NCBI RefSeq assembly: GCF_013294065.1
Contig: NZ_JABSNM010000002.1
Coordinates: forward strand, 62,001 to 126,000
Length of the DNA stretch: 64,000 nt
Reading direction: 5' to 3'
Origin: Sphaerotilus uruguayifluvii
GTDB taxonomy: Bacteria > Pseudomonadota > Gammaproteobacteria > Burkholderiales > Burkholderiaceae_C
Under the pieces are notes generated by a model. The model made no database searches, had not been told where the DNA came from, and saw only the letters and a list, made by a program, of their open reading frames with translations. The stretch's first letter is position 1; each line of letters opens with the position of its first letter. Positions 1 to 64,000 of the stretch are shown here, in pieces. Position numbers and translations under genes: made by a program.

Positions 1-249
1 CAGGTCGGGCCGGTGGGTCTGGGGACATCGCAGCTCATCTGCCTCACGGCGGACGCTACGGTGCCAGGCGCAGTCGCCTTCGAGCCCCCGCTGCGCCAGG
101 CGTTCGGCGCCGTGGCGGTGACATGGGACAGGCCTGTGACGACGTTCAAGTTCGCAGGGACCGGAGGAGACCTTCCAGAGTTCACGGCAGCCAACGGCTC
201 CGGACAGATCGGTGGACTGAAGATGACGTTCTTGGAGCAGTGGTCATGA
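1..249 (+). CDS. Phage tail-tip-region protein, 5' end missing
   Basis: This is the C-terminal 82 residues of a protein whose start lies before the window; the frame is open from base 1. The visible part has no motif I recognise. It ends in TGA inside an ATGA overlap with the next tail gene, so the two are translationally coupled. Its position just upstream of the tail-tip cluster suggests a structural or assembly protein of the phage tail. Confidence 0.55.
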   Translation, partial: QVGPVGLGTSQLICLTADATVPGAVAFEPPLRQAFGAVAVTWDRPVTTFKFAGTGGDLPEFTAANGSGQIGGLKMTFLEQWS

Positions 250-854
250 TCGCGATGACGCCGGAAGAGACGGCGCTGCTGTCGAGCGGGACGCTGGGCG
301 TGGCTGCGCTGATCGAGCTGGACTTTGCCGCGCCCATTGGCACCCAGCGCTACACGTCCTGGTCGAGCGACATCGTGTTCGGCGGACAGAGCTACAAGGG
401 CATCGGGCACATCCTCGCCCTGCCGGATGTCAAGTACAGCGCCGAGCCCAACAACGACTCGCACACGCTGGCGATCTGCTCTGCAGACCTGTCGGTGCTG
501 TCCTTAGCTCTGGGCCCGGCCAACACCTATGTCGGCAGGAGGGCGCGCCTCTACACGATCTTCATCCAGACGGACGGCGTGGCGCTCTCGGTGCGTCGCC
601 TCTACTTCACCGGCGTGATGGAGCCCGTGTCCATCGCCGAGGATGACGACGGTGCGGGCACGACCACCGGTCGCATCGAGCTGCCGCTGCGCCGGCTCGG
701 ATTGGCGCGATCCCGGCACGCCGAAGGCTGGCGGGCCACCCATGCGCAGCAGCAGATCGACTACCCCGGAGACATGGGACTCAGCGGCATGGACAAGATG
801 CTCAAGTCCCAGGTCTGGTACAGCAAGGAATACCAGCGTGCAAGCCAAGGATGA
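246..854 (+). CDS. Phage tail-tip/baseplate protein (DUF2163-like)
   Basis: A 202-residue protein starting at the ATG that overlaps the previous stop (ATGA). Beta-rich sequence, with Trp-Ser-Ser and Gly-Gly-Gln segments near residues 40-50. The C-terminal part ends with a Trp-Tyr-Ser-Lys segment before the stop. Size and position, directly before an NlpC/P60-like protein and a J-like tail protein, match the tail-tip protein often annotated DUF2163 or a hypothetical tail protein in siphophages and gene transfer agents. A much longer reading frame extends upstream, but the ATG at 246 is supported by the coupling. The family assignment rests on context and general appearance. Confidence 0.55.
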   Translation: MIAMTPEETALLSSGTLGVAALIELDFAAPIGTQRYTSWSSDIVFGGQSYKGIGHILALPDVKYSAEPNNDSHTLAICSADLSVLSLALGPANTYVGRRARLYTIFIQTDGVALSVRRLYFTGVMEPVSIAEDDDGAGTTTGRIELPLRRLGLARSRHAEGWRATHAQQQIDYPGDMGLSGMDKMLKSQVWYSKEYQRASQG

Positions 855-1302
855 CCACATCGACCCGAGACACGACGATCGAGTCCGGATCCAGCTGCTC
901 GACTTCGTGACCAGCTGGGCTGCTCGCCCCACGTCCTTCGACTGGGGCGATGCCAACTGCACGCACTTCGCCGGCGCCTGGGTAGGGCGCATCGAAGGCG
1001 TCAGCCCGCTGCGCCGTGTCGAGTACACCCCGTCAGCCCTGGCCGCCGCGCGTTACTGCGATCGCCATGGCGGTCTGGCCGGTGCGGTCAGTAACGCGCT
1101 GGCGCGCGATCCGATCGATGTCGCGCAGGCCCGCGTTGGTGATGTTGTCCTGATCCCGCGCGAGTCACGGGTCGGCAGTGTGGTCGGCCTGGTCGGCATC
1201 TGCGCAGGAAGCCTCGTGATCGTGCGCGCAGGTGATTCGGTCACGATGCTGCACATCCGCTTGGCCACCAAGGCATGGAGAGTGAGATGCGCCGTCGCCT
1301 GA
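838..1302 (+). CDS. DUF6950/NlpC-P60-like phage protein
   Basis: A 154-residue protein. The likely start is GTG at 838, overlapping the previous gene by 17 bp; the frame is open further upstream but that part is shadow sequence. Near residue 38 it carries a W-G-D-A-N-C-T-H-F-A segment, with an aromatic-Gly followed by a Cys as in the catalytic Cys region of small NlpC/P60-like tail proteins (DUF6950). The following region has the G-D-V-V-L-I pattern typical of the second half of that fold. In siphophages this gene lies just before the J-like protein and is thought to act in tail-tip assembly or cell-wall penetration. The family call is by motif and position. Confidence 0.6.
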   Translation: MQAKDDHIDPRHDDRVRIQLLDFVTSWAARPTSFDWGDANCTHFAGAWVGRIEGVSPLRRVEYTPSALAAARYCDRHGGLAGAVSNALARDPIDVAQARVGDVVLIPRESRVGSVVGLVGICAGSLVIVRAGDSVTMLHIRLATKAWRVRCAVA

Positions 1303-4300
1303 GGTCGCTGAGACACGGTGCCATCGCGCTGGCGGCTGCGATGGCACTGGGAGGTGCGGCCCCGGCTCGTGCAGATCCCGTCACGATCGTCGTGGTCGCT
1401 GCACAGGCGCTGGGCGCGGCTGGCGTCATTGCGGCGGCAACGGCGACGTACATCGCTCTGGCTGCTACCGTGGTCGGCGGTGTCATGGCACGCCGCAAGG
1501 CCAAGCGTGCCGCCGCCGAATCCCGGGCGGCAGGGGCTGCGGCGTTGCAAGACCGAAGCGTCACGCTGATGACGGCGGAGCCCGAACCGAAGATCGTCTA
1601 CGGGCGGTGCACCATCGGGGGCTGGGTGATCGACAAGATGACCTCCTCCAAGACCTGGATGGACGACAAGGGGATCACGCGAACGAAGCCCGATGCCTAT
1701 CAGCATGTGGTCATCGGGCTGACCTGTCACGAGGTGCACGCCATCCACGACGTGTTCATGTACGGCGAGTGGCTGGGGGTCAATGGGGCCAATGGATGGG
1801 TCAATGGCGGCCCGGCCGATGCGCCGTATGGCAAGCCCCACAACGTCGTGGGCGTATCTGCCGTGACGTTCACCAACGGGACGGCCACCCTGCCGGCTGC
1901 CGAGAATGGCTACGCCATCTCACGGATCATCTCCATTTCCAGGCGACTGGGCGGGCGCGATGGGGATGAGGTGTACGGCGGGGCAGCAGCGTTTAGCGGA
2001 TCTACCGTCACCGGCGGTCCGGCCAGCGGCCTGTGGAACGTCAACTATGAGGTCACCAAGATGATCTCGTCGCTGCGGGTCGAGTTCCACACCGGATCGC
2101 CTGATCAGGTGGCCAGCGCATGGCTCAAGTCGGTCGCCCCGGGGTACTGGACTGATGCGCATCGGCTGAGGGGCATCGCCTACGCGGTCATCACCTTCGA
2201 CCTGGATGATGGCCGCCATCAGGGTATTCCTGGCGATCTGACCTTCGACGTATCGGGGCGCCGGGTATTGGACCCTCGCACTGGCCTTACAGCCTGGTCG
2301 CGCAATGCAGCGCTTTGTGCAGGCGACTGGATGATGCAGCGCTGGGGTCTGTCGCTGAATCAGGATGATATGCGTGACCTGAAGGGCTTGGCCGACATCT
2401 GCGATCAGCAGGTGTCCCTGACCGTCGGAACGACGACCACTCTCGGCCCGCGCTACACCGTCGACGGCGCTTTGGGGGTCAATGCCGATCGGGCGGCGAC
2501 CCTCGCGGATCTGACAGAGGCCATGGGAGGATTCGCATCGCAAGGGGCGCAATGGGGCCTGCATGCTGGAGCGTGGACAGCTCCGGTGCTCGACATCGTC
2601 GAGGACGACCTCGCAGCCCCGGTGCGCGTGGTCAGGTCGTCCAGTGCGCTCGATGACAGATTCAACGCTGCCCGTGGCACCTATGTGCCCGAGCGCACGA
2701 CCCAGCCCACAGACTGCGATCCGTACATCAACACCGCATTCGTCGCTGCAGACGGGCAGCGCGAGTGGTCCGACTTCACGTTCCCGTTCACGAACCACAA
2801 GGCGCGTGCGCGCAACCTGTTGAGGCAGTTCGTCGAGCAGGTTCGGGCGGGCCTGATGCTCCAGGTCGTCGGGAAAATGAGGCTCTGGCCTCTGGAAGTC
2901 GGCGACCGCGTGACTGTCACCTATGCCCGGCTGGGGCTGGCTGCTGACACCTTCCGGGTGATCGACTGGAGCTGGTCGCCTGGATCGTGGGTCATGCTGA
3001 CCCTGCAGCGCGACATCGCGGCCTCATACGATGACGCCGATGCCAGCTCGGCCGATCCTGCTCCGGCGACCCGACTGCCCAATCCGGGCTTGGTCGACGT
3101 GCCCAGCGAGCTCCAGGCGACCAGCGGATCAGCGCAGCTGCAGAGACTGGGCGACGGAACCATTATCCCGCGCGTGCTCGTGTCCTGGAAGTCGGCGGCA
3201 TCGATCTACATGAGCGATCCTGGCGCGCGAATCGCGATTCGATGGAGGAACCACTCGGATCCCGTCTGGACGGAAATCGTTGTCTCCGGAAACTCGACAT
3301 CGGCATACCTGGAAGGCGTCGCAGACAAAGCACTGATCATCATCAGCGTGCAGTTTCGGAACTCGTTCGGTGCGGTGTCTCCGTGGATCTCAACACCCCA
3401 CAAGGTCATTGGCAAGAGCGGTGCGCCGACGGCACCTACAGCGTTGGCGGTCACAGAAACGATGTCGGGGCAGCGCCTGTTCCAGGTCACGCATGTCCAG
3501 GATCTTGACCATGCGGGCTATGTCATCCGCTACAGCACCAACACGGCGGCCACCTACGATCAGATGACACAGGTCGCGGCAATGTGGTCTGGCGATGCTC
3601 TGACTGGCCAGTCTGCTCTGCCTGCGGACGGGACCTATCGGTTCGGCTGTGTTGCGTATGACGGTAGCGGCAACACCTCGGGCGCGGTCTATGTGGTGGC
3701 GACACTCAAGGCCGTGAGCGAGATGGCGGCGGGGGGCGACAACCTGGTGCAGACCGGCTTCCCGAAACAGGCTGGGCAGCAGACGTTCTGGTCGGCTCCG
3801 GTCGTGGCTGTATCGCCTGCCGGGTCGACGGCGTGGCCATGCGCGATCGAGGTGACGCAGCGCGACACGGTCGAGAACCAGGCGGGGTTCCCGATCTCGG
3901 CGGGCGATTCAATCTACGTCGAGGCGGACGCGACGACCTGGCGCACGCCAGTGCAACTCCAGGTCGGCCTGCTCGTGCGCAAGTCGGACGGATCGCTGGG
4001 ATTCCTGGACGGGTCCTACGGTGCGCCAACAAAAGCCGGCGGAACAGGGTGGACGCACCTTTCCGGCAAGATCGTCGTCCCGCCAGGAGGGTGGATCATG
4101 GCGTGGCCGTGGGTCCAGCTCGATACGCCGAACGGCACGCCCCAGCCCGGAGCCTGGGTCAGCAACATCATGATGACCCGCTCGCAGCTCGGTGCGACCA
4201 AGGGCGCCGACTGGGCGACGAATGTCGTTGGCAGGCCAGCGAACATCGCTGGTCTGACGGGCGGAGAGCGGATACGGAATGACCAGCTGCCCAGCGGTGC

Positions 4301-5327
4301 GAACGTCCTGTTCGACTCGGATTTCACCGTTGGCGTCGACACAAAGGCGTGGACACTCGGCAACAATGTGGCGGCGAACATCGACCAGATCGGGATCAAT
4401 CTGTCGCAGCAATGGACGATGGCGGGCGGCGTCGGGCCATCGACGAATACCCTCTATGTGCATCAGCAGGGGCGCACAGCAAGCAATGCAGACTATATCG
4501 AGGTCTCAAGCCAGCCGTTCGCGGTAGATCCTGCCAAGCTCTACTGCGCCAGTGCCCACACGGGAGCCCATCGGTGCAAGGTGGCGGCATTCATGTACTT
4601 TTTCGACAGCGCGAATGCGGTCGTCGGTCATTCGTACAACAACGGCCAGACCGTTGAAAACGATGAGGCCACCAACGGAGACTCAAATCTTGGTGCGTCG
4701 GCATGGAAGCGCTGCTTTTCGATCGCCCAGCCGCCCTCTACCGCGAAGCATGCCCGACTGTACCTGCGCAAATACAACACCAAGCCCGGGCAGGTGGATT
4801 CGTGGATGTTTGCGGCGCGCGCCCAAGCGGAAGAAGTGGGGGCTGCGGCAGATGGTCCAGCGCCGTGGACGATCGGGCCGGGAGCGGCCAAGTTTGGGGC
4901 CAACATTTATGGCCGAGCGGCGACAGATGACATTGCGGACAGCGCCGCAACCGATGTTGTTGCTATCTCGATCAACAACGTCCAGATTCCTCTGTCACAG
5001 ATCGATCTTGCAAGATTCGTCTTGCCTGCCGCGAGTCGCATCAGAAGGGTACTGGTCTCACTGGACTGCAGTGCCTACCGAGTCAATACAAACGAGGTCT
5101 GTCGAGCCTTGTACGCCTTGAACATCGCAAATGATCAGGGCACTGTGGTCGCGACAAGCCAGTATAGGGCCACTGACGTGTTCACGTCGTCACCTGCGAT
5201 CATGTCGGCTCGCATGTCTTTTGAGGTTCCTGCAGGCATGCAGATCGCCGTTTTTTCCCAAGGCATTCCGTCTCAGGGTCAAGTGGCTGTTTCTGGATCG
5301 ATGATCGTGGAGGTCATCAAGCTGTGA
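1287..5327 (+). CDS. Phage tail tip / host-specificity protein J-like
   Basis: A 1346-residue protein. I place the start at ATG 1287 because GGAGAG lies 4 bases upstream; ATG 1275 adds four residues. Residues 1-75 contain an Arg-rich start, a hydrophobic stretch and a second hydrophobic helix followed by a basic Ala-rich segment. This is common in J-like proteins, which carry a hydrophobic N-terminal region. Residues about 85-570 are the tail-hub part, with an R-V-I-D-W-S-W-S-P-G segment. Residues about 600-800 look like fibronectin-III-type repeats, and the C-terminal 500 residues look like carbohydrate-binding or receptor-binding modules. J-like proteins sit at the tail tip and decide host range. 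The C-terminal codons are less GC-rich than the host genes, a usual sign of phage DNA. Confidence 0.75.
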   Translation: MRRRLRSLRHGAIALAAAMALGGAAPARADPVTIVVVAAQALGAAGVIAAATATYIALAATVVGGVMARRKAKRAAAESRAAGAAALQDRSVTLMTAEPEPKIVYGRCTIGGWVIDKMTSSKTWMDDKGITRTKPDAYQHVVIGLTCHEVHAIHDVFMYGEWLGVNGANGWVNGGPADAPYGKPHNVVGVSAVTFTNGTATLPAAENGYAISRIISISRRLGGRDGDEVYGGAAAFSGSTVTGGPASGLWNVNYEVTKMISSLRVEFHTGSPDQVASAWLKSVAPGYWTDAHRLRGIAYAVITFDLDDGRHQGIPGDLTFDVSGRRVLDPRTGLTAWSRNAALCAGDWMMQRWGLSLNQDDMRDLKGLADICDQQVSLTVGTTTTLGPRYTVDGALGVNADRAATLADLTEAMGGFASQGAQWGLHAGAWTAPVLDIVEDDLAAPVRVVRSSSALDDRFNAARGTYVPERTTQPTDCDPYINTAFVAADGQREWSDFTFPFTNHKARARNLLRQFVEQVRAGLMLQVVGKMRLWPLEVGDRVTVTYARLGLAADTFRVIDWSWSPGSWVMLTLQRDIAASYDDADASSADPAPATRLPNPGLVDVPSELQATSGSAQLQRLGDGTIIPRVLVSWKSAASIYMSDPGARIAIRWRNHSDPVWTEIVVSGNSTSAYLEGVADKALIIISVQFRNSFGAVSPWISTPHKVIGKSGAPTAPTALAVTETMSGQRLFQVTHVQDLDHAGYVIRYSTNTAATYDQMTQVAAMWSGDALTGQSALPADGTYRFGCVAYDGSGNTSGAVYVVATLKAVSEMAAGGDNLVQTGFPKQAGQQTFWSAPVVAVSPAGSTAWPCAIEVTQRDTVENQAGFPISAGDSIYVEADATTWRTPVQLQVGLLVRKSDGSLGFLDGSYGAPTKAGGTGWTHLSGKIVVPPGGWIMAWPWVQLDTPNGTPQPGAWVSNIMMTRSQLGATKGADWATNVVGRPANIAGLTGGERIRNDQLPSGANVLFDSDFTVGVDTKAWTLGNNVAANIDQIGINLSQQWTMAGGVGPSTNTLYVHQQGRTASNADYIEVSSQPFAVDPAKLYCASAHTGAHRCKVAAFMYFFDSANAVVGHSYNNGQTVENDEATNGDSNLGASAWKRCFSIAQPPSTAKHARLYLRKYNTKPGQVDSWMFAARAQAEEVGAAADGPAPWTIGPGAAKFGANIYGRAATDDIADSAATDVVAISINNVQIPLSQIDLARFVLPAASRIRRVLVSLDCSAYRVNTNEVCRALYALNIANDQGTVVATSQYRATDVFTSSPAIMSARMSFEVPAGMQIAVFSQGIPSQGQVAVSGSMIVEVIKL

Positions 5328-5842
5328 GCATTTGGAGTTTCTACAACGAATCTGGATCCATCTGTCCGAATCATTATTCAGGGCCAGATGACTACCTTGA
5401 GGCCAATACTCCGAAAGGCATGCGGCCTATCGCCGGAGCATATGACTGTGATCGATGCAAGGTAGTGCACGTCGATGATGGGATGGGGGGTGAGGTCACG
5501 CCTGTCGTGATCTCTTGTAAGCCTCCTCGACCTGCTGATTCAGAGTTCGAGGTATGGGAGTGGTCGGAATCTCTCGACGACTGGGAACCTCAGCCAACTC
5601 GGGCCGGCCTGGCTCGCCAGCTCAGATCAGCACGCAACCAGGCACTCTTGGCGACTGATGCAGCTGTGCAGGGAGGCATTGAGCAACTCTTGGTGCGCAT
5701 TGCTGTGCGCTTAGGGGTTCCTGTCGAGCGAGGGCTTGCAGGACTGATCGACTACCGGCAACGCCTTCGTGACGCCCCTTCCAGACCTGATTTCCTGGCG
5801 CTGCAACCGTCTGACTTGGCACCACCGGCTGGCACTGATTAA
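5324..5842 (+). CDS. Phage tail-fibre assembly/chaperone-like protein
   Basis: A 172-residue protein with a GTG start overlapping the stop of the J-like gene (GTGA). The C-terminal half has the pattern R-x-x-R-N-x-x-L-L-x-x-T-D, followed about 40 residues later by Y-R-Q-x-L-R-D. This resembles the C-terminal domain of tail-fibre assembly chaperones of tailed phages. The N-terminal 90 residues have a C-D-R-C pair and no family I recognise. It is the last gene before the phage end. Base composition is lower in GC than in the host genes to the right. Confidence 0.55.
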   Translation: MSIWSFYNESGSICPNHYSGPDDYLEANTPKGMRPIAGAYDCDRCKVVHVDDGMGGEVTPVVISCKPPRPADSEFEVWEWSESLDDWEPQPTRAGLARQLRSARNQALLATDAAVQGGIEQLLVRIAVRLGVPVERGLAGLIDYRQRLRDAPSRPDFLALQPSDLAPPAGTD

Positions 5843-5851
5843 CGCGAGGCC

Positions 5852-5892
5852 GTGTCTCAAAGCGCGTGATCCGGTGTCTCAAAGCGCGCGAT
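5852..5892 (+). repeat. Two tandem 19-bp repeats at the phage right end (putative transposase-binding sites)
   Basis: GTGTCTCAAAGCGCGTGAT at 5852-5870 and the same sequence with one change (T to C at the 16th base) at 5874-5892 are spaced exactly 22 bp apart. Only 8 bp (ending TACA) separate the second copy from the dmpO junction. Mu has adjacent MuA sites of about 22 bp at its right end, also within the last tens of base pairs. The match is in layout, not in sequence. Confidence 0.6.
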
Positions 5893-5900
5893 TTCGTACA

Positions 5901-5993
5901 CCAGCCGATGTAGAGCAGCTGCTGGCCGCGGTAGTGGTCGGCGCTGTCCTTCATGTCGCCGTGGTAGTCGGGGCGGATCGCCTTGACGCTCAT
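5901..5993 (-). pseudogene. dmpO: Truncated phenol hydroxylase P4 subunit (dmpO 5' fragment)
   Basis: Codons 1-31 of dmpO are intact, beginning M-S-V-K-A-I-R and ending G-Q-Q-L-L-Y-I-G-W. Family members continue at this point with a D-H-H-L-M-F-C-A-P-like segment. Here the reading frame instead runs into phage end sequence. P4 (about 118 residues) is a small subunit of the multicomponent phenol hydroxylase. The missing 3' part and dmpP (P5, the FAD/2Fe-2S reductase) should lie on the far side of the prophage. The gene is 46 bp downstream of dmpN, as expected for the operon. Confidence 0.88.
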
Positions 5994-6039
5994 TCGTGTC
6001 TCCTTCTGGGTGTCTTGGACGTGTCGATGGGGGCGGCGC

Positions 6040-7629
6040 TCAGGCGGCCGGTCCGTGCAGGCTGGCCGGGCGGCCGGTCCATTCGGCCCAGTGGCGCGCG
6101 TCGGCATGGGTGTCGAAGTCGCCGCCGTCCACGCCCGGTTCGATGCCCATGTAGCGCAGCGCCGCCACATGCGGGTTGAAGTCCGGTGCGCCGGGGTCGC
6201 TGTCCGGGTGGAACTGCGTGCCCTGGTAGATCTGGTGCACCGGCAGATGGGCATGCACATACTTCTCCGGCTCGCGGCGGAAGATGTCGCGGCAGCCGTC
6301 GGAGCAGCAGTGGAAGGTCTCGCCGAGGTATTTCTCCTCGCGGTGGCAGATCTGCGTCGGGTCGCCCGGCTCGGTGAACAGCATCGGCCACTGGCAGACC
6401 TGGCAGAGCTGCGGCAGCGTGCCGTTGACGAAGGGTCGGCCCTCGGCGGCCAGGCGTGCCCAGTGCTCGTAGCGCGGCCGGTAGAGGCGGTCGAAGCTGT
6501 CCGGGTACTTGGCCGACAGCCAGTCCATCTCCTCGGCCGAGGGCAGCCACACCGGGAAGCCCGCCGCGTGGCGGTACTGGTAGAAGGTGCTCCAGAGCTG
6601 GTGGCTGGCGTGCGCCTTCTCCTCGACGGTGACCTCCCAGTGCGCCGGCATGCGGATGCCGTAGCGCGCCAGATCCCTGAAGAGCGCGCCGCCGTTCTGC
6701 TCGAAGTAGATCTCCCAGGCCTCGTGCCAGCTCATCACCCGCTTCGGGAGCATGTAGTCCATCATCGCCGCCACCAGCGTCAGCAGCCGGTAGCCGCGCC
6801 AGAACCACTTGTCGATCCAGCCCTGCACGATGGGCACGTTGGCCGGATCCTGCTCGAGCAGGAACTTGATCACCTCGATGCCCAGCGTCATGTGGCGCGC
6901 CTCGTCGCTCTGCGCGCTGAAGCCGAAGCTCACCGTCGAGAGGTCGCCGTTGTAGGCCGCGCCCGACATCCACGGCATGAACACCAGATTGGTCAGCACG
7001 TACTCGAAGGAGAAGCTGATCGCGACGATGAACTCGAACGGCCCGGCGCTGATCGCGTCCTCGAAGAAGGACTTCGGGATCGACAGGTACCAGGTGCGGT
7101 CGAACTGGTGCGGGAACTCCGCCATCCCGGTGAAGAAGCGGTTGTAGTGCGACAGCGCGTGGATCTGGGTCTGCGCGTGGCGCAGCTCGTCGATCGACTG
7201 CATCTGCGCGGCGATGCGCGCGCCGGTGCCCGGCAGCTCGCGCCCGATCATCGCGAAGCCGCGGTGCGCGGTGTATTCCAGCCCGATGACGCCGTTGACG
7301 AAGAGCTTGAGCGCCTGGATGTAGCGCGCGTCGCTGACGTTGAACTGGCCGTTGTTCTGCTGGAAGGCGTCGATGATGGCGTAGAGCTTGCGCTCCTTCT
7401 CGCCCTGGTATTTCCAGTAGGCGTCCATCGTCAGCCGGAACGGGTCTTCCCAGCCGCTCCAGTCGTGGATGCGGATGCCCTCGAAGGCGGTCAGCGGGTA
7501 GACCGCCTCGGGCGGCTGGTAGCTCGGCGTCCAGCCCAGGTCCTGGGTCAGCAGCGCGTGGCTTTCCTTCAGGCCCAGCTTGCGGGCGGGGGCGGCGGCC
7601 GGGGTGGCGGGGGCGACGGTGGCGGTCAT
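6040..7629 (-). CDS. dmpN: Phenol hydroxylase P3, oxygenase alpha subunit (di-iron)
   Basis: A 529-residue large subunit of the soluble di-iron phenol hydroxylase, which hydroxylates phenol and methylphenols to catechols in the cytoplasm. The two iron-binding helix motifs are present: E118, then D-E-L-R-H with E148 and H151, then E209, then D-E-A-R-H with E243 and H246. A C-terminal TRASH/YHS-like region with Cys residues (C-Q-V-C near 440) is also seen, as in the family. The start is ATG 7629, overlapping the dmpM stop (ATGA) with GGAAG 6 bases upstream; ATG 7641 is possible but lacks this. The usual length is about 517. It should be non-functional in the cell if the downstream P4/P5 genes are not expressed past the prophage. 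Confidence 0.95.
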   Translation of the reverse strand: MTATVAPATPAAAPARKLGLKESHALLTQDLGWTPSYQPPEAVYPLTAFEGIRIHDWSGWEDPFRLTMDAYWKYQGEKERKLYAIIDAFQQNNGQFNVSDARYIQALKLFVNGVIGLEYTAHRGFAMIGRELPGTGARIAAQMQSIDELRHAQTQIHALSHYNRFFTGMAEFPHQFDRTWYLSIPKSFFEDAISAGPFEFIVAISFSFEYVLTNLVFMPWMSGAAYNGDLSTVSFGFSAQSDEARHMTLGIEVIKFLLEQDPANVPIVQGWIDKWFWRGYRLLTLVAAMMDYMLPKRVMSWHEAWEIYFEQNGGALFRDLARYGIRMPAHWEVTVEEKAHASHQLWSTFYQYRHAAGFPVWLPSAEEMDWLSAKYPDSFDRLYRPRYEHWARLAAEGRPFVNGTLPQLCQVCQWPMLFTEPGDPTQICHREEKYLGETFHCCSDGCRDIFRREPEKYVHAHLPVHQIYQGTQFHPDSDPGAPDFNPHVAALRYMGIEPGVDGGDFDTHADARHWAEWTGRPASLHGPAA

Positions 7630-7925
7630 GCGTTCTTCCATTCGAGCGTGAAGCGGTCCTCGGTCTCGTCGACCTCGCCGGAGAGGGAAATCAGGTTGAG
7701 CTGCATCTCGCGCAGGTCGTAGTCGCGGCCGATCTGCTCCTCGATCGACTCGCGCCGGATCACCAGCACGCCGGGCGCGTTGATCTTGACCATGCCGGGG
7801 TACTCGAGCACCTCGGCGTGCGGGTTGTCGGCGCGGATCGCCTCGACGATCGGCAGCGTGTCGTGGTTGGCCTGCAGCGCGATGAAGACCGGCGCGCGGG
7901 CGGTGGGGGGGGCGAGCGTGTCCAT
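7626..7925 (-). CDS. dmpM: Phenol hydroxylase P2, effector (coupling) protein
   Basis: A 99-residue protein matching the MmoB/DmpM effector family (usually about 90). It includes the conserved P-x-A-E-V-L-E-Y-P-G segment (residues 35-45) and the L-I-S-L-S-G-E-V-D-E segment near the C-terminus. It binds the oxygenase without a cofactor and tunes substrate access and turnover. It is preceded by dmpL (21-bp gap) and translationally coupled to dmpN. The extra N-terminal residues are Ala/Pro-rich and probably disordered. Confidence 0.93.
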   Translation of the reverse strand: MDTLAPPTARAPVFIALQANHDTLPIVEAIRADNPHAEVLEYPGMVKINAPGVLVIRRESIEEQIGRDYDLREMQLNLISLSGEVDETEDRFTLEWKNA

Positions 7926-7946
7926 GTCAGGCGTCCTCGATGCGGT

Positions 7947-8960
7947 TCAGCGGGCGTCCGTCGTCAGGCCCAGGCGGGCCAGCCGGGTCTGCAGGGCGTC
8001 TTCGGCCTGGCGCAGCGCGGCGTCTCCGGCCGCCTCGCCCAGCACCCGGCGCGCCAGCGGGCGCAGCGCGGCGGTGAAGGCGCGGCGCCAGGCGTCGGCC
8101 CAGTCGCGCAGCAGCGTGCGGTTGGACTCGCTCTCGGCAGCCATCACCTTGACGATCGCGTCGACCCAGCGCGCCGATTCCTCGTGCCAGCGCAGCGGAA
8201 AGTCCAGCAGCATCGCCATCACCGCGGCGTCGCCGCCCGCACCGCTCCAGGCCGGCTCGAAGCGGCGCAGCACCAGCGCGTCGACCAGCGCGTCCTGCAC
8301 CAGCGACTGCGCCACCAGCACCTCGATCGGGTCGCGGCGCACGAACAGGTTCTCGATCTCGCGGCGCAGGTCCTGCCAGGCCGCGTCCTCCAGCCAGGCG
8401 GTGCGCGCGGCCTTCAGGCTGGCGCCGGTCTGGCCGTCGAGCAGCAGGCCGATGCGCGAGAGATGCTGCGCCAGCCCGAGCCGGTCCATCATGCCCATCG
8501 CCGCGGCCTGGGTCAGCGCGGTGCCGTAGCCGTAGGCGGCGACCAGCCCGAGGCTGGTGTTGGCGCCCCACTCGACATGGCGCAGCGGCAGCAGCCCCAG
8601 GATCACGCCCTGGCGTGCCTCGTCGCCGAGCTGGCGCAGCCAGTCGCGCTCGCGCACCAGCTCGATCTGGCGCTCGGCCGATTCCTGCTGGCGGGCGCGC
8701 GCGATGGTCCAGCTGCCGTAGTAGTGCTGGCGCGGATCCTTCAGCGCGTACCAGTCGCGCATCACGATGGCGGTGCGGCGGGTGTCGTAGATCTCGCGCT
8801 CCGGATCCCAGAGCGGCTTGTAGTGGTGGTTGACCTCCGACTGGAGGTCATAGGTGCCCTCCTGGTAGCGGCTGGCCGGCTTGTCGCCGAAGCGGCGGGC
8901 GATGTGGCCAAAGGTGTGGCGCAGCGGCTTGACGCTCTGCACCCGGATCTCGACGGTCAT
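7947..8960 (-). CDS. dmpL: Phenol hydroxylase P1, oxygenase beta subunit
   Basis: A 337-residue protein of the di-iron monooxygenase beta-subunit family, close to the usual 331. The start is ATG 8960, overlapping the dmpK stop (ATGA). The N-terminal R-H-T-F-G-H-I-A-R-R-F-G-D-K-P-A-S-R-Y-Q segment and the N-H-H-Y-K-P-L-W-D-P motif are typical. It lacks the iron ligands and forms the (alpha-beta-gamma)2 oxygenase with DmpN and DmpO. Confidence 0.94.
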   Translation of the reverse strand: MTVEIRVQSVKPLRHTFGHIARRFGDKPASRYQEGTYDLQSEVNHHYKPLWDPEREIYDTRRTAIVMRDWYALKDPRQHYYGSWTIARARQQESAERQIELVRERDWLRQLGDEARQGVILGLLPLRHVEWGANTSLGLVAAYGYGTALTQAAAMGMMDRLGLAQHLSRIGLLLDGQTGASLKAARTAWLEDAAWQDLRREIENLFVRRDPIEVLVAQSLVQDALVDALVLRRFEPAWSGAGGDAAVMAMLLDFPLRWHEESARWVDAIVKVMAAESESNRTLLRDWADAWRRAFTAALRPLARRVLGEAAGDAALRQAEDALQTRLARLGLTTDAR

Positions 8961-9166
8961 GGGCGTGTCTCCTCGCGGTGGTCGTTCAGGCTCCAGGTCC
9001 GGACGCGCTGCTCGGCGCAGAACGCGGTGAAAGCCGGCTCGGGCAGGATCAGCTCGACGGCCAGCGCCGGGTCGCCGATCGAGAACGCGAACTCGACGAA
9101 GCCGTCGGGTCGGCGCTCGAGCACCCGCACCCAGCGGGGCAGGTCGGGGGCGGTCGGATCAGGCAT
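8957..9166 (-). CDS. dmpK: Phenol hydroxylase P0, assembly protein
   Basis: A 69-residue protein that begins M-P-D-P-T-A-P-D-L-P-R-W-V-R-V. It contains the F-V-E-F-x-F-x-I-G-D-P segment and C-terminal F-C-A-E-Q-R-V that mark the DmpK family. P0 is thought to help load iron or assemble the oxygenase and is not part of the final enzyme. It is the first gene of the operon, lying about 80 bp downstream of the expected start of a sigma-54 transcript. A longer frame exists upstream, but ATG 9166 fits the family length and the operon. Confidence 0.85.
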   Translation of the reverse strand: MPDPTAPDLPRWVRVLERRPDGFVEFAFSIGDPALAVELILPEPAFTAFCAEQRVRTWSLNDHREETRP

Positions 9167-9256
9167 CGGGGGTCTCCAGGGTTCTGGTCGTGTCGTCTCG
9201 GACGCCGGGCGGGGGGCTGTCGAAGCTGATGCAGCGCGCCCGGCGGAGTCTCCTGG

Positions 9257-9272
9257 TGCGAAGGCCGTGCCA
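9257..9272 (-). promoter_or_regulatory. Sigma-54 (-24/-12) promoter of the dmpKLMNO operon
   Basis: On the minus strand the sequence is TGGCACGGCCTTCGCA. It matches the consensus TGGCACG-N4-TTGCW at all fixed positions but one (TTGC is TCGC), with GG and GC at the required 12-bp spacing. It lies about 90 bp upstream of dmpK. DmpR-type activators drive such promoters for phenol hydroxylase operons, and a DmpR homologue is encoded at 15406-17175. The rest of the 368-bp gap (9167-9534) holds a palindrome at 9482 and nothing else I recognise. Confidence 0.75.
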
Positions 9273-9481
9273 GAACGCGGCGCGAAGGCCGCCCATGGGG
9301 CCAGGATCAGGGTAGATCCCGAGTCGGGCGGCCCGGTGCGACCGCGCACGGGCGTGCTGGCGGCGGTTCGCGGCACGGCAGCGGCATGGGGGTGTCTGGA
9401 ATCCGCCAGGTCCGGGGCGGCGGCTGTGGATTCCTGCTCGGTGGCACCGGCGACTGGACAGGGTGCGGCAAGCGGCGAATA

Positions 9482-9501
9482 ATTGGACCGATTGGTCCAA
9501 T
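9482..9501. promoter_or_regulatory. Perfect 20-bp inverted repeat, probable TetR operator
   Basis: ATTGGACC-GATT-GGTCCAAT has 8-bp perfect arms and a 4-bp spacer, 34 bp upstream of the TetR gene's ATG. The architecture (arms with GACC/GGTC around N4) is that of the NemR box. This supports autoregulation by the adjacent TetR protein. It also lies about 210 bp upstream of the dmpK sigma-54 promoter, so a role as an enhancer site cannot be excluded. Confidence 0.7.
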
Positions 9502-9534
9502 ATCCGATGTCCAGTGTCTGAAGCCAAGCCTCCG

Positions 9535-10194
9535 ATGTCCGACCGCCTGCCCGGGCCGCCCCCGCCGCGGCGCCGCGGCCGCCCGCCCCGGCGCGCCCAG
9601 GCCGAGACGGCCATGCACGACACGCGCACGCTGCTGCTGCGCATCGGGCTGGAGGTGCTGACCGAGAAGGGCTACGGCGCGTCCGGTCTGGACGAGATCC
9701 TGCGACGCGCCGGCGTGACCAAGAGCTCCTTCTATCACTGCTTCGACGACAAGGAGGCCTTCGGCCTGGCGCTGGTCGAGGCCTACGCCGACTACTTCGC
9801 CCGCAAGCTCGACCGCCATCTTCTCGACGCCACGCGCACGCCGCTGCAGCGTCTGGACGGTTTCATCGACGAAGCCAGCGCGGGCCTGGTGCGCCACGAC
9901 TTCCGACGCGGCTGCCTGATCGGCAACCTCGGGCAGGAGATGGCCGCGCTGCCGGAGTCCTTCCGCGCACGGCTGCTGGCGGTGCTGGCCGACTGGCAGG
10001 CACGCACCGCGCGCTGCCTGCAGGCCGCGCGCGAGGCCGGCGAGATCGCCGCCGACGCCGAGGTCGAGCGTCTGGCCGACTTCTTCTGGACCGGCTGGGA
10101 GGGCGCGGTGCTGCGAGCCCGGCTCGAGCGCTCGACCCGGCCGTTGCGCCAGCATGCCGAGGGCTTCGCTGCACTGCTGCGCGCCGGGGCCTGA
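9535..10194 (+). CDS. TetR/AcrR regulator, NemR/AcuR-like
   Basis: A 219-residue repressor-type protein. Residues 1-25 are Pro/Arg-rich. Residues 27-75 form the TetR helix-turn-helix ([19 protein letters not shown]). The ligand domain has the [12 protein letters not shown] segment, with Cys127 where NemR-type regulators carry the redox/electrophile-sensing Cys. I chose ATG 9535 because a palindromic operator lies at 9482-9501, inside the longer reading frame. The gene is followed after 82 bp by a YhdH/AcuI-type reductase. AcuR and NemR both control reductases that remove reactive electrophiles, so it probably senses an unsaturated or quinone-like compound. Confidence 0.85.
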
Positions 10195-10276
10195 GCCGCA
10201 TCAGTCCGCGGTCCCGCCCTGCCCTCTTCTTGCGTTTTCCTGCTTCTTTCCCCACTGGACAACAAGGAGTCCCGCC

Positions 10277-11254
10277 ATGTTCCGAGGTCTGCTCATCGAC
10301 AAGCAGGACGGCCCGCAGACGGCCGCCGTGCAGGATCTGTCCGAGGCGTCGCTGCCCGAGGGCGATGTCACCGTGCGCGTCGCCTGGTCGACGCTGAACT
10401 ACAAGGACGCGCTGGCGATCACCGGCCGCTCGCCGGTGGTGCGGCGTTTCCCGATGGTGCCGGGCATCGACTTCGCCGGCGTGGTCGAGAGCTCGCAGGA
10501 TCCGGCCTGGCAGCCCGGCGACGCGGTGCTGCTCAACGGCTGGGGCGTCGGCGAGACGCGTTGGGGGGGACTGGCCGAGCGCGCGCGGGTGCCGGGGCGC
10601 TGGCTGATCCCGCTGCCGGTGGCCTTCGACGCGCGCCAGGCCATGGGCATCGGCACCGCCGGCTACACCGCGGCGCTGTGCGTGCAGGCCCTGGAGCGCC
10701 ACGGCCTGGCGCCAGGCCAGGGCCCGGTGCTGGTGACCGGCGCGGCCGGCGGCGTCGGCAGCGTGGCGGTGGCGCTGCTGGCGCGGCGCGGCCACGAGGT
10801 GGTCGCGCTGACCGGCCGGCCGCAGGAGGAGGCGTTCCTGCGCGGCCTGGGCGCCTCGCAGGTGATCGAGCGCGCCGAGCTGGAGCGGCCCGGCCGCCCG
10901 CTCGAGAAGGAGCGCTGGGCCGGAGCGGTCGATGTCGTCGGCGGCCAGGTGCTGGCCAGCGTCTGCGCGGCGATGCGCTACGGCGGCACGGTCGCCGCCT
11001 GCGGCCTGGCCGGCAGCATGAACTGGCCGGCGACGGTCGCGCCCTTCATCCTGCGCGGCGTCACGCTGGCGGGCATCGACAGCGTGATGGCGCCGATCGA
11101 GGCACGCCAGCAGGCCTGGGCTCGCCTGTCGAGCGACCTCGACCCGGCGCTGCTCGAGCGCCTGCTGCGCGAGATCGCGCTGGACGAGGCGGTCGCGCTG
11201 GCGCCGGAGCTGCTCGACGGGCGGGTGCGCGGGCGGCTGGTGGTGCGGATCTGA
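10277..11254 (+). CDS. YhdH/AcuI-type NADPH quinone/acrylyl-CoA oxidoreductase
   Basis: A 325-residue zinc-independent medium-chain reductase; YhdH has 324 residues. It starts M-F-R-G-L-L-I-D-K with AAGGAG upstream. Conserved features are S-T-L-N-Y-K-D-A-L (near 45), P-G-I-D-F-A-G-V-V, and the nucleotide-binding [12 protein letters not shown] near 155. YhdH/AcuI enzymes reduce acrylyl-CoA, and related activity on quinones is reported. Near aromatic-degradation genes it may detoxify unsaturated or quinone intermediates. The TetR gene upstream is probably its regulator. Confidence 0.88.
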
Positions 11255-11266
11255 GCGGGGCCGCCG

Positions 11267-12388
11267 TCAGGCGTGGCGCCCCTCCTGCTCGATCAGGCGC
11301 GCCAGCAGCCGGCGCACCCGCACCGGCGCGACATCGCTGGTGATCAGCACCGGGTCGAGCGCGAAGAAGTCGCGGGTGTTCATCTCGCGCTGGGCGGCCT
11401 CGATGATCGGGCCGTCCTCGTTGACGAAGGCGCCGTGCATCGCCTCGATCTTCATCCGGTTGTAGGCCTCGTCCTCGACCAGATGGTTGCGCCGGGTGGC
11501 GAAGAAGTAGTGCGTCTCGGTGGCGCTGGCCGGGGTGCAGGTGTGCAGGTCGTACTGGCCCTGGGTGTGGGCCAGGTCGAGCGCGGCGTCGGCATCCTGG
11601 GTGGCGCCGATGCTGAGCTGGATGGTCGCCGGCGCGTGCCAGGTGACCTGCACGAAATGGCGCGCCGCGGCGGCCGGCTCCGGCAGGAAGTTCGCCAGGA
11701 TCAGGATCGGCGGCGTCTGCTGCCATTCCCAGCGCACGCTGACGCTGCCGTTCTCCTCCTTCACCGGCGGGATCTGCGGCGTGAGCTGGCCGCGGGTGGA
11801 GATGATCTCGCCGTGCACATGGTCGACATGGCTGAGGTCCATGACGTTGTCGATGATCAGCTCGTAGTTCGCCTTCATCGACATGCTGGTGTGGCCGATG
11901 CCGCTGGCCGGTCCGTCGTCGAGCGGGCTGAAGTCCGGCAGCTTCGCCGGATCGGCCGGCGCGTCGCCCATCCAGATCCACACGAAGCCCCAGCGCTCGA
12001 GCAGCGGGAAGCTGCGCACCCGGGCCGCGGCCGGGATGCGGCCATGGCCGTGCGGGTTGTGGGTGCAGGCGCCGCTGCAGTCGAAGCGCAGCGCGTGGTA
12101 GCGGCAGACCACCTCGTCGCCCTCGCGCCGGCCCATCGACAGCGGCACGAAGCGGTGCGGGCAGCGGTCGTGCAGCGCCACCGGCGTGCCGTCGGCGCGG
12201 CGGTAGAGCAGCACGCCGGTGTCGAGCAGCTGGCGCGTGAGCAGGCCTTCGGCCGGAATCTCGCGCGACAGCGCTGCCGCATACCAGCAGTTCAGCAGAT
12301 AGGGCGTGTCCGGCTTGCCGACCGGGTTGCCCGAGGGGTGCAGCAGGATGCGCGCCGTGGCGGTGCCGGCATCGGTGGGGGTCGTCAT
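11267..12388 (-). CDS. Rieske oxygenase, VanA-like aromatic ring-modifying oxygenase
   Basis: A 373-residue oxygenase component. The Rieske 2Fe-2S motif is C-P-H-R with a downstream C-R-Y-H. The mononuclear iron site is in D-N-V-M-D-L-S-H-V-D-H-V-H-G. This is the alpha-only family of vanillate O-demethylase (VanA) and toluenesulfonate methyl-monooxygenase (TsaM). The start is ATG 12388, with AAGGAG 7 bases upstream. Together with the reductase gene just upstream (54-bp gap) it forms a two-component oxygenase, likely demethylating or hydroxylating a substituted aromatic. The substrate cannot be read from the sequence. It is driven from a putative sigma-54 promoter at 13525-13540. Confidence 0.88.
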   Translation of the reverse strand: MTTPTDAGTATARILLHPSGNPVGKPDTPYLLNCWYAAALSREIPAEGLLTRQLLDTGVLLYRRADGTPVALHDRCPHRFVPLSMGRREGDEVVCRYHALRFDCSGACTHNPHGHGRIPAAARVRSFPLLERWGFVWIWMGDAPADPAKLPDFSPLDDGPASGIGHTSMSMKANYELIIDNVMDLSHVDHVHGEIISTRGQLTPQIPPVKEENGSVSVRWEWQQTPPILILANFLPEPAAAARHFVQVTWHAPATIQLSIGATQDADAALDLAHTQGQYDLHTCTPASATETHYFFATRRNHLVEDEAYNRMKIEAMHGAFVNEDGPIIEAAQREMNTRDFFALDPVLITSDVAPVRVRRLLARLIEQEGRHA

Positions 12389-12442
12389 CGTCTGTCTCCT
12401 TCGTGATGTGCGATGTCGCTCTGGACATCGGGTTGAGGACAT

Positions 12443-13477
12443 TCAGGGGGCCGGCGCCCAGCCCAGCGGCGCCAGCACCAGCCGGCTGGCGGCGGGCGCG
12501 CGCGAGCAGCAGGGCGTGAAGCGGCGCTCGACCTGGTGCTCGTGCGCGCCGTAGACCAGGTCGCGGTGATCGGCCGGGCCGTCGAGGTGCTGCACGCAGC
12601 ACTGGCCGCAGATGCCCTGCTCGCAGCTCAGCGCCACCGCGATGCCGGCGGCCTGCAGCACCTGAGCGACGCTCTCGTGCGGGGCCACCGCCAGGCGCTG
12701 GCCGCTCGGCGCCCAGTCGATCTCGAAGCTGCCGGACGCGATCCGGTCGCCCGGCTCCAGCGTCGGCACCGGTGCCGGGGCGGCGAAATGCTCGGTGACG
12801 ACCCGGTCGGCGCTCCAGCCGGCGCGTGTCGCGGCCGCGCGCACCGCCGCCATGAAGCCGGCCGGGCCGCAGGTCCAGATCCGGGTGCCGGCCGGCTGCG
12901 CGGCGATCAGCCGGTCGAGCGCCTCCGTGCCGGCCGGCACCTCGTCGTCGGCGAGCACCTGCACCGCCTGCGCCCAGGGCGCCTCCTGCAGCCGGCGCGC
13001 GAAGGGCAGCCGGGCGCGGCTGCGTACCCGCACCTGCAGCGTGAAGCTGCGGTCCTGCGCCCACAGCGTCTCGGCCATCGCCAGCAGCGGCGTCAGTCCG
13101 ATGCCGCCGGCCAGCAGCAGGGCGTGCGGCGCGGGCTGCAGCGCGAAGAGGTTGCGCGGCGCGCTGGCGTCGATGCGGTCGCCCGGCTGCAGCCGCGCGT
13201 GCAGCCAGGCCGAGCCGCCGCGGCCGGCGTGTTCGTGCTGCACCGCGATCAGGTAGCGGTCGCGCTCGTCCGGCGGGTTGCACAGCGAGTAGCTGCGCCG
13301 GCGCGGCGCCTCGCCCGGCCGGGCCGGTGGCAGGTGCAGGTCGATGTGCGCGCCGGCGTCGAAGGCGGGCAGCGGCCGGTCGTCGGTCGCGCGCAGCTCG
13401 AAGGCGACGATGCCGTCGCAGAGCGGCTCGCGCCGGCCGACGCGCAGCGTCAGCGTCTGCGCTGGATCGAGGGGCAT
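12443..13477 (-). CDS. Oxygenase reductase, VanB-like (FMN/NAD/2Fe-2S)
   Basis: A 344-residue reductase of the phthalate dioxygenase reductase family. The order is the FMN domain (R-R-S-Y-S-L-C-N-P-P near 60), the NAD domain (L-L-A-G-G-I-G-L-T-P and T-C-G-P-A-G-F-M) and a C-terminal plant-type ferredoxin (C-E-Q-G-I-C-G-Q-C-C). It passes electrons from NADH to the Rieske oxygenase encoded immediately downstream. The start is ATG 13477, the frame continuing upstream as shadow. It is slightly longer than VanB (about 317). Confidence 0.88.
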   Translation of the reverse strand: MPLDPAQTLTLRVGRREPLCDGIVAFELRATDDRPLPAFDAGAHIDLHLPPARPGEAPRRRSYSLCNPPDERDRYLIAVQHEHAGRGGSAWLHARLQPGDRIDASAPRNLFALQPAPHALLLAGGIGLTPLLAMAETLWAQDRSFTLQVRVRSRARLPFARRLQEAPWAQAVQVLADDEVPAGTEALDRLIAAQPAGTRIWTCGPAGFMAAVRAAATRAGWSADRVVTEHFAAPAPVPTLEPGDRIASGSFEIDWAPSGQRLAVAPHESVAQVLQAAGIAVALSCEQGICGQCCVQHLDGPADHRDLVYGAHEHQVERRFTPCCSRAPAASRLVLAPLGWAPAP

Positions 13478-13524
13478 GGGCTTGTCTCCGTCAGGGTCCC
13501 GGTGTTCCGGTGTGTCCGTCCTTC

Positions 13525-13540
13525 TGCAAGCCGCGGGCCA
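13525..13540 (-). promoter_or_regulatory. Sigma-54 (-24/-12) promoter for the Rieske oxygenase operon
   Basis: The minus strand reads TGGCCCGCGGCTTGCA, against the consensus TGGCACG-N4-TTGCW: one mismatch (A to C) and correct spacing. It lies 48 bp upstream of the reductase ATG. A sigma-54 activator is encoded divergently from 13679, so the activator and its target share this 201-bp gap. Confidence 0.72.
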
Positions 13541-13611
13541 GCGGGACGAGTCGGGCCGCCGCTGTCGATTTCCGGACATGAGGAGCAGTGCGGATGGCCG
13601 CGGCGCCGGCC

Positions 13612-13656
13612 GCGTTTCATGATCTGGCGCAGCCGCGGCCCGCCGGCGTTTCATGA
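13612..13656. promoter_or_regulatory. Pair of direct repeats, possible enhancer (UAS) sites
   Basis: GCGTTTCATGA occurs at 13612-13622 and again at 13646-13656, 34 bp apart (about three helical turns). They lie 72-116 bp upstream of the -24 element at 13540. That is where NtrC/XylR-family enhancer sites are usually found. Each copy contains the palindrome TCATGA. Confidence 0.5.
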
Positions 13657-15405
13657 ATCCAAGCAAGGCCCCCCGACGATGATCCGAGCCATCACGCCCA
13701 GCGACGACACCCGCGCGCTGGCGGCCCATCTGCACTTCGCGCCGGAGTCCGGCCACATCCGGCTGTTCGACCAGCGCATGCTGCTGATGCATGCCGACGC
13801 GCTGGCCGGGCTGCGCCGCGAGCTGGTGGCGCGGCTGGGGCTGGCGCCGGCCCGCGAGCTGCTGATGCGCATGGGCTGGCAGCAGGGTTTCGAGGACGGC
13901 CAGCGGGTGCGCCAGCGCATGGACGCGCGCACGCCGCAGGCGGTGGCGCAGGCGCTGGCGATGGGGCCGCGCCTGCGCGAGATCGAGGGCTTCGTGCGCC
14001 ACCAGCCGGTCGAGGCCATGCAGCTCGACGTCGAGCACGGCCGCTTCTGGGGCGACTTCCTGTGGCACGACAGCTGGGAGGCGCAGGCGCATCTGGCGCA
14101 CTGCGGCCCGGGCAGCGAGCCGGCCTGCTGGACGGTGACCGGCTATGCCGACGGCTACAGCACCGCGGTGACCGGCGTGCCGATCCACTGGCGCGAGGTC
14201 GAGTGCGTCGCGACGGGCCATGCCTGCTGCCGGGTCGAGGGCCGCACGCTGGCCGACTGGCAGGCGCATGACGCCGAGGCCGATCCCGGCGCCTACCTGC
14301 GCGCCGACAGCTTCGTCAGCGCGCCGGACACGACCGGCGCGGCTGCGCCCGGGCTGGCGGGCTTCGTCGGCGCCTCGGCCGGCTTCAACGCGGTCGCGCA
14401 TCTGGTGCGCAAGGTCGCGCCGACCGACTCGACCGTGCTGTTCCGCGGCGAGAGCGGCGTCGGCAAGGAATGCTTCGCGCGCGCGCTGCACGGGGTGAGC
14501 CCGCGTGCGGCCGGCCCCTTCATCGCGGTGAACTGCGCGGCCATTCCGCCCGATCTGGTCGAGGCCGAGCTGTTCGGCGTCGAGCGCGGCGCCTACACCG
14601 GCGCCGATCGCCCGCGCCCGGGCCGCTTCGAGCGCGCGCACGGCGGCACGCTCTTTCTCGACGAGGTCTCCAGCCTGGCGCTGGCGGCGCAGGGCAAGCT
14701 GCTGCGCGCGCTGCAGGAGCGCGAATTCGAGCGCGTCGGCGGCACCGAGCTGCGCCGGGTGGACGTGCGCATCGTCGCCGCGGCCAATGTCGACCTGCGC
14801 GAGGAGGTGGCGGCCGGGCGCTTCCGCCGCGACCTGTTCTACCGCCTCAACGTCTTCCCGATCGAGATCCCGCCGCTGCGCCAGCGCCCGGAGGACATCG
14901 CGCTGCTGGTGGCGCATTTCCTGGCCCGCAGCAGCCGGCGCTTCGGCAAGACGCTGCAGGGCCTGAGCCCGCAGGCCGCCGGCGCGCTGCACGACTACGA
15001 CTGGCCCGGCAACGTGCGCGAGCTGGAGAACATGATCGAGCGCGGCGTGATCCTGGCCGACGAGGGCGGCGTGATCGAGGTGCAGCACCTCTTCGCCGGC
15101 GGCGAGCGGCTGCGCGGGCGCATCTGGCGGCTCGGCCGCGGCGGCGCGCTGGAGCAGCCGCCGGCGCCGGGCCCGGCCGAGCCGCCGGTCGATCCGCGCG
15201 CGCGCCGGCTGGTCGACCAGCTGCTGGAGACGCTGCCGTCCTTCGAAGCGATCGAGCAGCTGCTGATCGACCGCGCGCTGCAGCGCTGCGAGGGCAATGT
15301 CTCGGCGGCGGCGCGGCTGCTGCAGGTCGGCCGCGGCCAGATGGACTACCGGCTGAAGAAGCGCGCCGACGCCGCCGGCGCGGCTCCTGCGTCCGCGCCC
15401 GCGCC

Positions 15406-17175
<1,770 letters not shown>

Positions 17176-17188
17176 CGCGCGCTCCGGT

Positions 17189-18076
17189 TCAGAGCGGGAA
17201 GACGGCCTTCAGCCACAGCGACGTGCCGCTCGAGTGATAGCGCGCACCGCTTTCCTTCAGCACGCGCATCTCGAGCGAGGGGCTGGTCGGCGAGGCCTGC
17301 CAGCGCACGGCCGGGCCGGCGGCGAAGACGCGGGTGCGGAAACCGTCGCCGACGGTGGCGCCGCCGAGGGTGTCGTCGGTGGTCTGGCGGATCAGGTAGC
17401 CCTGCAGGCCGATCTGCCAGGTCGGCGCGACCCGCCAGCCCAGGTTCCAGTCCGCATGCAGGTACTGGCCGCTGCGGTAGTCGGTCGCGTCGTTCTTCCG
17501 GTTGATCGAGTAGGTCAGCTTGGTCGACGCGTCGACCGACTCGCCCAGGTAGGACGCCACGTACACGCCGCGCAGCGTGGTGACATGGTTGCCGGTGTTG
17601 GCCAGGCGGTCCTTGTCGTAGTCGCCGGTCGGCAGCACCCCGACCAGCGCGGCGGCGGTGTGCAGCTGCGGGCTGTGGTGCCAGGCGATCAGCGGGCCGG
17701 CCTCCAGGTCGCCCAGGCCGGTGTGGCTGCCGCGGGCGCCGCCCGCCTCGACCTGCAGGTCGACCAGCGGCAGCACGCCATAGGCACCGAGCTGGCCGCC
17801 CAGCACCTGGGTGTCGCTCATGTAGACGAGGCGGCCGACCAGCACGTTGGCGCGCACCTTGAAGCCGGGGATCAGGGCCTGGCCGTCGCCGCCGTCGAAG
17901 CGGTCGGCGCGGTAGTGGTTGGCGTAGACCAGGCCGTAGAGGCCGGGCGGCGGCAGCGCGCCGGCCAGGAAGCCCTCGGCGCCGGCGGCGGCGGTGGTCT
18001 GGCCGTTCTCGGTGGCATGGGCGCCGGCGCCCAGGGCCAGCAGCAGCGCGGCGGCCGCGGTGCGGGTGAAGTTCAT
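17189..18076 (-). CDS. Outer-membrane porin-like protein of the meta pathway (SphA/MetA family)
   Basis: A 295-residue protein with a Sec signal peptide (M-N-F-T-R-T then a hydrophobic stretch ending A-H-A). The mature part is rich in alternating beta-strands and aromatic residues and ends in Phe-Pro-Leu. It matches the family described as protein involved in meta-pathway of phenol degradation (Phenol_MetA_deg), thought to be an outer-membrane channel for hydrophobic substrates. The start is ATG 18076, with GAGGAG upstream. Confidence 0.85.
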
Positions 18077-18208
18077 GCTTGTCTCCTCGTGGGGCATGGA
18101 AAAGGGATAAGAGATCCCCAAGACCCCCGGTCTGGTCGCCGGGGTGCCTCGAGGGCCGTCAGGGAATCGGGAGGACTGCGGCCGGGAAGCGGGCGGCCGC
18201 GCGCGCGC

Positions 18209-18634
18209 TCAGCGCCGCGCCGCGAGCTCTGCCGCGCGCGCGACGCTGGCGGGCACGCCGCCGATGGCCCAGCGGTCGGGGTGGACCGGATCGATCATCA
18301 CCCGCACCCGCTGCGGATCGCCGCCGAGCACCCGTGCGGTGACGGCGCTCATCTCGGCCATGACGCGGTGCAGCGTCTCGACCGGGCGGCCCTCCATCAG
18401 CGCCAGGCGCACCAGCGGGATCTCGACCTCGGCGCGCGGCCGCTCGGCCAGCACCTCGTCGGCCGGCACGCCGGCGACCGCGTAGAGCTCCGGATCGACC
18501 TCGGTGATCCAGACCTGCAGGCGGTCGGGCGGCGCGTCGATCACGCGCGCGAGCGTGGCCGCGGCCTCGCGCACCAGGGTCTTGAGCACCGGCCGCGGGT
18601 GGCCGGCGAGCACATGGATAGTGGCCAGGGGCAT
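18209..18634 (-). CDS. Fused (tandem) 4-oxalocrotonate tautomerase-like protein
   Basis: A 141-residue protein made of two 4-OT domains. Domain 1 (residues 2-65) starts P-L-A-T-I-H-V-L-A-G and keeps the N-terminal proline after Met removal. It has His at position 11 and Gln at 39 where 4-OT has catalytic Arg11 and Arg39. Domain 2 (residues about 72-130, I-P-L-V-R-L-A-L-M-E-G-R-P) keeps both arginines, but its Pro is internal. Likely it supplies the DmpI step, ketonising 4-oxalocrotonate, with catalysis divided between the domains. Normal DmpI is 62 residues. ATG 18634 has GGAG 6 bases upstream. Confidence 0.82.
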   Translation of the reverse strand: MPLATIHVLAGHPRPVLKTLVREAAATLARVIDAPPDRLQVWITEVDPELYAVAGVPADEVLAERPRAEVEIPLVRLALMEGRPVETLHRVMAEMSAVTARVLGGDPQRVRVMIDPVHPDRWAIGGVPASVARAAELAARR

Positions 18635-18662
18635 GGAATCTCCTCGCGAGCGATCAGGCGGT

Positions 18663-19448
18663 TCAGGGCAGCCCGCGCCGACGCCCGGCGTCGAGCATCA
18701 GCGTCGAGCCGGTCAGCACGTCGGCCTCGGGGTCGAGCAGCAGCGCCACCGCCCAGGCGACCTGCGCCGGCGTGGTGAGCTGGCCGATGCTCGAATCGGC
18801 GCGCATGGCGTCGAGCACCGCCTCCGGCGTCGTGCCCTGCAGCGCAGCGCGGTCGGCGACGACGCGGTGCAGCCGCTCGGTGTCGGCCGGGCCCGGCGCC
18901 AGCGTGTGCGTGGTGATGCCGCGCGCGCCGTGGTGCAGCCCGAGCTGGCGCATGACGTTGAAGAGCGCCGCATTGGCCACGCCGGCCGCCGCCGCGTAGG
19001 CGGTCGGCTCCAGGCCGTAGTGGCCGGCGATGGCCACCACGCGCGAGCCGCGCACCAGCCGGTGCTCGACCGCGCGCGTCAGCCGCAGCAGGCCGCCGAC
19101 CTTGATGTTGACCGCATCGACCATTGCCGAGGTCGGCACGCTGGCGATGCCGCCGGCGACCGCCACGCCGGGGCCGTGCACCACCAGCCGCACCGGCGCA
19201 CCGTCCAGCGCGTGCTGCGCGTCGACCGCGGCGCGGATCGCCTCGACCGAAGCGTCGTCCGCGATGTCGGCCGCGCACGGCAGCAGCCGCGGGCCGAAGC
19301 GCTCGGCCAGACCGGCCAGGCTGTTCGTGCTGCGCGCCACCGCCAGCACCGTCAGGCCGCGCCCGACCAGCCGCTCGACGATCGCCTGGCCGAAGGCGCC
19401 GGTGGCGCCGACGACCACCGCCAGCTCGCGCTGCGTGCCGGCGTTCAT
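18663..19448 (-). CDS. Atypical short-chain dehydrogenase/reductase-like protein
   Basis: A 261-residue SDR-fold protein. The nucleotide-binding start [13 protein letters not shown] is present near residue 12. The catalytic Y-x-x-x-K is Y-A-A-A-A, so the Lys is missing, and no Ser is found at the usual place about 13 residues before the Tyr (the segment is A-I-A-G-H-Y-G). It may bind a nucleotide but is unlikely to be a normal dehydrogenase. It is the only unexpected member of the meta operon, translationally coupled to dmpG (ATGA). A role in the ring-cleavage pathway is inferred from position only. Confidence 0.75.
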
Positions 19449-20512
19449 GCGCCCACCTTGGCGCGGACCACGTCCTTGAGCAGGCCGCGCTCCTTGGCCA
19501 TCGTCATCGCGGTGTCCTCGATCATGTCCTCCTGGCCGGAGATCATCTTCTTGCGGCCCAGCTCGACGAGGATGTCGCGCGCGGGCACGCCGAAGCGCTT
19601 CTCGGCCCGCTTGGCATGCAGCAGGAAGGTCGAGTACACGCCCGCGAAGCCCAGCGTCAGCGAGTCGCGGTCGACGCGCACGATGCGCTCGGCCATCATC
19701 GGCAGGATGATGTCTTCGGCCACGTCCATCAGCTTGAAGAGATCGACGCCGGTCTCGATGCCCATGCGCTCGCACACCGCCAGGAAGACCTCCAGCGGCG
19801 TGTTGCCGGCGCCCGCGCCCAGACCGCCGACCGAGCCGTCGATGCGGCTGGCGCCGGCGGCGATCGCGGCGATCGAGTTGCTGATGCCCAGACCCAGGTT
19901 GTGGTGGCCGTGGAAGCCGATCTCGGTCTCGGGCTTGAGCACCTCGCGCAGCGCGGTGACGGCCGCCGTCACGTCCTCGGGCAGCATGTAGCCGGCCGAG
20001 TCGGTGATGTAGACGGTCTGCGCGCCGTAGCTTTCCATCTTCAGCGCCTGCTGCGCCAGCCCTTCGGGGCTGTTCAGGTGCGCCATCATCAGGAAGCCGG
20101 TGGTGTCCATGCCGAGCTTGCGCGCGAAGGCGATGTGCTGCGGCGAGGTGTCGGCCTCGGTGCAGTGCGTCGCCACGTGGACGCTGCGGGCGCCGCAATC
20201 AAAGGCGCTCTGCAGCTCGCGCATCGTGCCCAGGCCCGGAATCAGCAGCACGCTGACCTTGGCCTGCTTCATCAGCGGGCAGACCGCGCTCAGGTACTCC
20301 TCGTTCTTCGCCAGCGCGAAGCCGTGCTGCAGCGAGTTGCCGCCCAGGCCGGCGCCGTGGGTGACCTGGATCAGCGGCACGCCGGCCGCGTCCAGCGCGG
20401 TGGCGACCTTGACCATCTCGTCGATCGAGATCTGCTCGCGCCTGGCGTGCATGCCGTCGCGCAGGCACATGTCATGCAGCACGACCTTGCGGCCCTTCAG
20501 GTTCGTCGTCAT
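19445..20512 (-). CDS. dmpG: 4-hydroxy-2-oxovalerate aldolase
   Basis: A 355-residue DRE-TIM-type aldolase. It cleaves 4-hydroxy-2-oxovalerate to pyruvate and acetaldehyde at the end of the meta pathway. The metal-binding motif [12 protein letters not shown] is at residues 12-23, and H-G-H-H-N-L-G is near 205. A G-A-G-A-G-N-T segment is also present. The family length is about 345. It forms a substrate-channelling complex with DmpF, encoded 21 bp upstream. ATG 20512 has AAGGAG upstream. Confidence 0.95.
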
Positions 20513-20533
20513 GTCGGTCTACTCCTTCGGGCG

Positions 20534-21469
20534 TCAGGCGACCAGCGCCGGGGCAGTGGTCACGGTCGGCTTGAGCGTGATCTTTCCGGCGAGGATCTCC
20601 TCGGCGAACATCTCGGCGGTGCGGCAGGCGGCGGCGGTCATGATGTCGAGGTTGCCGGCGTAGGTCGGCAGGTAGTCGCCCAGGCCCTTCACTTCCATGA
20701 AGACCGCGACGCGACGGCCGTCGAACAGCGGGCCGTTGACCAGCCGGTAGCCGGGCACGTACTTCTGCACTTCCTCGATCATGGCCAGCACCGAGTCGAT
20801 GATCCTGGCCTGGTCCGGCTCGTCTTCGGTCAGGCAGTTGATGGTGTTGCGCATGATCATCGGCGGCTCGGCCGGGTTGATGATCGCGAGCGCCTTGCCC
20901 TTCCTGGCGCCACCGACACGCTCGATCGCGCTCGAGGTCGTGTAGGTGAACTCGTCGAGGTTGGCGCGCGTGCCGGCACCGACCGACTTCGACGCCAGGC
21001 TGGCGACGATCTCGCCGTACTCGACCGTCTGCACGCGGCTGATGGCGTGGATGATCGGAATCGTCGCCTGACCCGCGCACGAGATCATGTTGACGTTCAT
21101 CTCGACCTTGTCGGCGTGTTCCTTCAGGTTCACCGGCGGCACGCACAGCGGGCCGATGGCCGCGGGCGTCAGGTCGATCATCAGCACGCCGAGCTCGTTG
21201 AGCTTGCGCGAGTTCTCGGCGTGCACATAGGCGCTGGTCGCGTCGAAGGCGATCTGGATGCCGTCTTCGAGAACATGTGGCAGCAGGCCGTCCACGCCCA
21301 GATGGGTCGTCTTCAGGCCCATGTCGCGGGCGCGCTGCAGGCCTTCCGATTCGGGGTCGATGCCGACCATCCAGACGGGTTCCAGCACCGGGCTGCGCTG
21401 GATCTTGTAGATCAGGTCGGTGCCGATGTTGCCCGAGCCGATCAGCGCGCACTTGATCTTCTTGCTCAC
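20534..21469 (-). CDS. dmpF: Acetaldehyde dehydrogenase (acylating)
   Basis: A 311-residue enzyme converting acetaldehyde and CoA to acetyl-CoA with NAD. The dinucleotide motif G-S-G-N-I-G-T-D is at residue 11, and the catalytic Cys131 lies in [12 protein letters not shown]. The start is GTG 21469 with AAGGAA 6 bases upstream. It is paired with DmpG, as in the Pseudomonas dmp operon. Confidence 0.95.
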
Positions 21470-21502
21470 GTTGATTCCTTGAAGAATGGATTCCTGGCCG
21501 CT

Positions 21503-22321
21503 TCAGCCGAAGCGCACCGCGACGCTGCCGAGGTCCTGGAAGCGCGCGCAGACGAAGTCGCCCGGCTTCACCGCGATGGCCTCGGTGATGCCGCCGCTCA
21601 TGACGAAGCTGCCGGCCGGCAGCTCGCGGCCCAGCTCGGCCAGCACGCGCACCAGCAGCGCCACGCCGTCGGCCGGGTGGCCCATCACCGCGGCCGAGGC
21701 GCCCATCGCCACCGGCTCGCCGTTCTTCTCCAGCACGACGCCGAGCGTGTCGAGCGCCAGCGCCTCCGGCTCCAGCGCCCGCCCGCCCGTCACGTAGCGC
21801 GCCGACGAGCTGTTGTCGGCCACCACGCTGGGCAGGTCGAACTTGAAGCCCGAGAAGCGCGAGTCGATCACCTCGATGGCCGGCACGACGAAGTCGGTCG
21901 CGGCCAGCACGTCGGCGCGAGAGCAGTCGCGCCCGCCCAGCGCCGACTTCAGCACGAAGGCCACCTCGCACTCGACGCGCGGGTGCACCAGGTCATCGGT
22001 CGCGATGACGCTGCCCTCGGGGCGCGCCATGTCGGCCAGCAGGAAGCCGACGGTGGGCACGTCGACACCCATCTGGATCATCTTGGCCTGCGAGGTCAGC
22101 CCGGCCTTCCAGCCGATCTGGCGGCGGCCCTCCTTCAGCCAGCGCTCCAGCAGCCCGAGCTGCACGGCGTAGCCATCGCCCAGCGTCATGCCGGGGAAGT
22201 CCTCGGTCAGCTTCGGGATGGCGGTGGCGCCCTTCTGTGCCGCCTCGATGCGGTCGGTGAGCGCCTGCACGTCGGCGGGATCGAGCGTGGTGCGCATGTC
22301 GGTGGCGGGGGTGAGGTTCAC
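21503..22321 (-). CDS. dmpH: 4-oxalocrotonate decarboxylase
   Basis: A 272-residue member of the hydratase/decarboxylase family. It has the decarboxylase-type segment I-G-W-K-A-G-L-T-S-Q-A-K-M-I-Q-M-G-V (near residue 70) and metal-binding acidic positions around V-E-C-E-V-A-F and A-I-E-V-I-D-S-R. It turns 2-oxohex-3-enedioate into 2-oxopent-4-enoate, in complex with DmpE. I chose GTG 22321, which overlaps the dmpE stop (GTGA) and has GGAAAGG upstream. ATG 22297 would give 264 residues, the usual length, but has no clear ribosome site. Confidence 0.9.
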   Translation of the reverse strand: MNLTPATDMRTTLDPADVQALTDRIEAAQKGATAIPKLTEDFPGMTLGDGYAVQLGLLERWLKEGRRQIGWKAGLTSQAKMIQMGVDVPTVGFLLADMARPEGSVIATDDLVHPRVECEVAFVLKSALGGRDCSRADVLAATDFVVPAIEVIDSRFSGFKFDLPSVVADNSSSARYVTGGRALEPEALALDTLGVVLEKNGEPVAMGASAAVMGHPADGVALLVRVLAELGRELPAGSFVMSGGITEAIAVKPGDFVCARFQDLGSVAVRFG

Positions 22322-23115
22322 AGTGCGGCCTTTCCATGAAAACGCGCCCGGCAGGTGCCCAGGCCGCCGATGGTGCAGACCAGCTCGTCGCCGCCCGTCA
22401 CCGCCACCAGCGGCGACTGCGAGCCCGACAGGATCACCTCGCCGGCACGGAAGGGCAGGCCCAGCCGCCCCAGCGTGTTGGCCAGCCAGACGACGGCATT
22501 GATCGGCGAGCCCTGCACCGCCGCGCCCACGCTGGTCGAGTGCAGCGCGCCATTGCGCTGCAGCACCATGCCGGCCAGCGCGGCGTCGAACTTCTTCAGG
22601 CTCATCCGGGCGTCACCCAGCACGAAGACGCCGCAGGAGGCGTTGTCCGCCACCGTGTCCTGGATCCTGATCTTCCAGTCGCGGATGCGGCTGTCGACGA
22701 TCTCGAAGCACGGCGAGACAAAGGCGGTGGCGCGGATCACGTCAGTGGCGGTGATGCCCGGGCCGACCAGATCGCGCTCCAGCACGAAGGCGAGTTCCGC
22801 CTCGGCCTTGGGCTGGATCAGGCCGTCCAGGCTGATGCCGTCCGATTCGCTGCAGACCATGCCCGAGGTCAGCTGGCCGAAGTCCGGCTCGAAGACGCCG
22901 AGGAAGTCCTGCACCGGCTTGCTGGTCACGCCGATCTTCTTGCCGACGAGGGTCTCGCCGGCCTGCAGGCGCCGTGCAATAAAGCGCGACTGGATCTGGT
23001 AGGCGTCCTCGACGCGGATGTCGGGGAAGCGCTCGAGCAAGGGCGCCAGCGTGCGGCGCTCGCGCCAGGCGTCGAACAGCTCGTCGCCGCAGGCGGTGAT
23101 CTGGTCAGGTTGCAT
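22318..23115 (-). CDS. dmpE: 2-oxopent-4-enoate hydratase
   Basis: A 265-residue hydratase that adds water to 2-oxopent-4-enoate to give 4-hydroxy-2-oxovalerate. Signature segments are V-G-K-K-I-G-V-T-S-K-P-V-Q and F-E-P-D-F-G-Q-L-T-S-G-M, which separate it from the DmpH paralogue next to it. ATG 23115 is preceded by an in-frame GTG at 23118. The gene is 13 bp after dmpC and coupled to dmpH. Confidence 0.93.
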   Translation of the reverse strand: MQPDQITACGDELFDAWRERRTLAPLLERFPDIRVEDAYQIQSRFIARRLQAGETLVGKKIGVTSKPVQDFLGVFEPDFGQLTSGMVCSESDGISLDGLIQPKAEAELAFVLERDLVGPGITATDVIRATAFVSPCFEIVDSRIRDWKIRIQDTVADNASCGVFVLGDARMSLKKFDAALAGMVLQRNGALHSTSVGAAVQGSPINAVVWLANTLGRLGLPFRAGEVILSGSQSPLVAVTGGDELVCTIGGLGTCRARFHGKAAL

Positions 23116-23128
23116 CACGGCCGGCCCT

Positions 23129-24592
23129 TCAGAGCTTGACGCAGACGTTGCGCGTCTCGGTGTAGAACTCCAGCGAATGCACGCCGCCCTCGCGGCCGAT
23201 GCCGCTCTGCTTGGAGCCGCCGAAGGGCGTGCGCAGGTCGCGCAGGAACCAGGAGTTGATCCAGGTGATGCCGACCTCGATGCGCTCGGCCATGCGGTGG
23301 GCGCGCGCCAGGTGCTGGGTCCAGATCGTGGTCGAGAGTCCGTAGACGTTGTCGTTGGCCAGGGCCACCACCTCGTCCTCGCTGTCGAAGGGGCGCAGGT
23401 GGCAGCAGGGGCCGAAGATCTCCTCGCGCACCACGCTGGCGTCGTCGCTCAGGCCGGTCCAGATGGTCGGCTGGACCCAGCAGCCGCCCTTGAGATCCGC
23501 CGGCATGTCGGGCACGCCGCCGCCGGTCACCACCGTGGCGCCCTCGTCGACGGCGCGCTGGTAGTAGCCCAGCACCTTGTCGCGGTGTTCCTGGCTGATC
23601 AGCGGGCCGTAGGTGCTGGCGTGGTCCTCGGGGCGGCCGTACCTGACCGCCTCGACCTTGGCCTTCAGCGCATCGCGGAAGCGCTCGAAGATCGGCCGCT
23701 CCACATACACGCGCTCGGTGCCCAGGCAGACCTGGCCGGTGTTCAGGAAGGCCGAGCGGAAGATGCCGTCCACCGCGGCGTCGAAGTCGGCATCCGCGAA
23801 GACGATGCCGGCGTTCTTGCCGCCGAGCTCGAACGAGACATCGCGCAGGCCCTCGGCCGCCGCCTTCATGATGGCGGTGCCGGTGCGCGTCTCGCCGGTG
23901 AAGGTGATCGCGTCGACCTGCGGATGCGTGGTGACGAACTCGCCGGTCGACTTCGGCCCGAAACCGTTGACGACGTTGTAGACGCCCTTCGGAACACCGA
24001 CCTTGGCCATGACCTCGCCGAGCAGCGCGGCGGTCAGCGGCGTCTCCTCCGAGGGCTTGACCACCACGGTGTTGCCGCAGGCCAGCGCCGGCCCGAGCTT
24101 CCAGGTCATCAGCAGGAAGGGCGCGTTCCACGGGCAGATCACGCCGATCACGCCTTTGGGCTTGCGGATGGCGTAGTTCAGCGCGCCGCGGCCGTCGGGC
24201 GTGTCCATGCGGAAGGACTCGGTCGGCACGTTCTTCACCACGTCGGCGAAGATCTTGAAGTTGGCCGCGCCGCGCGGGATGAAGACATGCGTCATCACGT
24301 GGCTGGGCTGGCCGGTGTCCGCCATCTCGGCCTCGACGAAGTCGTCGAAACGGCGCGTGATCTCGTCGGCCACCGCGTGCAGCATGGCCGCGCGCTGCTC
24401 GACCGTCATGCGGCCCCAGTCGCCGCGCAGCGCGGCGCGGGCGGCGCGCACCGCGCGGTCGACCTCGGCCTGCGGGGCCTCGGCGATGCGGGCGATGACC
24501 CGGCCGTCGACCGGCGAGCGCTTGTCGAAGAGCCGGGCGCCCTCGGCCGGCTGGAATTCGCCGTCGATGAAGCTGGTGATGATTCGTGTCAT
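23129..24592 (-). CDS. dmpC: 2-hydroxymuconic semialdehyde dehydrogenase
   Basis: A 487-residue NAD-dependent aldehyde dehydrogenase (DmpC is 486). E-L-G-G-K-N-A carries the general base Glu, G-Q-V-C-L-G-T-E-R the catalytic Cys, and the F-G-G-S-K-Q-S-G-I-G-R-E-G-G segment lies near the end. It oxidises the ring-cleavage product of catechol to 4-oxalocrotonate. Because dmpD is absent, this is the only visible branch for the semialdehyde. Confidence 0.94.
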   Translation of the reverse strand: MTRIITSFIDGEFQPAEGARLFDKRSPVDGRVIARIAEAPQAEVDRAVRAARAALRGDWGRMTVEQRAAMLHAVADEITRRFDDFVEAEMADTGQPSHVMTHVFIPRGAANFKIFADVVKNVPTESFRMDTPDGRGALNYAIRKPKGVIGVICPWNAPFLLMTWKLGPALACGNTVVVKPSEETPLTAALLGEVMAKVGVPKGVYNVVNGFGPKSTGEFVTTHPQVDAITFTGETRTGTAIMKAAAEGLRDVSFELGGKNAGIVFADADFDAAVDGIFRSAFLNTGQVCLGTERVYVERPIFERFRDALKAKVEAVRYGRPEDHASTYGPLISQEHRDKVLGYYQRAVDEGATVVTGGGVPDMPADLKGGCWVQPTIWTGLSDDASVVREEIFGPCCHLRPFDSEDEVVALANDNVYGLSTTIWTQHLARAHRMAERIEVGITWINSWFLRDLRTPFGGSKQSGIGREGGVHSLEFYTETRNVCVKL

Positions 24593-24641
24593 GTCGTCGG
24601 TCCTGCAGGGGTTCTTCTCGTGGGCAGCTCGCGGGCCAGCT

Positions 24642-25577
24642 TCAGGTCACCACGGTCAGGAAGGTCTCGTGCATCTTGCGGTGGGCCACGTCCAGGCCGC
24701 CGCCCTCGCCCAGGCCTTCCCAGGTCCAGGCGATCGGGGGCAGATCCGGGTAGGAGGAGTTGCCGCCCGAGAAGGTCTCGAAGCGGTTGCCCGACGGGTC
24801 CCACGCGTAGATCGTGCCGCCGCGGGTGATGCCGTGGCGGGTCGGTCCGATGTCGACCTTGATGTCGTGCGCGGCCATGATGTCGGCGGCGCGGAAGACG
24901 CGGTCGATCGACTCCATGTAGAACGAGACGTGGTGCAGCTTGCCCGGCTCGGGGTGGATGACGAAGGCGATGTCGTGCGCCTTGTTCGAGCAGCACAGCC
25001 ACAGCGCGCCCTTGACGTCGCTGTCGGGCAGCGTGACGTACTCGGCCAGGTGGAAACCCAGGATGCGCGTGAAGATGTCGAGCACGCGGTCGACGTTCGG
25101 GCCGTAGAGCAGCGCGTGGTCGAAGCGCATCGGCGCGATGCCGCGGTCCTGGTGCGGCGTCCAGGGCTTGGGATCCTTCTGGCCGAAGTGGCTGCCGACG
25201 AAGGTCTTCTCGGCGTAGAGCTCGATCAGGTGGCCGCTGGGAAGCTCGAAGCGCAGGCGCTCGCCGGTCTCGAGCAGCTCGCCGGCCGGGATGCGTTCGG
25301 TCTTCAGTCCGTCATCGCGCAGCTCGGCCTCGAAGCGGTCCAGGTCGGCGCTGCCGGCGACCTTGAAGCCGAAGAAGTCCAGGCCGGCGCGATCGGCCTG
25401 GCGCAGCACGATGCTGTGGTGATCGCGCTCGTCCCAGGCCTTCAGATAGACCCGGCCGGCGGCGTCGCGCCCGGTCTCCTCCAGTCCGAGCACATCGCGA
25501 TAGAAGCGCACGCCTTCCTCGAGGTCGAGCATGCGCAGCTGAACATGTCCGGGTCGCAGTACGCCGGTCAGGGCCAT
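24642..25577 (-). CDS. dmpB: Catechol 2,3-dioxygenase
   Basis: A 311-residue type I extradiol dioxygenase (the Pseudomonas enzyme has 307). The iron ligands are H154 (R-F-D-H-A-L-L-Y-G), H215 (L-H-H-V-S-F-Y) and E267 (N-R-F-E-T-F-S-G-G), one to two positions off the P. putida numbering 153/214/265. It opens catechol to 2-hydroxymuconic semialdehyde. An upstream LysR box and promoter are at 25622-25687. The preceding gene encodes the LysR regulator. Confidence 0.96.
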   Translation of the reverse strand: MALTGVLRPGHVQLRMLDLEEGVRFYRDVLGLEETGRDAAGRVYLKAWDERDHHSIVLRQADRAGLDFFGFKVAGSADLDRFEAELRDDGLKTERIPAGELLETGERLRFELPSGHLIELYAEKTFVGSHFGQKDPKPWTPHQDRGIAPMRFDHALLYGPNVDRVLDIFTRILGFHLAEYVTLPDSDVKGALWLCCSNKAHDIAFVIHPEPGKLHHVSFYMESIDRVFRAADIMAAHDIKVDIGPTRHGITRGGTIYAWDPSGNRFETFSGGNSSYPDLPPIAWTWEGLGEGGGLDVAHRKMHETFLTVVT

Positions 25578-25621
25578 GATGTCTGTCTCCTGTCGTTGCC
25601 GTTTGAAGGGGGAACGACTGG

Positions 25622-25687
25622 ATTCTGGGCAGGCCCCGCCATGCCGTCCAATACCATCGAGCTGGGTCTGTCATACCCTCCGGGAAT
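25622..25687 (-). promoter_or_regulatory. Promoter and LysR box upstream of dmpB
   Basis: On the plus strand ATACCCTCCGGGAAT (25673-25687) is an imperfect ATAC-N7-GTAT box, the site type bound by BenM/CatM/CatR regulators. On the minus strand TTGGAC (25651-25646) follows 21 bp downstream, with CAGAAT 18 bp further. The layout matches that upstream of the ferredoxin gene (27036-27100). Confidence 0.62.
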
Positions 25688-25702
25688 GTCTGGACACTGC
25701 GT

Positions 25703-26605
25703 TCACGGCAGATCGCCCAGCAGCCGCGCGCCCTCGCGCATCGAGCGCAGGAAGGCCTGCTTCAGCTCGGAATCGTCGTCCTCGCGGTAGATGCAGCACA
25801 GGTCGATGCGGTCCTGCGTCGGGTGATGCAGCGGGCGGAAGGTCACGCCGGGCATGTTCATGTTGGCCGCCGAGCGCGACACCAGGCAGGCGCCGAAGCC
25901 GGTGCCCACCAGCGTGACCGCATGCACCACGTCGCCGACCTCCTGCGCGACCTGCGGCGTGAAGCCCGCGCCACGGCACATCTCGTGCACCCGGTCGATG
26001 AAGCTCGGCCGCGAGCCGGTGGGAAACAGCACCAGCGGCTGATCGCGCAGCTCCTGCATCGTGATGGCGGTGCGCGCGGCTAGCGCGGTGCCCGAGGGCA
26101 CGGCGACCCAGATCGGCTCGGTCAGCAGCGTCTCGCAGGTCAGCCCCTCGACCGGGCGCATCAGCCGGTTGAAGGCGACGGTGATGCGACGGTGGTGCAG
26201 CGCATCGATCTGTGCCTCCTTGTCGAGCGAGTGCAGCACGATGCTGACCTCGGGACAGGCCTCGCGGAAGCGCCGCAGCAGCTGCGGGATCACGCCGAAG
26301 ATGCCCGAGCCGAAGATGGCCACGTCGACCCGGCCGAGCAGGCCCTGCGCGGCCTTGTGCGTGCGCTCGGCGGCGCGCTCGGCCTGGGCCAGGATGCCGC
26401 GCGCGTCCTCGTAGAGCACCCGGCCGGCATCGGTCAGCTCGACGCCGCGCGAGGTGCGCCGGAACAGCAGCGCGCCGAGTTCCTCCTCGAGCTGCTGGAT
26501 CTGGCGGGTCAGCGGCGGCTGCGAGATGTGCAGCCGCAGCGCGGCGCGACCGATGTTCTGCTCCTCGGCGACGCAGACGAAATAGCGCAGGTGACGGAGT
26601 TCCAT
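25703..26605 (-). CDS. LysR-type regulator of the meta-cleavage operon
   Basis: A 300-residue LysR protein beginning M-E-L-R-H-L-R-Y-F-V-C-V-A-E-E, the usual start; the GTG at 26614 is less likely. Residues 1-60 are the winged helix-turn-helix (A-A-L-R-L-H-I-S-Q-P-P-L-T-R-Q-I). The N-terminal S-Q-P-P-L-T-R-Q-I-Q-Q-L-E-E-E segment is the CatR/BenM/ClcR style. These regulators use cis,cis-muconate or related dienoate inducers. It lies between the ferredoxin and dmpB genes on the same strand, and boxes of its expected type precede both. Confidence 0.85.
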   Translation of the reverse strand: MELRHLRYFVCVAEEQNIGRAALRLHISQPPLTRQIQQLEEELGALLFRRTSRGVELTDAGRVLYEDARGILAQAERAAERTHKAAQGLLGRVDVAIFGSGIFGVIPQLLRRFREACPEVSIVLHSLDKEAQIDALHHRRITVAFNRLMRPVEGLTCETLLTEPIWVAVPSGTALAARTAITMQELRDQPLVLFPTGSRPSFIDRVHEMCRGAGFTPQVAQEVGDVVHAVTLVGTGFGACLVSRSAANMNMPGVTFRPLHHPTQDRIDLCCIYREDDDSELKQAFLRSMREGARLLGDLP

Positions 26606-26662
26606 GGCGGGCACTCTAGCGGCAGGGACCGGCCCGCGTCGCCCGCGGCGAGCGCGGGTCGG

Positions 26663-26971
26663 TCAGGCGCGGCGGCAGACGCTGCGCTGCATCCGGCCGA
26701 TCACCTTCAGGCTCAGGTCGCTGCAGGGCCGGATGCGGCACGACAGCACCCGGCCGCAGGCCTCGTCCTCGGCGCTGACATGCTCGCGGCTCATGACCCG
26801 CGACTCGTACTGGCCGGCGGTGATCTCGACCTTGCAGACGCCGCAGCCGCCGTTGCGGCAACCCACCGGAATGCCCTTGCGCCCGAGCGCCTCCATGCCG
26901 ACGAGCACCGTCTGGCGCTCGTCGCAGCGGTAGATCTCGCCGGTGTCCTCGATGCGGACCTGGTGCTTCAT
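26663..26971 (-). CDS. dmpQ: 2Fe-2S ferredoxin, DmpQ/XylT-like
   Basis: A 102-residue plant-type ferredoxin. The cluster ligands are G-C-R-N-G-G-C-G-V-C-K and a distal V-L-S-C. DmpQ/XylT ferredoxins re-reduce the iron of catechol 2,3-dioxygenase inactivated by substituted catechols. DmpQ is about 112 residues. ATG 26971 is used; an upstream ATG would add an unrelated basic stretch. A promoter with a LysR box lies upstream. Confidence 0.88.
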   Translation of the reverse strand: MKHQVRIEDTGEIYRCDERQTVLVGMEALGRKGIPVGCRNGGCGVCKVEITAGQYESRVMSREHVSAEDEACGRVLSCRIRPCSDLSLKVIGRMQRSVCRRA

Positions 26972-27035
26972 GTCCTGTCTCCGTGTCCCGCCGTCTTTCG
27001 CGGACCGATGTCGGCCCGGTGCGGCGTGTCCGGCG

Positions 27036-27100
27036 AAGATAGAAAACATGGCGCGTCCTGTCCAATACCGAGAAGGACGGCAGCGATACCTTCAGGGTAT
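27036..27100 (-). promoter_or_regulatory. Promoter and LysR box upstream of the ferredoxin gene
   Basis: ATACCTTCAGGGTAT (27086-27100) is a perfect ATAC-N7-GTAT inverted repeat. Twenty bp downstream on the minus strand lies TTGGAC (27065-27060), followed after 18 bp by TATCTT. The sequence GGTATTGGAC is identical at the dmpB promoter. The rest of 26972-27260 shows nothing further I recognise. Confidence 0.68.
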
Positions 27101-27260
27101 GTCGGCAGCCGGCCTGTGGCGCGGCCGCGATGGCGTCCATGTTGCACTCGGCCCAGCGCACCAGTGCGGCGACCGTTCCCTCGCGCATGGGCTGCGTCCT
27201 ACACGCGGCCCCGGGTCCGGCCGACAGAGGCGGTGCGGGGATCGGGCCATCATCGAGCCC

Positions 27261-27629
27261 ATGATCACCCCCCCTGCGCCGCGTTCCACCGACCCGACGG
27301 GCTCCGTCTGCCCGGCCGATGCCTCGACCCCCTGGCTGCCCGTCTGTGCAGACCATCGCGTGCAGGGCGAGCTTGACTACCGGCTGTCCACCCCCAGCGT
27401 GCTGGTGCTGCCGGCACGCCTCGAGTGGGCCGACGCGTCCAGCGCGCTGGACGTCGATCTGGTGCTGCCGCGTTCACAGTGCCGCCAGGGTCGCCCCTTC
27501 CTGCAAACGCTGCGCGCAGCCGCCAGCGATCTGGTCGCACGCCACGCAGGTCGCCTGGGCCGCCTGCCCGACCTCGCGGCGCTGAGCGTCCCGATGGGCG
27601 GTCGCCTGCACCGCGTCGCGCTGGCCTGA
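27261..27629 (+). CDS. Hypothetical protein
   Basis: A 122-residue frame starting at ATG 27261. Residues 1-30 are Pro/Ser/Asp-rich. Then comes a segment of alternating hydrophobic and charged residues (L-V-L-P-A-R-L-E-W-A-D) and a helical stretch near 75-95. I recognise no family. It runs opposite to the meta operon and toward the fumarylacetoacetase gene. The opposite-strand frame over the same bases is Arg/Pro-rich and looks like a shadow, so I favour this one. Confidence 0.4.
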   Translation: MITPPAPRSTDPTGSVCPADASTPWLPVCADHRVQGELDYRLSTPSVLVLPARLEWADASSALDVDLVLPRSQCRQGRPFLQTLRAAASDLVARHAGRLGRLPDLAALSVPMGGRLHRVALA

Positions 27630-27690
27630 CCATCGCCCGGCTCATCCCATCTGTTGGCATGTCCAGTTGCGCTTGACGCGCCATGCCATG

Positions 27691-27706
27691 GTTTGAACGT
27701 TCAAAC
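27691..27706. repeat. 16-bp perfect palindrome over the stop codon of fahA (copy 1)
   Basis: GTTTGAACGTTCAAAC. On the minus strand the first six bases are the last codon GTT (Val) and the stop TGA of the fumarylacetoacetase gene. The identical 16 bases occur at 49777-49792, again over the final GTT-TGA of another gene. Confidence 0.8.
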
Positions 27707-29011
27707 TGCGGAGATGGCCACGCCTGGCGCCGGCAGCACCGTGCCGCGGCACTCGCCGAAGCCGATGGAGCGCGCGCCGGCGCGCTCGCAGCGCGCCTTC
27801 AGCACCACGGTGTCACCGTCCTGCAGGAAGGTGCGCGTCTCGCCGCCGGGCAGCTCGAGGGCCCGCTTGCCGCCGTCGGTCAGCTCCAGCATCGAGCCGC
27901 CTTCGCCCTCGCCGGGGCCGGAGAGCGTGCCCGAGCCGAACAGGTCGCCCGGCTGCAGGTTGCAGCCGCCCACCGTGTGGTGGGCGACCAGCTGCGCGAT
28001 CGTCCAGTAGGCGGCCGAGGCGAAGTTCGAGCGCGCGATGCGCGCCGGCGCCTGGCCGCGCTCGGCCATCGCGGCGGTCTGCAGGTGGACCTCCAGCCCG
28101 ATGTCGATCGCGCCCGAGGCGCGCTGCTGCGCCGAGTCGAGGTAGGGCAGCGGCGCCGGGTCGCCCTCGGGGCGGGTGAAGGGCTGGCGGAAGGGCGCCA
28201 GCGCCTCCAGCGTCACCACCCAGGGCGAGAGCGTGCTGGCGAAGTTCTTCGACAGGAAGGGACCGAGCGGCTGGTATTCCCAGGCCTGCACGTCGCGCGC
28301 CGACCAGTCGTTGAAGAGGGTCAGGCCGAAGACATGCTCTTCGGCGCGCTCGATCGGGATCGGCTCGCCCATCACGTTGGGGCGGCCGATCAGCACGCCC
28401 AGTTCCAGCTCGTGGTCCAGGCGCTGGCAGGGGCCGAAGCGGGGTTCGGTCGCGCCCGGCGGCATCGACTGGCCGTTCGGGCGCCGGAAGCCCTGGCCGC
28501 TGGGGATGAGCGAGGAGGCGCGGCCGTGGTAGCCGATCGGCACCCACTTGTAGTTGGGCAGCAGCGGGTTGTCCGGCCGGAACAGCCGCCCGACGCGGGT
28601 GGCGTGGTGGATGCCGATGTAGAAGTCGGTGTAGTCGCCGACCTCGCAGGGCAGACCGAGCTCGACCCGGCGCATCGGCACCAGCGCCTCGGCCCAGGCG
28701 GCCTGCTGGGGGCTGCCCTCGCGCAGGCCGCGCGACAGCGCCAGGCGCAGCGCATGGCGCGGCTCCGGGGCCAGGCGCATCAGCCGGTTCATGTCGGCGC
28801 TGTCGATCAGGCGGGCGCGGCGCAGGTCCAGCACCTGATCGCCGATCGCCACGCCGATGCGCCAGTCGCCGTCGCGCGGTTCGCGGAAGCGCCCGAAGGG
28901 CAGGTTCTGGAGGGGAAAGTCGGTGGCCGGATCGTTGGCGGACGCGACCCAGCTGCGCAGCGCCGGGTCATGGGTCTCGTCGATCTGCAGCCAGAGCGGC
29001 GTGGCGTTCAT
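27701..29011 (-). CDS. fahA: Fumarylacetoacetase
   Basis: A 436-residue fumarylacetoacetate hydrolase of the eukaryote-like type, splitting fumarylacetoacetate to fumarate and acetoacetate. Recognised segments are Y-T-D-F-Y-I-G-I-H-H-A-T-R-V-G, V-P-I-G-Y-H-G-R-A-S-S, L-D-H-E-L-E-L-G, N-D-W-S-A-R-D-V-Q-A-W-E-Y, S-K-N-F-A-S-T-L-S-P-W-V-V, and G-T-L-S-G-P near the end. Metal-binding Asp/Glu residues are in place. Start ATG 29011 overlaps the VOC gene stop (ATGA). No maleylacetoacetate isomerase is near. Confidence 0.95.
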   Translation of the reverse strand: MNATPLWLQIDETHDPALRSWVASANDPATDFPLQNLPFGRFREPRDGDWRIGVAIGDQVLDLRRARLIDSADMNRLMRLAPEPRHALRLALSRGLREGSPQQAAWAEALVPMRRVELGLPCEVGDYTDFYIGIHHATRVGRLFRPDNPLLPNYKWVPIGYHGRASSLIPSGQGFRRPNGQSMPPGATEPRFGPCQRLDHELELGVLIGRPNVMGEPIPIERAEEHVFGLTLFNDWSARDVQAWEYQPLGPFLSKNFASTLSPWVVTLEALAPFRQPFTRPEGDPAPLPYLDSAQQRASGAIDIGLEVHLQTAAMAERGQAPARIARSNFASAAYWTIAQLVAHHTVGGCNLQPGDLFGSGTLSGPGEGEGGSMLELTDGGKRALELPGGETRTFLQDGDTVVLKARCERAGARSIGFGECRGTVLPAPGVAISAV

Positions 29012-29583
29012 CGGGTGGCCTCCGCGGCGGGCGTGAACTCGCGCTCGTGGAAGAAGGCGGCGTGCTTCGGCGCCCGCTTGGTCAGGCTCCAGTCCTCGAG
29101 CATCTTCCATTTGACCTCGTCCATGCGGCGCAGCATGTCGGCCTCGTCGGGGTCCGGGCAGGCCAGCTCGACGCGGTGGCCGTTCGGGTCGAAGACATAG
29201 ATCGAGTGGAAGGCGCCGTGGTCGGTCACGCCCAGCACCTCGACGCCCTCGGCTTCCAGATGCGCCTTGTAGGCCAGCAGCGTCTCGCGGTCGGCGACGC
29301 GGAAGGCGATGTGCTGCACCCAGGCCGGCGTGTTGGGGTCGCGGCCCATCTCGGGCTGGGTCGGCAGCTCGAAGAAGGCCAGCACGTTGCCGCCGCCGGC
29401 GTCCAGGAAGATGTGCATGTAGGGGTCGGGCGCCTTGGTCGAGGGCACGCGGTCCTCGGCGATGGCGAGCATGAAGTCCATCTTCAGCATGCGGCCGTAC
29501 CACTCGACGGTCTGCTTCGCGTCCTTGCAGCGGTAGGCGACGTGGTGGATGCGGTCGATCTTCAGCGGGCGGGGATCGCTCAT
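29008..29583 (-). CDS. VOC-family dioxygenase-like protein
   Basis: A 191-residue vicinal-oxygen-chelate protein with the ligand triad at H13 or H14 (R-I-H-H-V-A-Y-R-C), H91 (W-V-Q-H-I-A-F-R-V) and E139 (G-H-R-V-E-L-A). The two beta-alpha-beta-beta-beta modules are complete, followed by a 50-residue helical tail. It is coupled to fumarylacetoacetase and lies where a ring-cleaving dioxygenase is expected. I infer that it opens the ring of a dihydroxylated arene. It could instead be a glyoxalase-like isomerase or bleomycin-resistance-type binder. Confidence 0.78.
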   Translation of the reverse strand: MSDPRPLKIDRIHHVAYRCKDAKQTVEWYGRMLKMDFMLAIAEDRVPSTKAPDPYMHIFLDAGGGNVLAFFELPTQPEMGRDPNTPAWVQHIAFRVADRETLLAYKAHLEAEGVEVLGVTDHGAFHSIYVFDPNGHRVELACPDPDEADMLRRMDEVKWKMLEDWSLTKRAPKHAAFFHEREFTPAAEATR

Positions 29584-29615
29584 GTGCGGCTCCTTGCGGA
29601 TTCGGGGGCGGACCT

Positions 29616-30605
29616 TCAGTCCAGCCGGATGTTGTTGGCGGCGATCAGCCGGCCCCAGCGCTCGCGCTCGAGGCGGGCGTAGTCGGCCATCTGCTTCGGC
29701 GTGCCGGGCAGGGCCTCCAGCGCCAGGGTCTGGAAGCGGGCCTTGACCATCGTCGTGTCCAGCGCCTGCTGCAGCGCACGGTGCAGCTGCGCGACCGTCT
29801 CCGGCGGCGTGCCGGCCGGCACCACCAGGCCCTGCCAGGCGTAGGCCTCGAAGCCGCTCAGGCCCTGCTCGGCCAGCGTCGGCAGGTCGGCCATCGTCTT
29901 CAGCCGCGTCGGCGAGGCCACGCCGATGCCGCGCAGCTTGCCCGAGAGCAGATGCGGCTGGGCGCTTGCGCTGTCCATCATCGCGAAGGGCACGCGCCCG
30001 CCGATCAGGTCCTGCACCGCCGGCGCGGCGCCCCGGTAGGGAACATGCTGCATCTTCAGCCCGGTGCGCTCGCGCAGCAGCTCGCCGGCCAGATGGTGCG
30101 GGCTGCCCGGGCCGGCCGAGGCGTAGTTGAGCGCGTCCGGGTTGGCGCGCGCCCAGGCCAGGAACTCCTTGTAGCTGCGCACCGGCAGCGCCGGGTTGAC
30201 CACCAGGATCATCGGGAACCGCGCCAGCAGGCCCACCGGCACGAAGTCGCGCTCGGCGTCGTAGGGCAGCTTCGCGAACAGCGCCGGGTTGGCCGCCAGC
30301 GTCGCGAAGTCGGCCGTCAGCATGATGTTGCCGACGTCCTTCGACTTGGCGACATAGTCGGCGGCGATGTTGGTGGCCGCGCCCGGCTTGTTGTTGACGA
30401 CGATGCTGCGGCCCAGCGCCTTGCCCATCGCCTCCGAGAGCGTGCGCGCCACCGCGTCGGAGCCGCCGCCGGCGGCGTAGCCCACCACCCACTCCAGCGG
30501 CCTGCTGTCCTGGGCCTGCGCGACGGCGGGCAGCAGCGCGGCGCCCAGCGAGGTGGCGGCCAGCGCGCCGCCCAGCAGCGTGCGGCGGATCAGGTCGATC
30601 TTCAT
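29616..30605 (-). CDS. Bug/TctC-family periplasmic substrate-binding receptor
   Basis: A 329-residue receptor with an N-terminal signal peptide (R-R-T-L-L-G-G-A-L then A-Q-A). The Bug ligand loop V-V-G-Y-A-A-G-G-G-S-D-A-V-A-R has the G-G-x-x-D core. Bug proteins bind small carboxylates for tripartite tricarboxylate transporters or for sensing. It lies within the aromatic operon, so an aryl carboxylate is a likely ligand. No TctA/TctB membrane genes are in the window. Confidence 0.9.
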   Translation of the reverse strand: MKIDLIRRTLLGGALAATSLGAALLPAVAQAQDSRPLEWVVGYAAGGGSDAVARTLSEAMGKALGRSIVVNNKPGAATNIAADYVAKSKDVGNIMLTADFATLAANPALFAKLPYDAERDFVPVGLLARFPMILVVNPALPVRSYKEFLAWARANPDALNYASAGPGSPHHLAGELLRERTGLKMQHVPYRGAAPAVQDLIGGRVPFAMMDSASAQPHLLSGKLRGIGVASPTRLKTMADLPTLAEQGLSGFEAYAWQGLVVPAGTPPETVAQLHRALQQALDTTMVKARFQTLALEALPGTPKQMADYARLERERWGRLIAANNIRLD

Positions 30606-30619
30606 GTCGATGTCTTCCT

Positions 30620-30847
30620 TCAGACGCCCTGGCGGGCGGCGGCCAGCGCCTCGCGCAGCACGCGCAGGTCGCCGATGTGGTTGGCCAGCAGCAGCACCAG
30701 CCGGGCATTGAGCATCTGGCTGCGCTCGTCGTCGAGGTCGCGGTGGGTCTCGATCAGCGCCTCGTAGAAGTCGTCGCCGGGCGAGAAGGCGTGGCGGTCG
30801 CGCCGGCCGGGCTCGCCGAAGTGGGGGCGGGTGATCAGCGTGTTCAT
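30620..30847 (-). CDS. DUF2783 small protein, probable hydroxylase partner
   Basis: A 75-residue protein with the family pattern D-D-F-Y-E-A-L-I-E-T-H-R-D-L followed by L-N-A-R-L-V-L-L-L-A-N-H-I-G (residues about 26-60). It lies 16 bp after the flavoprotein monooxygenase. A small coupling protein next to a flavin hydroxylase is known for 3-hydroxyphenylacetate 6-hydroxylase (MhaA with MhaB) of Pseudomonas putida U. I infer this gene plays the MhaB role. The identity of MhaB with DUF2783 is from memory and not checked. Confidence 0.72.
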   Translation of the reverse strand: MNTLITRPHFGEPGRRDRHAFSPGDDFYEALIETHRDLDDERSQMLNARLVLLLANHIGDLRVLREALAAARQGV

Positions 30848-30863
30848 CGTCGTCTCCTCCGTG

Positions 30864-32510
30864 TCACTGCAGCGCCAGGCTGCGGCGCAGCGCGTCGCGC
30901 AGCGCGTCGGCATCGAAGGCGCGCCAGCGCGCCGCCACATGCTGGTCCGGGCGCAGCAGGTAGACCGTGCCGGGCTGGCCGTCGTAGCGGCGGCTCAGGT
31001 GGCCTTCGGTGTCGAGCAGATCGCCCGGGCCCGCGGCGCTGCCCGGGCGCTGCACCCGGCGCAGGCCGACCGGCACCGGCAGATCGTCCGGCAGCGTCAC
31101 CGGCGCATCGCCGAAGACCAGCAGCGTGAACTCGCCCGCCGCCATCTGGCGCAACAGCCAGGTCGGTTGGCCGTCGACCGCCACCGGCGCGTCGTCCATC
31201 GGCGCGCCCGGCAGCATCCAGCCCTCGAAGCTCTCGCCCGCGCGGTCCGGCGTCACCAGGGAGGACTCGCGCAGCGTCGCCGGCACCGACAGCCGGCCCG
31301 AGTTGACCAGCGCGCGGGCGAACGCATGCTCGCGCGCCAGGCCGAGCACCGCGTTGCGCAGGCGCTTCGACATCGCGCTCTTCGGGGTGATGAAGTCGGT
31401 CGAGCGGGTCGAGTTCAGCAGGTTCTCGTCGGCGGCGAAGGCGCGCTCGGCGTGGTAGCTGTCGAGCAGCGTCTCGGGCGCGCGGCCGCTCAGCACGGCG
31501 TCCAGCTTCCAGCCGAGGTTGTCGGCGTCCTGGATGCCGGAGTTGGCGCCGCGCGCGCCGAAGGGGCTGACCTGGTGCGCCGCGTCGCCGGCGAACAGCA
31601 CCCGGCCGTGGCGGAAGTCCGTCATGCGCCGGCACTGGAAGGTGTAGACGCTGACCCATTCCAGCTCGAAGGGCCGCTCGTCGCCGAGCATCGCGCGGAT
31701 GCGCGGGATCACCCGCTCGGGTTTGCGCTCCTCGTCTGGGTCGGCGTCCCAGCCGAGCTGGAAGTCGATGCGCCAGACGTTGTCGGCCTCGCGGTGCAGC
31801 AGCACGCTCTGGCCGCGGTGGAACGGCGGATCGAACCAGAACCAGCGCTCGGCCGGGAAGTCGGCCTTCATCACCACGTCGGCGATCAGGAAGCGGTCGC
31901 GGAAGACGCGGCCCTCGATGTCCAGGCCGAGCATCGAGCGCACCGGGCTGCGCGCACCGTCGCAGACCACCAGCCAGTCGCAGGCCAGCGTGAAGGCGCC
32001 CTGCGGCGTCTCGACCTGCAGCGTGGCGCCGCGGCCGTGCGGCTCGACCTGCGTCACCTTGTGGCGGAAGCGCATCTCCAGCCCGGGCAGCGCGCGGGCG
32101 CGCGCCACAAGGTATTCCTCCAAATAGTACTGCTGCAGGTTGACCATGCCGGGGCGCTCGTGGCCGGCCTCGGGCAGCAGGTCGAAGTGGAAGACCTCCT
32201 CGGTGTCGAGGAAGGTGCGCCCGACATTCCAGGTCACGCCCTTGTCGACCACCGGCTGGCCGCAGCCGAGCCGGTCGAGGATCTCCAGCGTGCGCTTGGC
32301 GTAGCACAGGCCGCGCGAGCCGACGCTGACCGTGTCGTCGTCGTCGAGCAGCAGCACCGGCTGGCCGCGCTGCGCCAGGTCGATCGCCACGCTCAGGCCC
32401 ACCGGGCCGGCGCCGACCACCACCACCGGGCGGTGGGCGCTGCCGGGCGGGGCGTCGAGCTCCGGCGCGCGGGGCGCGTCGAACTTCGGATAGCTGTAGG
32501 TGGAATGCAT
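30864..32510 (-). CDS. FAD-dependent aromatic hydroxylase (MhpA/MhaA-like)
   Basis: A 548-residue flavoprotein monooxygenase. The FAD motif G-A-G-P-V-G is at residues 33-38. The D-G fingerprint is C-D-G-A-R-S-P-V-R, and the G-D motif is F-A-G-D-A-A-H-Q-V-S-P-F-G-A-R-G. A thioredoxin-like C-terminal domain of about 150 residues is typical of MhpA/phenol 2-monooxygenase types. It would hydroxylate a phenolic acid with NAD(P)H. The small DUF2783 partner and downstream fumarylacetoacetase point to a homogentisate-type product. The substrate is inferred. Confidence 0.87.
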   Translation of the reverse strand: MHSTYSYPKFDAPRAPELDAPPGSAHRPVVVVGAGPVGLSVAIDLAQRGQPVLLLDDDDTVSVGSRGLCYAKRTLEILDRLGCGQPVVDKGVTWNVGRTFLDTEEVFHFDLLPEAGHERPGMVNLQQYYLEEYLVARARALPGLEMRFRHKVTQVEPHGRGATLQVETPQGAFTLACDWLVVCDGARSPVRSMLGLDIEGRVFRDRFLIADVVMKADFPAERWFWFDPPFHRGQSVLLHREADNVWRIDFQLGWDADPDEERKPERVIPRIRAMLGDERPFELEWVSVYTFQCRRMTDFRHGRVLFAGDAAHQVSPFGARGANSGIQDADNLGWKLDAVLSGRAPETLLDSYHAERAFAADENLLNSTRSTDFITPKSAMSKRLRNAVLGLAREHAFARALVNSGRLSVPATLRESSLVTPDRAGESFEGWMLPGAPMDDAPVAVDGQPTWLLRQMAAGEFTLLVFGDAPVTLPDDLPVPVGLRRVQRPGSAAGPGDLLDTEGHLSRRYDGQPGTVYLLRPDQHVAARWRAFDADALRDALRRSLALQ

Positions 32511-32513
32511 GGC

Positions 32514-33494
32514 TCAGCCTTCGAGCGTCTTCCACATCTCGATGTCGCGCTCGGCGGTCCAGATGCGCGGATCGGGGTAGCGCGTGGCCTCGTCGTAGGC
32601 GCGGGTCACGTCGAAGGGCATGCAGTGGTCGAAGATCACCCAGCGGCCGTACTTGGGCTGCAGCGCCGCGTAGGTCTCGCGGTAGACCGCGTTGAGATCG
32701 CGGCCCGCATCGGCGCCGGCCTTCACGCTCGTCCAGACATCGCGGATGAAGTCGCGCGTCACCGTCAGGCCCTGCTGCACCTGCTCGGGCCCCTTCAGCG
32801 CCGGGCCGCGGCCGGGCACCAGCTGCGCGGGCTGCAGCCGCGCGATGTTGTCCAGCGTGCCGGGCCAGTCCTGGAAGTAGGCGTCGCCGGCATAGGGCGT
32901 GGCGTCGAACTCGACCAGGTCGCCCGACAGCAGCGTCTTCTCGCCCGGCAGCCACACCACCGTGTCGCCCTTGGTGTGGCCGCGGCCGAGCTGCAGCAGC
33001 TGCACTTCGAGCTTGCCCAGCCACAGCGTCATCTTGCCGGTGAAGGTCATCGTCGGCCAGGTCAGGCCCGGCGGCACCGTCTCGACATTGCGGAACAGGC
33101 GCGGGAAGCGGCCGATCTCGCTGGCCTTGTCGAACTCGCCGCGCTCGACGATCAGGTCGTAGGTGTCCTGGCTGGCGAGGATCTGCTGGCCGCCCTCGGC
33201 CAGGTAGGCGCTGGCGCCCAGCACCCGCACCGCGTGGTAGTGCGTCATGACGACGTACTTGATCGGCTTGTCGGTGACCTCGCGGATGCGGCGGATCACG
33301 TCGGCGGCCATCGCCGGCGTGGCCTGGGTGTCGGCCACCAGCACCGCGTCGTCGCCAATGATGACGCCGGTGTTGGGGTCGCCCTCGGCGGTGTAGGCCC
33401 AGGCGTGCTCGGAGATCTGCTCGAAGGTGACCTTCTTCTCTTCCAGATCGGCCTGGGAGGCGAACTTCTTCGTCGGGGTGGTCGGCGTGCTCAT
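32514..33494 (-). CDS. MBL-fold protein with altered metal motif
   Basis: A 326-residue metallo-beta-lactamase-fold protein. The usual H-x-H-x-D-H is H85-Y-H87-A-V89-R90, so Asp and the last His of the second metal site are lost. A later G-R-G-H-T-K-G-D and S-G-D (the other ligands) are kept. It may bind one metal. The start is ATG 33494; an upstream ATG only adds sequence over the regulatory region. It is the first gene of the operon and divergent from the IclR gene. A lactonase or thioesterase-like role in the ring-cleavage route is possible but not shown. Confidence 0.8.
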   Translation of the reverse strand: MSTPTTPTKKFASQADLEEKKVTFEQISEHAWAYTAEGDPNTGVIIGDDAVLVADTQATPAMAADVIRRIREVTDKPIKYVVMTHYHAVRVLGASAYLAEGGQQILASQDTYDLIVERGEFDKASEIGRFPRLFRNVETVPPGLTWPTMTFTGKMTLWLGKLEVQLLQLGRGHTKGDTVVWLPGEKTLLSGDLVEFDATPYAGDAYFQDWPGTLDNIARLQPAQLVPGRGPALKGPEQVQQGLTVTRDFIRDVWTSVKAGADAGRDLNAVYRETYAALQPKYGRWVIFDHCMPFDVTRAYDEATRYPDPRIWTAERDIEMWKTLEG

Positions 33495-33512
33495 CGGGTG
33501 GCTCTTGCGGTG

Positions 33513-33608
33513 GTTTGTCATTGACGAACTGATTTGCTGATAGCAATCAATGCGCGGCAGTGTAGGTTGATGATTCGCCATTGGCAAACGAATTGACTAG
33601 TGACAAAC
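33513..33608. promoter_or_regulatory. Divergent regulatory region with inverted repeat (probable IclR operator)
   Basis: GTTTGTCA (33513-33520) and its complement TGACAAAC (33601-33608) bracket an 80-bp AT-richer stretch between the MBL and IclR genes. Further in, TTTGC on one side and GCAAA on the other extend the symmetry imperfectly. IclR-family proteins often bind paired sites in such divergent gaps. Confidence 0.5.
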
Positions 33609-33676
33609 CCGAGATTCCCGACCGGCCCGGACGCCACATCGGTTCCAATCCCTGTCGAAGAAGGAGAGACGACACG

Positions 33677-34519
33677 ATGTCGAGACAGGACAAGGACGGC
33701 GACGACGAGGAGCGCGGCCAGCGCGCGGTGCAGTCGGTGGAGGTGGGCGGGCGGCTGCTGCTGGCCCTGTCGCGCAGCCCCGGGCCGATGTCGCTGAAGG
33801 ATCTGGCGGCGCAGGCGGGGTTGCCGGCCTCGCGCGCGCACCCGTATCTGGTCAGCTTCGGGCGGCTGCGCCTGATCGAGCAGGACACGGTGAGCGGGCG
33901 CTACGCGCTGGGCGCGGCGGCGCTGCAGCTCGGTCTGGCCTGCCTGCACCAGCTCGACCCGCTGCGCGCGGCGCAGCCGGTGGCCGAGGAGCTGGCACGC
34001 TCGACCGGCCACGCGGTGGCGCTGGCAGTCTGGGGCAATCTGGGGCCGACGGTGGTGCGGCTGCACGAGGCGCGCCAGCCGCTGCATGTGGCGATGCGGG
34101 TCGGCACGGTGATGTCGGTGCTGGGCACCGCGACCGGGCGGGCCTTCGCCGGCGTGCTGCCGCCCGAGCGGGTGCACGAGGCGCTGGCCTTCGGCGTCGG
34201 GCCGCTGGGCGAGAGCGCGGTGGCGGTGGCGCCGGCCGCCGAGGTCGAGGCCGAGCTGGCCAGCGCCCGGCGCGAGATGGCCGAACACGGCCTGGGCCGC
34301 GCCAACGGCCGGCCGATCCCGGGCGTCAACGCCTTCAGCGCGCCGGCGCTGGACCACGAGGGCCAGCCGGCGATCGTCATCACTGCGCTGGACCACCAGG
34401 ACCGGCTGGCGGCCGACTGGGATTCGGCCGCCGCGCGGGCGGTGCGGGCGGCGGCGGCGGAGATCTCGGCGCGGCTGGGCGGGCCGGGTCAGCCCGCCGG
34501 CCTCACTTGCGCAGGCTGA
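33677..34519 (+). CDS. IclR-family regulator
   Basis: A 280-residue regulator with an N-terminal winged helix (Q-S-V-E-V-G-G-R-L-L then L-A-A-Q-A-G-L-P-A-S-R-A-H-P-Y-L) and an IclR effector domain (G-T-V-M-S-V-L-G-T-A-T-G-R-A, P-G-V-N-A-F-S-A-P). The start is ATG 33677, with AAGGAG upstream. It is divergent from the MBL/hydroxylase operon and likely controls it. Its 3' end overlaps the convergent aldehyde dehydrogenase gene by 17 bp. Confidence 0.88.
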   Translation: MSRQDKDGDDEERGQRAVQSVEVGGRLLLALSRSPGPMSLKDLAAQAGLPASRAHPYLVSFGRLRLIEQDTVSGRYALGAAALQLGLACLHQLDPLRAAQPVAEELARSTGHAVALAVWGNLGPTVVRLHEARQPLHVAMRVGTVMSVLGTATGRAFAGVLPPERVHEALAFGVGPLGESAVAVAPAAEVEAELASARREMAEHGLGRANGRPIPGVNAFSAPALDHEGQPAIVITALDHQDRLAADWDSAAARAVRAAAAEISARLGGPGQPAGLTCAG

Positions 34520-35966
34520 TCACGCGGGTGCGGGTGAGCGCGCGCAGGCCCTCCAGGCCGAACTCGACGCCCGTTCCCGAGCGCTTGTGCCCGCCGAAGG
34601 GCACCATCGGATGCACCCGGCCGTGCTGGTTGATCCAGACGGTGCCGGCCTCCAGCCGCTCGGCCACCGCGCGCAGCGTGGCCGCGTCGCGCCCCCAGAC
34701 CGAGGCGCCCAGGCCCAGGTCGAGCCGGTTGGCCGAGGCCACCGCGGCGTCGAGGTCGCCGTCGCGGTAGCGGATCACCGGCAGCACCGGGCCGAACTGC
34801 TCCTCGTCGACCAGCGCGTCGCCGTCCTTCAGGCCGGTCACGATCGTCAGCGGGTGGAACAGGCCCGCGCCGGGCTGCGGCTCGCCGCCGCAGACCACCG
34901 TGCCGCCGGCCTCGCGCGCCAGGCGCAGCAGCCGGCCGATCTTGTCGAGCTGCATGCGGTTCTGCACCGGGCCCATCGCGGTGCCCTCGGCCAGCGGGTC
35001 GCCCATGGGCAGCGCCTCGGCCAGCGCGCGCAGCCGCTCGACGATCGCGTCGTGCAGCGAATCGGGCACGTAGAGCCGCTTGATGCAGGCGCAGGTCTGG
35101 CCCATGTTCAGGAAGGCGCCCCAGAACAGGTCCGGCGCGATCGTGTCCGGGTCGGCGTCGGGCAGCACGATCGCGGCGTCGTTGCCACCCAGTTCCAGCG
35201 TGACCGGCATCAGCCGCGCGGCGGCCTGGGCCGCGATGCGCTCGCCGGTCGGGCCCGAGCCGGTGAACAGCACCTTGTCGACCTGCGGATGCGCGACCAG
35301 GCGCGCGCCGACCGGGCCGGCGCCGCTGACGGTGTTGAGCACGCCCGGCGGCAGCGCCGCCGAGATCAGCCGCACCATCTCCAGCGTGCCGGCCGGCGTG
35401 TGTTCCGAGGGCTTGATGACCACGGTGTTGCCGGTGCGCAGCGCCGGCACGATCTGCCAGATGGCGATCATCAGCGGCCAGTTCCACGGCGCGATCGCGG
35501 CGACGACGCCGTGGGGCAGGCGCTGCAGCTCGTCGCGGCGGGTCTCGTCCTCGAAGACCACCTCGGTGCCGAGCGAGAGCGCGGCGGTGGCGCGGGTCCA
35601 GCCCTCGCAGGCCCAGGCCTCGAAGCGCGCGCCGGGCACCTGGTCGGGACCGACGCCGCCAAGCGGCTTGCCCTGCTCGCGCGCGATCCAGTCGGCCAGC
35701 AGCGCCGCGCTCTCCTTCAGCAGATCGGCGACGCGGTTCAGCGCGGCCGCCCGCTCGGCGTCCGGCAGCGCCGCCCAGGCCGGCTGCGCCGCGCGGGCTG
35801 CCGCGACCGCCGCGTCGACCTGCTCGGGCGTGCTGAGCGCCACCTGCGCCAGCACCTCGCCGGTGGAGGGCGAGACCGAGGCGAAGGTCTCGGGGCTGAA
35901 GACCGGCTGGCCGGCGACGAGGTTGGCGAGAACGGGCGGCGTGCGCGGGGTCGGGCGCGAGGTCAT
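34503..35966 (-). CDS. NAD-dependent aldehyde dehydrogenase
   Basis: A 487-residue ALDH. P-W-N-W-P-L and K-P-S-E-H-T-P are in the cofactor site. E-L-G-G-N-D-A holds the base, and N-M-G-Q-T-C-A-C-I-K the catalytic Cys. The F-G-G-H-K-R-S-G segment is near the end. Placed after the aromatic amine dehydrogenase genes on the same strand, it probably oxidises the aldehyde product (such as phenylacetaldehyde or 4-hydroxyphenylacetaldehyde) to the acid. Confidence 0.9.
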   Translation of the reverse strand: MTSRPTPRTPPVLANLVAGQPVFSPETFASVSPSTGEVLAQVALSTPEQVDAAVAAARAAQPAWAALPDAERAAALNRVADLLKESAALLADWIAREQGKPLGGVGPDQVPGARFEAWACEGWTRATAALSLGTEVVFEDETRRDELQRLPHGVVAAIAPWNWPLMIAIWQIVPALRTGNTVVIKPSEHTPAGTLEMVRLISAALPPGVLNTVSGAGPVGARLVAHPQVDKVLFTGSGPTGERIAAQAAARLMPVTLELGGNDAAIVLPDADPDTIAPDLFWGAFLNMGQTCACIKRLYVPDSLHDAIVERLRALAEALPMGDPLAEGTAMGPVQNRMQLDKIGRLLRLAREAGGTVVCGGEPQPGAGLFHPLTIVTGLKDGDALVDEEQFGPVLPVIRYRDGDLDAAVASANRLDLGLGASVWGRDAATLRAVAERLEAGTVWINQHGRVHPMVPFGGHKRSGTGVEFGLEGLRALTRTRVISLRK

Positions 35967-36048
35967 GGGCAGGTCTCCTTCGACGTTGTCGTGCGTGATC
36001 CGCCGCAGTGTCCGGATCGACGCCCGGGTCGGCCATCGCGAAGACTCG

Positions 36049-36885
36049 TCAGCGGGAAAACCCGGCCCGGTCGAGCAGCGGCATCAGCCGGGCGTTGGAA
36101 TGCACGCCGAACTTCTCGCGCAGCCGGCGTGTCTGGTGGTCGATGGTGGCGACCGAGCGGTCGAGCTGGCGCGCGATCTCCTTGTAGCTCAGGCCGCGCG
36201 CGACCAGCCGCGCCACGCGCAGTTCCGCCGGGGTGAGCGTCGGCAGCGCCGGCGGCCGGGCGAGTGCGCTCAGGCGGCTCGCCTCGGCCAGCAGCGGGCC
36301 CAGCGCCTGCGCGGCCCAGTCGCCGAGCTGCTGGCAGGTGGCCTCGCTCCAGCACGGCTCGGGCCGCTGCCAGTCGGCGCACAGCAGCCCGACCGCCTGC
36401 GCGCCCGCGCGCAGCGGCAGCGCGAGCTTGGCCTGGGTGCCGTGGGCCAGCAGGCGCTCGCGCAGCGCCGCGCTCATCGAGCGTTCCTGCGCGACCTCGC
36501 GGATCGGCAGGCAGCCCTTGGCATGCCAGACGGCCTGCAGCCCGGGATCGGTGGCCTCGAAGGCCAGGCCGAGCACCGTCGGCAGCGGCTGCGCCTCGCG
36601 CTGCACCTCCGCGCTCGGCCGGTAGGCGCGGGCGCCCCCCGCCGCATCGACGAAGCCGCCGGGCCCGGCGTCGACCCGGTCGGCGTCGAGCAGGTCGCGC
36701 AGCCAGTCGGCCGCCCGGTGCCAGCAGGCGGCCTCGTCGTCGAGATGCAGCAGCAGTTCCGCGGCGATCTCGCGCCCGGGGCGCCAGCGGGTCGCGCCGG
36801 CGCCGTCGAGCAGGCGGGCGCGCCACAGCCGCTGCAGGCGCAGCAGCTCGGCGGCACCATCGGCTGCGGGTTCGGCGTGCGTCAT
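36049..36885 (-). CDS. LuxR-type regulator with GAF-like sensor
   Basis: A 278-residue protein. Residues about 15-210 look like a GAF-like sensor with no clear ligand motif. The C-terminal LuxR helix-turn-helix is near residues 218-275 (L-T-P-A-E-L-R-V-A-R-L-V-A-R-G-L-S-Y-K-E-I-A-R-Q-L). It lies between the cytochrome and ALDH genes on the same strand, so it may regulate the amine dehydrogenase operon. Confidence 0.82.
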   Translation of the reverse strand: MTHAEPAADGAAELLRLQRLWRARLLDGAGATRWRPGREIAAELLLHLDDEAACWHRAADWLRDLLDADRVDAGPGGFVDAAGGARAYRPSAEVQREAQPLPTVLGLAFEATDPGLQAVWHAKGCLPIREVAQERSMSAALRERLLAHGTQAKLALPLRAGAQAVGLLCADWQRPEPCWSEATCQQLGDWAAQALGPLLAEASRLSALARPPALPTLTPAELRVARLVARGLSYKEIARQLDRSVATIDHQTRRLREKFGVHSNARLMPLLDRAGFSR

Positions 36886-36907
36886 GCCGGCAGTGTAGGG
36901 GCGACCT

Positions 36908-37366
36908 TCAGCGCATCGGAGCCCGGTTTTCCAGCAGATCGACCAGCGCTTGGCGGGCCGCCGGCACGTCCACCGGCCGGGTCGCGCGCAGCCGGGCGAT
37001 CTCCGCCTCGGTGTAGGGCGCGGTGCCGGGCGGCAGCGTCGCGGCCGAGACCCGCGGCAGCAGCCAGTTCATCAGCCGTGCGATGTCGGCGTCCGAAAGA
37101 CCGGAGTTCATCACGCCAGGGACCTGGACGATGAACTCGCGCCCGCCGGGCACCGACAGGAAGCGGCCGAGCTGGTCGTGCATCGAGGGCACGCCGCGCT
37201 CGGGCGCGCCGCGGCCGTCCTCGAGGTGGCAGCCCATGCAGTGCTGCAGGTACTGCAGCCGCGCCTGGGCTTCGGGCGAAGCGGCCGGGGCCGGGGCGGC
37301 CAGCACGACGGCCGCGCCGGCCAGCAGGGCCTGTACCGCAAGGCGCACCGACCGCCGCCGGCTCAC
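36908..37366 (-). CDS. Monohaem cytochrome c
   Basis: A 152-residue exported cytochrome with signal peptide (R-R-R-S-V-R-L then A-A-P-A-P-A-A) and one haem motif C-M-G-C-H near residue 43. A G-V-M-N-S segment may give the axial Met. GTG 37366 overlaps the previous gene's stop (GTGA). Close to the amine dehydrogenase genes, it may accept electrons from the enzyme or serve cofactor formation. Confidence 0.82.
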   Translation of the reverse strand: MSRRRSVRLAVQALLAGAAVVLAAPAPAASPEAQARLQYLQHCMGCHLEDGRGAPERGVPSMHDQLGRFLSVPGGREFIVQVPGVMNSGLSDADIARLMNWLLPRVSAATLPPGTAPYTEAEIARLRATRPVDVPAARQALVDLLENRAPMR

Positions 37367-37830
37367 GGCATCACCCGCGCGCGCAGCTCGCGCAGCGCCT
37401 TGTGCGAGGGCGCCGGGCTCTCGGCCCGTGCTGCGGCCACCTCGGTGGCGTCGAAGGGCGCGCCCTCGTGGCCGTTGAGCACGGCCAGATGCGCGCCGAG
37501 CGCGACCAGATCGGCGTCCGTCAGTGCCGCCTGCGCCGGCATGGCGCCGACGAAGGTCTGGCCCTGCGAGACGATGCGCCCGCTCAGGCCGTTCAGCAGC
37601 ACCCGCAGCACATAGCCGCGGCCCTCGGGCCGGGCCAGCACCGGCGAGAGCGGCCCGGCCAGCGCCGGCGCGATGCCGGCGGTGCCCTGGCCCTGCGCGC
37701 CGTGGCAGGCGAAGCAGACGCTGGCGAAGATCTCGGCGCCGCGGGCCGCTGGCGTGGCGGTCTGGGCCTCGGCCGGAAGGGCGCCCGCCGCCAGCACGGC
37801 GGCCAGCGCCGCTGTCGCTGCCGCGCGCAT
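37363..37830 (-). CDS. Monohaem cytochrome c
   Basis: A 155-residue exported cytochrome c with signal peptide and haem motif C-F-A-C-H near residue 40, and a Met-containing G-A-M-P near 94. The start is ATG 37830, overlapping the stop of aauA by one base. Located directly downstream of aauA, it is a candidate electron carrier for the dehydrogenase. Confidence 0.85.
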   Translation of the reverse strand: MRAAATAALAAVLAAGALPAEAQTATPAARGAEIFASVCFACHGAQGQGTAGIAPALAGPLSPVLARPEGRGYVLRVLLNGLSGRIVSQGQTFVGAMPAQAALTDADLVALGAHLAVLNGHEGAPFDATEVAAARAESPAPSHKALRELRARVMP

Positions 37831-38375
37831 CAGTCCGCCACCCCGACGATGACCGACACGGTGCAGTGGTAGACCGAGCTGTCGTTGGCCATGCACCAGT
37901 TCACGTCGTTGTGCACGCCCAGGCGGTAGCCGGGGCGGTCGCCGTGGTTGGTGTTGCAGAAGCACGAGCCGCAGGCGGTGCGGCCGCAGCAGTCGGTGTA
38001 GCTGACCAGGTAGTTCTTGCCGTCGGCCGGGTTCAGGCAGGTGCCGACCCAGGCGACCTTGGACGCGGTGCTGCCCGGCGGGCAGCTGGTGGCGGTGCCG
38101 CCGCAGCACGAGCACAGGAAGCCGTCGACCGAGCAGTAGCGCCAGTAGTCGCAGTCGGTGTCGGTGGGCGCGCCCTTCTTCTTGGTGCCCGCGCCGTGGG
38201 CGCCGGCGGCCAGCGCCTGGCCGGTGCGATCGAAGGGCAGCACCGGCAGCGTGAAGGCCGAGGCGACCAGCGCGCGGCCGACGCCGACGAGCACGCTGCG
38301 GCGCGAGGTGGTCTGAGCGAGGCGGCGGGCGCGGCGCTCGGCGGCGCGATCCAGCCAGTTCCAGAGCGATGTCAT
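37830..38375 (-). CDS. aauA: Aromatic amine dehydrogenase light (beta) chain precursor
   Basis: A 181-residue precursor of the tryptophan tryptophylquinone (TTQ) subunit. It has a Tat-type leader (S-R-R-S-V-L-V). The two tryptophans that form TTQ are W109 (V-A-W-V-G-T-C) and W160 (V-N-W-C-M-A-N). The catalytic base Asp128 (T-D-C-C) and Thr172 (C-T-V) fall at exactly the numbers used for Alcaligenes faecalis AADH. Many Cys residues fit the usual disulfide set. The C-terminal segment H-N-D-V-N-W-C-M-A-N is AADH-like rather than methylamine-dehydrogenase-like. It oxidises aromatic primary amines to aldehydes in the periplasm. Confidence 0.95.
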   Translation of the reverse strand: MTSLWNWLDRAAERRARRLAQTTSRRSVLVGVGRALVASAFTLPVLPFDRTGQALAAGAHGAGTKKKGAPTDTDCDYWRYCSVDGFLCSCCGGTATSCPPGSTASKVAWVGTCLNPADGKNYLVSYTDCCGRTACGSCFCNTNHGDRPGYRLGVHNDVNWCMANDSSVYHCTVSVIVGVAD

Positions 38376-38977
38376 GCGATCTCCTTGGCGATCTTGCGGT
38401 CCATGTAGTCCTGCACCGAGACCAGGCCCAGGTCGCGGGCGGTCAGCAGGCTCTCGATCTGTTCGCGGGAATTGACCAGGCCCTTGCCGCGCACGATGCC
38501 GCGCTCGTCGATCAGCACCGCGTAGGGCAGCTTGCTGATGCGCCAGCTCATGCCCAGCTCGGCCGAGAGCACGTAGGGGAAGGTCCCCAGGCCGGCGCGC
38601 TGGCGGAACTCGGCATGCTCGGGCAGCTCGCCGTCGGAGGCGAAGACCAGGCCCAGCGTGCGCGACTCGGCGGCGTGGAGGGACTGCAGCACCGGCAGCA
38701 GCTTCTTGCACACCGGGCAGGTCGGCGACAGGAAGAACAGCAGCGTGGCGCGCGGGCCCGGCGCGCCCACCGCGATCTGGCCGCCGCCCAGGCTGGGCAG
38801 GTCGAAGACCGGCGCGACCTCGCCGACCTTCGGGCCGGTGTCCATCATCAGCGCGCCCATCGGCGCGATGCGCTCGTACAGGATGCCGATCTGGCGCGAC
38901 AGGGCGATCACCGCCACCAGCAGGGCCAGCACGGCGACCCACAGGACAAGGTTGGAAATGACGAGGGCGTCGGTCAT
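38372..38977 (-). CDS. aauD: Thioredoxin-like maturation protein (MauD/AauD)
   Basis: A 201-residue protein with one N-terminal membrane segment and a thioredoxin fold carrying C-P-V-C near residue 88. MauD-type proteins help form or protect the many disulfides of the TTQ light chain. ATG 38977 overlaps the aauE stop (ATGA); its own stop overlaps the aauA start. Confidence 0.9.
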   Translation of the reverse strand: MTDALVISNLVLWVAVLALLVAVIALSRQIGILYERIAPMGALMMDTGPKVGEVAPVFDLPSLGGGQIAVGAPGPRATLLFFLSPTCPVCKKLLPVLQSLHAAESRTLGLVFASDGELPEHAEFRQRAGLGTFPYVLSAELGMSWRISKLPYAVLIDERGIVRGKGLVNSREQIESLLTARDLGLVSVQDYMDRKIAKEIA

Positions 38978-39531
38978 GGGGCGTTCCTCAGTTCGAGCAG
39001 CTTGGGGTGGTGGGCCAGCCAGAGGTTGGCGGTCTGGTAGAGGCCCAGGAAGAACAGCGTCGCCAGCACGGTGGCCAGCGCGTCGAGCCAGACGGTGGGG
39101 CGATCGAGCGCCGGCAGCGCGGCCAGCAGCGTCAGCAGCATCAGCACCGCGTTGCGGGCGATCAGGCCGCGCGAGAGCGGCACCTCGGTGCCGCCGCCGC
39201 AGCCGCAGTCGATCGGGCCGCCGCCGCGGGCCAGCCGCCACGCCACCGCGCCGGTCACCAGCACGAGCAGCAGCAGCGCCAGTCCGGCGCCCGCCGCGCG
39301 GCTGGCGGTGGGCAGCAGCAGCGCGCCGGCGGCCAGCTCGGCCAGCGGCAGCGCCACCGCCGCCGCGCCCAGCGTCGCCTCGGGCAGCAGCCGGTAGTTG
39401 TCCAGCGTGGCGCGGAACAGCGCCACGTCACGCAGCTTGGCCAGCGCGCCGGTCAGCAGCAGTGAGCCGACGCTGGCCGCCGCGGTGTGGCCGATCACCG
39501 GGTCAAGCGCAGGAAGAAGCTCCGCGGCCAT
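38974..39531 (-). CDS. aauE: Membrane maturation protein (MauE/AauE)
   Basis: A 185-residue membrane protein with about four hydrophobic helices and a central C-G-C-G-G-G motif. MauE-type proteins (DoxX-like) act with MauD in light-chain disulfide formation and export. It is positioned between aauB and aauD as in known aau clusters. Confidence 0.88.
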   Translation of the reverse strand: MAAELLPALDPVIGHTAAASVGSLLLTGALAKLRDVALFRATLDNYRLLPEATLGAAAVALPLAELAAGALLLPTASRAAGAGLALLLLVLVTGAVAWRLARGGGPIDCGCGGGTEVPLSRGLIARNAVLMLLTLLAALPALDRPTVWLDALATVLATLFFLGLYQTANLWLAHHPKLLELRNAP

Positions 39532-39532
39532 C

Positions 39533-40708
39533 TCAGTGCGTCTCCAGGTAGACCGGCGTCTCGCCCATCGGCTCGGAGACGGCCAGCGGCTTGCGCATCG
39601 AGGCCGGGCGCGCCGGGTCGAGCACCCGCAGCGTGTTGTCCAGGCCGCTGAGCAGCACCAGCTTCGGCGTGGCCTCGCGGGTGCGCGTCATCGACAGCGT
39701 GCCGAAGCCGGGCGTGCGCGCCACCCGCTGCTTCGCGGCCAGGTCGATCGTCCAGAGCTGCTCGGCCGGATTCTTGTGCGTGCCCTCGGCGCCCTTGGCG
39801 TGCATGCCGACGACCATCCGGTCGCCGATCACCTCGAAGAGCTGGAAGCCGCCCGGCCGCCAGCCCTGCCTGCGGTCGGCGTCGGACACGAAGTTCCAGG
39901 TCGGCGCGAAGGCGGGGGCCGCGCCGTCCAGCGTGATGCGGTGCACCGTGCCGTGGAAGCTGAGCAGGGTCATCGTGCTGCCGCTCAGGCTGTACTGCAT
40001 GAAGACCGGATCCTGGTCCGGATCGAAGAAGCGCGCGCTGCGGCTGGCGCCGGCGCTGGCGCCGCTGGCGTCCAGATCGAAGGTCTGCACCGTGCCGTCG
40101 CCGCAGATGCTGGAAAAGCGCAGCGCGGCCGCCGGCCACGGAATCGCGCCCCAGCAGCCCGGATTGGCGATCTCCGCCGTCACCTTGCGGGCCTGGGTGT
40201 CGACCACCGTGACCGAGGTCGCGGGCGTGGCGTTCTGGATCAGCAGGAAGCGGCCGTCGGCGCTGGGCTGCATCAGCGCGCGGATCGGCAGGCCCTGCGC
40301 GTGCTTGGGCGGGATGACGATCTCGTGCGAGAACGTCAGGTCGTCGGTGCGGTAGACCTCGACCACGTCGGTGCGCTCGCCGCGCTGCAGCCGGCTGTGG
40401 TAGGTCGTGGCCACGTACAGCCACTGCCGGTCGGGCGAGAGCGCGGTCAGCGCCGAGAAGCCCGAGCCGATCACGGCCAGGCGCTTCATCTTCCGGCCGT
40501 CGATCACCACCACCCGGCCGTCGACCAGGTGGGGCATGACCGGGTCGGTCAGGTAGATGCGCTCAGCCGTGGCCGGCGCGAGCGGCTCGATGCGGTTGTG
40601 CTCGACGGGCAGTTCGGCCTGCGCGGCCGCGGCTAGGCCGGCCAGCAGGCCGGCGACCGCGATCCGGCCGAAGCGGGGCCGGGGCGCGGTTCTTCTGATG
40701 TGCATCAT
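39533..40708 (-). CDS. aauB: Aromatic amine dehydrogenase heavy (alpha) chain
   Basis: A 391-residue precursor with a signal peptide (ending A-A-A-A-Q-A). The mature part is a seven-bladed beta-propeller-like repeat pattern (V-V-V-I-D-G-R, F-S-A-L-T-A-L-S-P-D-R-Q-W-L-Y-V-A-T-T-Y). It forms the alpha2-beta2 enzyme with AauA. ATG 40708 has AGGAG 7 bases upstream; it is the first gene of the aau operon. The 271-bp gap to 40980 should hold the promoter, but I see no clear element. Confidence 0.93.
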   Translation of the reverse strand: MMHIRRTAPRPRFGRIAVAGLLAGLAAAAQAELPVEHNRIEPLAPATAERIYLTDPVMPHLVDGRVVVIDGRKMKRLAVIGSGFSALTALSPDRQWLYVATTYHSRLQRGERTDVVEVYRTDDLTFSHEIVIPPKHAQGLPIRALMQPSADGRFLLIQNATPATSVTVVDTQARKVTAEIANPGCWGAIPWPAAALRFSSICGDGTVQTFDLDASGASAGASRSARFFDPDQDPVFMQYSLSGSTMTLLSFHGTVHRITLDGAAPAFAPTWNFVSDADRRQGWRPGGFQLFEVIGDRMVVGMHAKGAEGTHKNPAEQLWTIDLAAKQRVARTPGFGTLSMTRTREATPKLVLLSGLDNTLRVLDPARPASMRKPLAVSEPMGETPVYLETH

Positions 40709-40979
40709 GGGTCATCTCCTGGGCGGGCTTGCTGCCCGACGGAGTCGATGCTAGGAAGTGCGCCCGCTCGGCGTTATCCCGTTCTTGCAAGCGCCGCCCG
40801 GACGGGCCGCCGCGCGACGTCGCGAGGATTCGCGATGGACGGCATCGGGGAGATCCCGTACCGATGCGGGCCGCTCATGCCGGATCGCGATAGCAGACAG
40901 CGCAGGACATGGCTGGCCCGGCTGCGTGCCCGCCGGAACAATCGCGGCATCCGCCATCCACGACGACATGGAGACACGC

Positions 40980-41972
40980 ATGACCGCCCTTCCCTCACGC
41001 CCGACCCGCCGCCGGCTGCTGGCCGCCGGGCTCGCGGCCGGCGCCCTGCCCTGGGCGTGGCCGGCCCGCGCCAGCGACTTTCCCTCGCGCCCGGTCACGC
41101 TGATCCTGCCCTTCGCGCCCGGGGGCGTGGCCGACATCACCGCGCGCACCGTCGGGCAGGCGATGGCGCCGCTGCTGGGCCAGCCGGTGGTGATCGACAA
41201 CCGCCCCGGCGCCGGCGGCATCGTCGCCACCCAGGCGGTGCTGGGCGCGCAGCCCGATGGCCACACGCTGCTCCTGATGAGCAACGCCACCGCGGTGAGC
41301 GTGCACCTGGTGCGCAAGCTGCCCTACGACGTGCAGCGTCAGCTGCTGCCGATCACCACGCTGGGCTTCTTCGAGCTCGGGCTGGCGGTGCCGGCGAACT
41401 CGCCCTTCAAGACGCTGAAGGACCTGCTGGCCCACGCGCGCAGCCAGCCGGGCAAGCTCACCATCGGCACGATCGCGGTGGGCAGTACCCAGCACCTGAG
41501 CGCCGAGCTGTTCAAGGCCCGCACCGGCATCGACGCGGTGGTGGTGCCCTACAAGGGGTCGCCGGCGGTGATCAACGCGCTGCGCACCGGCGAGATCGAC
41601 GTCGGCTTCGAGATCCTCAGCCCGCTGCTGCCGCAGCTCAAGGCGGGCACGATCCGGCTGCTGGCGGTGACCGGAACGCAGCGCTTCTCCAGCCTGCCCG
41701 AGGTGCCCACCGTGATGGAGCAGGGCGTGGCCGACTACAGCGTCGACAGCTGGAACGCGCTGGCCGCGCCGGCGGGCACGCCCGCGGCCGCGATCGAGCG
41801 CCTGCGCGCCGCCGCCACCCAGGCGCTGGCGCAGCCGGCGGTGGTCGAGCGTCTGCGCGATCTGGGCGTGAAGGCCCGCGCCAGCCAGCAGGCCGAGCAG
41901 GCGAAGCTGCTGGCCGACGAGATCCAGCACTGGGGCCGGGTGGTGCGCGCGGCGAAGATCGAGCCGGAGTGA
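40980..41972 (+). CDS. Bug/TctC-family periplasmic receptor
   Basis: A 330-residue receptor with a twin-arginine-like leader (R-R-R-L-L-A-A-G) and the Bug loop L-P-F-A-P-G-G-V-A-D-I-T-A-R. ATG 40980 has GGAG 8 bases upstream; ATG 40968 adds four residues. It is divergent from aauB and has no transporter genes beside it. Ligand unknown. Confidence 0.9.
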   Translation: MTALPSRPTRRRLLAAGLAAGALPWAWPARASDFPSRPVTLILPFAPGGVADITARTVGQAMAPLLGQPVVIDNRPGAGGIVATQAVLGAQPDGHTLLLMSNATAVSVHLVRKLPYDVQRQLLPITTLGFFELGLAVPANSPFKTLKDLLAHARSQPGKLTIGTIAVGSTQHLSAELFKARTGIDAVVVPYKGSPAVINALRTGEIDVGFEILSPLLPQLKAGTIRLLAVTGTQRFSSLPEVPTVMEQGVADYSVDSWNALAAPAGTPAAAIERLRAAATQALAQPAVVERLRDLGVKARASQQAEQAKLLADEIQHWGRVVRAAKIEPE

Positions 41973-42002
41973 GCCAGGGCCGTGCCCACCGGCCGGCGCG
42001 AA

Positions 42003-42983
42003 TCAGGCGTCCGGCAGCCTGACCCGCGCCAGCGTGTCCGAAGGACGCTCGCCGAACTGGCGCCGGTAGTCGACCGAGAAATGGCCGAAATGCCAGAAGC
42101 CGTGCCGGGTGGCGATGTCGTAGATGCTGTCGCGCTGGCGGCTGCGGCGCAGCTCGCCGCGCACCAGGTTGAAGCGCAGCGTGCGCAGGTACTGCATCGG
42201 CGACAGGCCGAGCACCGACTGGAAGGCATAGCCCAGCGTGCGCGCGCTGGTGCCGGCCTGTCGGGCCAGCGTCTCCAGCGTCGGGGCGTCCTGCGGGTCG
42301 GCGGCGTGCAGCTGATCGAGCATCAGCGCGCAGGTGCGGTTGACCAGCTCCAGACGGGCGCGGCCGCGCAGCGTCTCGTCCGGAACCTGGCCGCAGCGGA
42401 TCACTTCGGCCAGCGCTTCGAGCAGCTCGAGGCGGTCGGCCGCGTCGGGCAGCCGCGCGTCCTTGTCGCGGGCGTCGAGCGCCGCCGCCAGCACCCGGTG
42501 CACGCCGCGCCGCAGCCGCAGTCCGGCCGAGCCGACCGGCTGCATCGGTGCGATGCGCCCGGGCGGCAGCGCCGCCAGATCCGCGTCGGCCTCCGCGCCG
42601 AGCTGCGCGCGCAGCACGGCCGCGTCGACGACGATGCCGGTGAGGCGGCAGTCCGGCGGCGTGCGCAGGTCGATGTCGCCGTCATGGCTGCACAGCAGCT
42701 CCTCCGGGCCGATCGGGTGGCCGTCGTAGGCGCCGTTGCCGATCTCGCCCTCGGCATCGACGAAGGCGAAGCCCAGCGTGGCCGGCATCAGCGTGCCGCG
42801 CTGGCGCACCGGCTGGCTGGTGTGCTCGCGAAAGACCTGCACGCCGTCCAGCCGCACCTCGGCGAAGCGGCCCTCGAAGCAGCCGCGCCCCAGCTGCTCG
42901 TAGCGCAGCCGCCAGCCGTCGAGGTGCTCGACATGCTCGTCGATGTCATGGCTGTGATGCTGGCGGAGGGTCGGTCCGGTCAT
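42003..42983 (-). CDS. AraC-family regulator
   Basis: A 326-residue regulator. The C-terminal AraC double helix-turn-helix is near residues 225-320 (L-E-T-L-A-R-Q-A-G-T-S-A-R-T-L and D-I-A-T-R-H-G-F-W-H-F-G-H-F-S-V-D-Y). The N-terminal part is a cupin-like sensor of about 200 residues. Start ATG 42983 is chosen; the frame extends upstream as shadow sequence. Its target is not clear; it may act on the neighbouring Bug gene. Confidence 0.85.
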   Translation of the reverse strand: MTGPTLRQHHSHDIDEHVEHLDGWRLRYEQLGRGCFEGRFAEVRLDGVQVFREHTSQPVRQRGTLMPATLGFAFVDAEGEIGNGAYDGHPIGPEELLCSHDGDIDLRTPPDCRLTGIVVDAAVLRAQLGAEADADLAALPPGRIAPMQPVGSAGLRLRRGVHRVLAAALDARDKDARLPDAADRLELLEALAEVIRCGQVPDETLRGRARLELVNRTCALMLDQLHAADPQDAPTLETLARQAGTSARTLGYAFQSVLGLSPMQYLRTLRFNLVRGELRRSRQRDSIYDIATRHGFWHFGHFSVDYRRQFGERPSDTLARVRLPDA

Positions 42984-43125
42984 GGCGGCAGGCACCGTGG
43001 CGGTGCGTTCGAGGGCAGAAAGGAAGGTCCGGCCCGCTGGCAAGCAAGCGACGGACCCGCCTGAACCTGCTGCGGCAGCATGCACCGCCTGCACTCCGCC
43101 GTGAATCGGGTCCGGCCCGAACGGC

Positions 43126-44718
43126 TCAGGTCACCGGCGCCGGATTGAACAGCACCAGCGCGTTGTGCAGCTTCCAGTGCTCGGCCCAGGTCTTCCTGCC
43201 GCTGGCGACCTCCAGCATCAGGCGGAACATCGCCCAGCCGGCCTCCTCGAGGGTCTGCTCGCCGTCGGCGATGCGGCCGGCGTTGACGTCCATCAGGTCG
43301 TGCCAGCGCCGCGCCAGGTCCGAGCGGGTCGCCACCTTGATGACCGGGCACTGCGCCAGGCCGTAGGGCGTGCCGCGGCCGGTGGTGAAGACATGCAGGT
43401 TCATGCCGGCGGCCAGCTGCAGCGTGCCGCAGATGAAGTCGCTGGCCGGGGTGGCGGCGAAGACCAGGCCGCGCTGGTCGGCGCGCAGCTTCTCGCCCGG
43501 TGGCAGCACATGCGAGATGGCCGACGAGCCGCTCTTGATGATCGAGCCCATCGCCTTCTCGGTGATGTTGGACAGGCCGCCGGCCTTGTTGCCCGGCGTG
43601 GTGTTGGCCGAGCGGTCGACGCGCCCGCGGTCCAGGTAGCGGTCGTACCAGCCCAGCTCGCGCACGATGGCGTCGGCCACCTCCGGCGTGGCCGCGCGAC
43701 TGGTGAGCTGCTCGACCGCGTCGCGCACCTCGGTGTTCTCGCTGAACATCACGGTGGCGCCAGCGCGCACCAGCAGGTCGGCGGCGAAGCCCACCGCCGG
43801 GTTGGCGGTCACGCCCGAGAAGGCGTCCGATCCGCCGCACTGCACGCCCACCACCAGCGCGCTGGCGGGGATCGTCTCGCGCCGGCGCGCGTCGAGGCGC
43901 GCCAGATGCGGCTTCGCCCGCTCGACGATGTCGTCGATCATCGACATGAAGCCGACATGGGCATCGTCCTGCAGGCAGACGGTGTCGGGGCCGGACTGCG
44001 GGTCGCGCCCGTCGTGGATCGGGAAGGAGCCCGGCGGCAGCAGCCGCGCGGGCTGCAGCTTCTCGCAGCCCAGGCTGACCACCAGCACCTCGCCGCCGAA
44101 GTTGGGGTTCAGCGCCAGGTTGCGCACCGTGCGGATCGGGATGATCGCGTCGGGCGCGTCGATCGCCACGCCGCAGCCGTAGCCGTGCTCCAGCGCGACA
44201 ACGCCGTCGACATTCGGGTAGAGCGGCAGCAGCTCCTCGCGGATGCGCCGTGCCGCGTGGTCGACCACGCCGGCCACGCACTGCACCGTGGTGGTGATGG
44301 CCAGCAGGTTGCGCGTGCCCACCGAGCCGTCGGCGTTGCGGTAGCCCTCGAAGGTGAAGCCCTCCAGCGGCTCGACCGGCGCGGGCCGCACGGTGGCCAT
44401 CGGCAGGCCCTCGAGCTCGCGCGCGGCCGGCATCTGCAGGCGACGCTCGTTCACCCAGGAGCCGGCGGGCAGCGGCTGCAGCGCGTAGCCGATCGGCACG
44501 CGGTAGCGCAGCACCGCCTCGCCCTCGGCCAGATCGCGCAGCGCGACCTTGTGGCCCTGCGGCACCGCCTCGCGCAGCACCAGGCCGTCGGCCAGCACGG
44601 TGCCTGCGGGCAGGCCGCCGTCGTTGGCGACGATGGCCACGTTGTCGTCGGGATGCATGCGCAGCGTCAGCGGCGCGCGGGCCGCGGGCCGGGAGGAAGA
44701 GTCGGCGTTGTCGTTCAT
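43126..44718 (-). CDS. garD: Galactarate dehydratase
   Basis: A 530-residue enzyme of the GarD/UxaA family (E. coli GarD 523). The N-terminal SAF-like domain and the large C-terminal domain both match. Conserved segments are [33 protein letters not shown] and C-G-T-L-Q-L-A-A-G. It dehydrates galactarate to 5-dehydro-4-deoxy-D-glucarate, the KdgD substrate. The N-terminal frame extends, but ATG 44718 fits the domain. The promoter area carries putative FadR/GntR boxes. Confidence 0.93.
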
Positions 44719-44760
44719 GGCCAGGCAGGAGGGCAAGGAGAGAATGCCGAATTGTTCCTT

Positions 44761-44773
44761 GTTGTACGACAAC
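44761..44773. promoter_or_regulatory. GntR/FadR-type box upstream of garD
   Basis: GTTGTACGACAAC is an inverted repeat with 5-bp arms (GTTGT/ACAAC) around ACG. It lies 43 bp upstream of the garD ATG. The core TTGTACGA recurs at 44863 (kdgD side) and 57678 (before the FadR-type gene). Confidence 0.6.
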
Positions 44774-44862
44774 ATGCAATCGGTTCGACCTTGATTCTGC
44801 TGAATACGCCTCCGCTACTAGGGGTTAAGGGTTTCCACTGGTAGGTGATCTGCTCGACACAG

Positions 44863-44876
44863 TTGTACGATGACTG
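44863..44876. promoter_or_regulatory. GntR/FadR-type box upstream of kdgD
   Basis: TTGTACGATGACTG, identical over 14 bp to 57678-57691. Located 52 bp before the kdgD ATG, in a 210-bp divergent gap shared with garD. Confidence 0.6.
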
Positions 44877-44928
44877 TCAACGCTGATCGGCAGCGATCCT
44901 TCTCACCCCCCACACGGAGCCAACCACC

Positions 44929-45840
44929 ATGTCGCCTCAAGAGCTCAAGCTTGTCCTCGAATCGGGCCTGCTGTCCTTCCCGCTGACCGACTTCGACGCC
45001 GAGCTGAACTTCGAGCCCAAGGGCTATGCCGAGCGTCTGGAGTGGCTGCAGCCCTACGGCGCCTCGGCGCTGTTCGCCGCCGGCGGCACGGGCGAGTTCT
45101 TCTCGCTGGAGCCGGGCGAGTACAGCGACGTCATCAAGGTGGCGCTGGACACCTGCCGCGGCCGCACCCCCATCCTGGCCGGCGCCGGCGGCCCGACCCG
45201 CGTGGCCATCCAGTACGCCCAGGAAGCCGAGCGCCTGGGCGCCCAGGGCATCCTGCTGCTGCCGCACTACCTGACCGAAGCCAGCCAGGAAGGCCTGATC
45301 GCCCACGTGCAGGCCGTGTGCCGCAGCGTCAAGTTCGGCGTGGTGGTCTACAACCGCGGCGCCTGCCGCCTGACCCCGAAGAGCCTGCTGGTGCTGGCCG
45401 AGACCTGCCCGAACCTGATCGGCTTCAAGGACGGCATCGGCGACATCGAGAAGTTCGTCGCCATCCGCCAGACCCTGGGCGAGCGCTTCGCCTATCTGGG
45501 CGGCCTGCCCACGGCGGAAGTCTTCGCCGGCGCCTACAAGGCGATGGGCTGCCCGGTCTATTCGTCGGCCGTCTTCAACTTCATCCCGAAGACCGCGATG
45601 GAGTTCTACAACGCCCACGCCGCCAACGACACCGCCACCTGCGACCGCCTGATCCGCGACTTCTTCCTGCCCTACATCGCGCTGCGCAACAAGGGCGAGG
45701 GCTATGCGGTGTCGATCGTCAAGGCGGGTGCGGCCCTCGCCGGCCATGCCGCCGGCCCGGTTCGCCCGCCGCTGTCGGACATGCTGCCCGCCGAGGTGGA
45801 AGAGCTGCGCGCGCTGATGGCCCCGCTCGGCGCCCAGTGA
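44929..45840 (+). CDS. kdgD: 5-dehydro-4-deoxyglucarate dehydratase
   Basis: A 303-residue DHDPS/NAL-superfamily lyase. The Schiff-base Lys is K167 ([10 protein letters not shown]) and Y141 is in V-Y-N-R-G. The N-terminal F-P-L-T-D-F and G-G-T-G-E-F-F-S-L motifs match the family. It turns 5-dehydro-4-deoxyglucarate into 2-oxoglutarate semialdehyde plus CO2. The operon continues with a Bug gene, gudD and the semialdehyde dehydrogenase. Confidence 0.95.
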
Positions 45841-45904
45841 GCTGAGCCGCACGCGCTGTCCCGCCCCCGTCCCCCTTTCCAGAGAATCCCGGAGACATCC
45901 GACC

Positions 45905-46873
45905 ATGAAGATCGCGAAGAAGCTCCTTGCGGCCTGCGCCCTGACGCTGCTGGCCGCCGCTGCCCAGGCCCAGGCCTGGCCCGCCAAGCCGGTCACGCTG
46001 CTGGTGCCCTTCCCTCCGGGCGGCGCCTCCGACATGGTGGCGCGCACGCTCGGCACCAAGCTGCAGGAGCGCTTCAGCCAGACCTTCATGGTCGACAACC
46101 GGGCCGGGGCGACCGGCACGATCGGTGCGGCGCAGGTCAAGCGCGCCGCGCCGGATGGCTACACCTTCCTGGTGACCTCGCTGGGCCCGCTGGTGATCGC
46201 GCCGCACCTGATGAAGGGCGTGCCCTACGACGCCACCAAGGACTTCGACCACATCTCGGTGCTGGTGCAGGCGCCCAACGTGCTGGTGGTGCCGGCCAAC
46301 TCGCCGCACAAGTCGCTTGCCGACGTGCTGACCTTCCTGAAGGCGCATCCGGACAAGATGACCTTCGCCTCCTCGGGCAACGGTTCGTCCGACCACCTGA
46401 CGGCCGAGCTGTTCTGGCTGCAGACCGGCACCAGCGGCACGCATGTGCCCTACAAGGGGGGCGGCCCGGCCATCTCCGACCTGCTCGGCGGCCAGGTGGA
46501 TGCCGGCTTCATGAACATCAACTCGGTGCTCAGCCACATCAACGCCGGCAAGCTCAAGGTGCTGGCGATCACCGGCGAGAAGCGCTCGCCGGTGCTGCCC
46601 AACGTGCCGACGCTGGTCGAGTCGGGCGTCAAGGGCGCCGACGTGCAGTCCTGGCAGGCGGTCTCGGCCCCGAAGGGCCTGCCGGCCGACATCCGCGCCA
46701 GGATGCACGAGGGCCTGGTCGCGGCGCTCAACGACCCCAAGATCCGCCAGCAGTTCACCGCACTGGGCTTCGAGATCGTCGCCAACACGCCGGAGCAGTT
46801 CGCCGCCTTCCAGCAGCGCGAGAGCGCCCGCTGGAAGCAGCTGATCGAGACCCGCAAGATCACGGCCGACTGA
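45905..46873 (+). CDS. Bug/TctC-family periplasmic receptor, likely for aldarates
   Basis: A 322-residue receptor with signal peptide (ending A-Q-A-Q-A) and Bug loop [14 protein letters not shown]. It lies 64 bp after kdgD and 31 bp before gudD in one operon, so an aldarate such as glucarate or galactarate is the likely ligand. No membrane transporter genes are beside it. Confidence 0.9.
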
Positions 46874-46904
46874 TTCCTCCTCGACTTCCACTCCTCGCCT
46901 CACG

Positions 46905-48257
46905 ATGATCCCCACCTCGACCTCCGGCCTGTCCGCGCTGCCGCGCATCGCCTCGCTGCGCGTCGTGCCCGTCGCCGGCCGCGACGGCATGCTGCTGAAC
47001 CTGAGCGGCGCGCACGCCCCCTTCTTCACCCGCAACCTGCTGATCCTGACCGACAGCGCGGGCCGGACCGGCGTCGGCGAGGTGCCCGGCGGCGAGAAGA
47101 TCCGCCAGACGCTGGAGGATGCGCGGGCGCTGGTCGTCGGCCAGGCGGTGGGCGACCACCTGCGGGTGCTGCGCGAGGTGCAGCAGGCCTTCGCCGACCG
47201 CGACTCGGGCGGGCGCGGCCTGCAGACCTTCGACCTGCGCACCACCATCCATGCGGTGACGGCGGTCGAGTCGGCGATGCTCGACCTGCTCGGCCAGCAC
47301 CTCGACCTGCCGGTGTGCGACCTGCTGGGCGAGGGCCGCCAGCGCGACGCGGTCGAGATGCTGGGCTACCTGTTCTTCGTGGGCGACCGCAACAAGACCG
47401 ATCTGCCCTACGCCAGCGAGCCCGACGCCGACAACGACTGGTTCCGCCTGCGCCACGAGGCGGCGATGACCCCGGAGGCCATCGTGCGCCTGGCCGAGGC
47501 CACCCGCGCCAGGTACGGCTTCAACGACTTCAAGCTCAAGGGCGGCGTGCTGGCCGGCGACGCCGAGGTCGACGCCGTCACCGCGATCCACGAGCGCTTC
47601 CCCGAGGCGCGCGTCACGCTCGACCCCAACGGCGGCTGGCTGCTCAAGGACGCCATCCGTCTGGGCCAGCGCATGCGCGGCGTGGTCGCCTATGCCGAAG
47701 ATCCCTGCGGCGCCGAGGGCGGCTTCTCCGGCCGCGAGGTGATGGCCGAGTTCCGCCGCGCCACCGGCCTGCCCACGGCCACCAACATGGTGGCCACCGA
47801 CTGGCGCCAGTTCACCCACGCACTGAGCCTGCAGTCGGTCGACATCCCGCTGGCCGATCCGCATTTCTGGACGATGGCCGGCTCGGTGCGCGTCGCGCAG
47901 ACCTGCCGCGACTGGGGCCTGACCTGGGGCAGCCACTCCAACAACCACTTCGACGTCAGCCTGGCGATGTTCACCCATGTCGGCGCCGCCGCCCCGGGCA
48001 AGGTCACCGCCATCGACACCCACTGGATCTGGCAGGACGGCCAGCGCCTGACGAAGGAGCCGCTGCAGATCGTCGGCGGCCATGTCCAGGTGCCGAAGAA
48101 GCCGGGCCTGGGCGTCGAGCTCGACATGGTCGAGGTCGAGAAGGCGCATCAGCTCTACCTGCAGCACGGCCTGGGCGCCCGCGACGACGCCATGGCGATG
48201 CAGTACCTGATCCCGGGCTGGACCTTCGACAACAAGCGGCCCTGCCTGGTGCGCTGA
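46905..48257 (+). CDS. gudD: Glucarate dehydratase
   Basis: A 450-residue enolase-superfamily enzyme. The K-x-K base is in [10 protein letters not shown] near residue 209. Metal ligands are in T-L-D-P-N-G-G-W and A-E-D-P-C-G. The His base lies in W-G-S-H-S-N-N-H-F near 345. It dehydrates D-glucarate to 5-dehydro-4-deoxyglucarate. With GarD, both stereoisomers are covered. Confidence 0.95.
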
Positions 48258-48279
48258 TCTCCGGATTCCCCAAGGACCC

Positions 48280-49782
48280 ATGATGACGACCCTGCTTTCC
48301 TCCTTCTGCGCCCGCACCGGCGCACTGCTGGCCGAACTGCCGGCGACCTCGCCCGAGCAGCTCGACGCCGCCTGCGAGGCCGCGGCCGCCGCCTTCCCCC
48401 TGTGGCAGGCCGCCCCCGGCGCCGAGCGCGCCGCGCTGCTGCGCGCGCTGGCCTCGGCCCTCGAGGCCGACCGCGAGGCCCTGGTCGCGCTGGCCGACCA
48501 GGAGACCGCGCTCGGCCCGGTGCGCCTGAACGGCGAGCTCGACCGCACCGCCTTCCAGCTGCGCCGCTTCGCCGATCTGGCCCAGCAGGGCGAGCCCTTC
48601 GCCTTCGTCGACGATCCGGCGGTGGCCGGCGCCCCCCCGGCCGGCCACCCGGCGATGCAGCGCTGGTCGGTGCCGCTGGGCCCGGTGGCGATGTTCTCGG
48701 CCTCCAACTTCCCCTTCGCCTTCTCGGTGCTGGGCGGCGACACCGCCTCGGCGCTGGCCGCCGGCTGCCCCGTCGTCGTCAAGGCGCACACCGGGCACCT
48801 GCAGCTCTCCGGCCGCGTCTTCGGTCTGGTGCAGGGCGCGCTGGCCACGCTGGGTCTGCCGGCCGGCCTGATCGGCCTGGTGCAGGGCGGCGGGCGCGAC
48901 ATCGGCGTGCGGCTGATCCGCCACCCGGCGATCGCCGCCGGCGCCTTCACCGGCTCGACCCAGGGCGGTGCGGCACTGGCCGCCGAGGCCGCCAGCCGCC
49001 CGCGCCCGATTCCCTTCTTCGGCGAGCTGGGCTCGGTCAACCCGGTGATCGCGCTGCCGGACCGGCTCGCCACCGACGGCGCGGCGCTGGCCACCACGCT
49101 GGCGGGCTCGATCGCGCTGGGCTGCGGCCAGTTCTGCACCAACCCCGGCCTGATCGTGCTGATCGACGAGCTGCAGCCGGGCGTGGCCACCAAGGCCGTG
49201 AACGACCGCTTCGTCGCCCAGCTGCGCGAGGCGCTGGGCGGCCAGCAGCCGCACGCGATGCTGACCCGCTCGATGCGCGGTGCCTTCGAGGCCGGCGTGG
49301 CCCACTGGGAAGAGGCCGGCGCCGAGCTGCTGCTGCGCGAGAGGGCGCAAGCCGGCCAGCCGCCGCGTCCGGTGCTGGCCCAGGTCAGCGCCACCGAGTT
49401 CATCGCCCGCGCGGCGCTGCGGGAAGAGGTCTTCGGCCCGAGCAGCCTGATCGTGCGCGCGGCGTCCTTGAGCCAAGCGCTGCAGGTGCTGCAGGCCGTG
49501 GGCGGCAGCCTGACGGTGACGCTGTGGGGCGTGGAGCAGGACGGCGACCGCTCGCGCGCCCTGGTGCGCGGCGCGATGGCGATCGCCGGGCGGGTGCTCT
49601 TCGCGGGCGTGCCCACCGGCGTGGCGGTAACGGCTGCGCAGCAGCACGGCGGCCCGTGGCCGAGCAGCACCCGCCCCGAGAGCACCTCGGTGGGCGATGC
49701 GGCGCTCGCGCGCTTCCTGCGCCCGGTGTGCCTGCAGGACGCGCCGGCCTGGCTGAGCGAGCGTCAAGGCCGGCCGGTTTGA
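48280..49782 (+). CDS. 2-oxoglutarate semialdehyde dehydrogenase
   Basis: A 500-residue aldehyde dehydrogenase of the ketoglutaric-semialdehyde type. P-L-G-P-V-A-M-F-S-A-S-N-F-P-F-A-F-S marks this group. The catalytic Cys is in G-C-G-Q-F-C-T-N-P-G, and the Glu base is in F-G-E-L-G-S-V-N-P. It converts 2-oxoglutarate semialdehyde to 2-oxoglutarate. AAGGA precedes two adjacent ATGs (48280 and 48283); the second has slightly better spacing. The last codon and stop lie in a 16-bp palindrome. Confidence 0.93.
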   Translation: MMTTLLSSFCARTGALLAELPATSPEQLDAACEAAAAAFPLWQAAPGAERAALLRALASALEADREALVALADQETALGPVRLNGELDRTAFQLRRFADLAQQGEPFAFVDDPAVAGAPPAGHPAMQRWSVPLGPVAMFSASNFPFAFSVLGGDTASALAAGCPVVVKAHTGHLQLSGRVFGLVQGALATLGLPAGLIGLVQGGGRDIGVRLIRHPAIAAGAFTGSTQGGAALAAEAASRPRPIPFFGELGSVNPVIALPDRLATDGAALATTLAGSIALGCGQFCTNPGLIVLIDELQPGVATKAVNDRFVAQLREALGGQQPHAMLTRSMRGAFEAGVAHWEEAGAELLLRERAQAGQPPRPVLAQVSATEFIARAALREEVFGPSSLIVRAASLSQALQVLQAVGGSLTVTLWGVEQDGDRSRALVRGAMAIAGRVLFAGVPTGVAVTAAQQHGGPWPSSTRPESTSVGDAALARFLRPVCLQDAPAWLSERQGRPV

Positions 49783-49792
49783 ACGTTCAAAC
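49777..49792. repeat. 16-bp perfect palindrome over a stop codon (copy 2)
   Basis: GTTTGAACGTTCAAAC. It spans the final GTT codon and TGA stop of the semialdehyde dehydrogenase gene and is identical to 27691-27706, which spans the GTT-TGA end of fahA on the other strand. Confidence 0.8.
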
Positions 49793-49812
49793 CCGCTGAA
49801 CGACCTTTCCCG

Positions 49813-49850
49813 AGAGCCCGGATCGACGCAGAGCGACCGGGCTCTTTTCT
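49813..49850 (+). terminator. Rho-independent terminator of the aldarate operon
   Basis: AGAGCCCGG (49813-49821) pairs perfectly with CCGGGCTCT (49837-49845), a 9-bp stem and 15-base loop, followed by TTTTCTTT. It lies 31 bp downstream of the dehydrogenase stop and ends the kdgD-Bug-gudD-dehydrogenase operon. Confidence 0.88.
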
Positions 49851-49881
49851 TTCCCGTTCATCTTTGCTGGAGGAGACCCGC

Positions 49882-50892
49882 ATGATCCGAACACGTCCCC
49901 TGTCCCGTCGTGCCGTCGGTACCCGCACCCTGGCGCTGGCCGTGGGCGGCCTGGCCGCGGCCCTGGCGCCGGCGGGCGCAGCGCTGGCGCAGAAGGCCGC
50001 GGCCTGGCCCGACAAGCCGATCCGCATCGTCGTGCCCTATCCGCCGGGCGGCTCCTCCGACATCATCGCCCGCGCCATCGCGCAGCCGCTGTCGCAGGCG
50101 CTGGGCCAGACGGTGGTCGTCGACAACCGCGCCGGCGCCAACGGCAACACCGGCGCCGACGCGGTGGCCAAGGCCACGGATGGCCACACGCTGCTGCTGT
50201 GCGATGTCGGCGCGCTGGCGATCTCGCCCTCGGTCTACCCGAAGCTGCCCTTCGACCCGAGCCGCGACCTGCGTGGCGTCGGCATGCTGGCCTATTCGCC
50301 GCACCTGCTGGTGGTGCATCCGTCGGTGCCGGCGAACAACCTGGCCGAGCTGGTGGCGCTGTCCAAGCGCGAGAAGCTGAACTTCGCGGTCACCGCGATC
50401 GGCAGCGCACCGCACCTGGCCGGCGTCGCGGTCGAGAAGGCCACCGGCGCGCAGTGGAACTACATCCCGTACAAGGGCGGCTCGCAGGCGATCAGCGACA
50501 CCCTCGCCGGCCAGACGCAGATCCTGATGAACGGCATGCTGGCGACGCTGCCGCAGGTGCAGTCGGGCAAGCTCAAGGTGCTGGGCGTGTCCAGGGCCAG
50601 CCGGGTGCCGCTGCTCGCGCAGGTGCCCACCATCGCCGAGCAGGGCGTCAAGGGCTTCGAGTCCGGCACCTGGCAGGGCGTGATGATGCCCGCCGCCACG
50701 CCGCCGGCGGTGGTGCAGAAGCTCTCGGCCGAGCTGACCCGCATCATCCGCTCGCCCGAGGTGCGCGAGCGTCTGGTCGCGCAGGGCGCCGAGGTGCGCA
50801 CGATGGCGCCGGCCGAGCTGGGCAGCTTCTTCGAGCAGGAACGCCGGCGCTGGGCCCAGGTGGTCGCGCAGGGCGGGGTGAAGCCCGAATGA
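49882..50892 (+). CDS. Bug/TctC-family periplasmic receptor
   Basis: A 336-residue receptor with a leader that includes S-R-R and a hydrophobic stretch to A-L-A-Q, and Bug loop V-P-Y-P-P-G-G-S-S-D-I-I-A-R. GGAGGAG lies before ATG 49882. It is coupled (ATGA) to a 2-hydroxyacid dehydrogenase, so its ligand may be a hydroxyacid. Confidence 0.9.
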   Translation: MIRTRPLSRRAVGTRTLALAVGGLAAALAPAGAALAQKAAAWPDKPIRIVVPYPPGGSSDIIARAIAQPLSQALGQTVVVDNRAGANGNTGADAVAKATDGHTLLLCDVGALAISPSVYPKLPFDPSRDLRGVGMLAYSPHLLVVHPSVPANNLAELVALSKREKLNFAVTAIGSAPHLAGVAVEKATGAQWNYIPYKGGSQAISDTLAGQTQILMNGMLATLPQVQSGKLKVLGVSRASRVPLLAQVPTIAEQGVKGFESGTWQGVMMPAATPPAVVQKLSAELTRIIRSPEVRERLVAQGAEVRTMAPAELGSFFEQERRRWAQVVAQGGVKPE

Positions 50893-51848
50893 CGGCGCCC
50901 GGGCAGGAGAGCCGCCCCCGGCTGCTGCAGGCCGGCCCGCTGCTGCCGGCGCTGGAGCAGGCGCTGGCCGAGCGCTACGCGGTGCAGCGCCTGAGCGACC
51001 AGGCCGATCCGTCGGCCTTCCTGGCCGCGCACGGCACCGACTTCGTGGGCTATGTCACCTCGGCGGTCATGGGGCTGGACGCGGCGCGGCTGGCGCAGCT
51101 GCCGCGCCTGCAGGTGGTGTCGAGCTTCGGCGTCGGGCTGGACCGCATCGATCTGGCGGCGGCGGCCGCGCGCGGGGTGCAGGTCGGCCACACGCCGGGC
51201 GTGCTCGACGACTGCGTGGCCGACCACGCCTTCGCGCTGCTGCTCGACACGATGCGCCGGCTCAGCGCGGCCGACCGCTTCGTGCGGCGCGGCGACTGGC
51301 CGGCCAGGCCCTTCGGGCTGTCGCGGCGGGTCAGCGGCGCCCGGCTGGGGCTGGTCGGCTTCGGGCGCATCGGCCAGACCATCGCGCGGCGCGCGAGCGG
51401 CTTCGACATGGCGGTGCGCTACCACAGCCGCCGTCCGGTCGAGGGCGCGGCCTGGCCGCACGAGCCCTCACTGCACGCGCTGGCCGCCTGGGCCGACGTG
51501 CTGGTGGTGATCACCGCCGGCGGCGCGGCCACCCGGCACCTGATCGACCGCGCGGTGCTCGACGCGCTCGGGCCCGAGGGCTTCCTGGTGAACGTCGCGC
51601 GCGGCAGCGTGGTCGACGAGGCGGCGCTGGTCGAGGCGCTGCAGGCCGGACGCATCGCCGGCGCGGGGCTGGACGTGTTCGCCGACGAGCCGCGCGTGCC
51701 CGAGACGCTGCGCGGGCTCGACAACGTCGTGCTGACCCCGCACGTCGCCAGCGCCACCCGCGAGACCCGCCAGGCGATGGGCCAGCGGGTGATCGACAAC
51801 CTCGAGGGCTTCTTCCGCGACGGGCGGGTGCGCTTCGCCGCGACCTGA
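50889..51848 (+). CDS. D-2-hydroxyacid dehydrogenase (glyoxylate/hydroxypyruvate reductase type)
   Basis: A 319-residue NAD(P)-dependent dehydrogenase. The dinucleotide motif G-F-G-R-I-G-Q-T is near residue 157. The catalytic Arg is in N-V-A-R-G-S-V-V-D-E, Glu is in A-D-E-P-R-V-P, and His is in L-T-P-H-V-A-S-A. Reduction of a 2-oxoacid from sugar-acid metabolism is likely; the exact substrate is not readable. Confidence 0.9.
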   Translation: MTAPGQESRPRLLQAGPLLPALEQALAERYAVQRLSDQADPSAFLAAHGTDFVGYVTSAVMGLDAARLAQLPRLQVVSSFGVGLDRIDLAAAAARGVQVGHTPGVLDDCVADHAFALLLDTMRRLSAADRFVRRGDWPARPFGLSRRVSGARLGLVGFGRIGQTIARRASGFDMAVRYHSRRPVEGAAWPHEPSLHALAAWADVLVVITAGGAATRHLIDRAVLDALGPEGFLVNVARGSVVDEAALVEALQAGRIAGAGLDVFADEPRVPETLRGLDNVVLTPHVASATRETRQAMGQRVIDNLEGFFRDGRVRFAAT

Positions 51849-51853
51849 AGCCG

Positions 51854-52837
51854 TCAGCGCACCGCACCGGTGGTGTTGACGTGCAGCGCGTAGAGCGAAT
51901 GGCTCGCGGCCATGAACAGCCGGTTGCCCTTCGCGCCGCCGAAGCACAGGTTGGCGCAGCGCTCGGGCAGGTGGATGTGGCCGATCGGGCGACCCTCGGG
52001 CGAAAAGACGCGCACGCCGTCGAGCCCGTACGGATCGGCGCCCGGCGCGCCGTTGCTGCCGAAGCCGCACCAGAGGTGGCCCGCCACGTCGACCGCCATG
52101 CCGTCGAGCGCGCCGGGGCCGTCGGCATCGACGATCAGGCGCTTGTTCGACAGCCGGCCGTCGCCGGCATGGTCCCAGGCCCAGAGGCGGCGGTGCGGCG
52201 CGGCGCGGCTCTCGATGACATAGAGCACCGACTCGTCCGGCGAGAAGGCCAGGCCGTTCGGTCCGGCCAGGTCGTCGATCACGCAGTCGAGGCGGCCCGC
52301 AGCGTCGATCCGGTAGACGCCGTGAGGGCGCTCCGGCGCGGCCGGCTCGCCCTCCCAGTGGCCGCCGATGCCGAAGTCCGGGTCGGTGAACCAGACCGCG
52401 CCGTCGCGCCGGCAGCCGGTGATGTCGTTGGGCGAGTTCAGCCGCGCGCCGTCGAAGCGATCGGCCAGCACGGTGATGCGGCCGTCGTGCTCGGTGCGGG
52501 TGACGCGGCGCGTCAGGTGCTCGCAGCTCAGCAGCCGCCCCTGCGCATCGCGGGCGTGACCGTTGGCGTGGTTCGAGGGCTGGCGGAACACGCTGACCTG
52601 GCCCGAGCAGTCGTCCCAGCGCAGGATGCGGTCGTTCGGGATGTCGGAGAGCAGCAGGAAGCGGCCGTCGCCGAACCAGACCGGCCCCTCGGCCCAGCGC
52701 AGGCCGCCGGCCAGGCGCTCGACCGAGGCGCTGAACAGCCGCAGCTTCAGGAAGTCGGGATGCAGCACCTCGACCGCCGGATCGGGGCAGCGCAGCGCCA
52801 GGGGACCGAGGCGGTCGATCGGCTCGGGAACCGGCAT
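51854..52837 (-). CDS. SMP-30/gluconolactonase-type lactonase
   Basis: A 327-residue six-bladed beta-propeller lactonase. Metal-site segments are W-A-E-G-P-V-W (residues 49-55), L-N-S-P-N-D-I near 134-140, G-P-N-G-L-A-F-S-P-D near 200 and D-G-M-A-V-D near 244. It would hydrolyse the aldarolactone formed by the uronate dehydrogenase encoded immediately upstream. Confidence 0.9.
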   Translation of the reverse strand: MPVPEPIDRLGPLALRCPDPAVEVLHPDFLKLRLFSASVERLAGGLRWAEGPVWFGDGRFLLLSDIPNDRILRWDDCSGQVSVFRQPSNHANGHARDAQGRLLSCEHLTRRVTRTEHDGRITVLADRFDGARLNSPNDITGCRRDGAVWFTDPDFGIGGHWEGEPAAPERPHGVYRIDAAGRLDCVIDDLAGPNGLAFSPDESVLYVIESRAAPHRRLWAWDHAGDGRLSNKRLIVDADGPGALDGMAVDVAGHLWCGFGSNGAPGADPYGLDGVRVFSPEGRPIGHIHLPERCANLCFGGAKGNRLFMAASHSLYALHVNTTGAVR

Positions 52838-52838
52838 C

Positions 52839-53669
52839 TCAGGCCTCCTCGAAGAAGGGGCCGGTGCGCACGAAGGCGCCGCCCTGATGGATCACGGCCG
52901 GATCCTCGCGGTCGAGCACCGGCTGGCGGGCCTCGACCTCGGCGCGGAAGACCTCGGACGAATCCTGCGGCCGGTAGCCGAGGTGGCGCGCCGGGGTGTT
53001 GTCCCACCAGGCGGTCGCGTTGTCGCTCAGGCCGTAGACGATGCTGTGGCCGACCACCGGCGCGGTGAGCGCGGCCATGAACAGCCGCTCGGTGTCGTCG
53101 AAGCTCATCCAGGTGGCGAGCATGCGCCGGTCCTTCGGCGCGGCGAAGGCCGAGCCGATGCGCACGCTGACCGTCTCGAGCCCGAAGCGGTCCCAGTAGA
53201 GCTGGGCCAGATCCTCGCCGAAGGCCTTGGACAGGCCGTAGAAGCCGTCCGGCCGGGCCGGGTCGCGCGGGCTGATGACCTGGTCCTGGCGGTAGAAGCC
53301 GGTGACATGGTTGGAGCTGGCGAAGACGATGCGGCGCACGCCGTGCCGGCGCGCCGCCTCGTACAGGTTCACCGCGCCGTGGATGTTGGCCGCGGCGATG
53401 CGCTCCCAGCTCTGCTCGGTCGAGACGCCGCCGAGGTGCACGACCGCATCGACGCCCTCGAGCAGCGCGAGCACCGCCGCGCGGTCGGCCAGGTCGGCGA
53501 CGACCGCCTCCTCGCCGTCGGCGGCCGGCGCCATCGGCTCGCGGTCGCTCAGGCGCAGCCGGTCGCAGCAGGCCTTCAGGCGCGGGCGCATCTCGCGGCC
53601 GAGGTGACCGGCCGCGCCGGTCAGCAGGATCCGGCCGAAGCGGATCGGGGAAACGGAAGAACTCAGCAT
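52839..53669 (-). CDS. udh: Uronate dehydrogenase
   Basis: A 276-residue extended SDR-type enzyme. The NAD motif is L-T-G-A-A-G-H-L-G near residue 18, and the catalytic Y-G-L-S-K lies near 143. N-x-x-G segments and S-S-N-H-V-T-G-F-Y match uronate dehydrogenases. It oxidises glucuronate or galacturonate to the aldarolactone. I chose ATG 53669 with AGGA 10 bases upstream; ATG 53678 has AGGA too close. TRAP transporter genes lie upstream on the same strand. Confidence 0.88.
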   Translation of the reverse strand: MLSSSVSPIRFGRILLTGAAGHLGREMRPRLKACCDRLRLSDREPMAPAADGEEAVVADLADRAAVLALLEGVDAVVHLGGVSTEQSWERIAAANIHGAVNLYEAARRHGVRRIVFASSNHVTGFYRQDQVISPRDPARPDGFYGLSKAFGEDLAQLYWDRFGLETVSVRIGSAFAAPKDRRMLATWMSFDDTERLFMAALTAPVVGHSIVYGLSDNATAWWDNTPARHLGYRPQDSSEVFRAEVEARQPVLDREDPAVIHQGGAFVRTGPFFEEA

Positions 53670-53695
53670 CGGAGGCATTCCTGGGACGGGGGAGG

Positions 53696-54988
53696 TCACT
53701 TGAAGAGGCCGGGCAGCCACAGCGAGAAGGCCGGCACGTAGGTCACGAACACCAGGCAGGCGCCGAGCGCGCCGTAGAACGGACCGATGGTGCGCATCAC
53801 CTGGCCGACGGAAATGCCGCCGATGGCGCAGCCGACGAACTGCACCGAGCCCACCGGCGGGGTGTTCAGGCCAAGCGCGCAGTTGATCAGCATGATGATT
53901 CCGAACTGCACCGGGTCCATGCCGAACTGCATCGCGATCGGCAGGAAGATCGGCGTGCAGATCAGGATGGTCGCGGCCATGTCCAGGAAGGTGCCCAGGA
54001 TGAACAGCAGCACGTTGATCATCAGGAAGATCACCCACGGCTCGCTCGAGACCATCTTCATCAGCTCGCCGGTCTTCTGCGGCACCTCGTAGAGCGCCAT
54101 GAAGTAGCCGAAGGCGTTGGAGATGCCGATCAGCAGCAGCACGACGCCGGTGGTCTTGCAGGCCTTGGCGCAGGCCTTCAGGAAGTTCTTCCAGGACAGC
54201 GTGCGGTAGACCAGCGTCGTGATCAGCAGCGCCCAGGCCACCGCGATCGAGGCCGACTCGGTCGCGGTGAAGGCGCCCGACAGGATGCCGCCGAGAATGA
54301 TGACCACCACCAGCAGCCCCGGCACCGAGGCCGCGAAGGCCGCCAGCACCGCCGGCCAGCCGCCGAAGCCGCCCGGGCGCACCGGGTAGCCGCGCCTGAC
54401 CGCCACCCAGTAGGCGGCGGCGAGGTTGCACAGCGTCAGGATGATCGCCGGCACCAGCCCGGCCAGCATCAGGCTCAGCACGCTGACCGAGGCGATGCCG
54501 GCGGTCGACAGCGTGTAGATGATCATGTTGTGCGAGGTCGGCATGATCGCGCCGACCAGCGCCGCATGGGTGGTGACGTTGACGGCGTAGTCGGCGTCGT
54601 AGCCGTCCTTCTTCATCAGCGGGATCATCACCGAGCCGATCGCCGACACGTCCGCCAGCGGCGAGCCGGCCACGCCGCCGAAGATGGTGCAGCCCAGCAC
54701 GTTGCTCATGCCCAGGCCGCCGCGCACATGGCCGACCAGGCTGTTGGCGAAGCGCACGATGCGCTCGGCGATGCCGCCGTAGAGCATCAGCTCGCCGGCG
54801 AAGACGAAGAAGGGAATGGCCAGGAAGCTGAACACCTGCATGCCGCCGACCATCTTCTGGAAGACGACGGCCACCGGCAGGCCCGCGGCCACGATGGTGG
54901 CCACCGAGGACAGCCCGATGGCGAAGGCCACCGGCACGCCCAGCAGCAGCAGCAGCGTGAAGCTCACGCACAGCACGGTCAGTTCCAT
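53696..54988 (-). CDS. TRAP transporter large permease (DctM)
   Basis: A 430-residue membrane protein with about 12 hydrophobic helices, family segments G-S-P-L-A-D-V-S-A-I-G-S and P-T-S-H-N-M near the middle, and A-L-G-L-N-T-P-P-V-G near the end. It overlaps the DctQ gene by 10 bp. Part of an uptake system for uronates by context. Confidence 0.92.
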   Translation of the reverse strand: MELTVLCVSFTLLLLLGVPVAFAIGLSSVATIVAAGLPVAVVFQKMVGGMQVFSFLAIPFFVFAGELMLYGGIAERIVRFANSLVGHVRGGLGMSNVLGCTIFGGVAGSPLADVSAIGSVMIPLMKKDGYDADYAVNVTTHAALVGAIMPTSHNMIIYTLSTAGIASVSVLSLMLAGLVPAIILTLCNLAAAYWVAVRRGYPVRPGGFGGWPAVLAAFAASVPGLLVVVIILGGILSGAFTATESASIAVAWALLITTLVYRTLSWKNFLKACAKACKTTGVVLLLIGISNAFGYFMALYEVPQKTGELMKMVSSEPWVIFLMINVLLFILGTFLDMAATILICTPIFLPIAMQFGMDPVQFGIIMLINCALGLNTPPVGSVQFVGCAIGGISVGQVMRTIGPFYGALGACLVFVTYVPAFSLWLPGLFK

Positions 54989-55467
54989 GACGGCACCACT
55001 TCCTCGCCGCGCAGATTGGCGACGATGTGTTCGATCGAGAACAGCACGATCAGCACGCCGGCGATGATCACCGGCACATAGTCGATGCCGTCCGGGACCG
55101 GCAGCATCGGCTTCTTCTCGGTCCACTTGGCCAGCGCCCACCGCCAGCCGCCCTGCACCATCAGCACGCCGAACAGGCCGACGAGCGCATGGATCAGCAG
55201 CTCGATGCGGCGCTGCCAGACCTCGGGCAGCAGCGCCACCATCGATTCGAGCCCGATGTGGCCGGCGTCGCGCACGCCCACCGCCAGGCCGAACGCGGTC
55301 ACGAAGAGCACCAGCAGCATCGACAGCGCCTCGGCCCAGGTCGGCGTGTCGTTGAAGATGTAGCGGCCGATCACCTGGTACTGCACGCACAGCACCACGG
55401 CGATCAGGCCGACCACCGCCAGCATCAGGCTGAGCCGGGACAGCCCGGCGCAGAACTTGGTGTACAT
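54979..55467 (-). CDS. TRAP transporter small permease (DctQ)
   Basis: A 162-residue protein with four hydrophobic helices and the R-Y-I-F-N-D-T-P-T-W-A-E segment typical of DctQ. It forms the membrane complex with DctM. It lies 16 bp after the DctP gene. Confidence 0.9.
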   Translation of the reverse strand: MYTKFCAGLSRLSLMLAVVGLIAVVLCVQYQVIGRYIFNDTPTWAEALSMLLVLFVTAFGLAVGVRDAGHIGLESMVALLPEVWQRRIELLIHALVGLFGVLMVQGGWRWALAKWTEKKPMLPVPDGIDYVPVIIAGVLIVLFSIEHIVANLRGEEVVPSWN

Positions 55468-55483
55468 GGTCCTGCGCCTCGCC

Positions 55484-56452
55484 TTACTTGCCGTCCTGCA
55501 CCGACTTGACCAGGCGCTTGAGGTCCGGCGTGGTCATGAACCTGTCGTAGACCGGGCCCATCACCGCCTGGAAGGACTTCTTGTCGACCTCGATGATCTC
55601 GGCGCCGCCCGCCTTGACCGCGGCCAGCGACTTCGCCTCCTGCTCGTCCCACTTCCTGCGCTGGAACGCGACCGACTCCTTCGCGGCGGCGCGCACCAGA
55701 TCCTGGTCGGCCTTGGGCAGCTTGTCCCAGACGAGCTTCGACATCAGCAGCATCTCGGGCGCCATCGAGTGCTCGGTCTTCGAGTAGTACCTGGCCGACT
55801 CGAAGTGCTTGACGCTCTCGTAGGACGGAACGTTGTTCTCGGCCGCGTCGATCAGGCCGGTCTTCAGGCCGGTGTAGACCTCGCCGAAGGGCATCGGCGT
55901 GGCGTTGCCCCCCATCGCGCCGACCAGCGCCACCCACAGGTCCGACTGCTGCACGCGCACCTTCATGCCCTTGACGTCGGCGACCGTGCGGATCGGCTTC
56001 TTGGCGTAGAGCGAGCGGGCGCCCGAGTCGTAGAAGGCCAGGCCGATGAAGCCCTGCTCCTCGCAGGACTTCAGGATCTCCTCGCCGACCGCGCCGTCGA
56101 GCGTGCGGCGCATGTGGTCGATGGAGCCGAACAGGAAGGGCATCGTCGGCACCATGGTCTTGGCGCAGATCGCGTTCATCGGGCTGATGTTGACGCGGGC
56201 CATCTCCAGCGCGCCGATCTTGAGCTGGTCGATCGTCTCCTTCTCGGTGCCGAGCGCCCCCTTGTTGAAGACCTTGATCTTGTGACGGCCGCCGCTGCGC
56301 TGCTCGAGCAGCTGGCCCATGTGGCGCACCGCGGCGACCGTGGGGTAGTCGTCGGAGTTGTGGATGTCGGCCGAGCGGAAGTCGAGCGCCTGGGCCAGCG
56401 TGGCGGCGCTGCCGAGCACGGCAGCGGCAAGAAGGGAATGCAGCCTGGACAT
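55484..56452 (-). CDS. TRAP transporter substrate-binding protein (DctP), uronate-type
   Basis: A 322-residue periplasmic receptor with signal peptide ([11 protein letters not shown] to L-A-Q-A). DctP segments present are [11 protein letters not shown], a central Arg in G-M-K-V-R-V-Q-Q-S, and [18 protein letters not shown]. Beside uronate dehydrogenase it most likely binds glucuronate or galacturonate. The promoter region contains two LacI-type operators. Confidence 0.9.
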
Positions 56453-56502
56453 GATCTTGTCTCCTCAGATCGCGGTGGATTGGTCAGATGTCGTACCAGT
56501 GA

Positions 56503-56593
56503 TTAAACGTTTAACCGAAACGCCGGTCAAGACGAGTCCACGCAGGGTATTCACCAGGGTGATCCAGACACATCTGGCACAAGTAAACGTTTA
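56503..56593. promoter_or_regulatory. Two LacI-type operators in the TRAP/LacI divergent gap
   Basis: TTAAACGTTTAA (56503-56514) and TAAACGTTTA (56584-56593) are both palindromes with central CG, 80 bp apart centre to centre. They lie between DctP and the LacI gene, positions that fit autoregulation and repression of the uptake operon. Confidence 0.75.
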
Positions 56594-56620
56594 TCCCACT
56601 GGATAGAATCGACCCTGACC

Positions 56621-57688
56621 ATGAAGACACCTTCCCCAGAAGATCCCATCTCGTCGGCGCCTGCGGACCCGCACGCACGCCGCAGGGCCGCGACGATCCG
56701 CGATGTCGCCCAGGCCGCCGGCGTGTCGACCGCGACGGTGTCGAAGTTCCTCAACGGCGGCCAGCGCTTCACCCGCGAGGTCGAGGAACGGGTCGCGCAG
56801 GCGGTGCGCGAGCTGGGCTACAGCTCCAACCCGATGGCGCGCGGCATGATCACCGGCCGCACCGGCAACATCGGCATCGTCGTGCTGGACGTGCGCAATC
56901 CGCACTTCACCAGCCTGATCCGCGGCGCCTCGCGGCCGGCGGCCGAGGCCGGGCTGAACCTGCTCTTCGCCGACATCGCCGAGGGGCTGGCGCCGGAGCT
57001 GCCGACGCTGCAGGCGCTGAGCCGGCGCGTCGACGGACTGATCGTCAGCGCGCGGCTCTCGGACGCGTCGCTGGACTGGCTGACGGCCTGCGGCGTGCCG
57101 GTGGTGTTCTATGGCGGCCCGCCCTCGGCGCGGGCCTGCTTCAGCGTCGGCATCGACAACCGCGCCGCCGCGGCGATGCTCGGGCGCCACCTGCGCGAGC
57201 TCGGCCACCGGCACGTCGGCTACGTCGGCTTCGGCGGCGCGCGCTGGAGCGGCGACCGCTGGCTCGGCCTGTGCCAGGCCTTCGAGGGCAGCACGGCGCG
57301 CCTGAGCCGCCACGACGTGCAGGCCGCCACCGCCGACGAGGGCGAGCGCGTGGCCTCGGAAGTGCTGCTGCGCGACGATCCGCCCGATGCGGTCGTCGCC
57401 TACAACGACCTGATCGCGCTGGGCCTGCTCGGCCAGGCCCAGGCGCTCGGGCTGTCGGTGCCGGCCGACGTGTCGATCGCCGGCTTCGACAACATCGTCT
57501 ACGGCGGCTACATGCGCCCGGGGCTGACCACCGTCGACACCGGCAGCGAGCTGACCGGCGAGGTGGCGATGCGCCAGCTGATCGAGCGGGTGCGCGGCGA
57601 GACCGCGCTGCAGCCCGGCCACGAGGTCATCGCCGCGCGGGTGGTGGCACGCGGCTCGACGGCCGCACGCCGCCCTGTTGTACGATGA
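56621..57688 (+). CDS. LacI-family repressor
   Basis: A 355-residue repressor. The N-terminal helix-turn-helix I-R-D-V-A-Q-A-A-G-V-S-T-A-T-V-S-K-F-L is at residues 26-44, and a periplasmic-binding-like effector domain follows (G-I-V-V-L-D-V-R-N-P-H-F). It is divergent from the uronate TRAP operon and probably binds the operators in between. Its 3' end carries the FadR-type box. Confidence 0.9.
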   Translation: MKTPSPEDPISSAPADPHARRRAATIRDVAQAAGVSTATVSKFLNGGQRFTREVEERVAQAVRELGYSSNPMARGMITGRTGNIGIVVLDVRNPHFTSLIRGASRPAAEAGLNLLFADIAEGLAPELPTLQALSRRVDGLIVSARLSDASLDWLTACGVPVVFYGGPPSARACFSVGIDNRAAAAMLGRHLRELGHRHVGYVGFGGARWSGDRWLGLCQAFEGSTARLSRHDVQAATADEGERVASEVLLRDDPPDAVVAYNDLIALGLLGQAQALGLSVPADVSIAGFDNIVYGGYMRPGLTTVDTGSELTGEVAMRQLIERVRGETALQPGHEVIAARVVARGSTAARRPVVR

Positions 57689-57691
57689 CTG
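57678..57691. promoter_or_regulatory. GntR/FadR-type box before the FadR-type gene
   Basis: TTGTACGATGACTG, identical to 44863-44876. It overlaps the LacI gene stop and an ATG at 57685, so the ATG at 57733 is the better start for the next gene. Suggests autoregulation. Confidence 0.58.
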
Positions 57692-57732
57692 CGAAGACTG
57701 CCGACTGTCCTGCTGACGACGAGCCCTGCCCC

Positions 57733-58467
57733 ATGACCCTGATTCCTCCCGCCGGCCGCCGCCGTCCCCGCTCCCTGGCCCTCGAGCTGGTCGAGTCGAT
57801 CGGCGACCGCATCCGTGACGGCCGGCTCGCGCCCGGCACCAAGCTGCCGACCGAGGCGGCGATCATGACCGAGTTCGACGTCAGCCGCACCGTGGTGCGC
57901 GAGGCGATCTCGCGGCTGCAGGCCTCCGGGCTGGTCGAGACGCGCCACGGCATCGGCACCTTCGTGCTCGGCCTGGGCGAGCCCTCGGGCTTCCGGATCG
58001 CACCGGAGCAGGTCGCGACGCTGCGCGACGTCATCGCGATGCTGGAGCTGCGCATCGGCGTCGAGACCGAGGCCGCCGCGCTGGCGGCGCAGCGCCGCAG
58101 CGAGGCCGACCTGCAGGCGATGCGCGCGGCGCTGACCGAGGTCGCGGCCGCGGTCGAGGCCGGACGCGATGCGGTCGAGGCCGATTTCCAGTTCCATCTG
58201 GCGATCGCGCGCGCGACCGGCAACCACCATTTCGCCGAGCTGATCGGCACGCTCGGGCGCACCATTATTCCGCGCTCGCGCCTGGATGCCGACAGCACGC
58301 CCGAGCAGGAACAGGAGCGCCGCAGCTACCTGCGCCGGGTCAACGCCGAGCACGACAGCATCTGCGACGCGATCGCCGCGGGCGATCCGGAAGGCGCGCG
58401 CGCGGCGATGCGCACCCACCTGGCCAACAGCCGCGAGCGCCGCCGGCGCATGGGCGGCGACCGCTGA
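57733..58467 (+). CDS. FadR-type GntR regulator
   Basis: A 244-residue GntR/FadR-family protein. The winged helix-turn-helix is at residues about 15-80 ([21 protein letters not shown]). The all-helical FCD domain contains [14 protein letters not shown] and [11 protein letters not shown] 57733 is chosen because the upstream ATG lies inside a putative operator. It probably regulates the garD/kdgD genes through the same box. Confidence 0.88.
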
Positions 58468-58603
58468 CGCCGCGCCGATCTCGCGCAGGCCCCGCTCATC
58501 CCGTCAGCTTCGTGAAGGTTTCACTGAAGTAGATCAAGGATCGGGGGTGGCATCGGCAGGACCATGCGCCCGTTCGTCAATGGTCAATGAACGGAGCGCC
58601 CCG

Positions 58604-59755
58604 ATGAGCACCACCACCTTCTTCATTCCCAGCGTCAACCTGATGGGCCGCGGCTGCCTGGCCGAGGCGGTCAGGGCGATCGCCGCGCAGGGCTGGCGCC
58701 GCGCGCTGATCGTCACCGACGCGCCGCTGGTGCGCACCGGCCTGGTCGGCCGCGTCGCCGAGCAGCTCGGGCAGGCGGGCGTCTCCTCGGTCGTCTTCGA
58801 CCAGGTCAAGCCCAATCCGAACGTCGCCAACGTCGAGGCGGGCCTGGCGCTGCTGCGCGAGGCCGCCTGCGACGGCGTGATCTCGCTGGGCGGCGGCTCG
58901 CCGCACGACTGCGCCAAGGCCATCGCGCTGGTGGCGGCCAACGGCGGCGCGATCACCGACTACGAAGGCGTCGACCGCTCGGCGCGGCCGCAGCTGCCGC
59001 TGGTGGCGATCAACACCACCGCCGGCACCGCCAGCGAGATGACGCGCTTCTGCATCATCACCGACGACCGCCGCCACGTGAAGATGGCCATCGTCGACAA
59101 GCATGTGACGCCGCTGCTGTCGGTCAACGATCCGGAAATGATGGCCGGCATGCCCGCGGCGCTGACCGCCGCCACCGGCATGGACGCGCTGACCCACGCG
59201 GTCGAGGCCTATGTCTCGACCGCCGCCACGCCGATCACCGATGCCTGCGCGCTGCAGGCGGTGCGGCTGGTCGGCCAGCACCTGCGCCGCGCGGTCGCGC
59301 AGGGCGACGACCTCGAGGCCCGCGAGCGGATGGCCTACGCGCAGTTCCTCGCCGGCATGGCCTTCAACAACGCCTCGCTGGGCTATGTGCACGCGATGGC
59401 GCACCAGCTCGGCGGCTTCTACGACCTGCCCCACGGCGTGTGCAACGCCATCCTGCTGCCGCATGTGCAGGCCTTCAACGCCGGCGTCGCGGCGCGCCGG
59501 CTCGGCGAGATCGGCCAGGCGCTCGGCGCCGACATCGCCGGCCTGGACGACGCGGCGGCGGCCGCGCGTGCGCTGCAGGCGATCCGCGACCTGGCGCGCG
59601 ACGTCGGCATCCCGGCCGGCACCGCCGGCCTCGGGGCGAAGGAGGACGACATCCCGGTGCTGGCCGCCAACGCGATGAAGGACGCCTGCGGCCTGACCAA
59701 CCCGGTGCAGCCGACCTTCGACGAGGTCTGCGCGATCTACCGCGCGGCGCTCTGA
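58604..59755 (+). CDS. Iron-containing (type III) alcohol dehydrogenase
   Basis: A 383-residue enzyme. [10 protein letters not shown] near residue 95 is the cofactor loop. Iron ligands are expected in the segments [17 protein letters not shown] and D-L-P-H-G-V-C-N. It oxidises alcohols or reduces aldehydes with NAD. CGGAG precedes the start. The substrate is unclear. Confidence 0.92.
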
Positions 59756-60531
59756 GCGTCGGACGACGCGGGCTCGGGCCGCAGCTGGTCGAAGGCGGCG
59801 GCCAGCGCCTCGAGCGGCTGCTCGGGCAAGGCGGCCGCGGCCAGCGGATCGTCGCCGGCGCGCCAGCGTGCCTCGGCCTGCGGATCGGCGCGCGCGATCA
59901 TCAGCGCGTGATTGAGCTCGTGCAGCCCCCAGGCCAGCCCGGCATCGCGCAGCGCCGACTGCATCGCGTTCTGCACCAGCGCGCGCACCTCCTGGTGCAT
60001 CCGGCTCTGCGGCACGTCGAAACGCCGCCCCGCCGCCGCGTCGACGCAGGCGCGCACGTCGTGCGAGGCATGGCCCCGGCAGGCCAGCGGCCGCACCGGA
60101 TAGATCACGCAGACGCCCTGCGCGATGAAGGGGCAGCGCTGGCGCAGGCCGACCCGCGCGGCCTCGCCCAGGCCGCGGGTCAGCGCGTCGGCCGCGGCGA
60201 CCTGGCCCCACAGGTCGATGCCGCGCTCGAGCAGGCGCGGCGCCACCGCGTCCAGGAAGCGCGCGACCAGCCAGACCTCCGGCGCGCTGGCCGCGACCCG
60301 CAGCGTGCAGCAGGTCGCGCAGCCGCGCCCGCAGGCCAGCGGCGGCTCCTCGTCGTGGCGCAGCGCGACATTGCCCTCGAAGCAGTCGAAGGCGCGCGCC
60401 AGCACGGCCTGCGTCAGCGTGGCCTGCCCGGCATGGCGGCGCAGCGTCTCCGCGCAGGCCGACTGCAGCTCATGGAAGAAGGCCCGCAGGCCCTGGCGGG
60501 CCGCCTCGTCGGCCGTGATCGTCTCGGACAT
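59737..60531 (-). CDS. YkgJ-family cysteine cluster protein
   Basis: A 264-residue protein with the cysteine cluster C-G-R-G-C-A-T-C-C near residue 65, a later C-P-F (near 130), and [14 protein letters not shown]. These are typical of the YkgJ/UPF0153 family, which probably binds zinc or an iron-sulfur cluster. Its function is not established. It overlaps the convergent alcohol dehydrogenase gene by 19 bp. Confidence 0.85.
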
Positions 60532-60609
60532 GGCATCGGGCGGCGCGGGCCGCATCAGGTCGGGATGCGGCAGGCTAGTCGCGCCGGCCGCCGCGGGACT
60601 TGAGCAGGA

Positions 60610-61581
60610 TCAGTCCCCGCGCCCGAAGACGGGCTGCAGACCCGCCTGCGCGACCGCCTCGACCAGACAGGCGCGCAGCCAGCGGTGCATCGCGTCGTCC
60701 TGGTGGCGCTGATGCCAGACCATGTACATCGCCAGCGCGGGCACCGGCGGCGGGCCGGCCAGCGGCAGCGGCGCGTCCGCCAGGCCGCGCAGCACGCCGT
60801 GACGCAGCCGCCCCGGCGCGGTCGCCAGCCGCGTGCTGCCCGCCAGCAGCGCCGCCAGGCCGCCGAACGCCGGCACGACCGCGACGATGCGCCGGCGCAG
60901 TCCGCGCGCGAGCAGCCGCTCGTCGATGTCGATCGTGCGCCGCAGGCCCTCGTGCTGCACGGTCACATGCTCGGCGGCGAGATAGTCGGCCTCGTCGCGC
61001 GGCGCCTCGCGGCAGGACGGGTCGAAGAAGACGCGGTAGGTGTCGTCGAAGAGGCGGCGCTGCACGATGTCGCCGGCCTCGGGCGGCCGCGGGGTCAGCA
61101 CCAGCTGGCAGGCCTCGTCGCGCAGCAGCTCCGGCGTCGGCGCGCCGGCCGGAATCACGCGCAGCAGCACGCCGGGCGCCTCGCGGCGCAGCCGCTCCAG
61201 CAGCGGCGGCAGCAGCAGGTCGCGCTGCAGGTCGTTGGCGGCGATCGTCAGCGTCATCTGCAGCTGCGCCGGATCGAAGCCGGCGGCGCTGCCGAAGTCG
61301 CGCAGCGCGCCGATCAGCCGGCGCGCCCGCACCACCAGCACGTCGGCCCGGGCCGTCGCCACGATGCCGCGCCCCGAGCGCACGAACAGCGCCTCGCCGG
61401 TGATCGCGCGCAGCCGCTCCACCGCATGGCTCACCGCCGACTGCGTCAGCCCCAGCCGCTGCGCCGCCCGCGTGAGCGAGCCCTCCTCGTGCACCGCCAC
61501 CAGCACCTGCAGCAGCCGGCCGTCGAGGTCCATCGGGCCCGGTCCCGCCCCTGATTCATCGATTTCGTTCATGTCAGGCAT
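60610..61581 (-). CDS. LysR-type regulator
   Basis: A 323-residue LysR protein with an N-terminal HTH (L-T-R-A-A-Q-R-L-G-L-T-Q-S-A-V-S-H). Alternatives are ATG 61572 or ATG 61533. It is divergent from ligAB with a 76-bp gap containing a CATCG/CGATG inverted repeat, so it likely controls the protocatechuate genes. Confidence 0.87.
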   Translation of the reverse strand: MPDMNEIDESGAGPGPMDLDGRLLQVLVAVHEEGSLTRAAQRLGLTQSAVSHAVERLRAITGEALFVRSGRGIVATARADVLVVRARRLIGALRDFGSAAGFDPAQLQMTLTIAANDLQRDLLLPPLLERLRREAPGVLLRVIPAGAPTPELLRDEACQLVLTPRPPEAGDIVQRRLFDDTYRVFFDPSCREAPRDEADYLAAEHVTVQHEGLRRTIDIDERLLARGLRRRIVAVVPAFGGLAALLAGSTRLATAPGRLRHGVLRGLADAPLPLAGPPPVPALAMYMVWHQRHQDDAMHRWLRACLVEAVAQAGLQPVFGRGD

Positions 61582-61588
61582 GAGTATC

Positions 61589-61604
61589 CATCGGTTTATC
61601 GATG
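61589..61604. promoter_or_regulatory. Inverted repeat between LysR gene and ligA
   Basis: CATCG-GTTTAT-CGATG has 5-bp perfect arms. It contains the T-N11-A pattern of LysR boxes and lies in the divergent gap. Probably the binding site of the adjacent LysR protein. Confidence 0.6.
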
Positions 61605-61657
61605 CTATCGGGCTCCGGATACTTCATCCCACACCCCCCCCGGACGGAGACTTCCCG

Positions 61658-61999
61658 ATGACGATGCCCGACATCTTCGGCACCACGCTGTTCGACGGCC
61701 GCATGGCCCGCCGCGGCTATGCGCTCAACCGCATGTGCTACTCGTTCAACGCGGCCGAGAACCGCGCCGCCTTCGTGCAGGACGAGGACGGCTACTGCGC
61801 CCGTTACGGCCTGAACGCCGAGCAGCGCGAGGCCATCCGCCGGCGCAACGTGCTCGCGCTGATCGCCGCCGGCGGCAACGTCTACTACCTGGCCAAGTTC
61901 GCCGGCATCTTCGGGCTGGACGTGCAGGACCTGGGCGCGCAGCAGACCGGCCTGAGCAAGGACGAGTTCAAGGCCCGGCTGCTGGCCGCTGCCGGCTGA
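61658..61999 (+). CDS. ligA: Protocatechuate 4,5-dioxygenase alpha subunit
   Basis: A 113-residue protein matching the small subunit LigA (139 in Sphingobium). It contains A-L-N-R-M-C-Y-S-F-N near residue 22 and the G-G-N-V-Y-Y-L-A-K-F-A-G segment near 72. It covers the active site of the catalytic subunit. It lies 66 bp before ligB. The alpha subunit has no metal ligands. Confidence 0.9.
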   Translation: MTMPDIFGTTLFDGRMARRGYALNRMCYSFNAAENRAAFVQDEDGYCARYGLNAEQREAIRRRNVLALIAAGGNVYYLAKFAGIFGLDVQDLGAQQTGLSKDEFKARLLAAAG

Positions 62000-62065
62000 C
62001 GCGCCGCGCGCCGGACTCGACGCCCTCCCGACCTCCCCAGACCTTCAGCTCACCAGGATTTCCCC

Positions 62066-62905
62066 ATGGCCCAGATCATCGGCGGCATCAACACCTCGCA
62101 CGTCCCGGCCATCGGCCGCGCCATCCACCGCGGCCTGCAGGACGACCCGTACTGGAAGCCCTTCTTCGACGGCTACCGCCCGGTCCACCACTGGCTGGCC
62201 GAGGCCCGCCCGGACGTGGTGGTGGTCTTCTACAACGACCACGGCCTGAACTTCTTCCTCGACAAGATGCCGACCTTCGCGATCGGCACCGCCCCGAGCT
62301 ACAGCAATGCCGACGAGGGCTGGGGCATCCCGCAGGTGCCCGCCTTCAGCGGCGATCAGGACCTGTCCTGGCACCTGGTCGAGTCGCTGACCGAGGCCGA
62401 GTTCGACCTGACCACCTGCCAGGAGATGGTGGTCGATCACGCCTTCACGCTGCCGATGGCGCTGCTGTGGCCCGACCAGACCTGGCCGGTCAAGGTGGTG
62501 CCGATCTGCATCAACACCGTGCAGTTCCCGCTGCCGACGGCCGCGCGCTGCTGGAAGCTGGGTCAGGCGGTGGGCCGGGCGATCCGGTCCTGGGAATCCG
62601 ATGTCCGTGTCATGGTGCTGGGCACCGGCGGCCTGTCGCACCAGCTCGACGGCGAGCGCGCCGGCTTCATCAACAAGGAATTCGACCTGCAGTTCATGGA
62701 CAGCCTGGTGAAGGACCCGACCTGGTCGACGCGCTTCAGCATCCACGAGCTGGTCGAGAAGGCCGGCACCCAGGGCCTCGAGCTGCTGATGTGGCTGGCC
62801 ACCCGCGGCGCGCTGGGCGAGTCGGTGCGCGAGCTGCACCGCAACTACCACATCCCGATCTCGAACACCGCCTCGGGCCTGATGCTGCTGGAGCCGAGCC
62901 CCTGA
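62066..62905 (+). CDS. ligB: Protocatechuate 4,5-dioxygenase beta (catalytic) subunit
   Basis: A 279-residue type II extradiol dioxygenase. Iron ligands are expected at H12 (N-T-S-H-V-P-A) and H59 (Y-N-D-H-G), plus a later Glu. V-D-H-A-F-T, G-T-G-G-L-S-H-Q-L and F-I-N-K-E-F-D match LigB (302 residues). It opens protocatechuate to 4-carboxy-2-hydroxymuconate semialdehyde. The rest of the 4,5-cleavage pathway is not in the window. Related substrates such as gallate cannot be ruled out. Confidence 0.92.
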   Translation: MAQIIGGINTSHVPAIGRAIHRGLQDDPYWKPFFDGYRPVHHWLAEARPDVVVVFYNDHGLNFFLDKMPTFAIGTAPSYSNADEGWGIPQVPAFSGDQDLSWHLVESLTEAEFDLTTCQEMVVDHAFTLPMALLWPDQTWPVKVVPICINTVQFPLPTAARCWKLGQAVGRAIRSWESDVRVMVLGTGGLSHQLDGERAGFINKEFDLQFMDSLVKDPTWSTRFSIHELVEKAGTQGLELLMWLATRGALGESVRELHRNYHIPISNTASGLMLLEPSP

Positions 62906-62936
62906 ACCCGCGGCGTGGCGGTATGCTTGCGGCCCC

Positions 62937-63638
62937 ATGAACGAACTCGAACGTCCATCCCCCGCTCCGCGCCGCCGCCGCGCCCCCAAGACGCCGGCCG
63001 TCGCGGTGGTCGCCGAGCCCGGTCGCACCAACGACCCCGAGGCCACGATGGCCGACATCCTCGATGTCGCCACCCGCGAGTTCGCCGACAAGGGCCTGGC
63101 CGGCGCGCGCATCGACGAGATCGCCGCCGCCACGCGCACCAGCAAGCGGATGATCTACTACTACTTCGGCAGCAAGGAAGGCCTGTACGTGGCCGTGCTG
63201 GAGGAGGCCTACCGGCGCATCCGCCACATCGAGACCGACCTGCATCTCGAGGACCTCGACCCGGAGACCGCGCTGCGCCGCCTGGTGGCCTTCACCTGCG
63301 ACTACCAGCGCCAGAACCCGGACTTCATCCGCCTGGTCATGAACGAGAACATGCACCGCGGCGAGTTCCTCGAGCAGTCGAAGCAGATCCAGCAGCTCAA
63401 CGTGCCGGCGATCAACCTGCTGCGCACCGTCTACGAGCGGGGCGTGCGCGAAGGCGTCTTCCGCTGCGGCCTCGACCCGATCGACCTGCACATGTCGATC
63501 TCGGCGCTGTCGGTCTTCAACGTCTCCAACCGCCACACCTTCTCGCTCATCTTCAAGCACGACTTCGACGACCCGGCCACCATCGAGCACCGCCGCGACA
63601 GCATCGTCGAGATGATCGTGCGCTTCGTGCGGGCCTGA
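62937..63638 (+). CDS. TetR-family regulator
   Basis: A 233-residue TetR protein. Residues 1-35 are Pro/Arg-rich and probably flexible. The HTH is near 40-90 (I-D-E-I-A-A-A-T-R-T-S-K-R-M-I-Y-Y-Y-F). The ligand domain is RutR/TetR_C-like, with M-N-E-N-M-H. It lies after ligB and before a TRAP transporter, with a putative operator between. Confidence 0.88.
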   Translation: MNELERPSPAPRRRRAPKTPAVAVVAEPGRTNDPEATMADILDVATREFADKGLAGARIDEIAAATRTSKRMIYYYFGSKEGLYVAVLEEAYRRIRHIETDLHLEDLDPETALRRLVAFTCDYQRQNPDFIRLVMNENMHRGEFLEQSKQIQQLNVPAINLLRTVYERGVREGVFRCGLDPIDLHMSISALSVFNVSNRHTFSLIFKHDFDDPATIEHRRDSIVEMIVRFVRA

Positions 63639-63679
63639 GGACATTCCCGCAAACCTAGGGTTCTCACTAGGTCAGGAAA

Positions 63680-63693
63680 ACTAACCAGTTCGT
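63680..63693. promoter_or_regulatory. Putative TetR operator upstream of the TRAP gene
   Basis: ACTAAC-CA-GTTCGT is an inverted repeat with one mismatch per arm. Just upstream, ACCTAG and CTAGGT (63653-63672) form a second perfect 6-bp-arm repeat with an 8-bp spacer. Both lie in the 121-bp gap. Confidence 0.5.
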
Positions 63694-63759
63694 ACATTAC
63701 AACTCCTCGGCGACGGCAATCTCGGTCCGTGCGCCACGGCATGACACGAGGAGAACGTG

Positions 63760-64000
63760 GTGAACAAGATTCTGGGCACCTTCAGCCGGGTGGTTGAAGG
63801 GGTGATGGCGCTGCTGCTGGCGGTGATGGTGGTGCTGGTGTTCGGCAACGTGGTGCTGCGCTACGCGTTCAACTCGGGCATCACGATCAGCGAGGAGCTC
63901 TCGCGCTGGCTCTTCGTGTGGATGACCTTCCTGGGCGCGATCGTGGCGCTGCGCGAGAACGGCCATCTGGGCACGGACATGCTGGTGGCGCGGCTGGGCC
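63760..64000 (+). CDS. TRAP transporter small permease (DctQ), 3' end beyond the window
   Basis: The first 80 residues of a DctQ protein. Two hydrophobic segments are visible, with R-Y-A-F-N-S-G-I-T-I-S-E-E-L-S-R-W-L and a G-H-L-G-T-D-M segment, both typical. I chose GTG 63760 because AGGAG lies 6 bases upstream; the adjacent GTG 63757 is closer. Probably the first gene of a transporter for an aromatic acid or dicarboxylate. Confidence 0.85.
   Translation, partial: MNKILGTFSRVVEGVMALLLAVMVVLVFGNVVLRYAFNSGITISEELSRWLFVWMTFLGAIVALRENGHLGTDMLVARLG

Follow-up and report, generated by a model that had tools for sequence, protein, structure and literature searches.

A Mu-like prophage with a 4-bp target duplication splits dmpO of a phenol hydroxylase operon

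Results

The genome of Sphaerotilus uruguayifluvii carries a prophage within the gene dmpO of its dmpKLMNOP operon, and there is little doubt that it is a temperate Mu-like phage, related to D3112, that was inserted there by DDE transposition. The insertion duplicated 4 bp of its target, as is proved by comparison with an uninterrupted allele. That a transposable phage should disrupt an operon is nothing unusual.

The DNA considered here, which I will call the window, is a stretch of 64,000 nucleotides (G000:C2:62001-126000). Positions without a prefix are those of the window, and its features are collected in Table 1.

Table 1. Features of the window at the right end of the prophage and in the adjoining operon.
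Feature	Position	Strand	Evidence or remark
Right (tail-gene) end of Mu-like prophage, running on leftward out of the window	1..5900	+	
Central tail fibre J-like protein, 1350 aa	1275..5327	+	phrog_5616, E 2.3e-49; phrog_31, E 6.9e-34
Last phage ORF, 172 aa	5324..5842	+	without Pfam family
Chimeric ORF: 31 DmpO codons and 92 codons antisense to phage DNA	5622..5993	-	
Inner copy of 15-bp repeat GTGTCTCAAAGCGCG, presumed transposase-binding site	5852..5866	+	sequence
Outer exact copy of GTGTCTCAAAGCGCG, 22 bp from the inner	5874..5888	+	sequence
Terminal ACA of prophage	5898..5900	+	sequence
Right copy of 4-bp target duplication, CCAG	5901..5904	.	
dmpO 5' fragment, codons 1-31	5901..5993	-	sequence; comparison with G005
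dmpN-like, phenol hydroxylase subunit	6040..7641	-	PF02332, E 6.5e-69; YHS domain
dmpM-like regulatory subunit	7626..7925	-	PF02406, E 2.1e-29
dmpL-like hydroxylase subunit	7947..8960	-	PF02332, E 2.8e-53
dmpK-like subunit (stretch searched; listed frame up to 9376)	8957..9229	-	PF06099, E 9.7e-24

The Split Gene

At the right end of the prophage, dmpO reads on the minus strand from the ATG at 5993 to the TGG at 5901 (MSVKAIRPDYHGDMKDSADHYRGQQLLYIGW, 31 codons). A preliminary description of this DNA had claimed a junction exact to the base after 31 codons, and so it is: base 5900 is the last of the phage, which ends in ...CGTACA, and 5901-5993 are dmpO. The 2-bp CA that it reported on the phage side is present, as the last two bases of what is properly a terminal triplet, ACA. 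It had also called the fusion in frame. Thirty-one codons are indeed followed by phage, but the term is meaningless here, since what the chimera enters is antisense phage DNA: past Trp31 it no longer resembles DmpO, and its stop is at 5622, giving a product of 123 aa in which 92 phage-coded residues are antisense to the last phage ORF.

The 3' part of dmpO followed by dmpP had been predicted at the far phage end, together with a short target duplication, and all three are there. The remainder of dmpO, from residue 31 onward, lies at C2:30310-30580 on the minus strand and adjoins the left phage terminus; in this piece 17 phage-coded residues, with no Met among them, stand ahead of Trp31. Next to it is dmpP (C2:29218-30285), with Fer2, FAD- and NAD-binding domains. 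It is separated from dmpKLMN, as had been supposed, since it lies beyond the prophage and more than 37 kb from dmpN. CCAG (plus strand) occurs at both phage ends, the left copy at C2:30577-30580, and these 4 bp comprise the Trp31 codon and the base preceding it. A full-length dmpO elsewhere in the genome was looked for and not found: PF04663 has one match, on the 3' piece, and the joined DmpO sequence, used as query, hits the two pieces and nothing else. The junction is not a chance match.

An uninterrupted dmpO is found in another genome of the same genus (G005), with 99% protein identity over residues 1-120 of the joined sequence. It is preceded by dmpN sequence (the locus, L034, covers dmpN only in part), and the frame after it is as long as dmpP, 355 aa. 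In a BLASTN comparison with this locus, where DNA identity is about 98%, the right flank of the prophage matches positions 1-1593 (98.2%) and the left flank positions 1590-2952 (97.9%), so that the two flanks overlap by exactly 4 bp, the target duplication. In the proposed sequence of events, the transposase made staggered cuts, 4 bp apart, in the two strands of the target and linked the 3' ends of the phage to them, after which gap filling would have left CCAG on both sides.

With the joined DmpO as query, 18 of 60 genomes match at E <= 1e-10, the window's own genome included, and matches were found in all 12 of the other genus members searched, covering nearly the whole query in 11 and cut by a contig edge in G006. 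The transposase, sought at E <= 1e-30, is found in none of these 12, and the phage is therefore specific to this genome among those searched.

The Prophage and Its Ends

The prophage occupies G000:C2:30581-67900 (37,320 bp) and looks complete. It has the properties of the broad Mu-like group: a gpA-like transposase with a gpB-like ATPase partner; TG...CA termini (TGT at C2:30581 and ACA at 5898-5900); a genome within about 36-39 kb that includes Gam, a Mor/late activator, and head and tail modules; and a short target duplication, the 4-bp CCAG. I place it only in this broad group, because a duplication of exactly 4 bp against the G005 allele accords with neither the Mu type (5 bp) nor the B3 type (6 bp).

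Only part of the phage ORFs were submitted for comparison with PHROGs, and 24 of these 30 found matches. They include a repressor, the transposase (phrog_310, E 2.8e-104), a DNA transposition protein (phrog_296, E 6.3e-31), regulators, Gam, a late activator, terminase, portal, minor head protein, head protease, major head protein, adaptor, tape measure, distal tail protein and J. The six of 30 without a PHROG match include one frame that lies opposite the transposase gene on the other strand. The transposase has a single match in the genome, and its sequence contains the stretches HADGW, TDS and GIAEN, which resemble a DDE triad.

The core of the repeat GTGTCTCAAAGCGCG, seen twice near the right terminus, is found again near the left end of the phage, and these repeats are presumed to be transposase-binding sites. 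While the outer TGTGGGG is retained, the phage differs in its inner end motif (TTTGAGACA / TTAAGACA, at window 5852-5888 and at about 595-735 in L008) from most of the relatives with located ends, which have a TTTGGCAC-like motif. The transposase may have diverged in step with the ends.

No stretch with the exact right phage end turned up in a scan of viral contigs. The J protein, sought in 15 genomes or records, matched one, the IMG/VR record G159, which is 100% identical in the two stretches compared. G159 gives no independent junction, because it starts and stops within the phage. PCR for an excised form, put forward in the preliminary description, is unsuited to a phage of this type, because Mu-like prophages are replicated through transposition and precise excision is rare among them.

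Duplication Lengths in Related Elements

Both ends were examined in 24 elements (18 + 6), and a clean duplication was found in 15, eight of 4 bp and seven of 5 bp; comparison with an uninterrupted allele covers the window's own element, and the lengths for the others rest on their end repeats. Twelve of the duplications, six of each length, flank ends defined by an end motif, which was recognized in a ranking that had the repeat as one criterion and so is not fully independent of it. The motif-defined duplications of 4 bp are CCAG in the present phage, GGCA (G152), AGCA (G153), CACT (G154), CCTG (G155) and GGCG (G161), and those of 5 bp are GTGGC (G118), GAGAA (G285), AGCAC (G329), GCGGC (G489), GTGGT (G1018) and CCGGC (G1087). 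Three weaker cases, in which an end was found with the help of the repeat, are CTGA (G209) and ACAT (G382), both of 4 bp, and CACAA (G971), of 5 bp. The motif pair of G382 gave no repeat at first, and a better right end was then located by means of the repeat. G155 and G161 have second left candidates, giving 4 and 3 bp, respectively; those chosen are the ones with the inner TTTGGCAC motif.

An end was not found in eight of the 24 elements (G324, G150, G163, G238, G255, G898, G1073 and G1089), and G160 has both ends and no duplication. In this IMG/VR relative the left phage end occurs twice, at L027:209 and L027:278, 69 bp apart. When end pairs were ranked on TGT/ACA, the repeat and the similarity of the ends, many false pairs came up, and the end motif was used instead. 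A search by shared 7-mers overlooked several ends.

Some relatives were left out, the usual reason being a match close to the end of its contig or a contig of unstated length: five of 14 in one set (G224, G225, G295, G338 and G425), five of 15 in another (G890, which has the same coordinates as G489, and G922, G942, G1001 and G1080) and six of 11 in a third. From a further set, only L027, L029 and L032 were examined; L023 is the present phage and L030 looks like the G154 prophage. A class-wide search made no additions at E <= 1e-60. The loci L020 and L021 have the same coordinates, identity and E-value in two MAGs that carry different taxon labels (Rhodocyclaceae and Methylobacter), and are perhaps one contig binned twice.

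In a transposase tree of 40 rows, a single branch (support 97/95) parts the eight four-base rows from the seven five-base rows. The branch recurs in 97% of 200 bootstrap trees, and none of 500 shuffles equalled it. In a tree of 34 rows, with eight and four labelled rows, the separating branch has support of 91/85. The four-base rows straddle the root, six on one side and two on the other, the two being the weaker G209 and G382; this root is a midpoint, so the order of 4 and 5 bp cannot be read from the tree. Phage Gregale stands at the base of the side with six four-base rows, and JBD93 among the 5-bp rows. G155, with 4 bp, has the same 25 bases at the start of its left end as G1018 and G1087, with 5 bp, and the outer left end alone therefore does not set the stagger.

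Taken together, these results make it likely that there is a group of Mu-like phages, related to D3112 and found in this genome, in Rhodocyclaceae and in further genomes of the order, with transposases that space their cuts by 4 bp instead of 5 or 6, and that a single event on the tree suffices for the change between 4 and 5 bp. If so, the geometry of the transpososome changed within one phage group. G155 could then be compared directly with its sister phages G1018 and G1087, which would place the cause in the transposase and not in the left end. With both lengths on one tree, nature provides a comparison from which to learn what determines the cut spacing of Mu-type transposases. There is also a practical side: searches for repeats of 5 or 6 bp would miss 4-bp elements or misplace their ends.

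The Operon and Its Host

All six subunits of a DmpKLMNOP phenol hydroxylase are represented, K, L, M and N by their Pfam families, O by PF04663 and P by the Fer2, FAD and NAD domains. Genome searches give two matches to PF02332 (dmpL and dmpN); listed by family name, the two Phenol_Hydrox matches belong to this operon, and Phenol_monoox is matched once. The searches turned up no further phenol hydroxylase of the dmp family.

DmpO is the third subunit of the hydroxylase. The lysogen is expected to make DmpK, L, M and N and no intact DmpO, with dmpP severed from the operon promoter and the phenol hydroxylase probably inactive. Neither piece of dmpO can make DmpO, because the right one runs into 92 antisense codons and the left one begins with 17 residues without Met. 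Loss of phenol hydroxylase activity is thus likely, judging from the gene arrangement, since intact DmpO is gone, dmpP is cut off and no second enzyme was found. The host looks like a natural phenol hydroxylase knock-out made by a lysogenic phage, and the presence of dmpN in a genome or metagenome is no proof of phenol oxidation.

The 3' part of dmpO differs from G005 at six of 271 bases, and dmpP, an open frame of 355 aa, at 14 synonymous and five non-synonymous codons of 356; with so few differences, no decay of either is visible. The phage repressor gene (L008:1031-1600, minus strand) points outward to the dmpO 3' part and dmpP, and no terminator-like site was found on its strand between the gene and the phage end, and the prophage may therefore supply the transcript of dmpP. 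When the surroundings of both junctions were scanned for promoters and terminators, nothing stood out from the shuffles.

Genes of a meta-cleavage catechol pathway lie at 19445-25577 on the minus strand as open frames untouched by the prophage: catechol 2,3-dioxygenase, semialdehyde dehydrogenase, acetaldehyde dehydrogenase, aldolase and a hydratase just under the model cut-off. Near the operon, within 12536-17175, are two activators of sigma-54 type. The first-ranked NCBIfam match of the one within the plus-strand frame 12536-15445 is MobR, below cut-off; the other (15406-17175, minus strand) has XylR_N, V4R and Sigma54_activat domains.

Other Explanations

The genome is a draft of 48 contigs, and the junction might for that reason be suspected of being an assembly chimera of a phage contig and the operon. 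This is extremely unlikely: both halves of one gene, exact to the codon, are on the same contig, one at either end of a full-length phage, and neither the TGT/ACA termini nor a short target duplication would be expected from a chimera. Gene-disrupting att sites exist in other phages, and an integrase-type prophage at an att site inside dmpO can be imagined, but the likelihood of this is practically nil given a duplication of only 4 bp and the absence of an integrase among the 24 PHROG-matched ORFs, which offer a DDE-type transposase and an ATPase instead. If insertion by transposition is accepted, the duplication might originally have been of 5 bp, as in Mu and as in seven of the 15 resolved elements, with one base lost later. 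I regard this as very unlikely. Seven further elements have exactly 4 bp (five motif-defined and two weaker), and one branch of the tree parts the two lengths (97/95); independent one-base losses would have to coincide.

Acceptance of the insertion still allows the question of whether the operon works, with the pieces of dmpO, or a substitute subunit, assembling into the enzyme and dmpP read from the phage repressor transcript. The outward repressor gene with no terminator-like site found before the phage end speaks for this, as does the open dmpP frame with its 14 synonymous and five non-synonymous differences from G005. It is nonetheless unlikely, in view of the 17 phage-coded residues without Met before Trp31 in the left piece, the 92 unrelated residues in the right piece and the lack of a second copy of the hydroxylase families in the genome search. 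An operon inactivated by a transposable phage is the explanation I prefer.

Comparison with Known Systems

The operon has the same subunit families as the known DmpKLMNOP operon, in the same order, K-L-M-N-O-P, with the difference that here the prophage splits O and has P on its far side, more than 37 kb from N.

Among phage records, all 143 matches of the transposase are below 60% identity. First-ranked is Pseudomonas phage Gregale (OR683403.1), a record classed in Casadabanvirus, with 39.9% identity across 84% of the query, too distant for a close relationship with the genus Casadabanvirus (D3112). The gene order of Gregale is nevertheless the same over the 23.4 of 36.6 kb compared: an opposite-strand CI-like repressor, a Ner-like gene, transposase, AAA+ ATPase, Gam, Mor, terminase and head genes. 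D3112-like phages such as JBD93 (NC_030918, Casadabanvirus) share the Mu-like plan, long-tail genes and the TGTGGGG left terminus in a genome of 36.6 kb; the JBD93 transposase is 31.0% identical to that of the present phage. At the ends of D3112-like records, the repeat of BR161b comes to 5 bp only on reading the phage end as ACAG, and CF74a has no repeat. L095 (MK511022), with host DNA on both sides, has no matching repeat at its ends, 2692 and 40169. In each of the three D3112-like records inspected, the base after the terminal ACA is G.

Mu has TG/CA ends, which the present phage shares along with a DDE transposase and its ATPase partner, and B3 is a transposable phage of the same broad plan. 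Within the portions available of the open-access literature covered (PMC8705779, PMC5977238, PMC2628397, PMC5488378, PMC4378225, PMC8541194, PMC10052514 and PMC6379469), no 4-bp duplication is named for a Mu-like phage, though one may be in print elsewhere; the "4 bp" in the available text of PMC10052514 refers to gyrase cleavage. KS10 is described there as without direct repeats (PMC2628397, in part). According to the passages of PMC8705779 covered, the duplication is of 5 bp in Mu and of 6 bp in B3 and Leptospira prophages, as against 4 bp here. The 4-bp footprint of this phage group is thus a modest new variant beside the footprints of 5 and 6 bp described in the papers covered.
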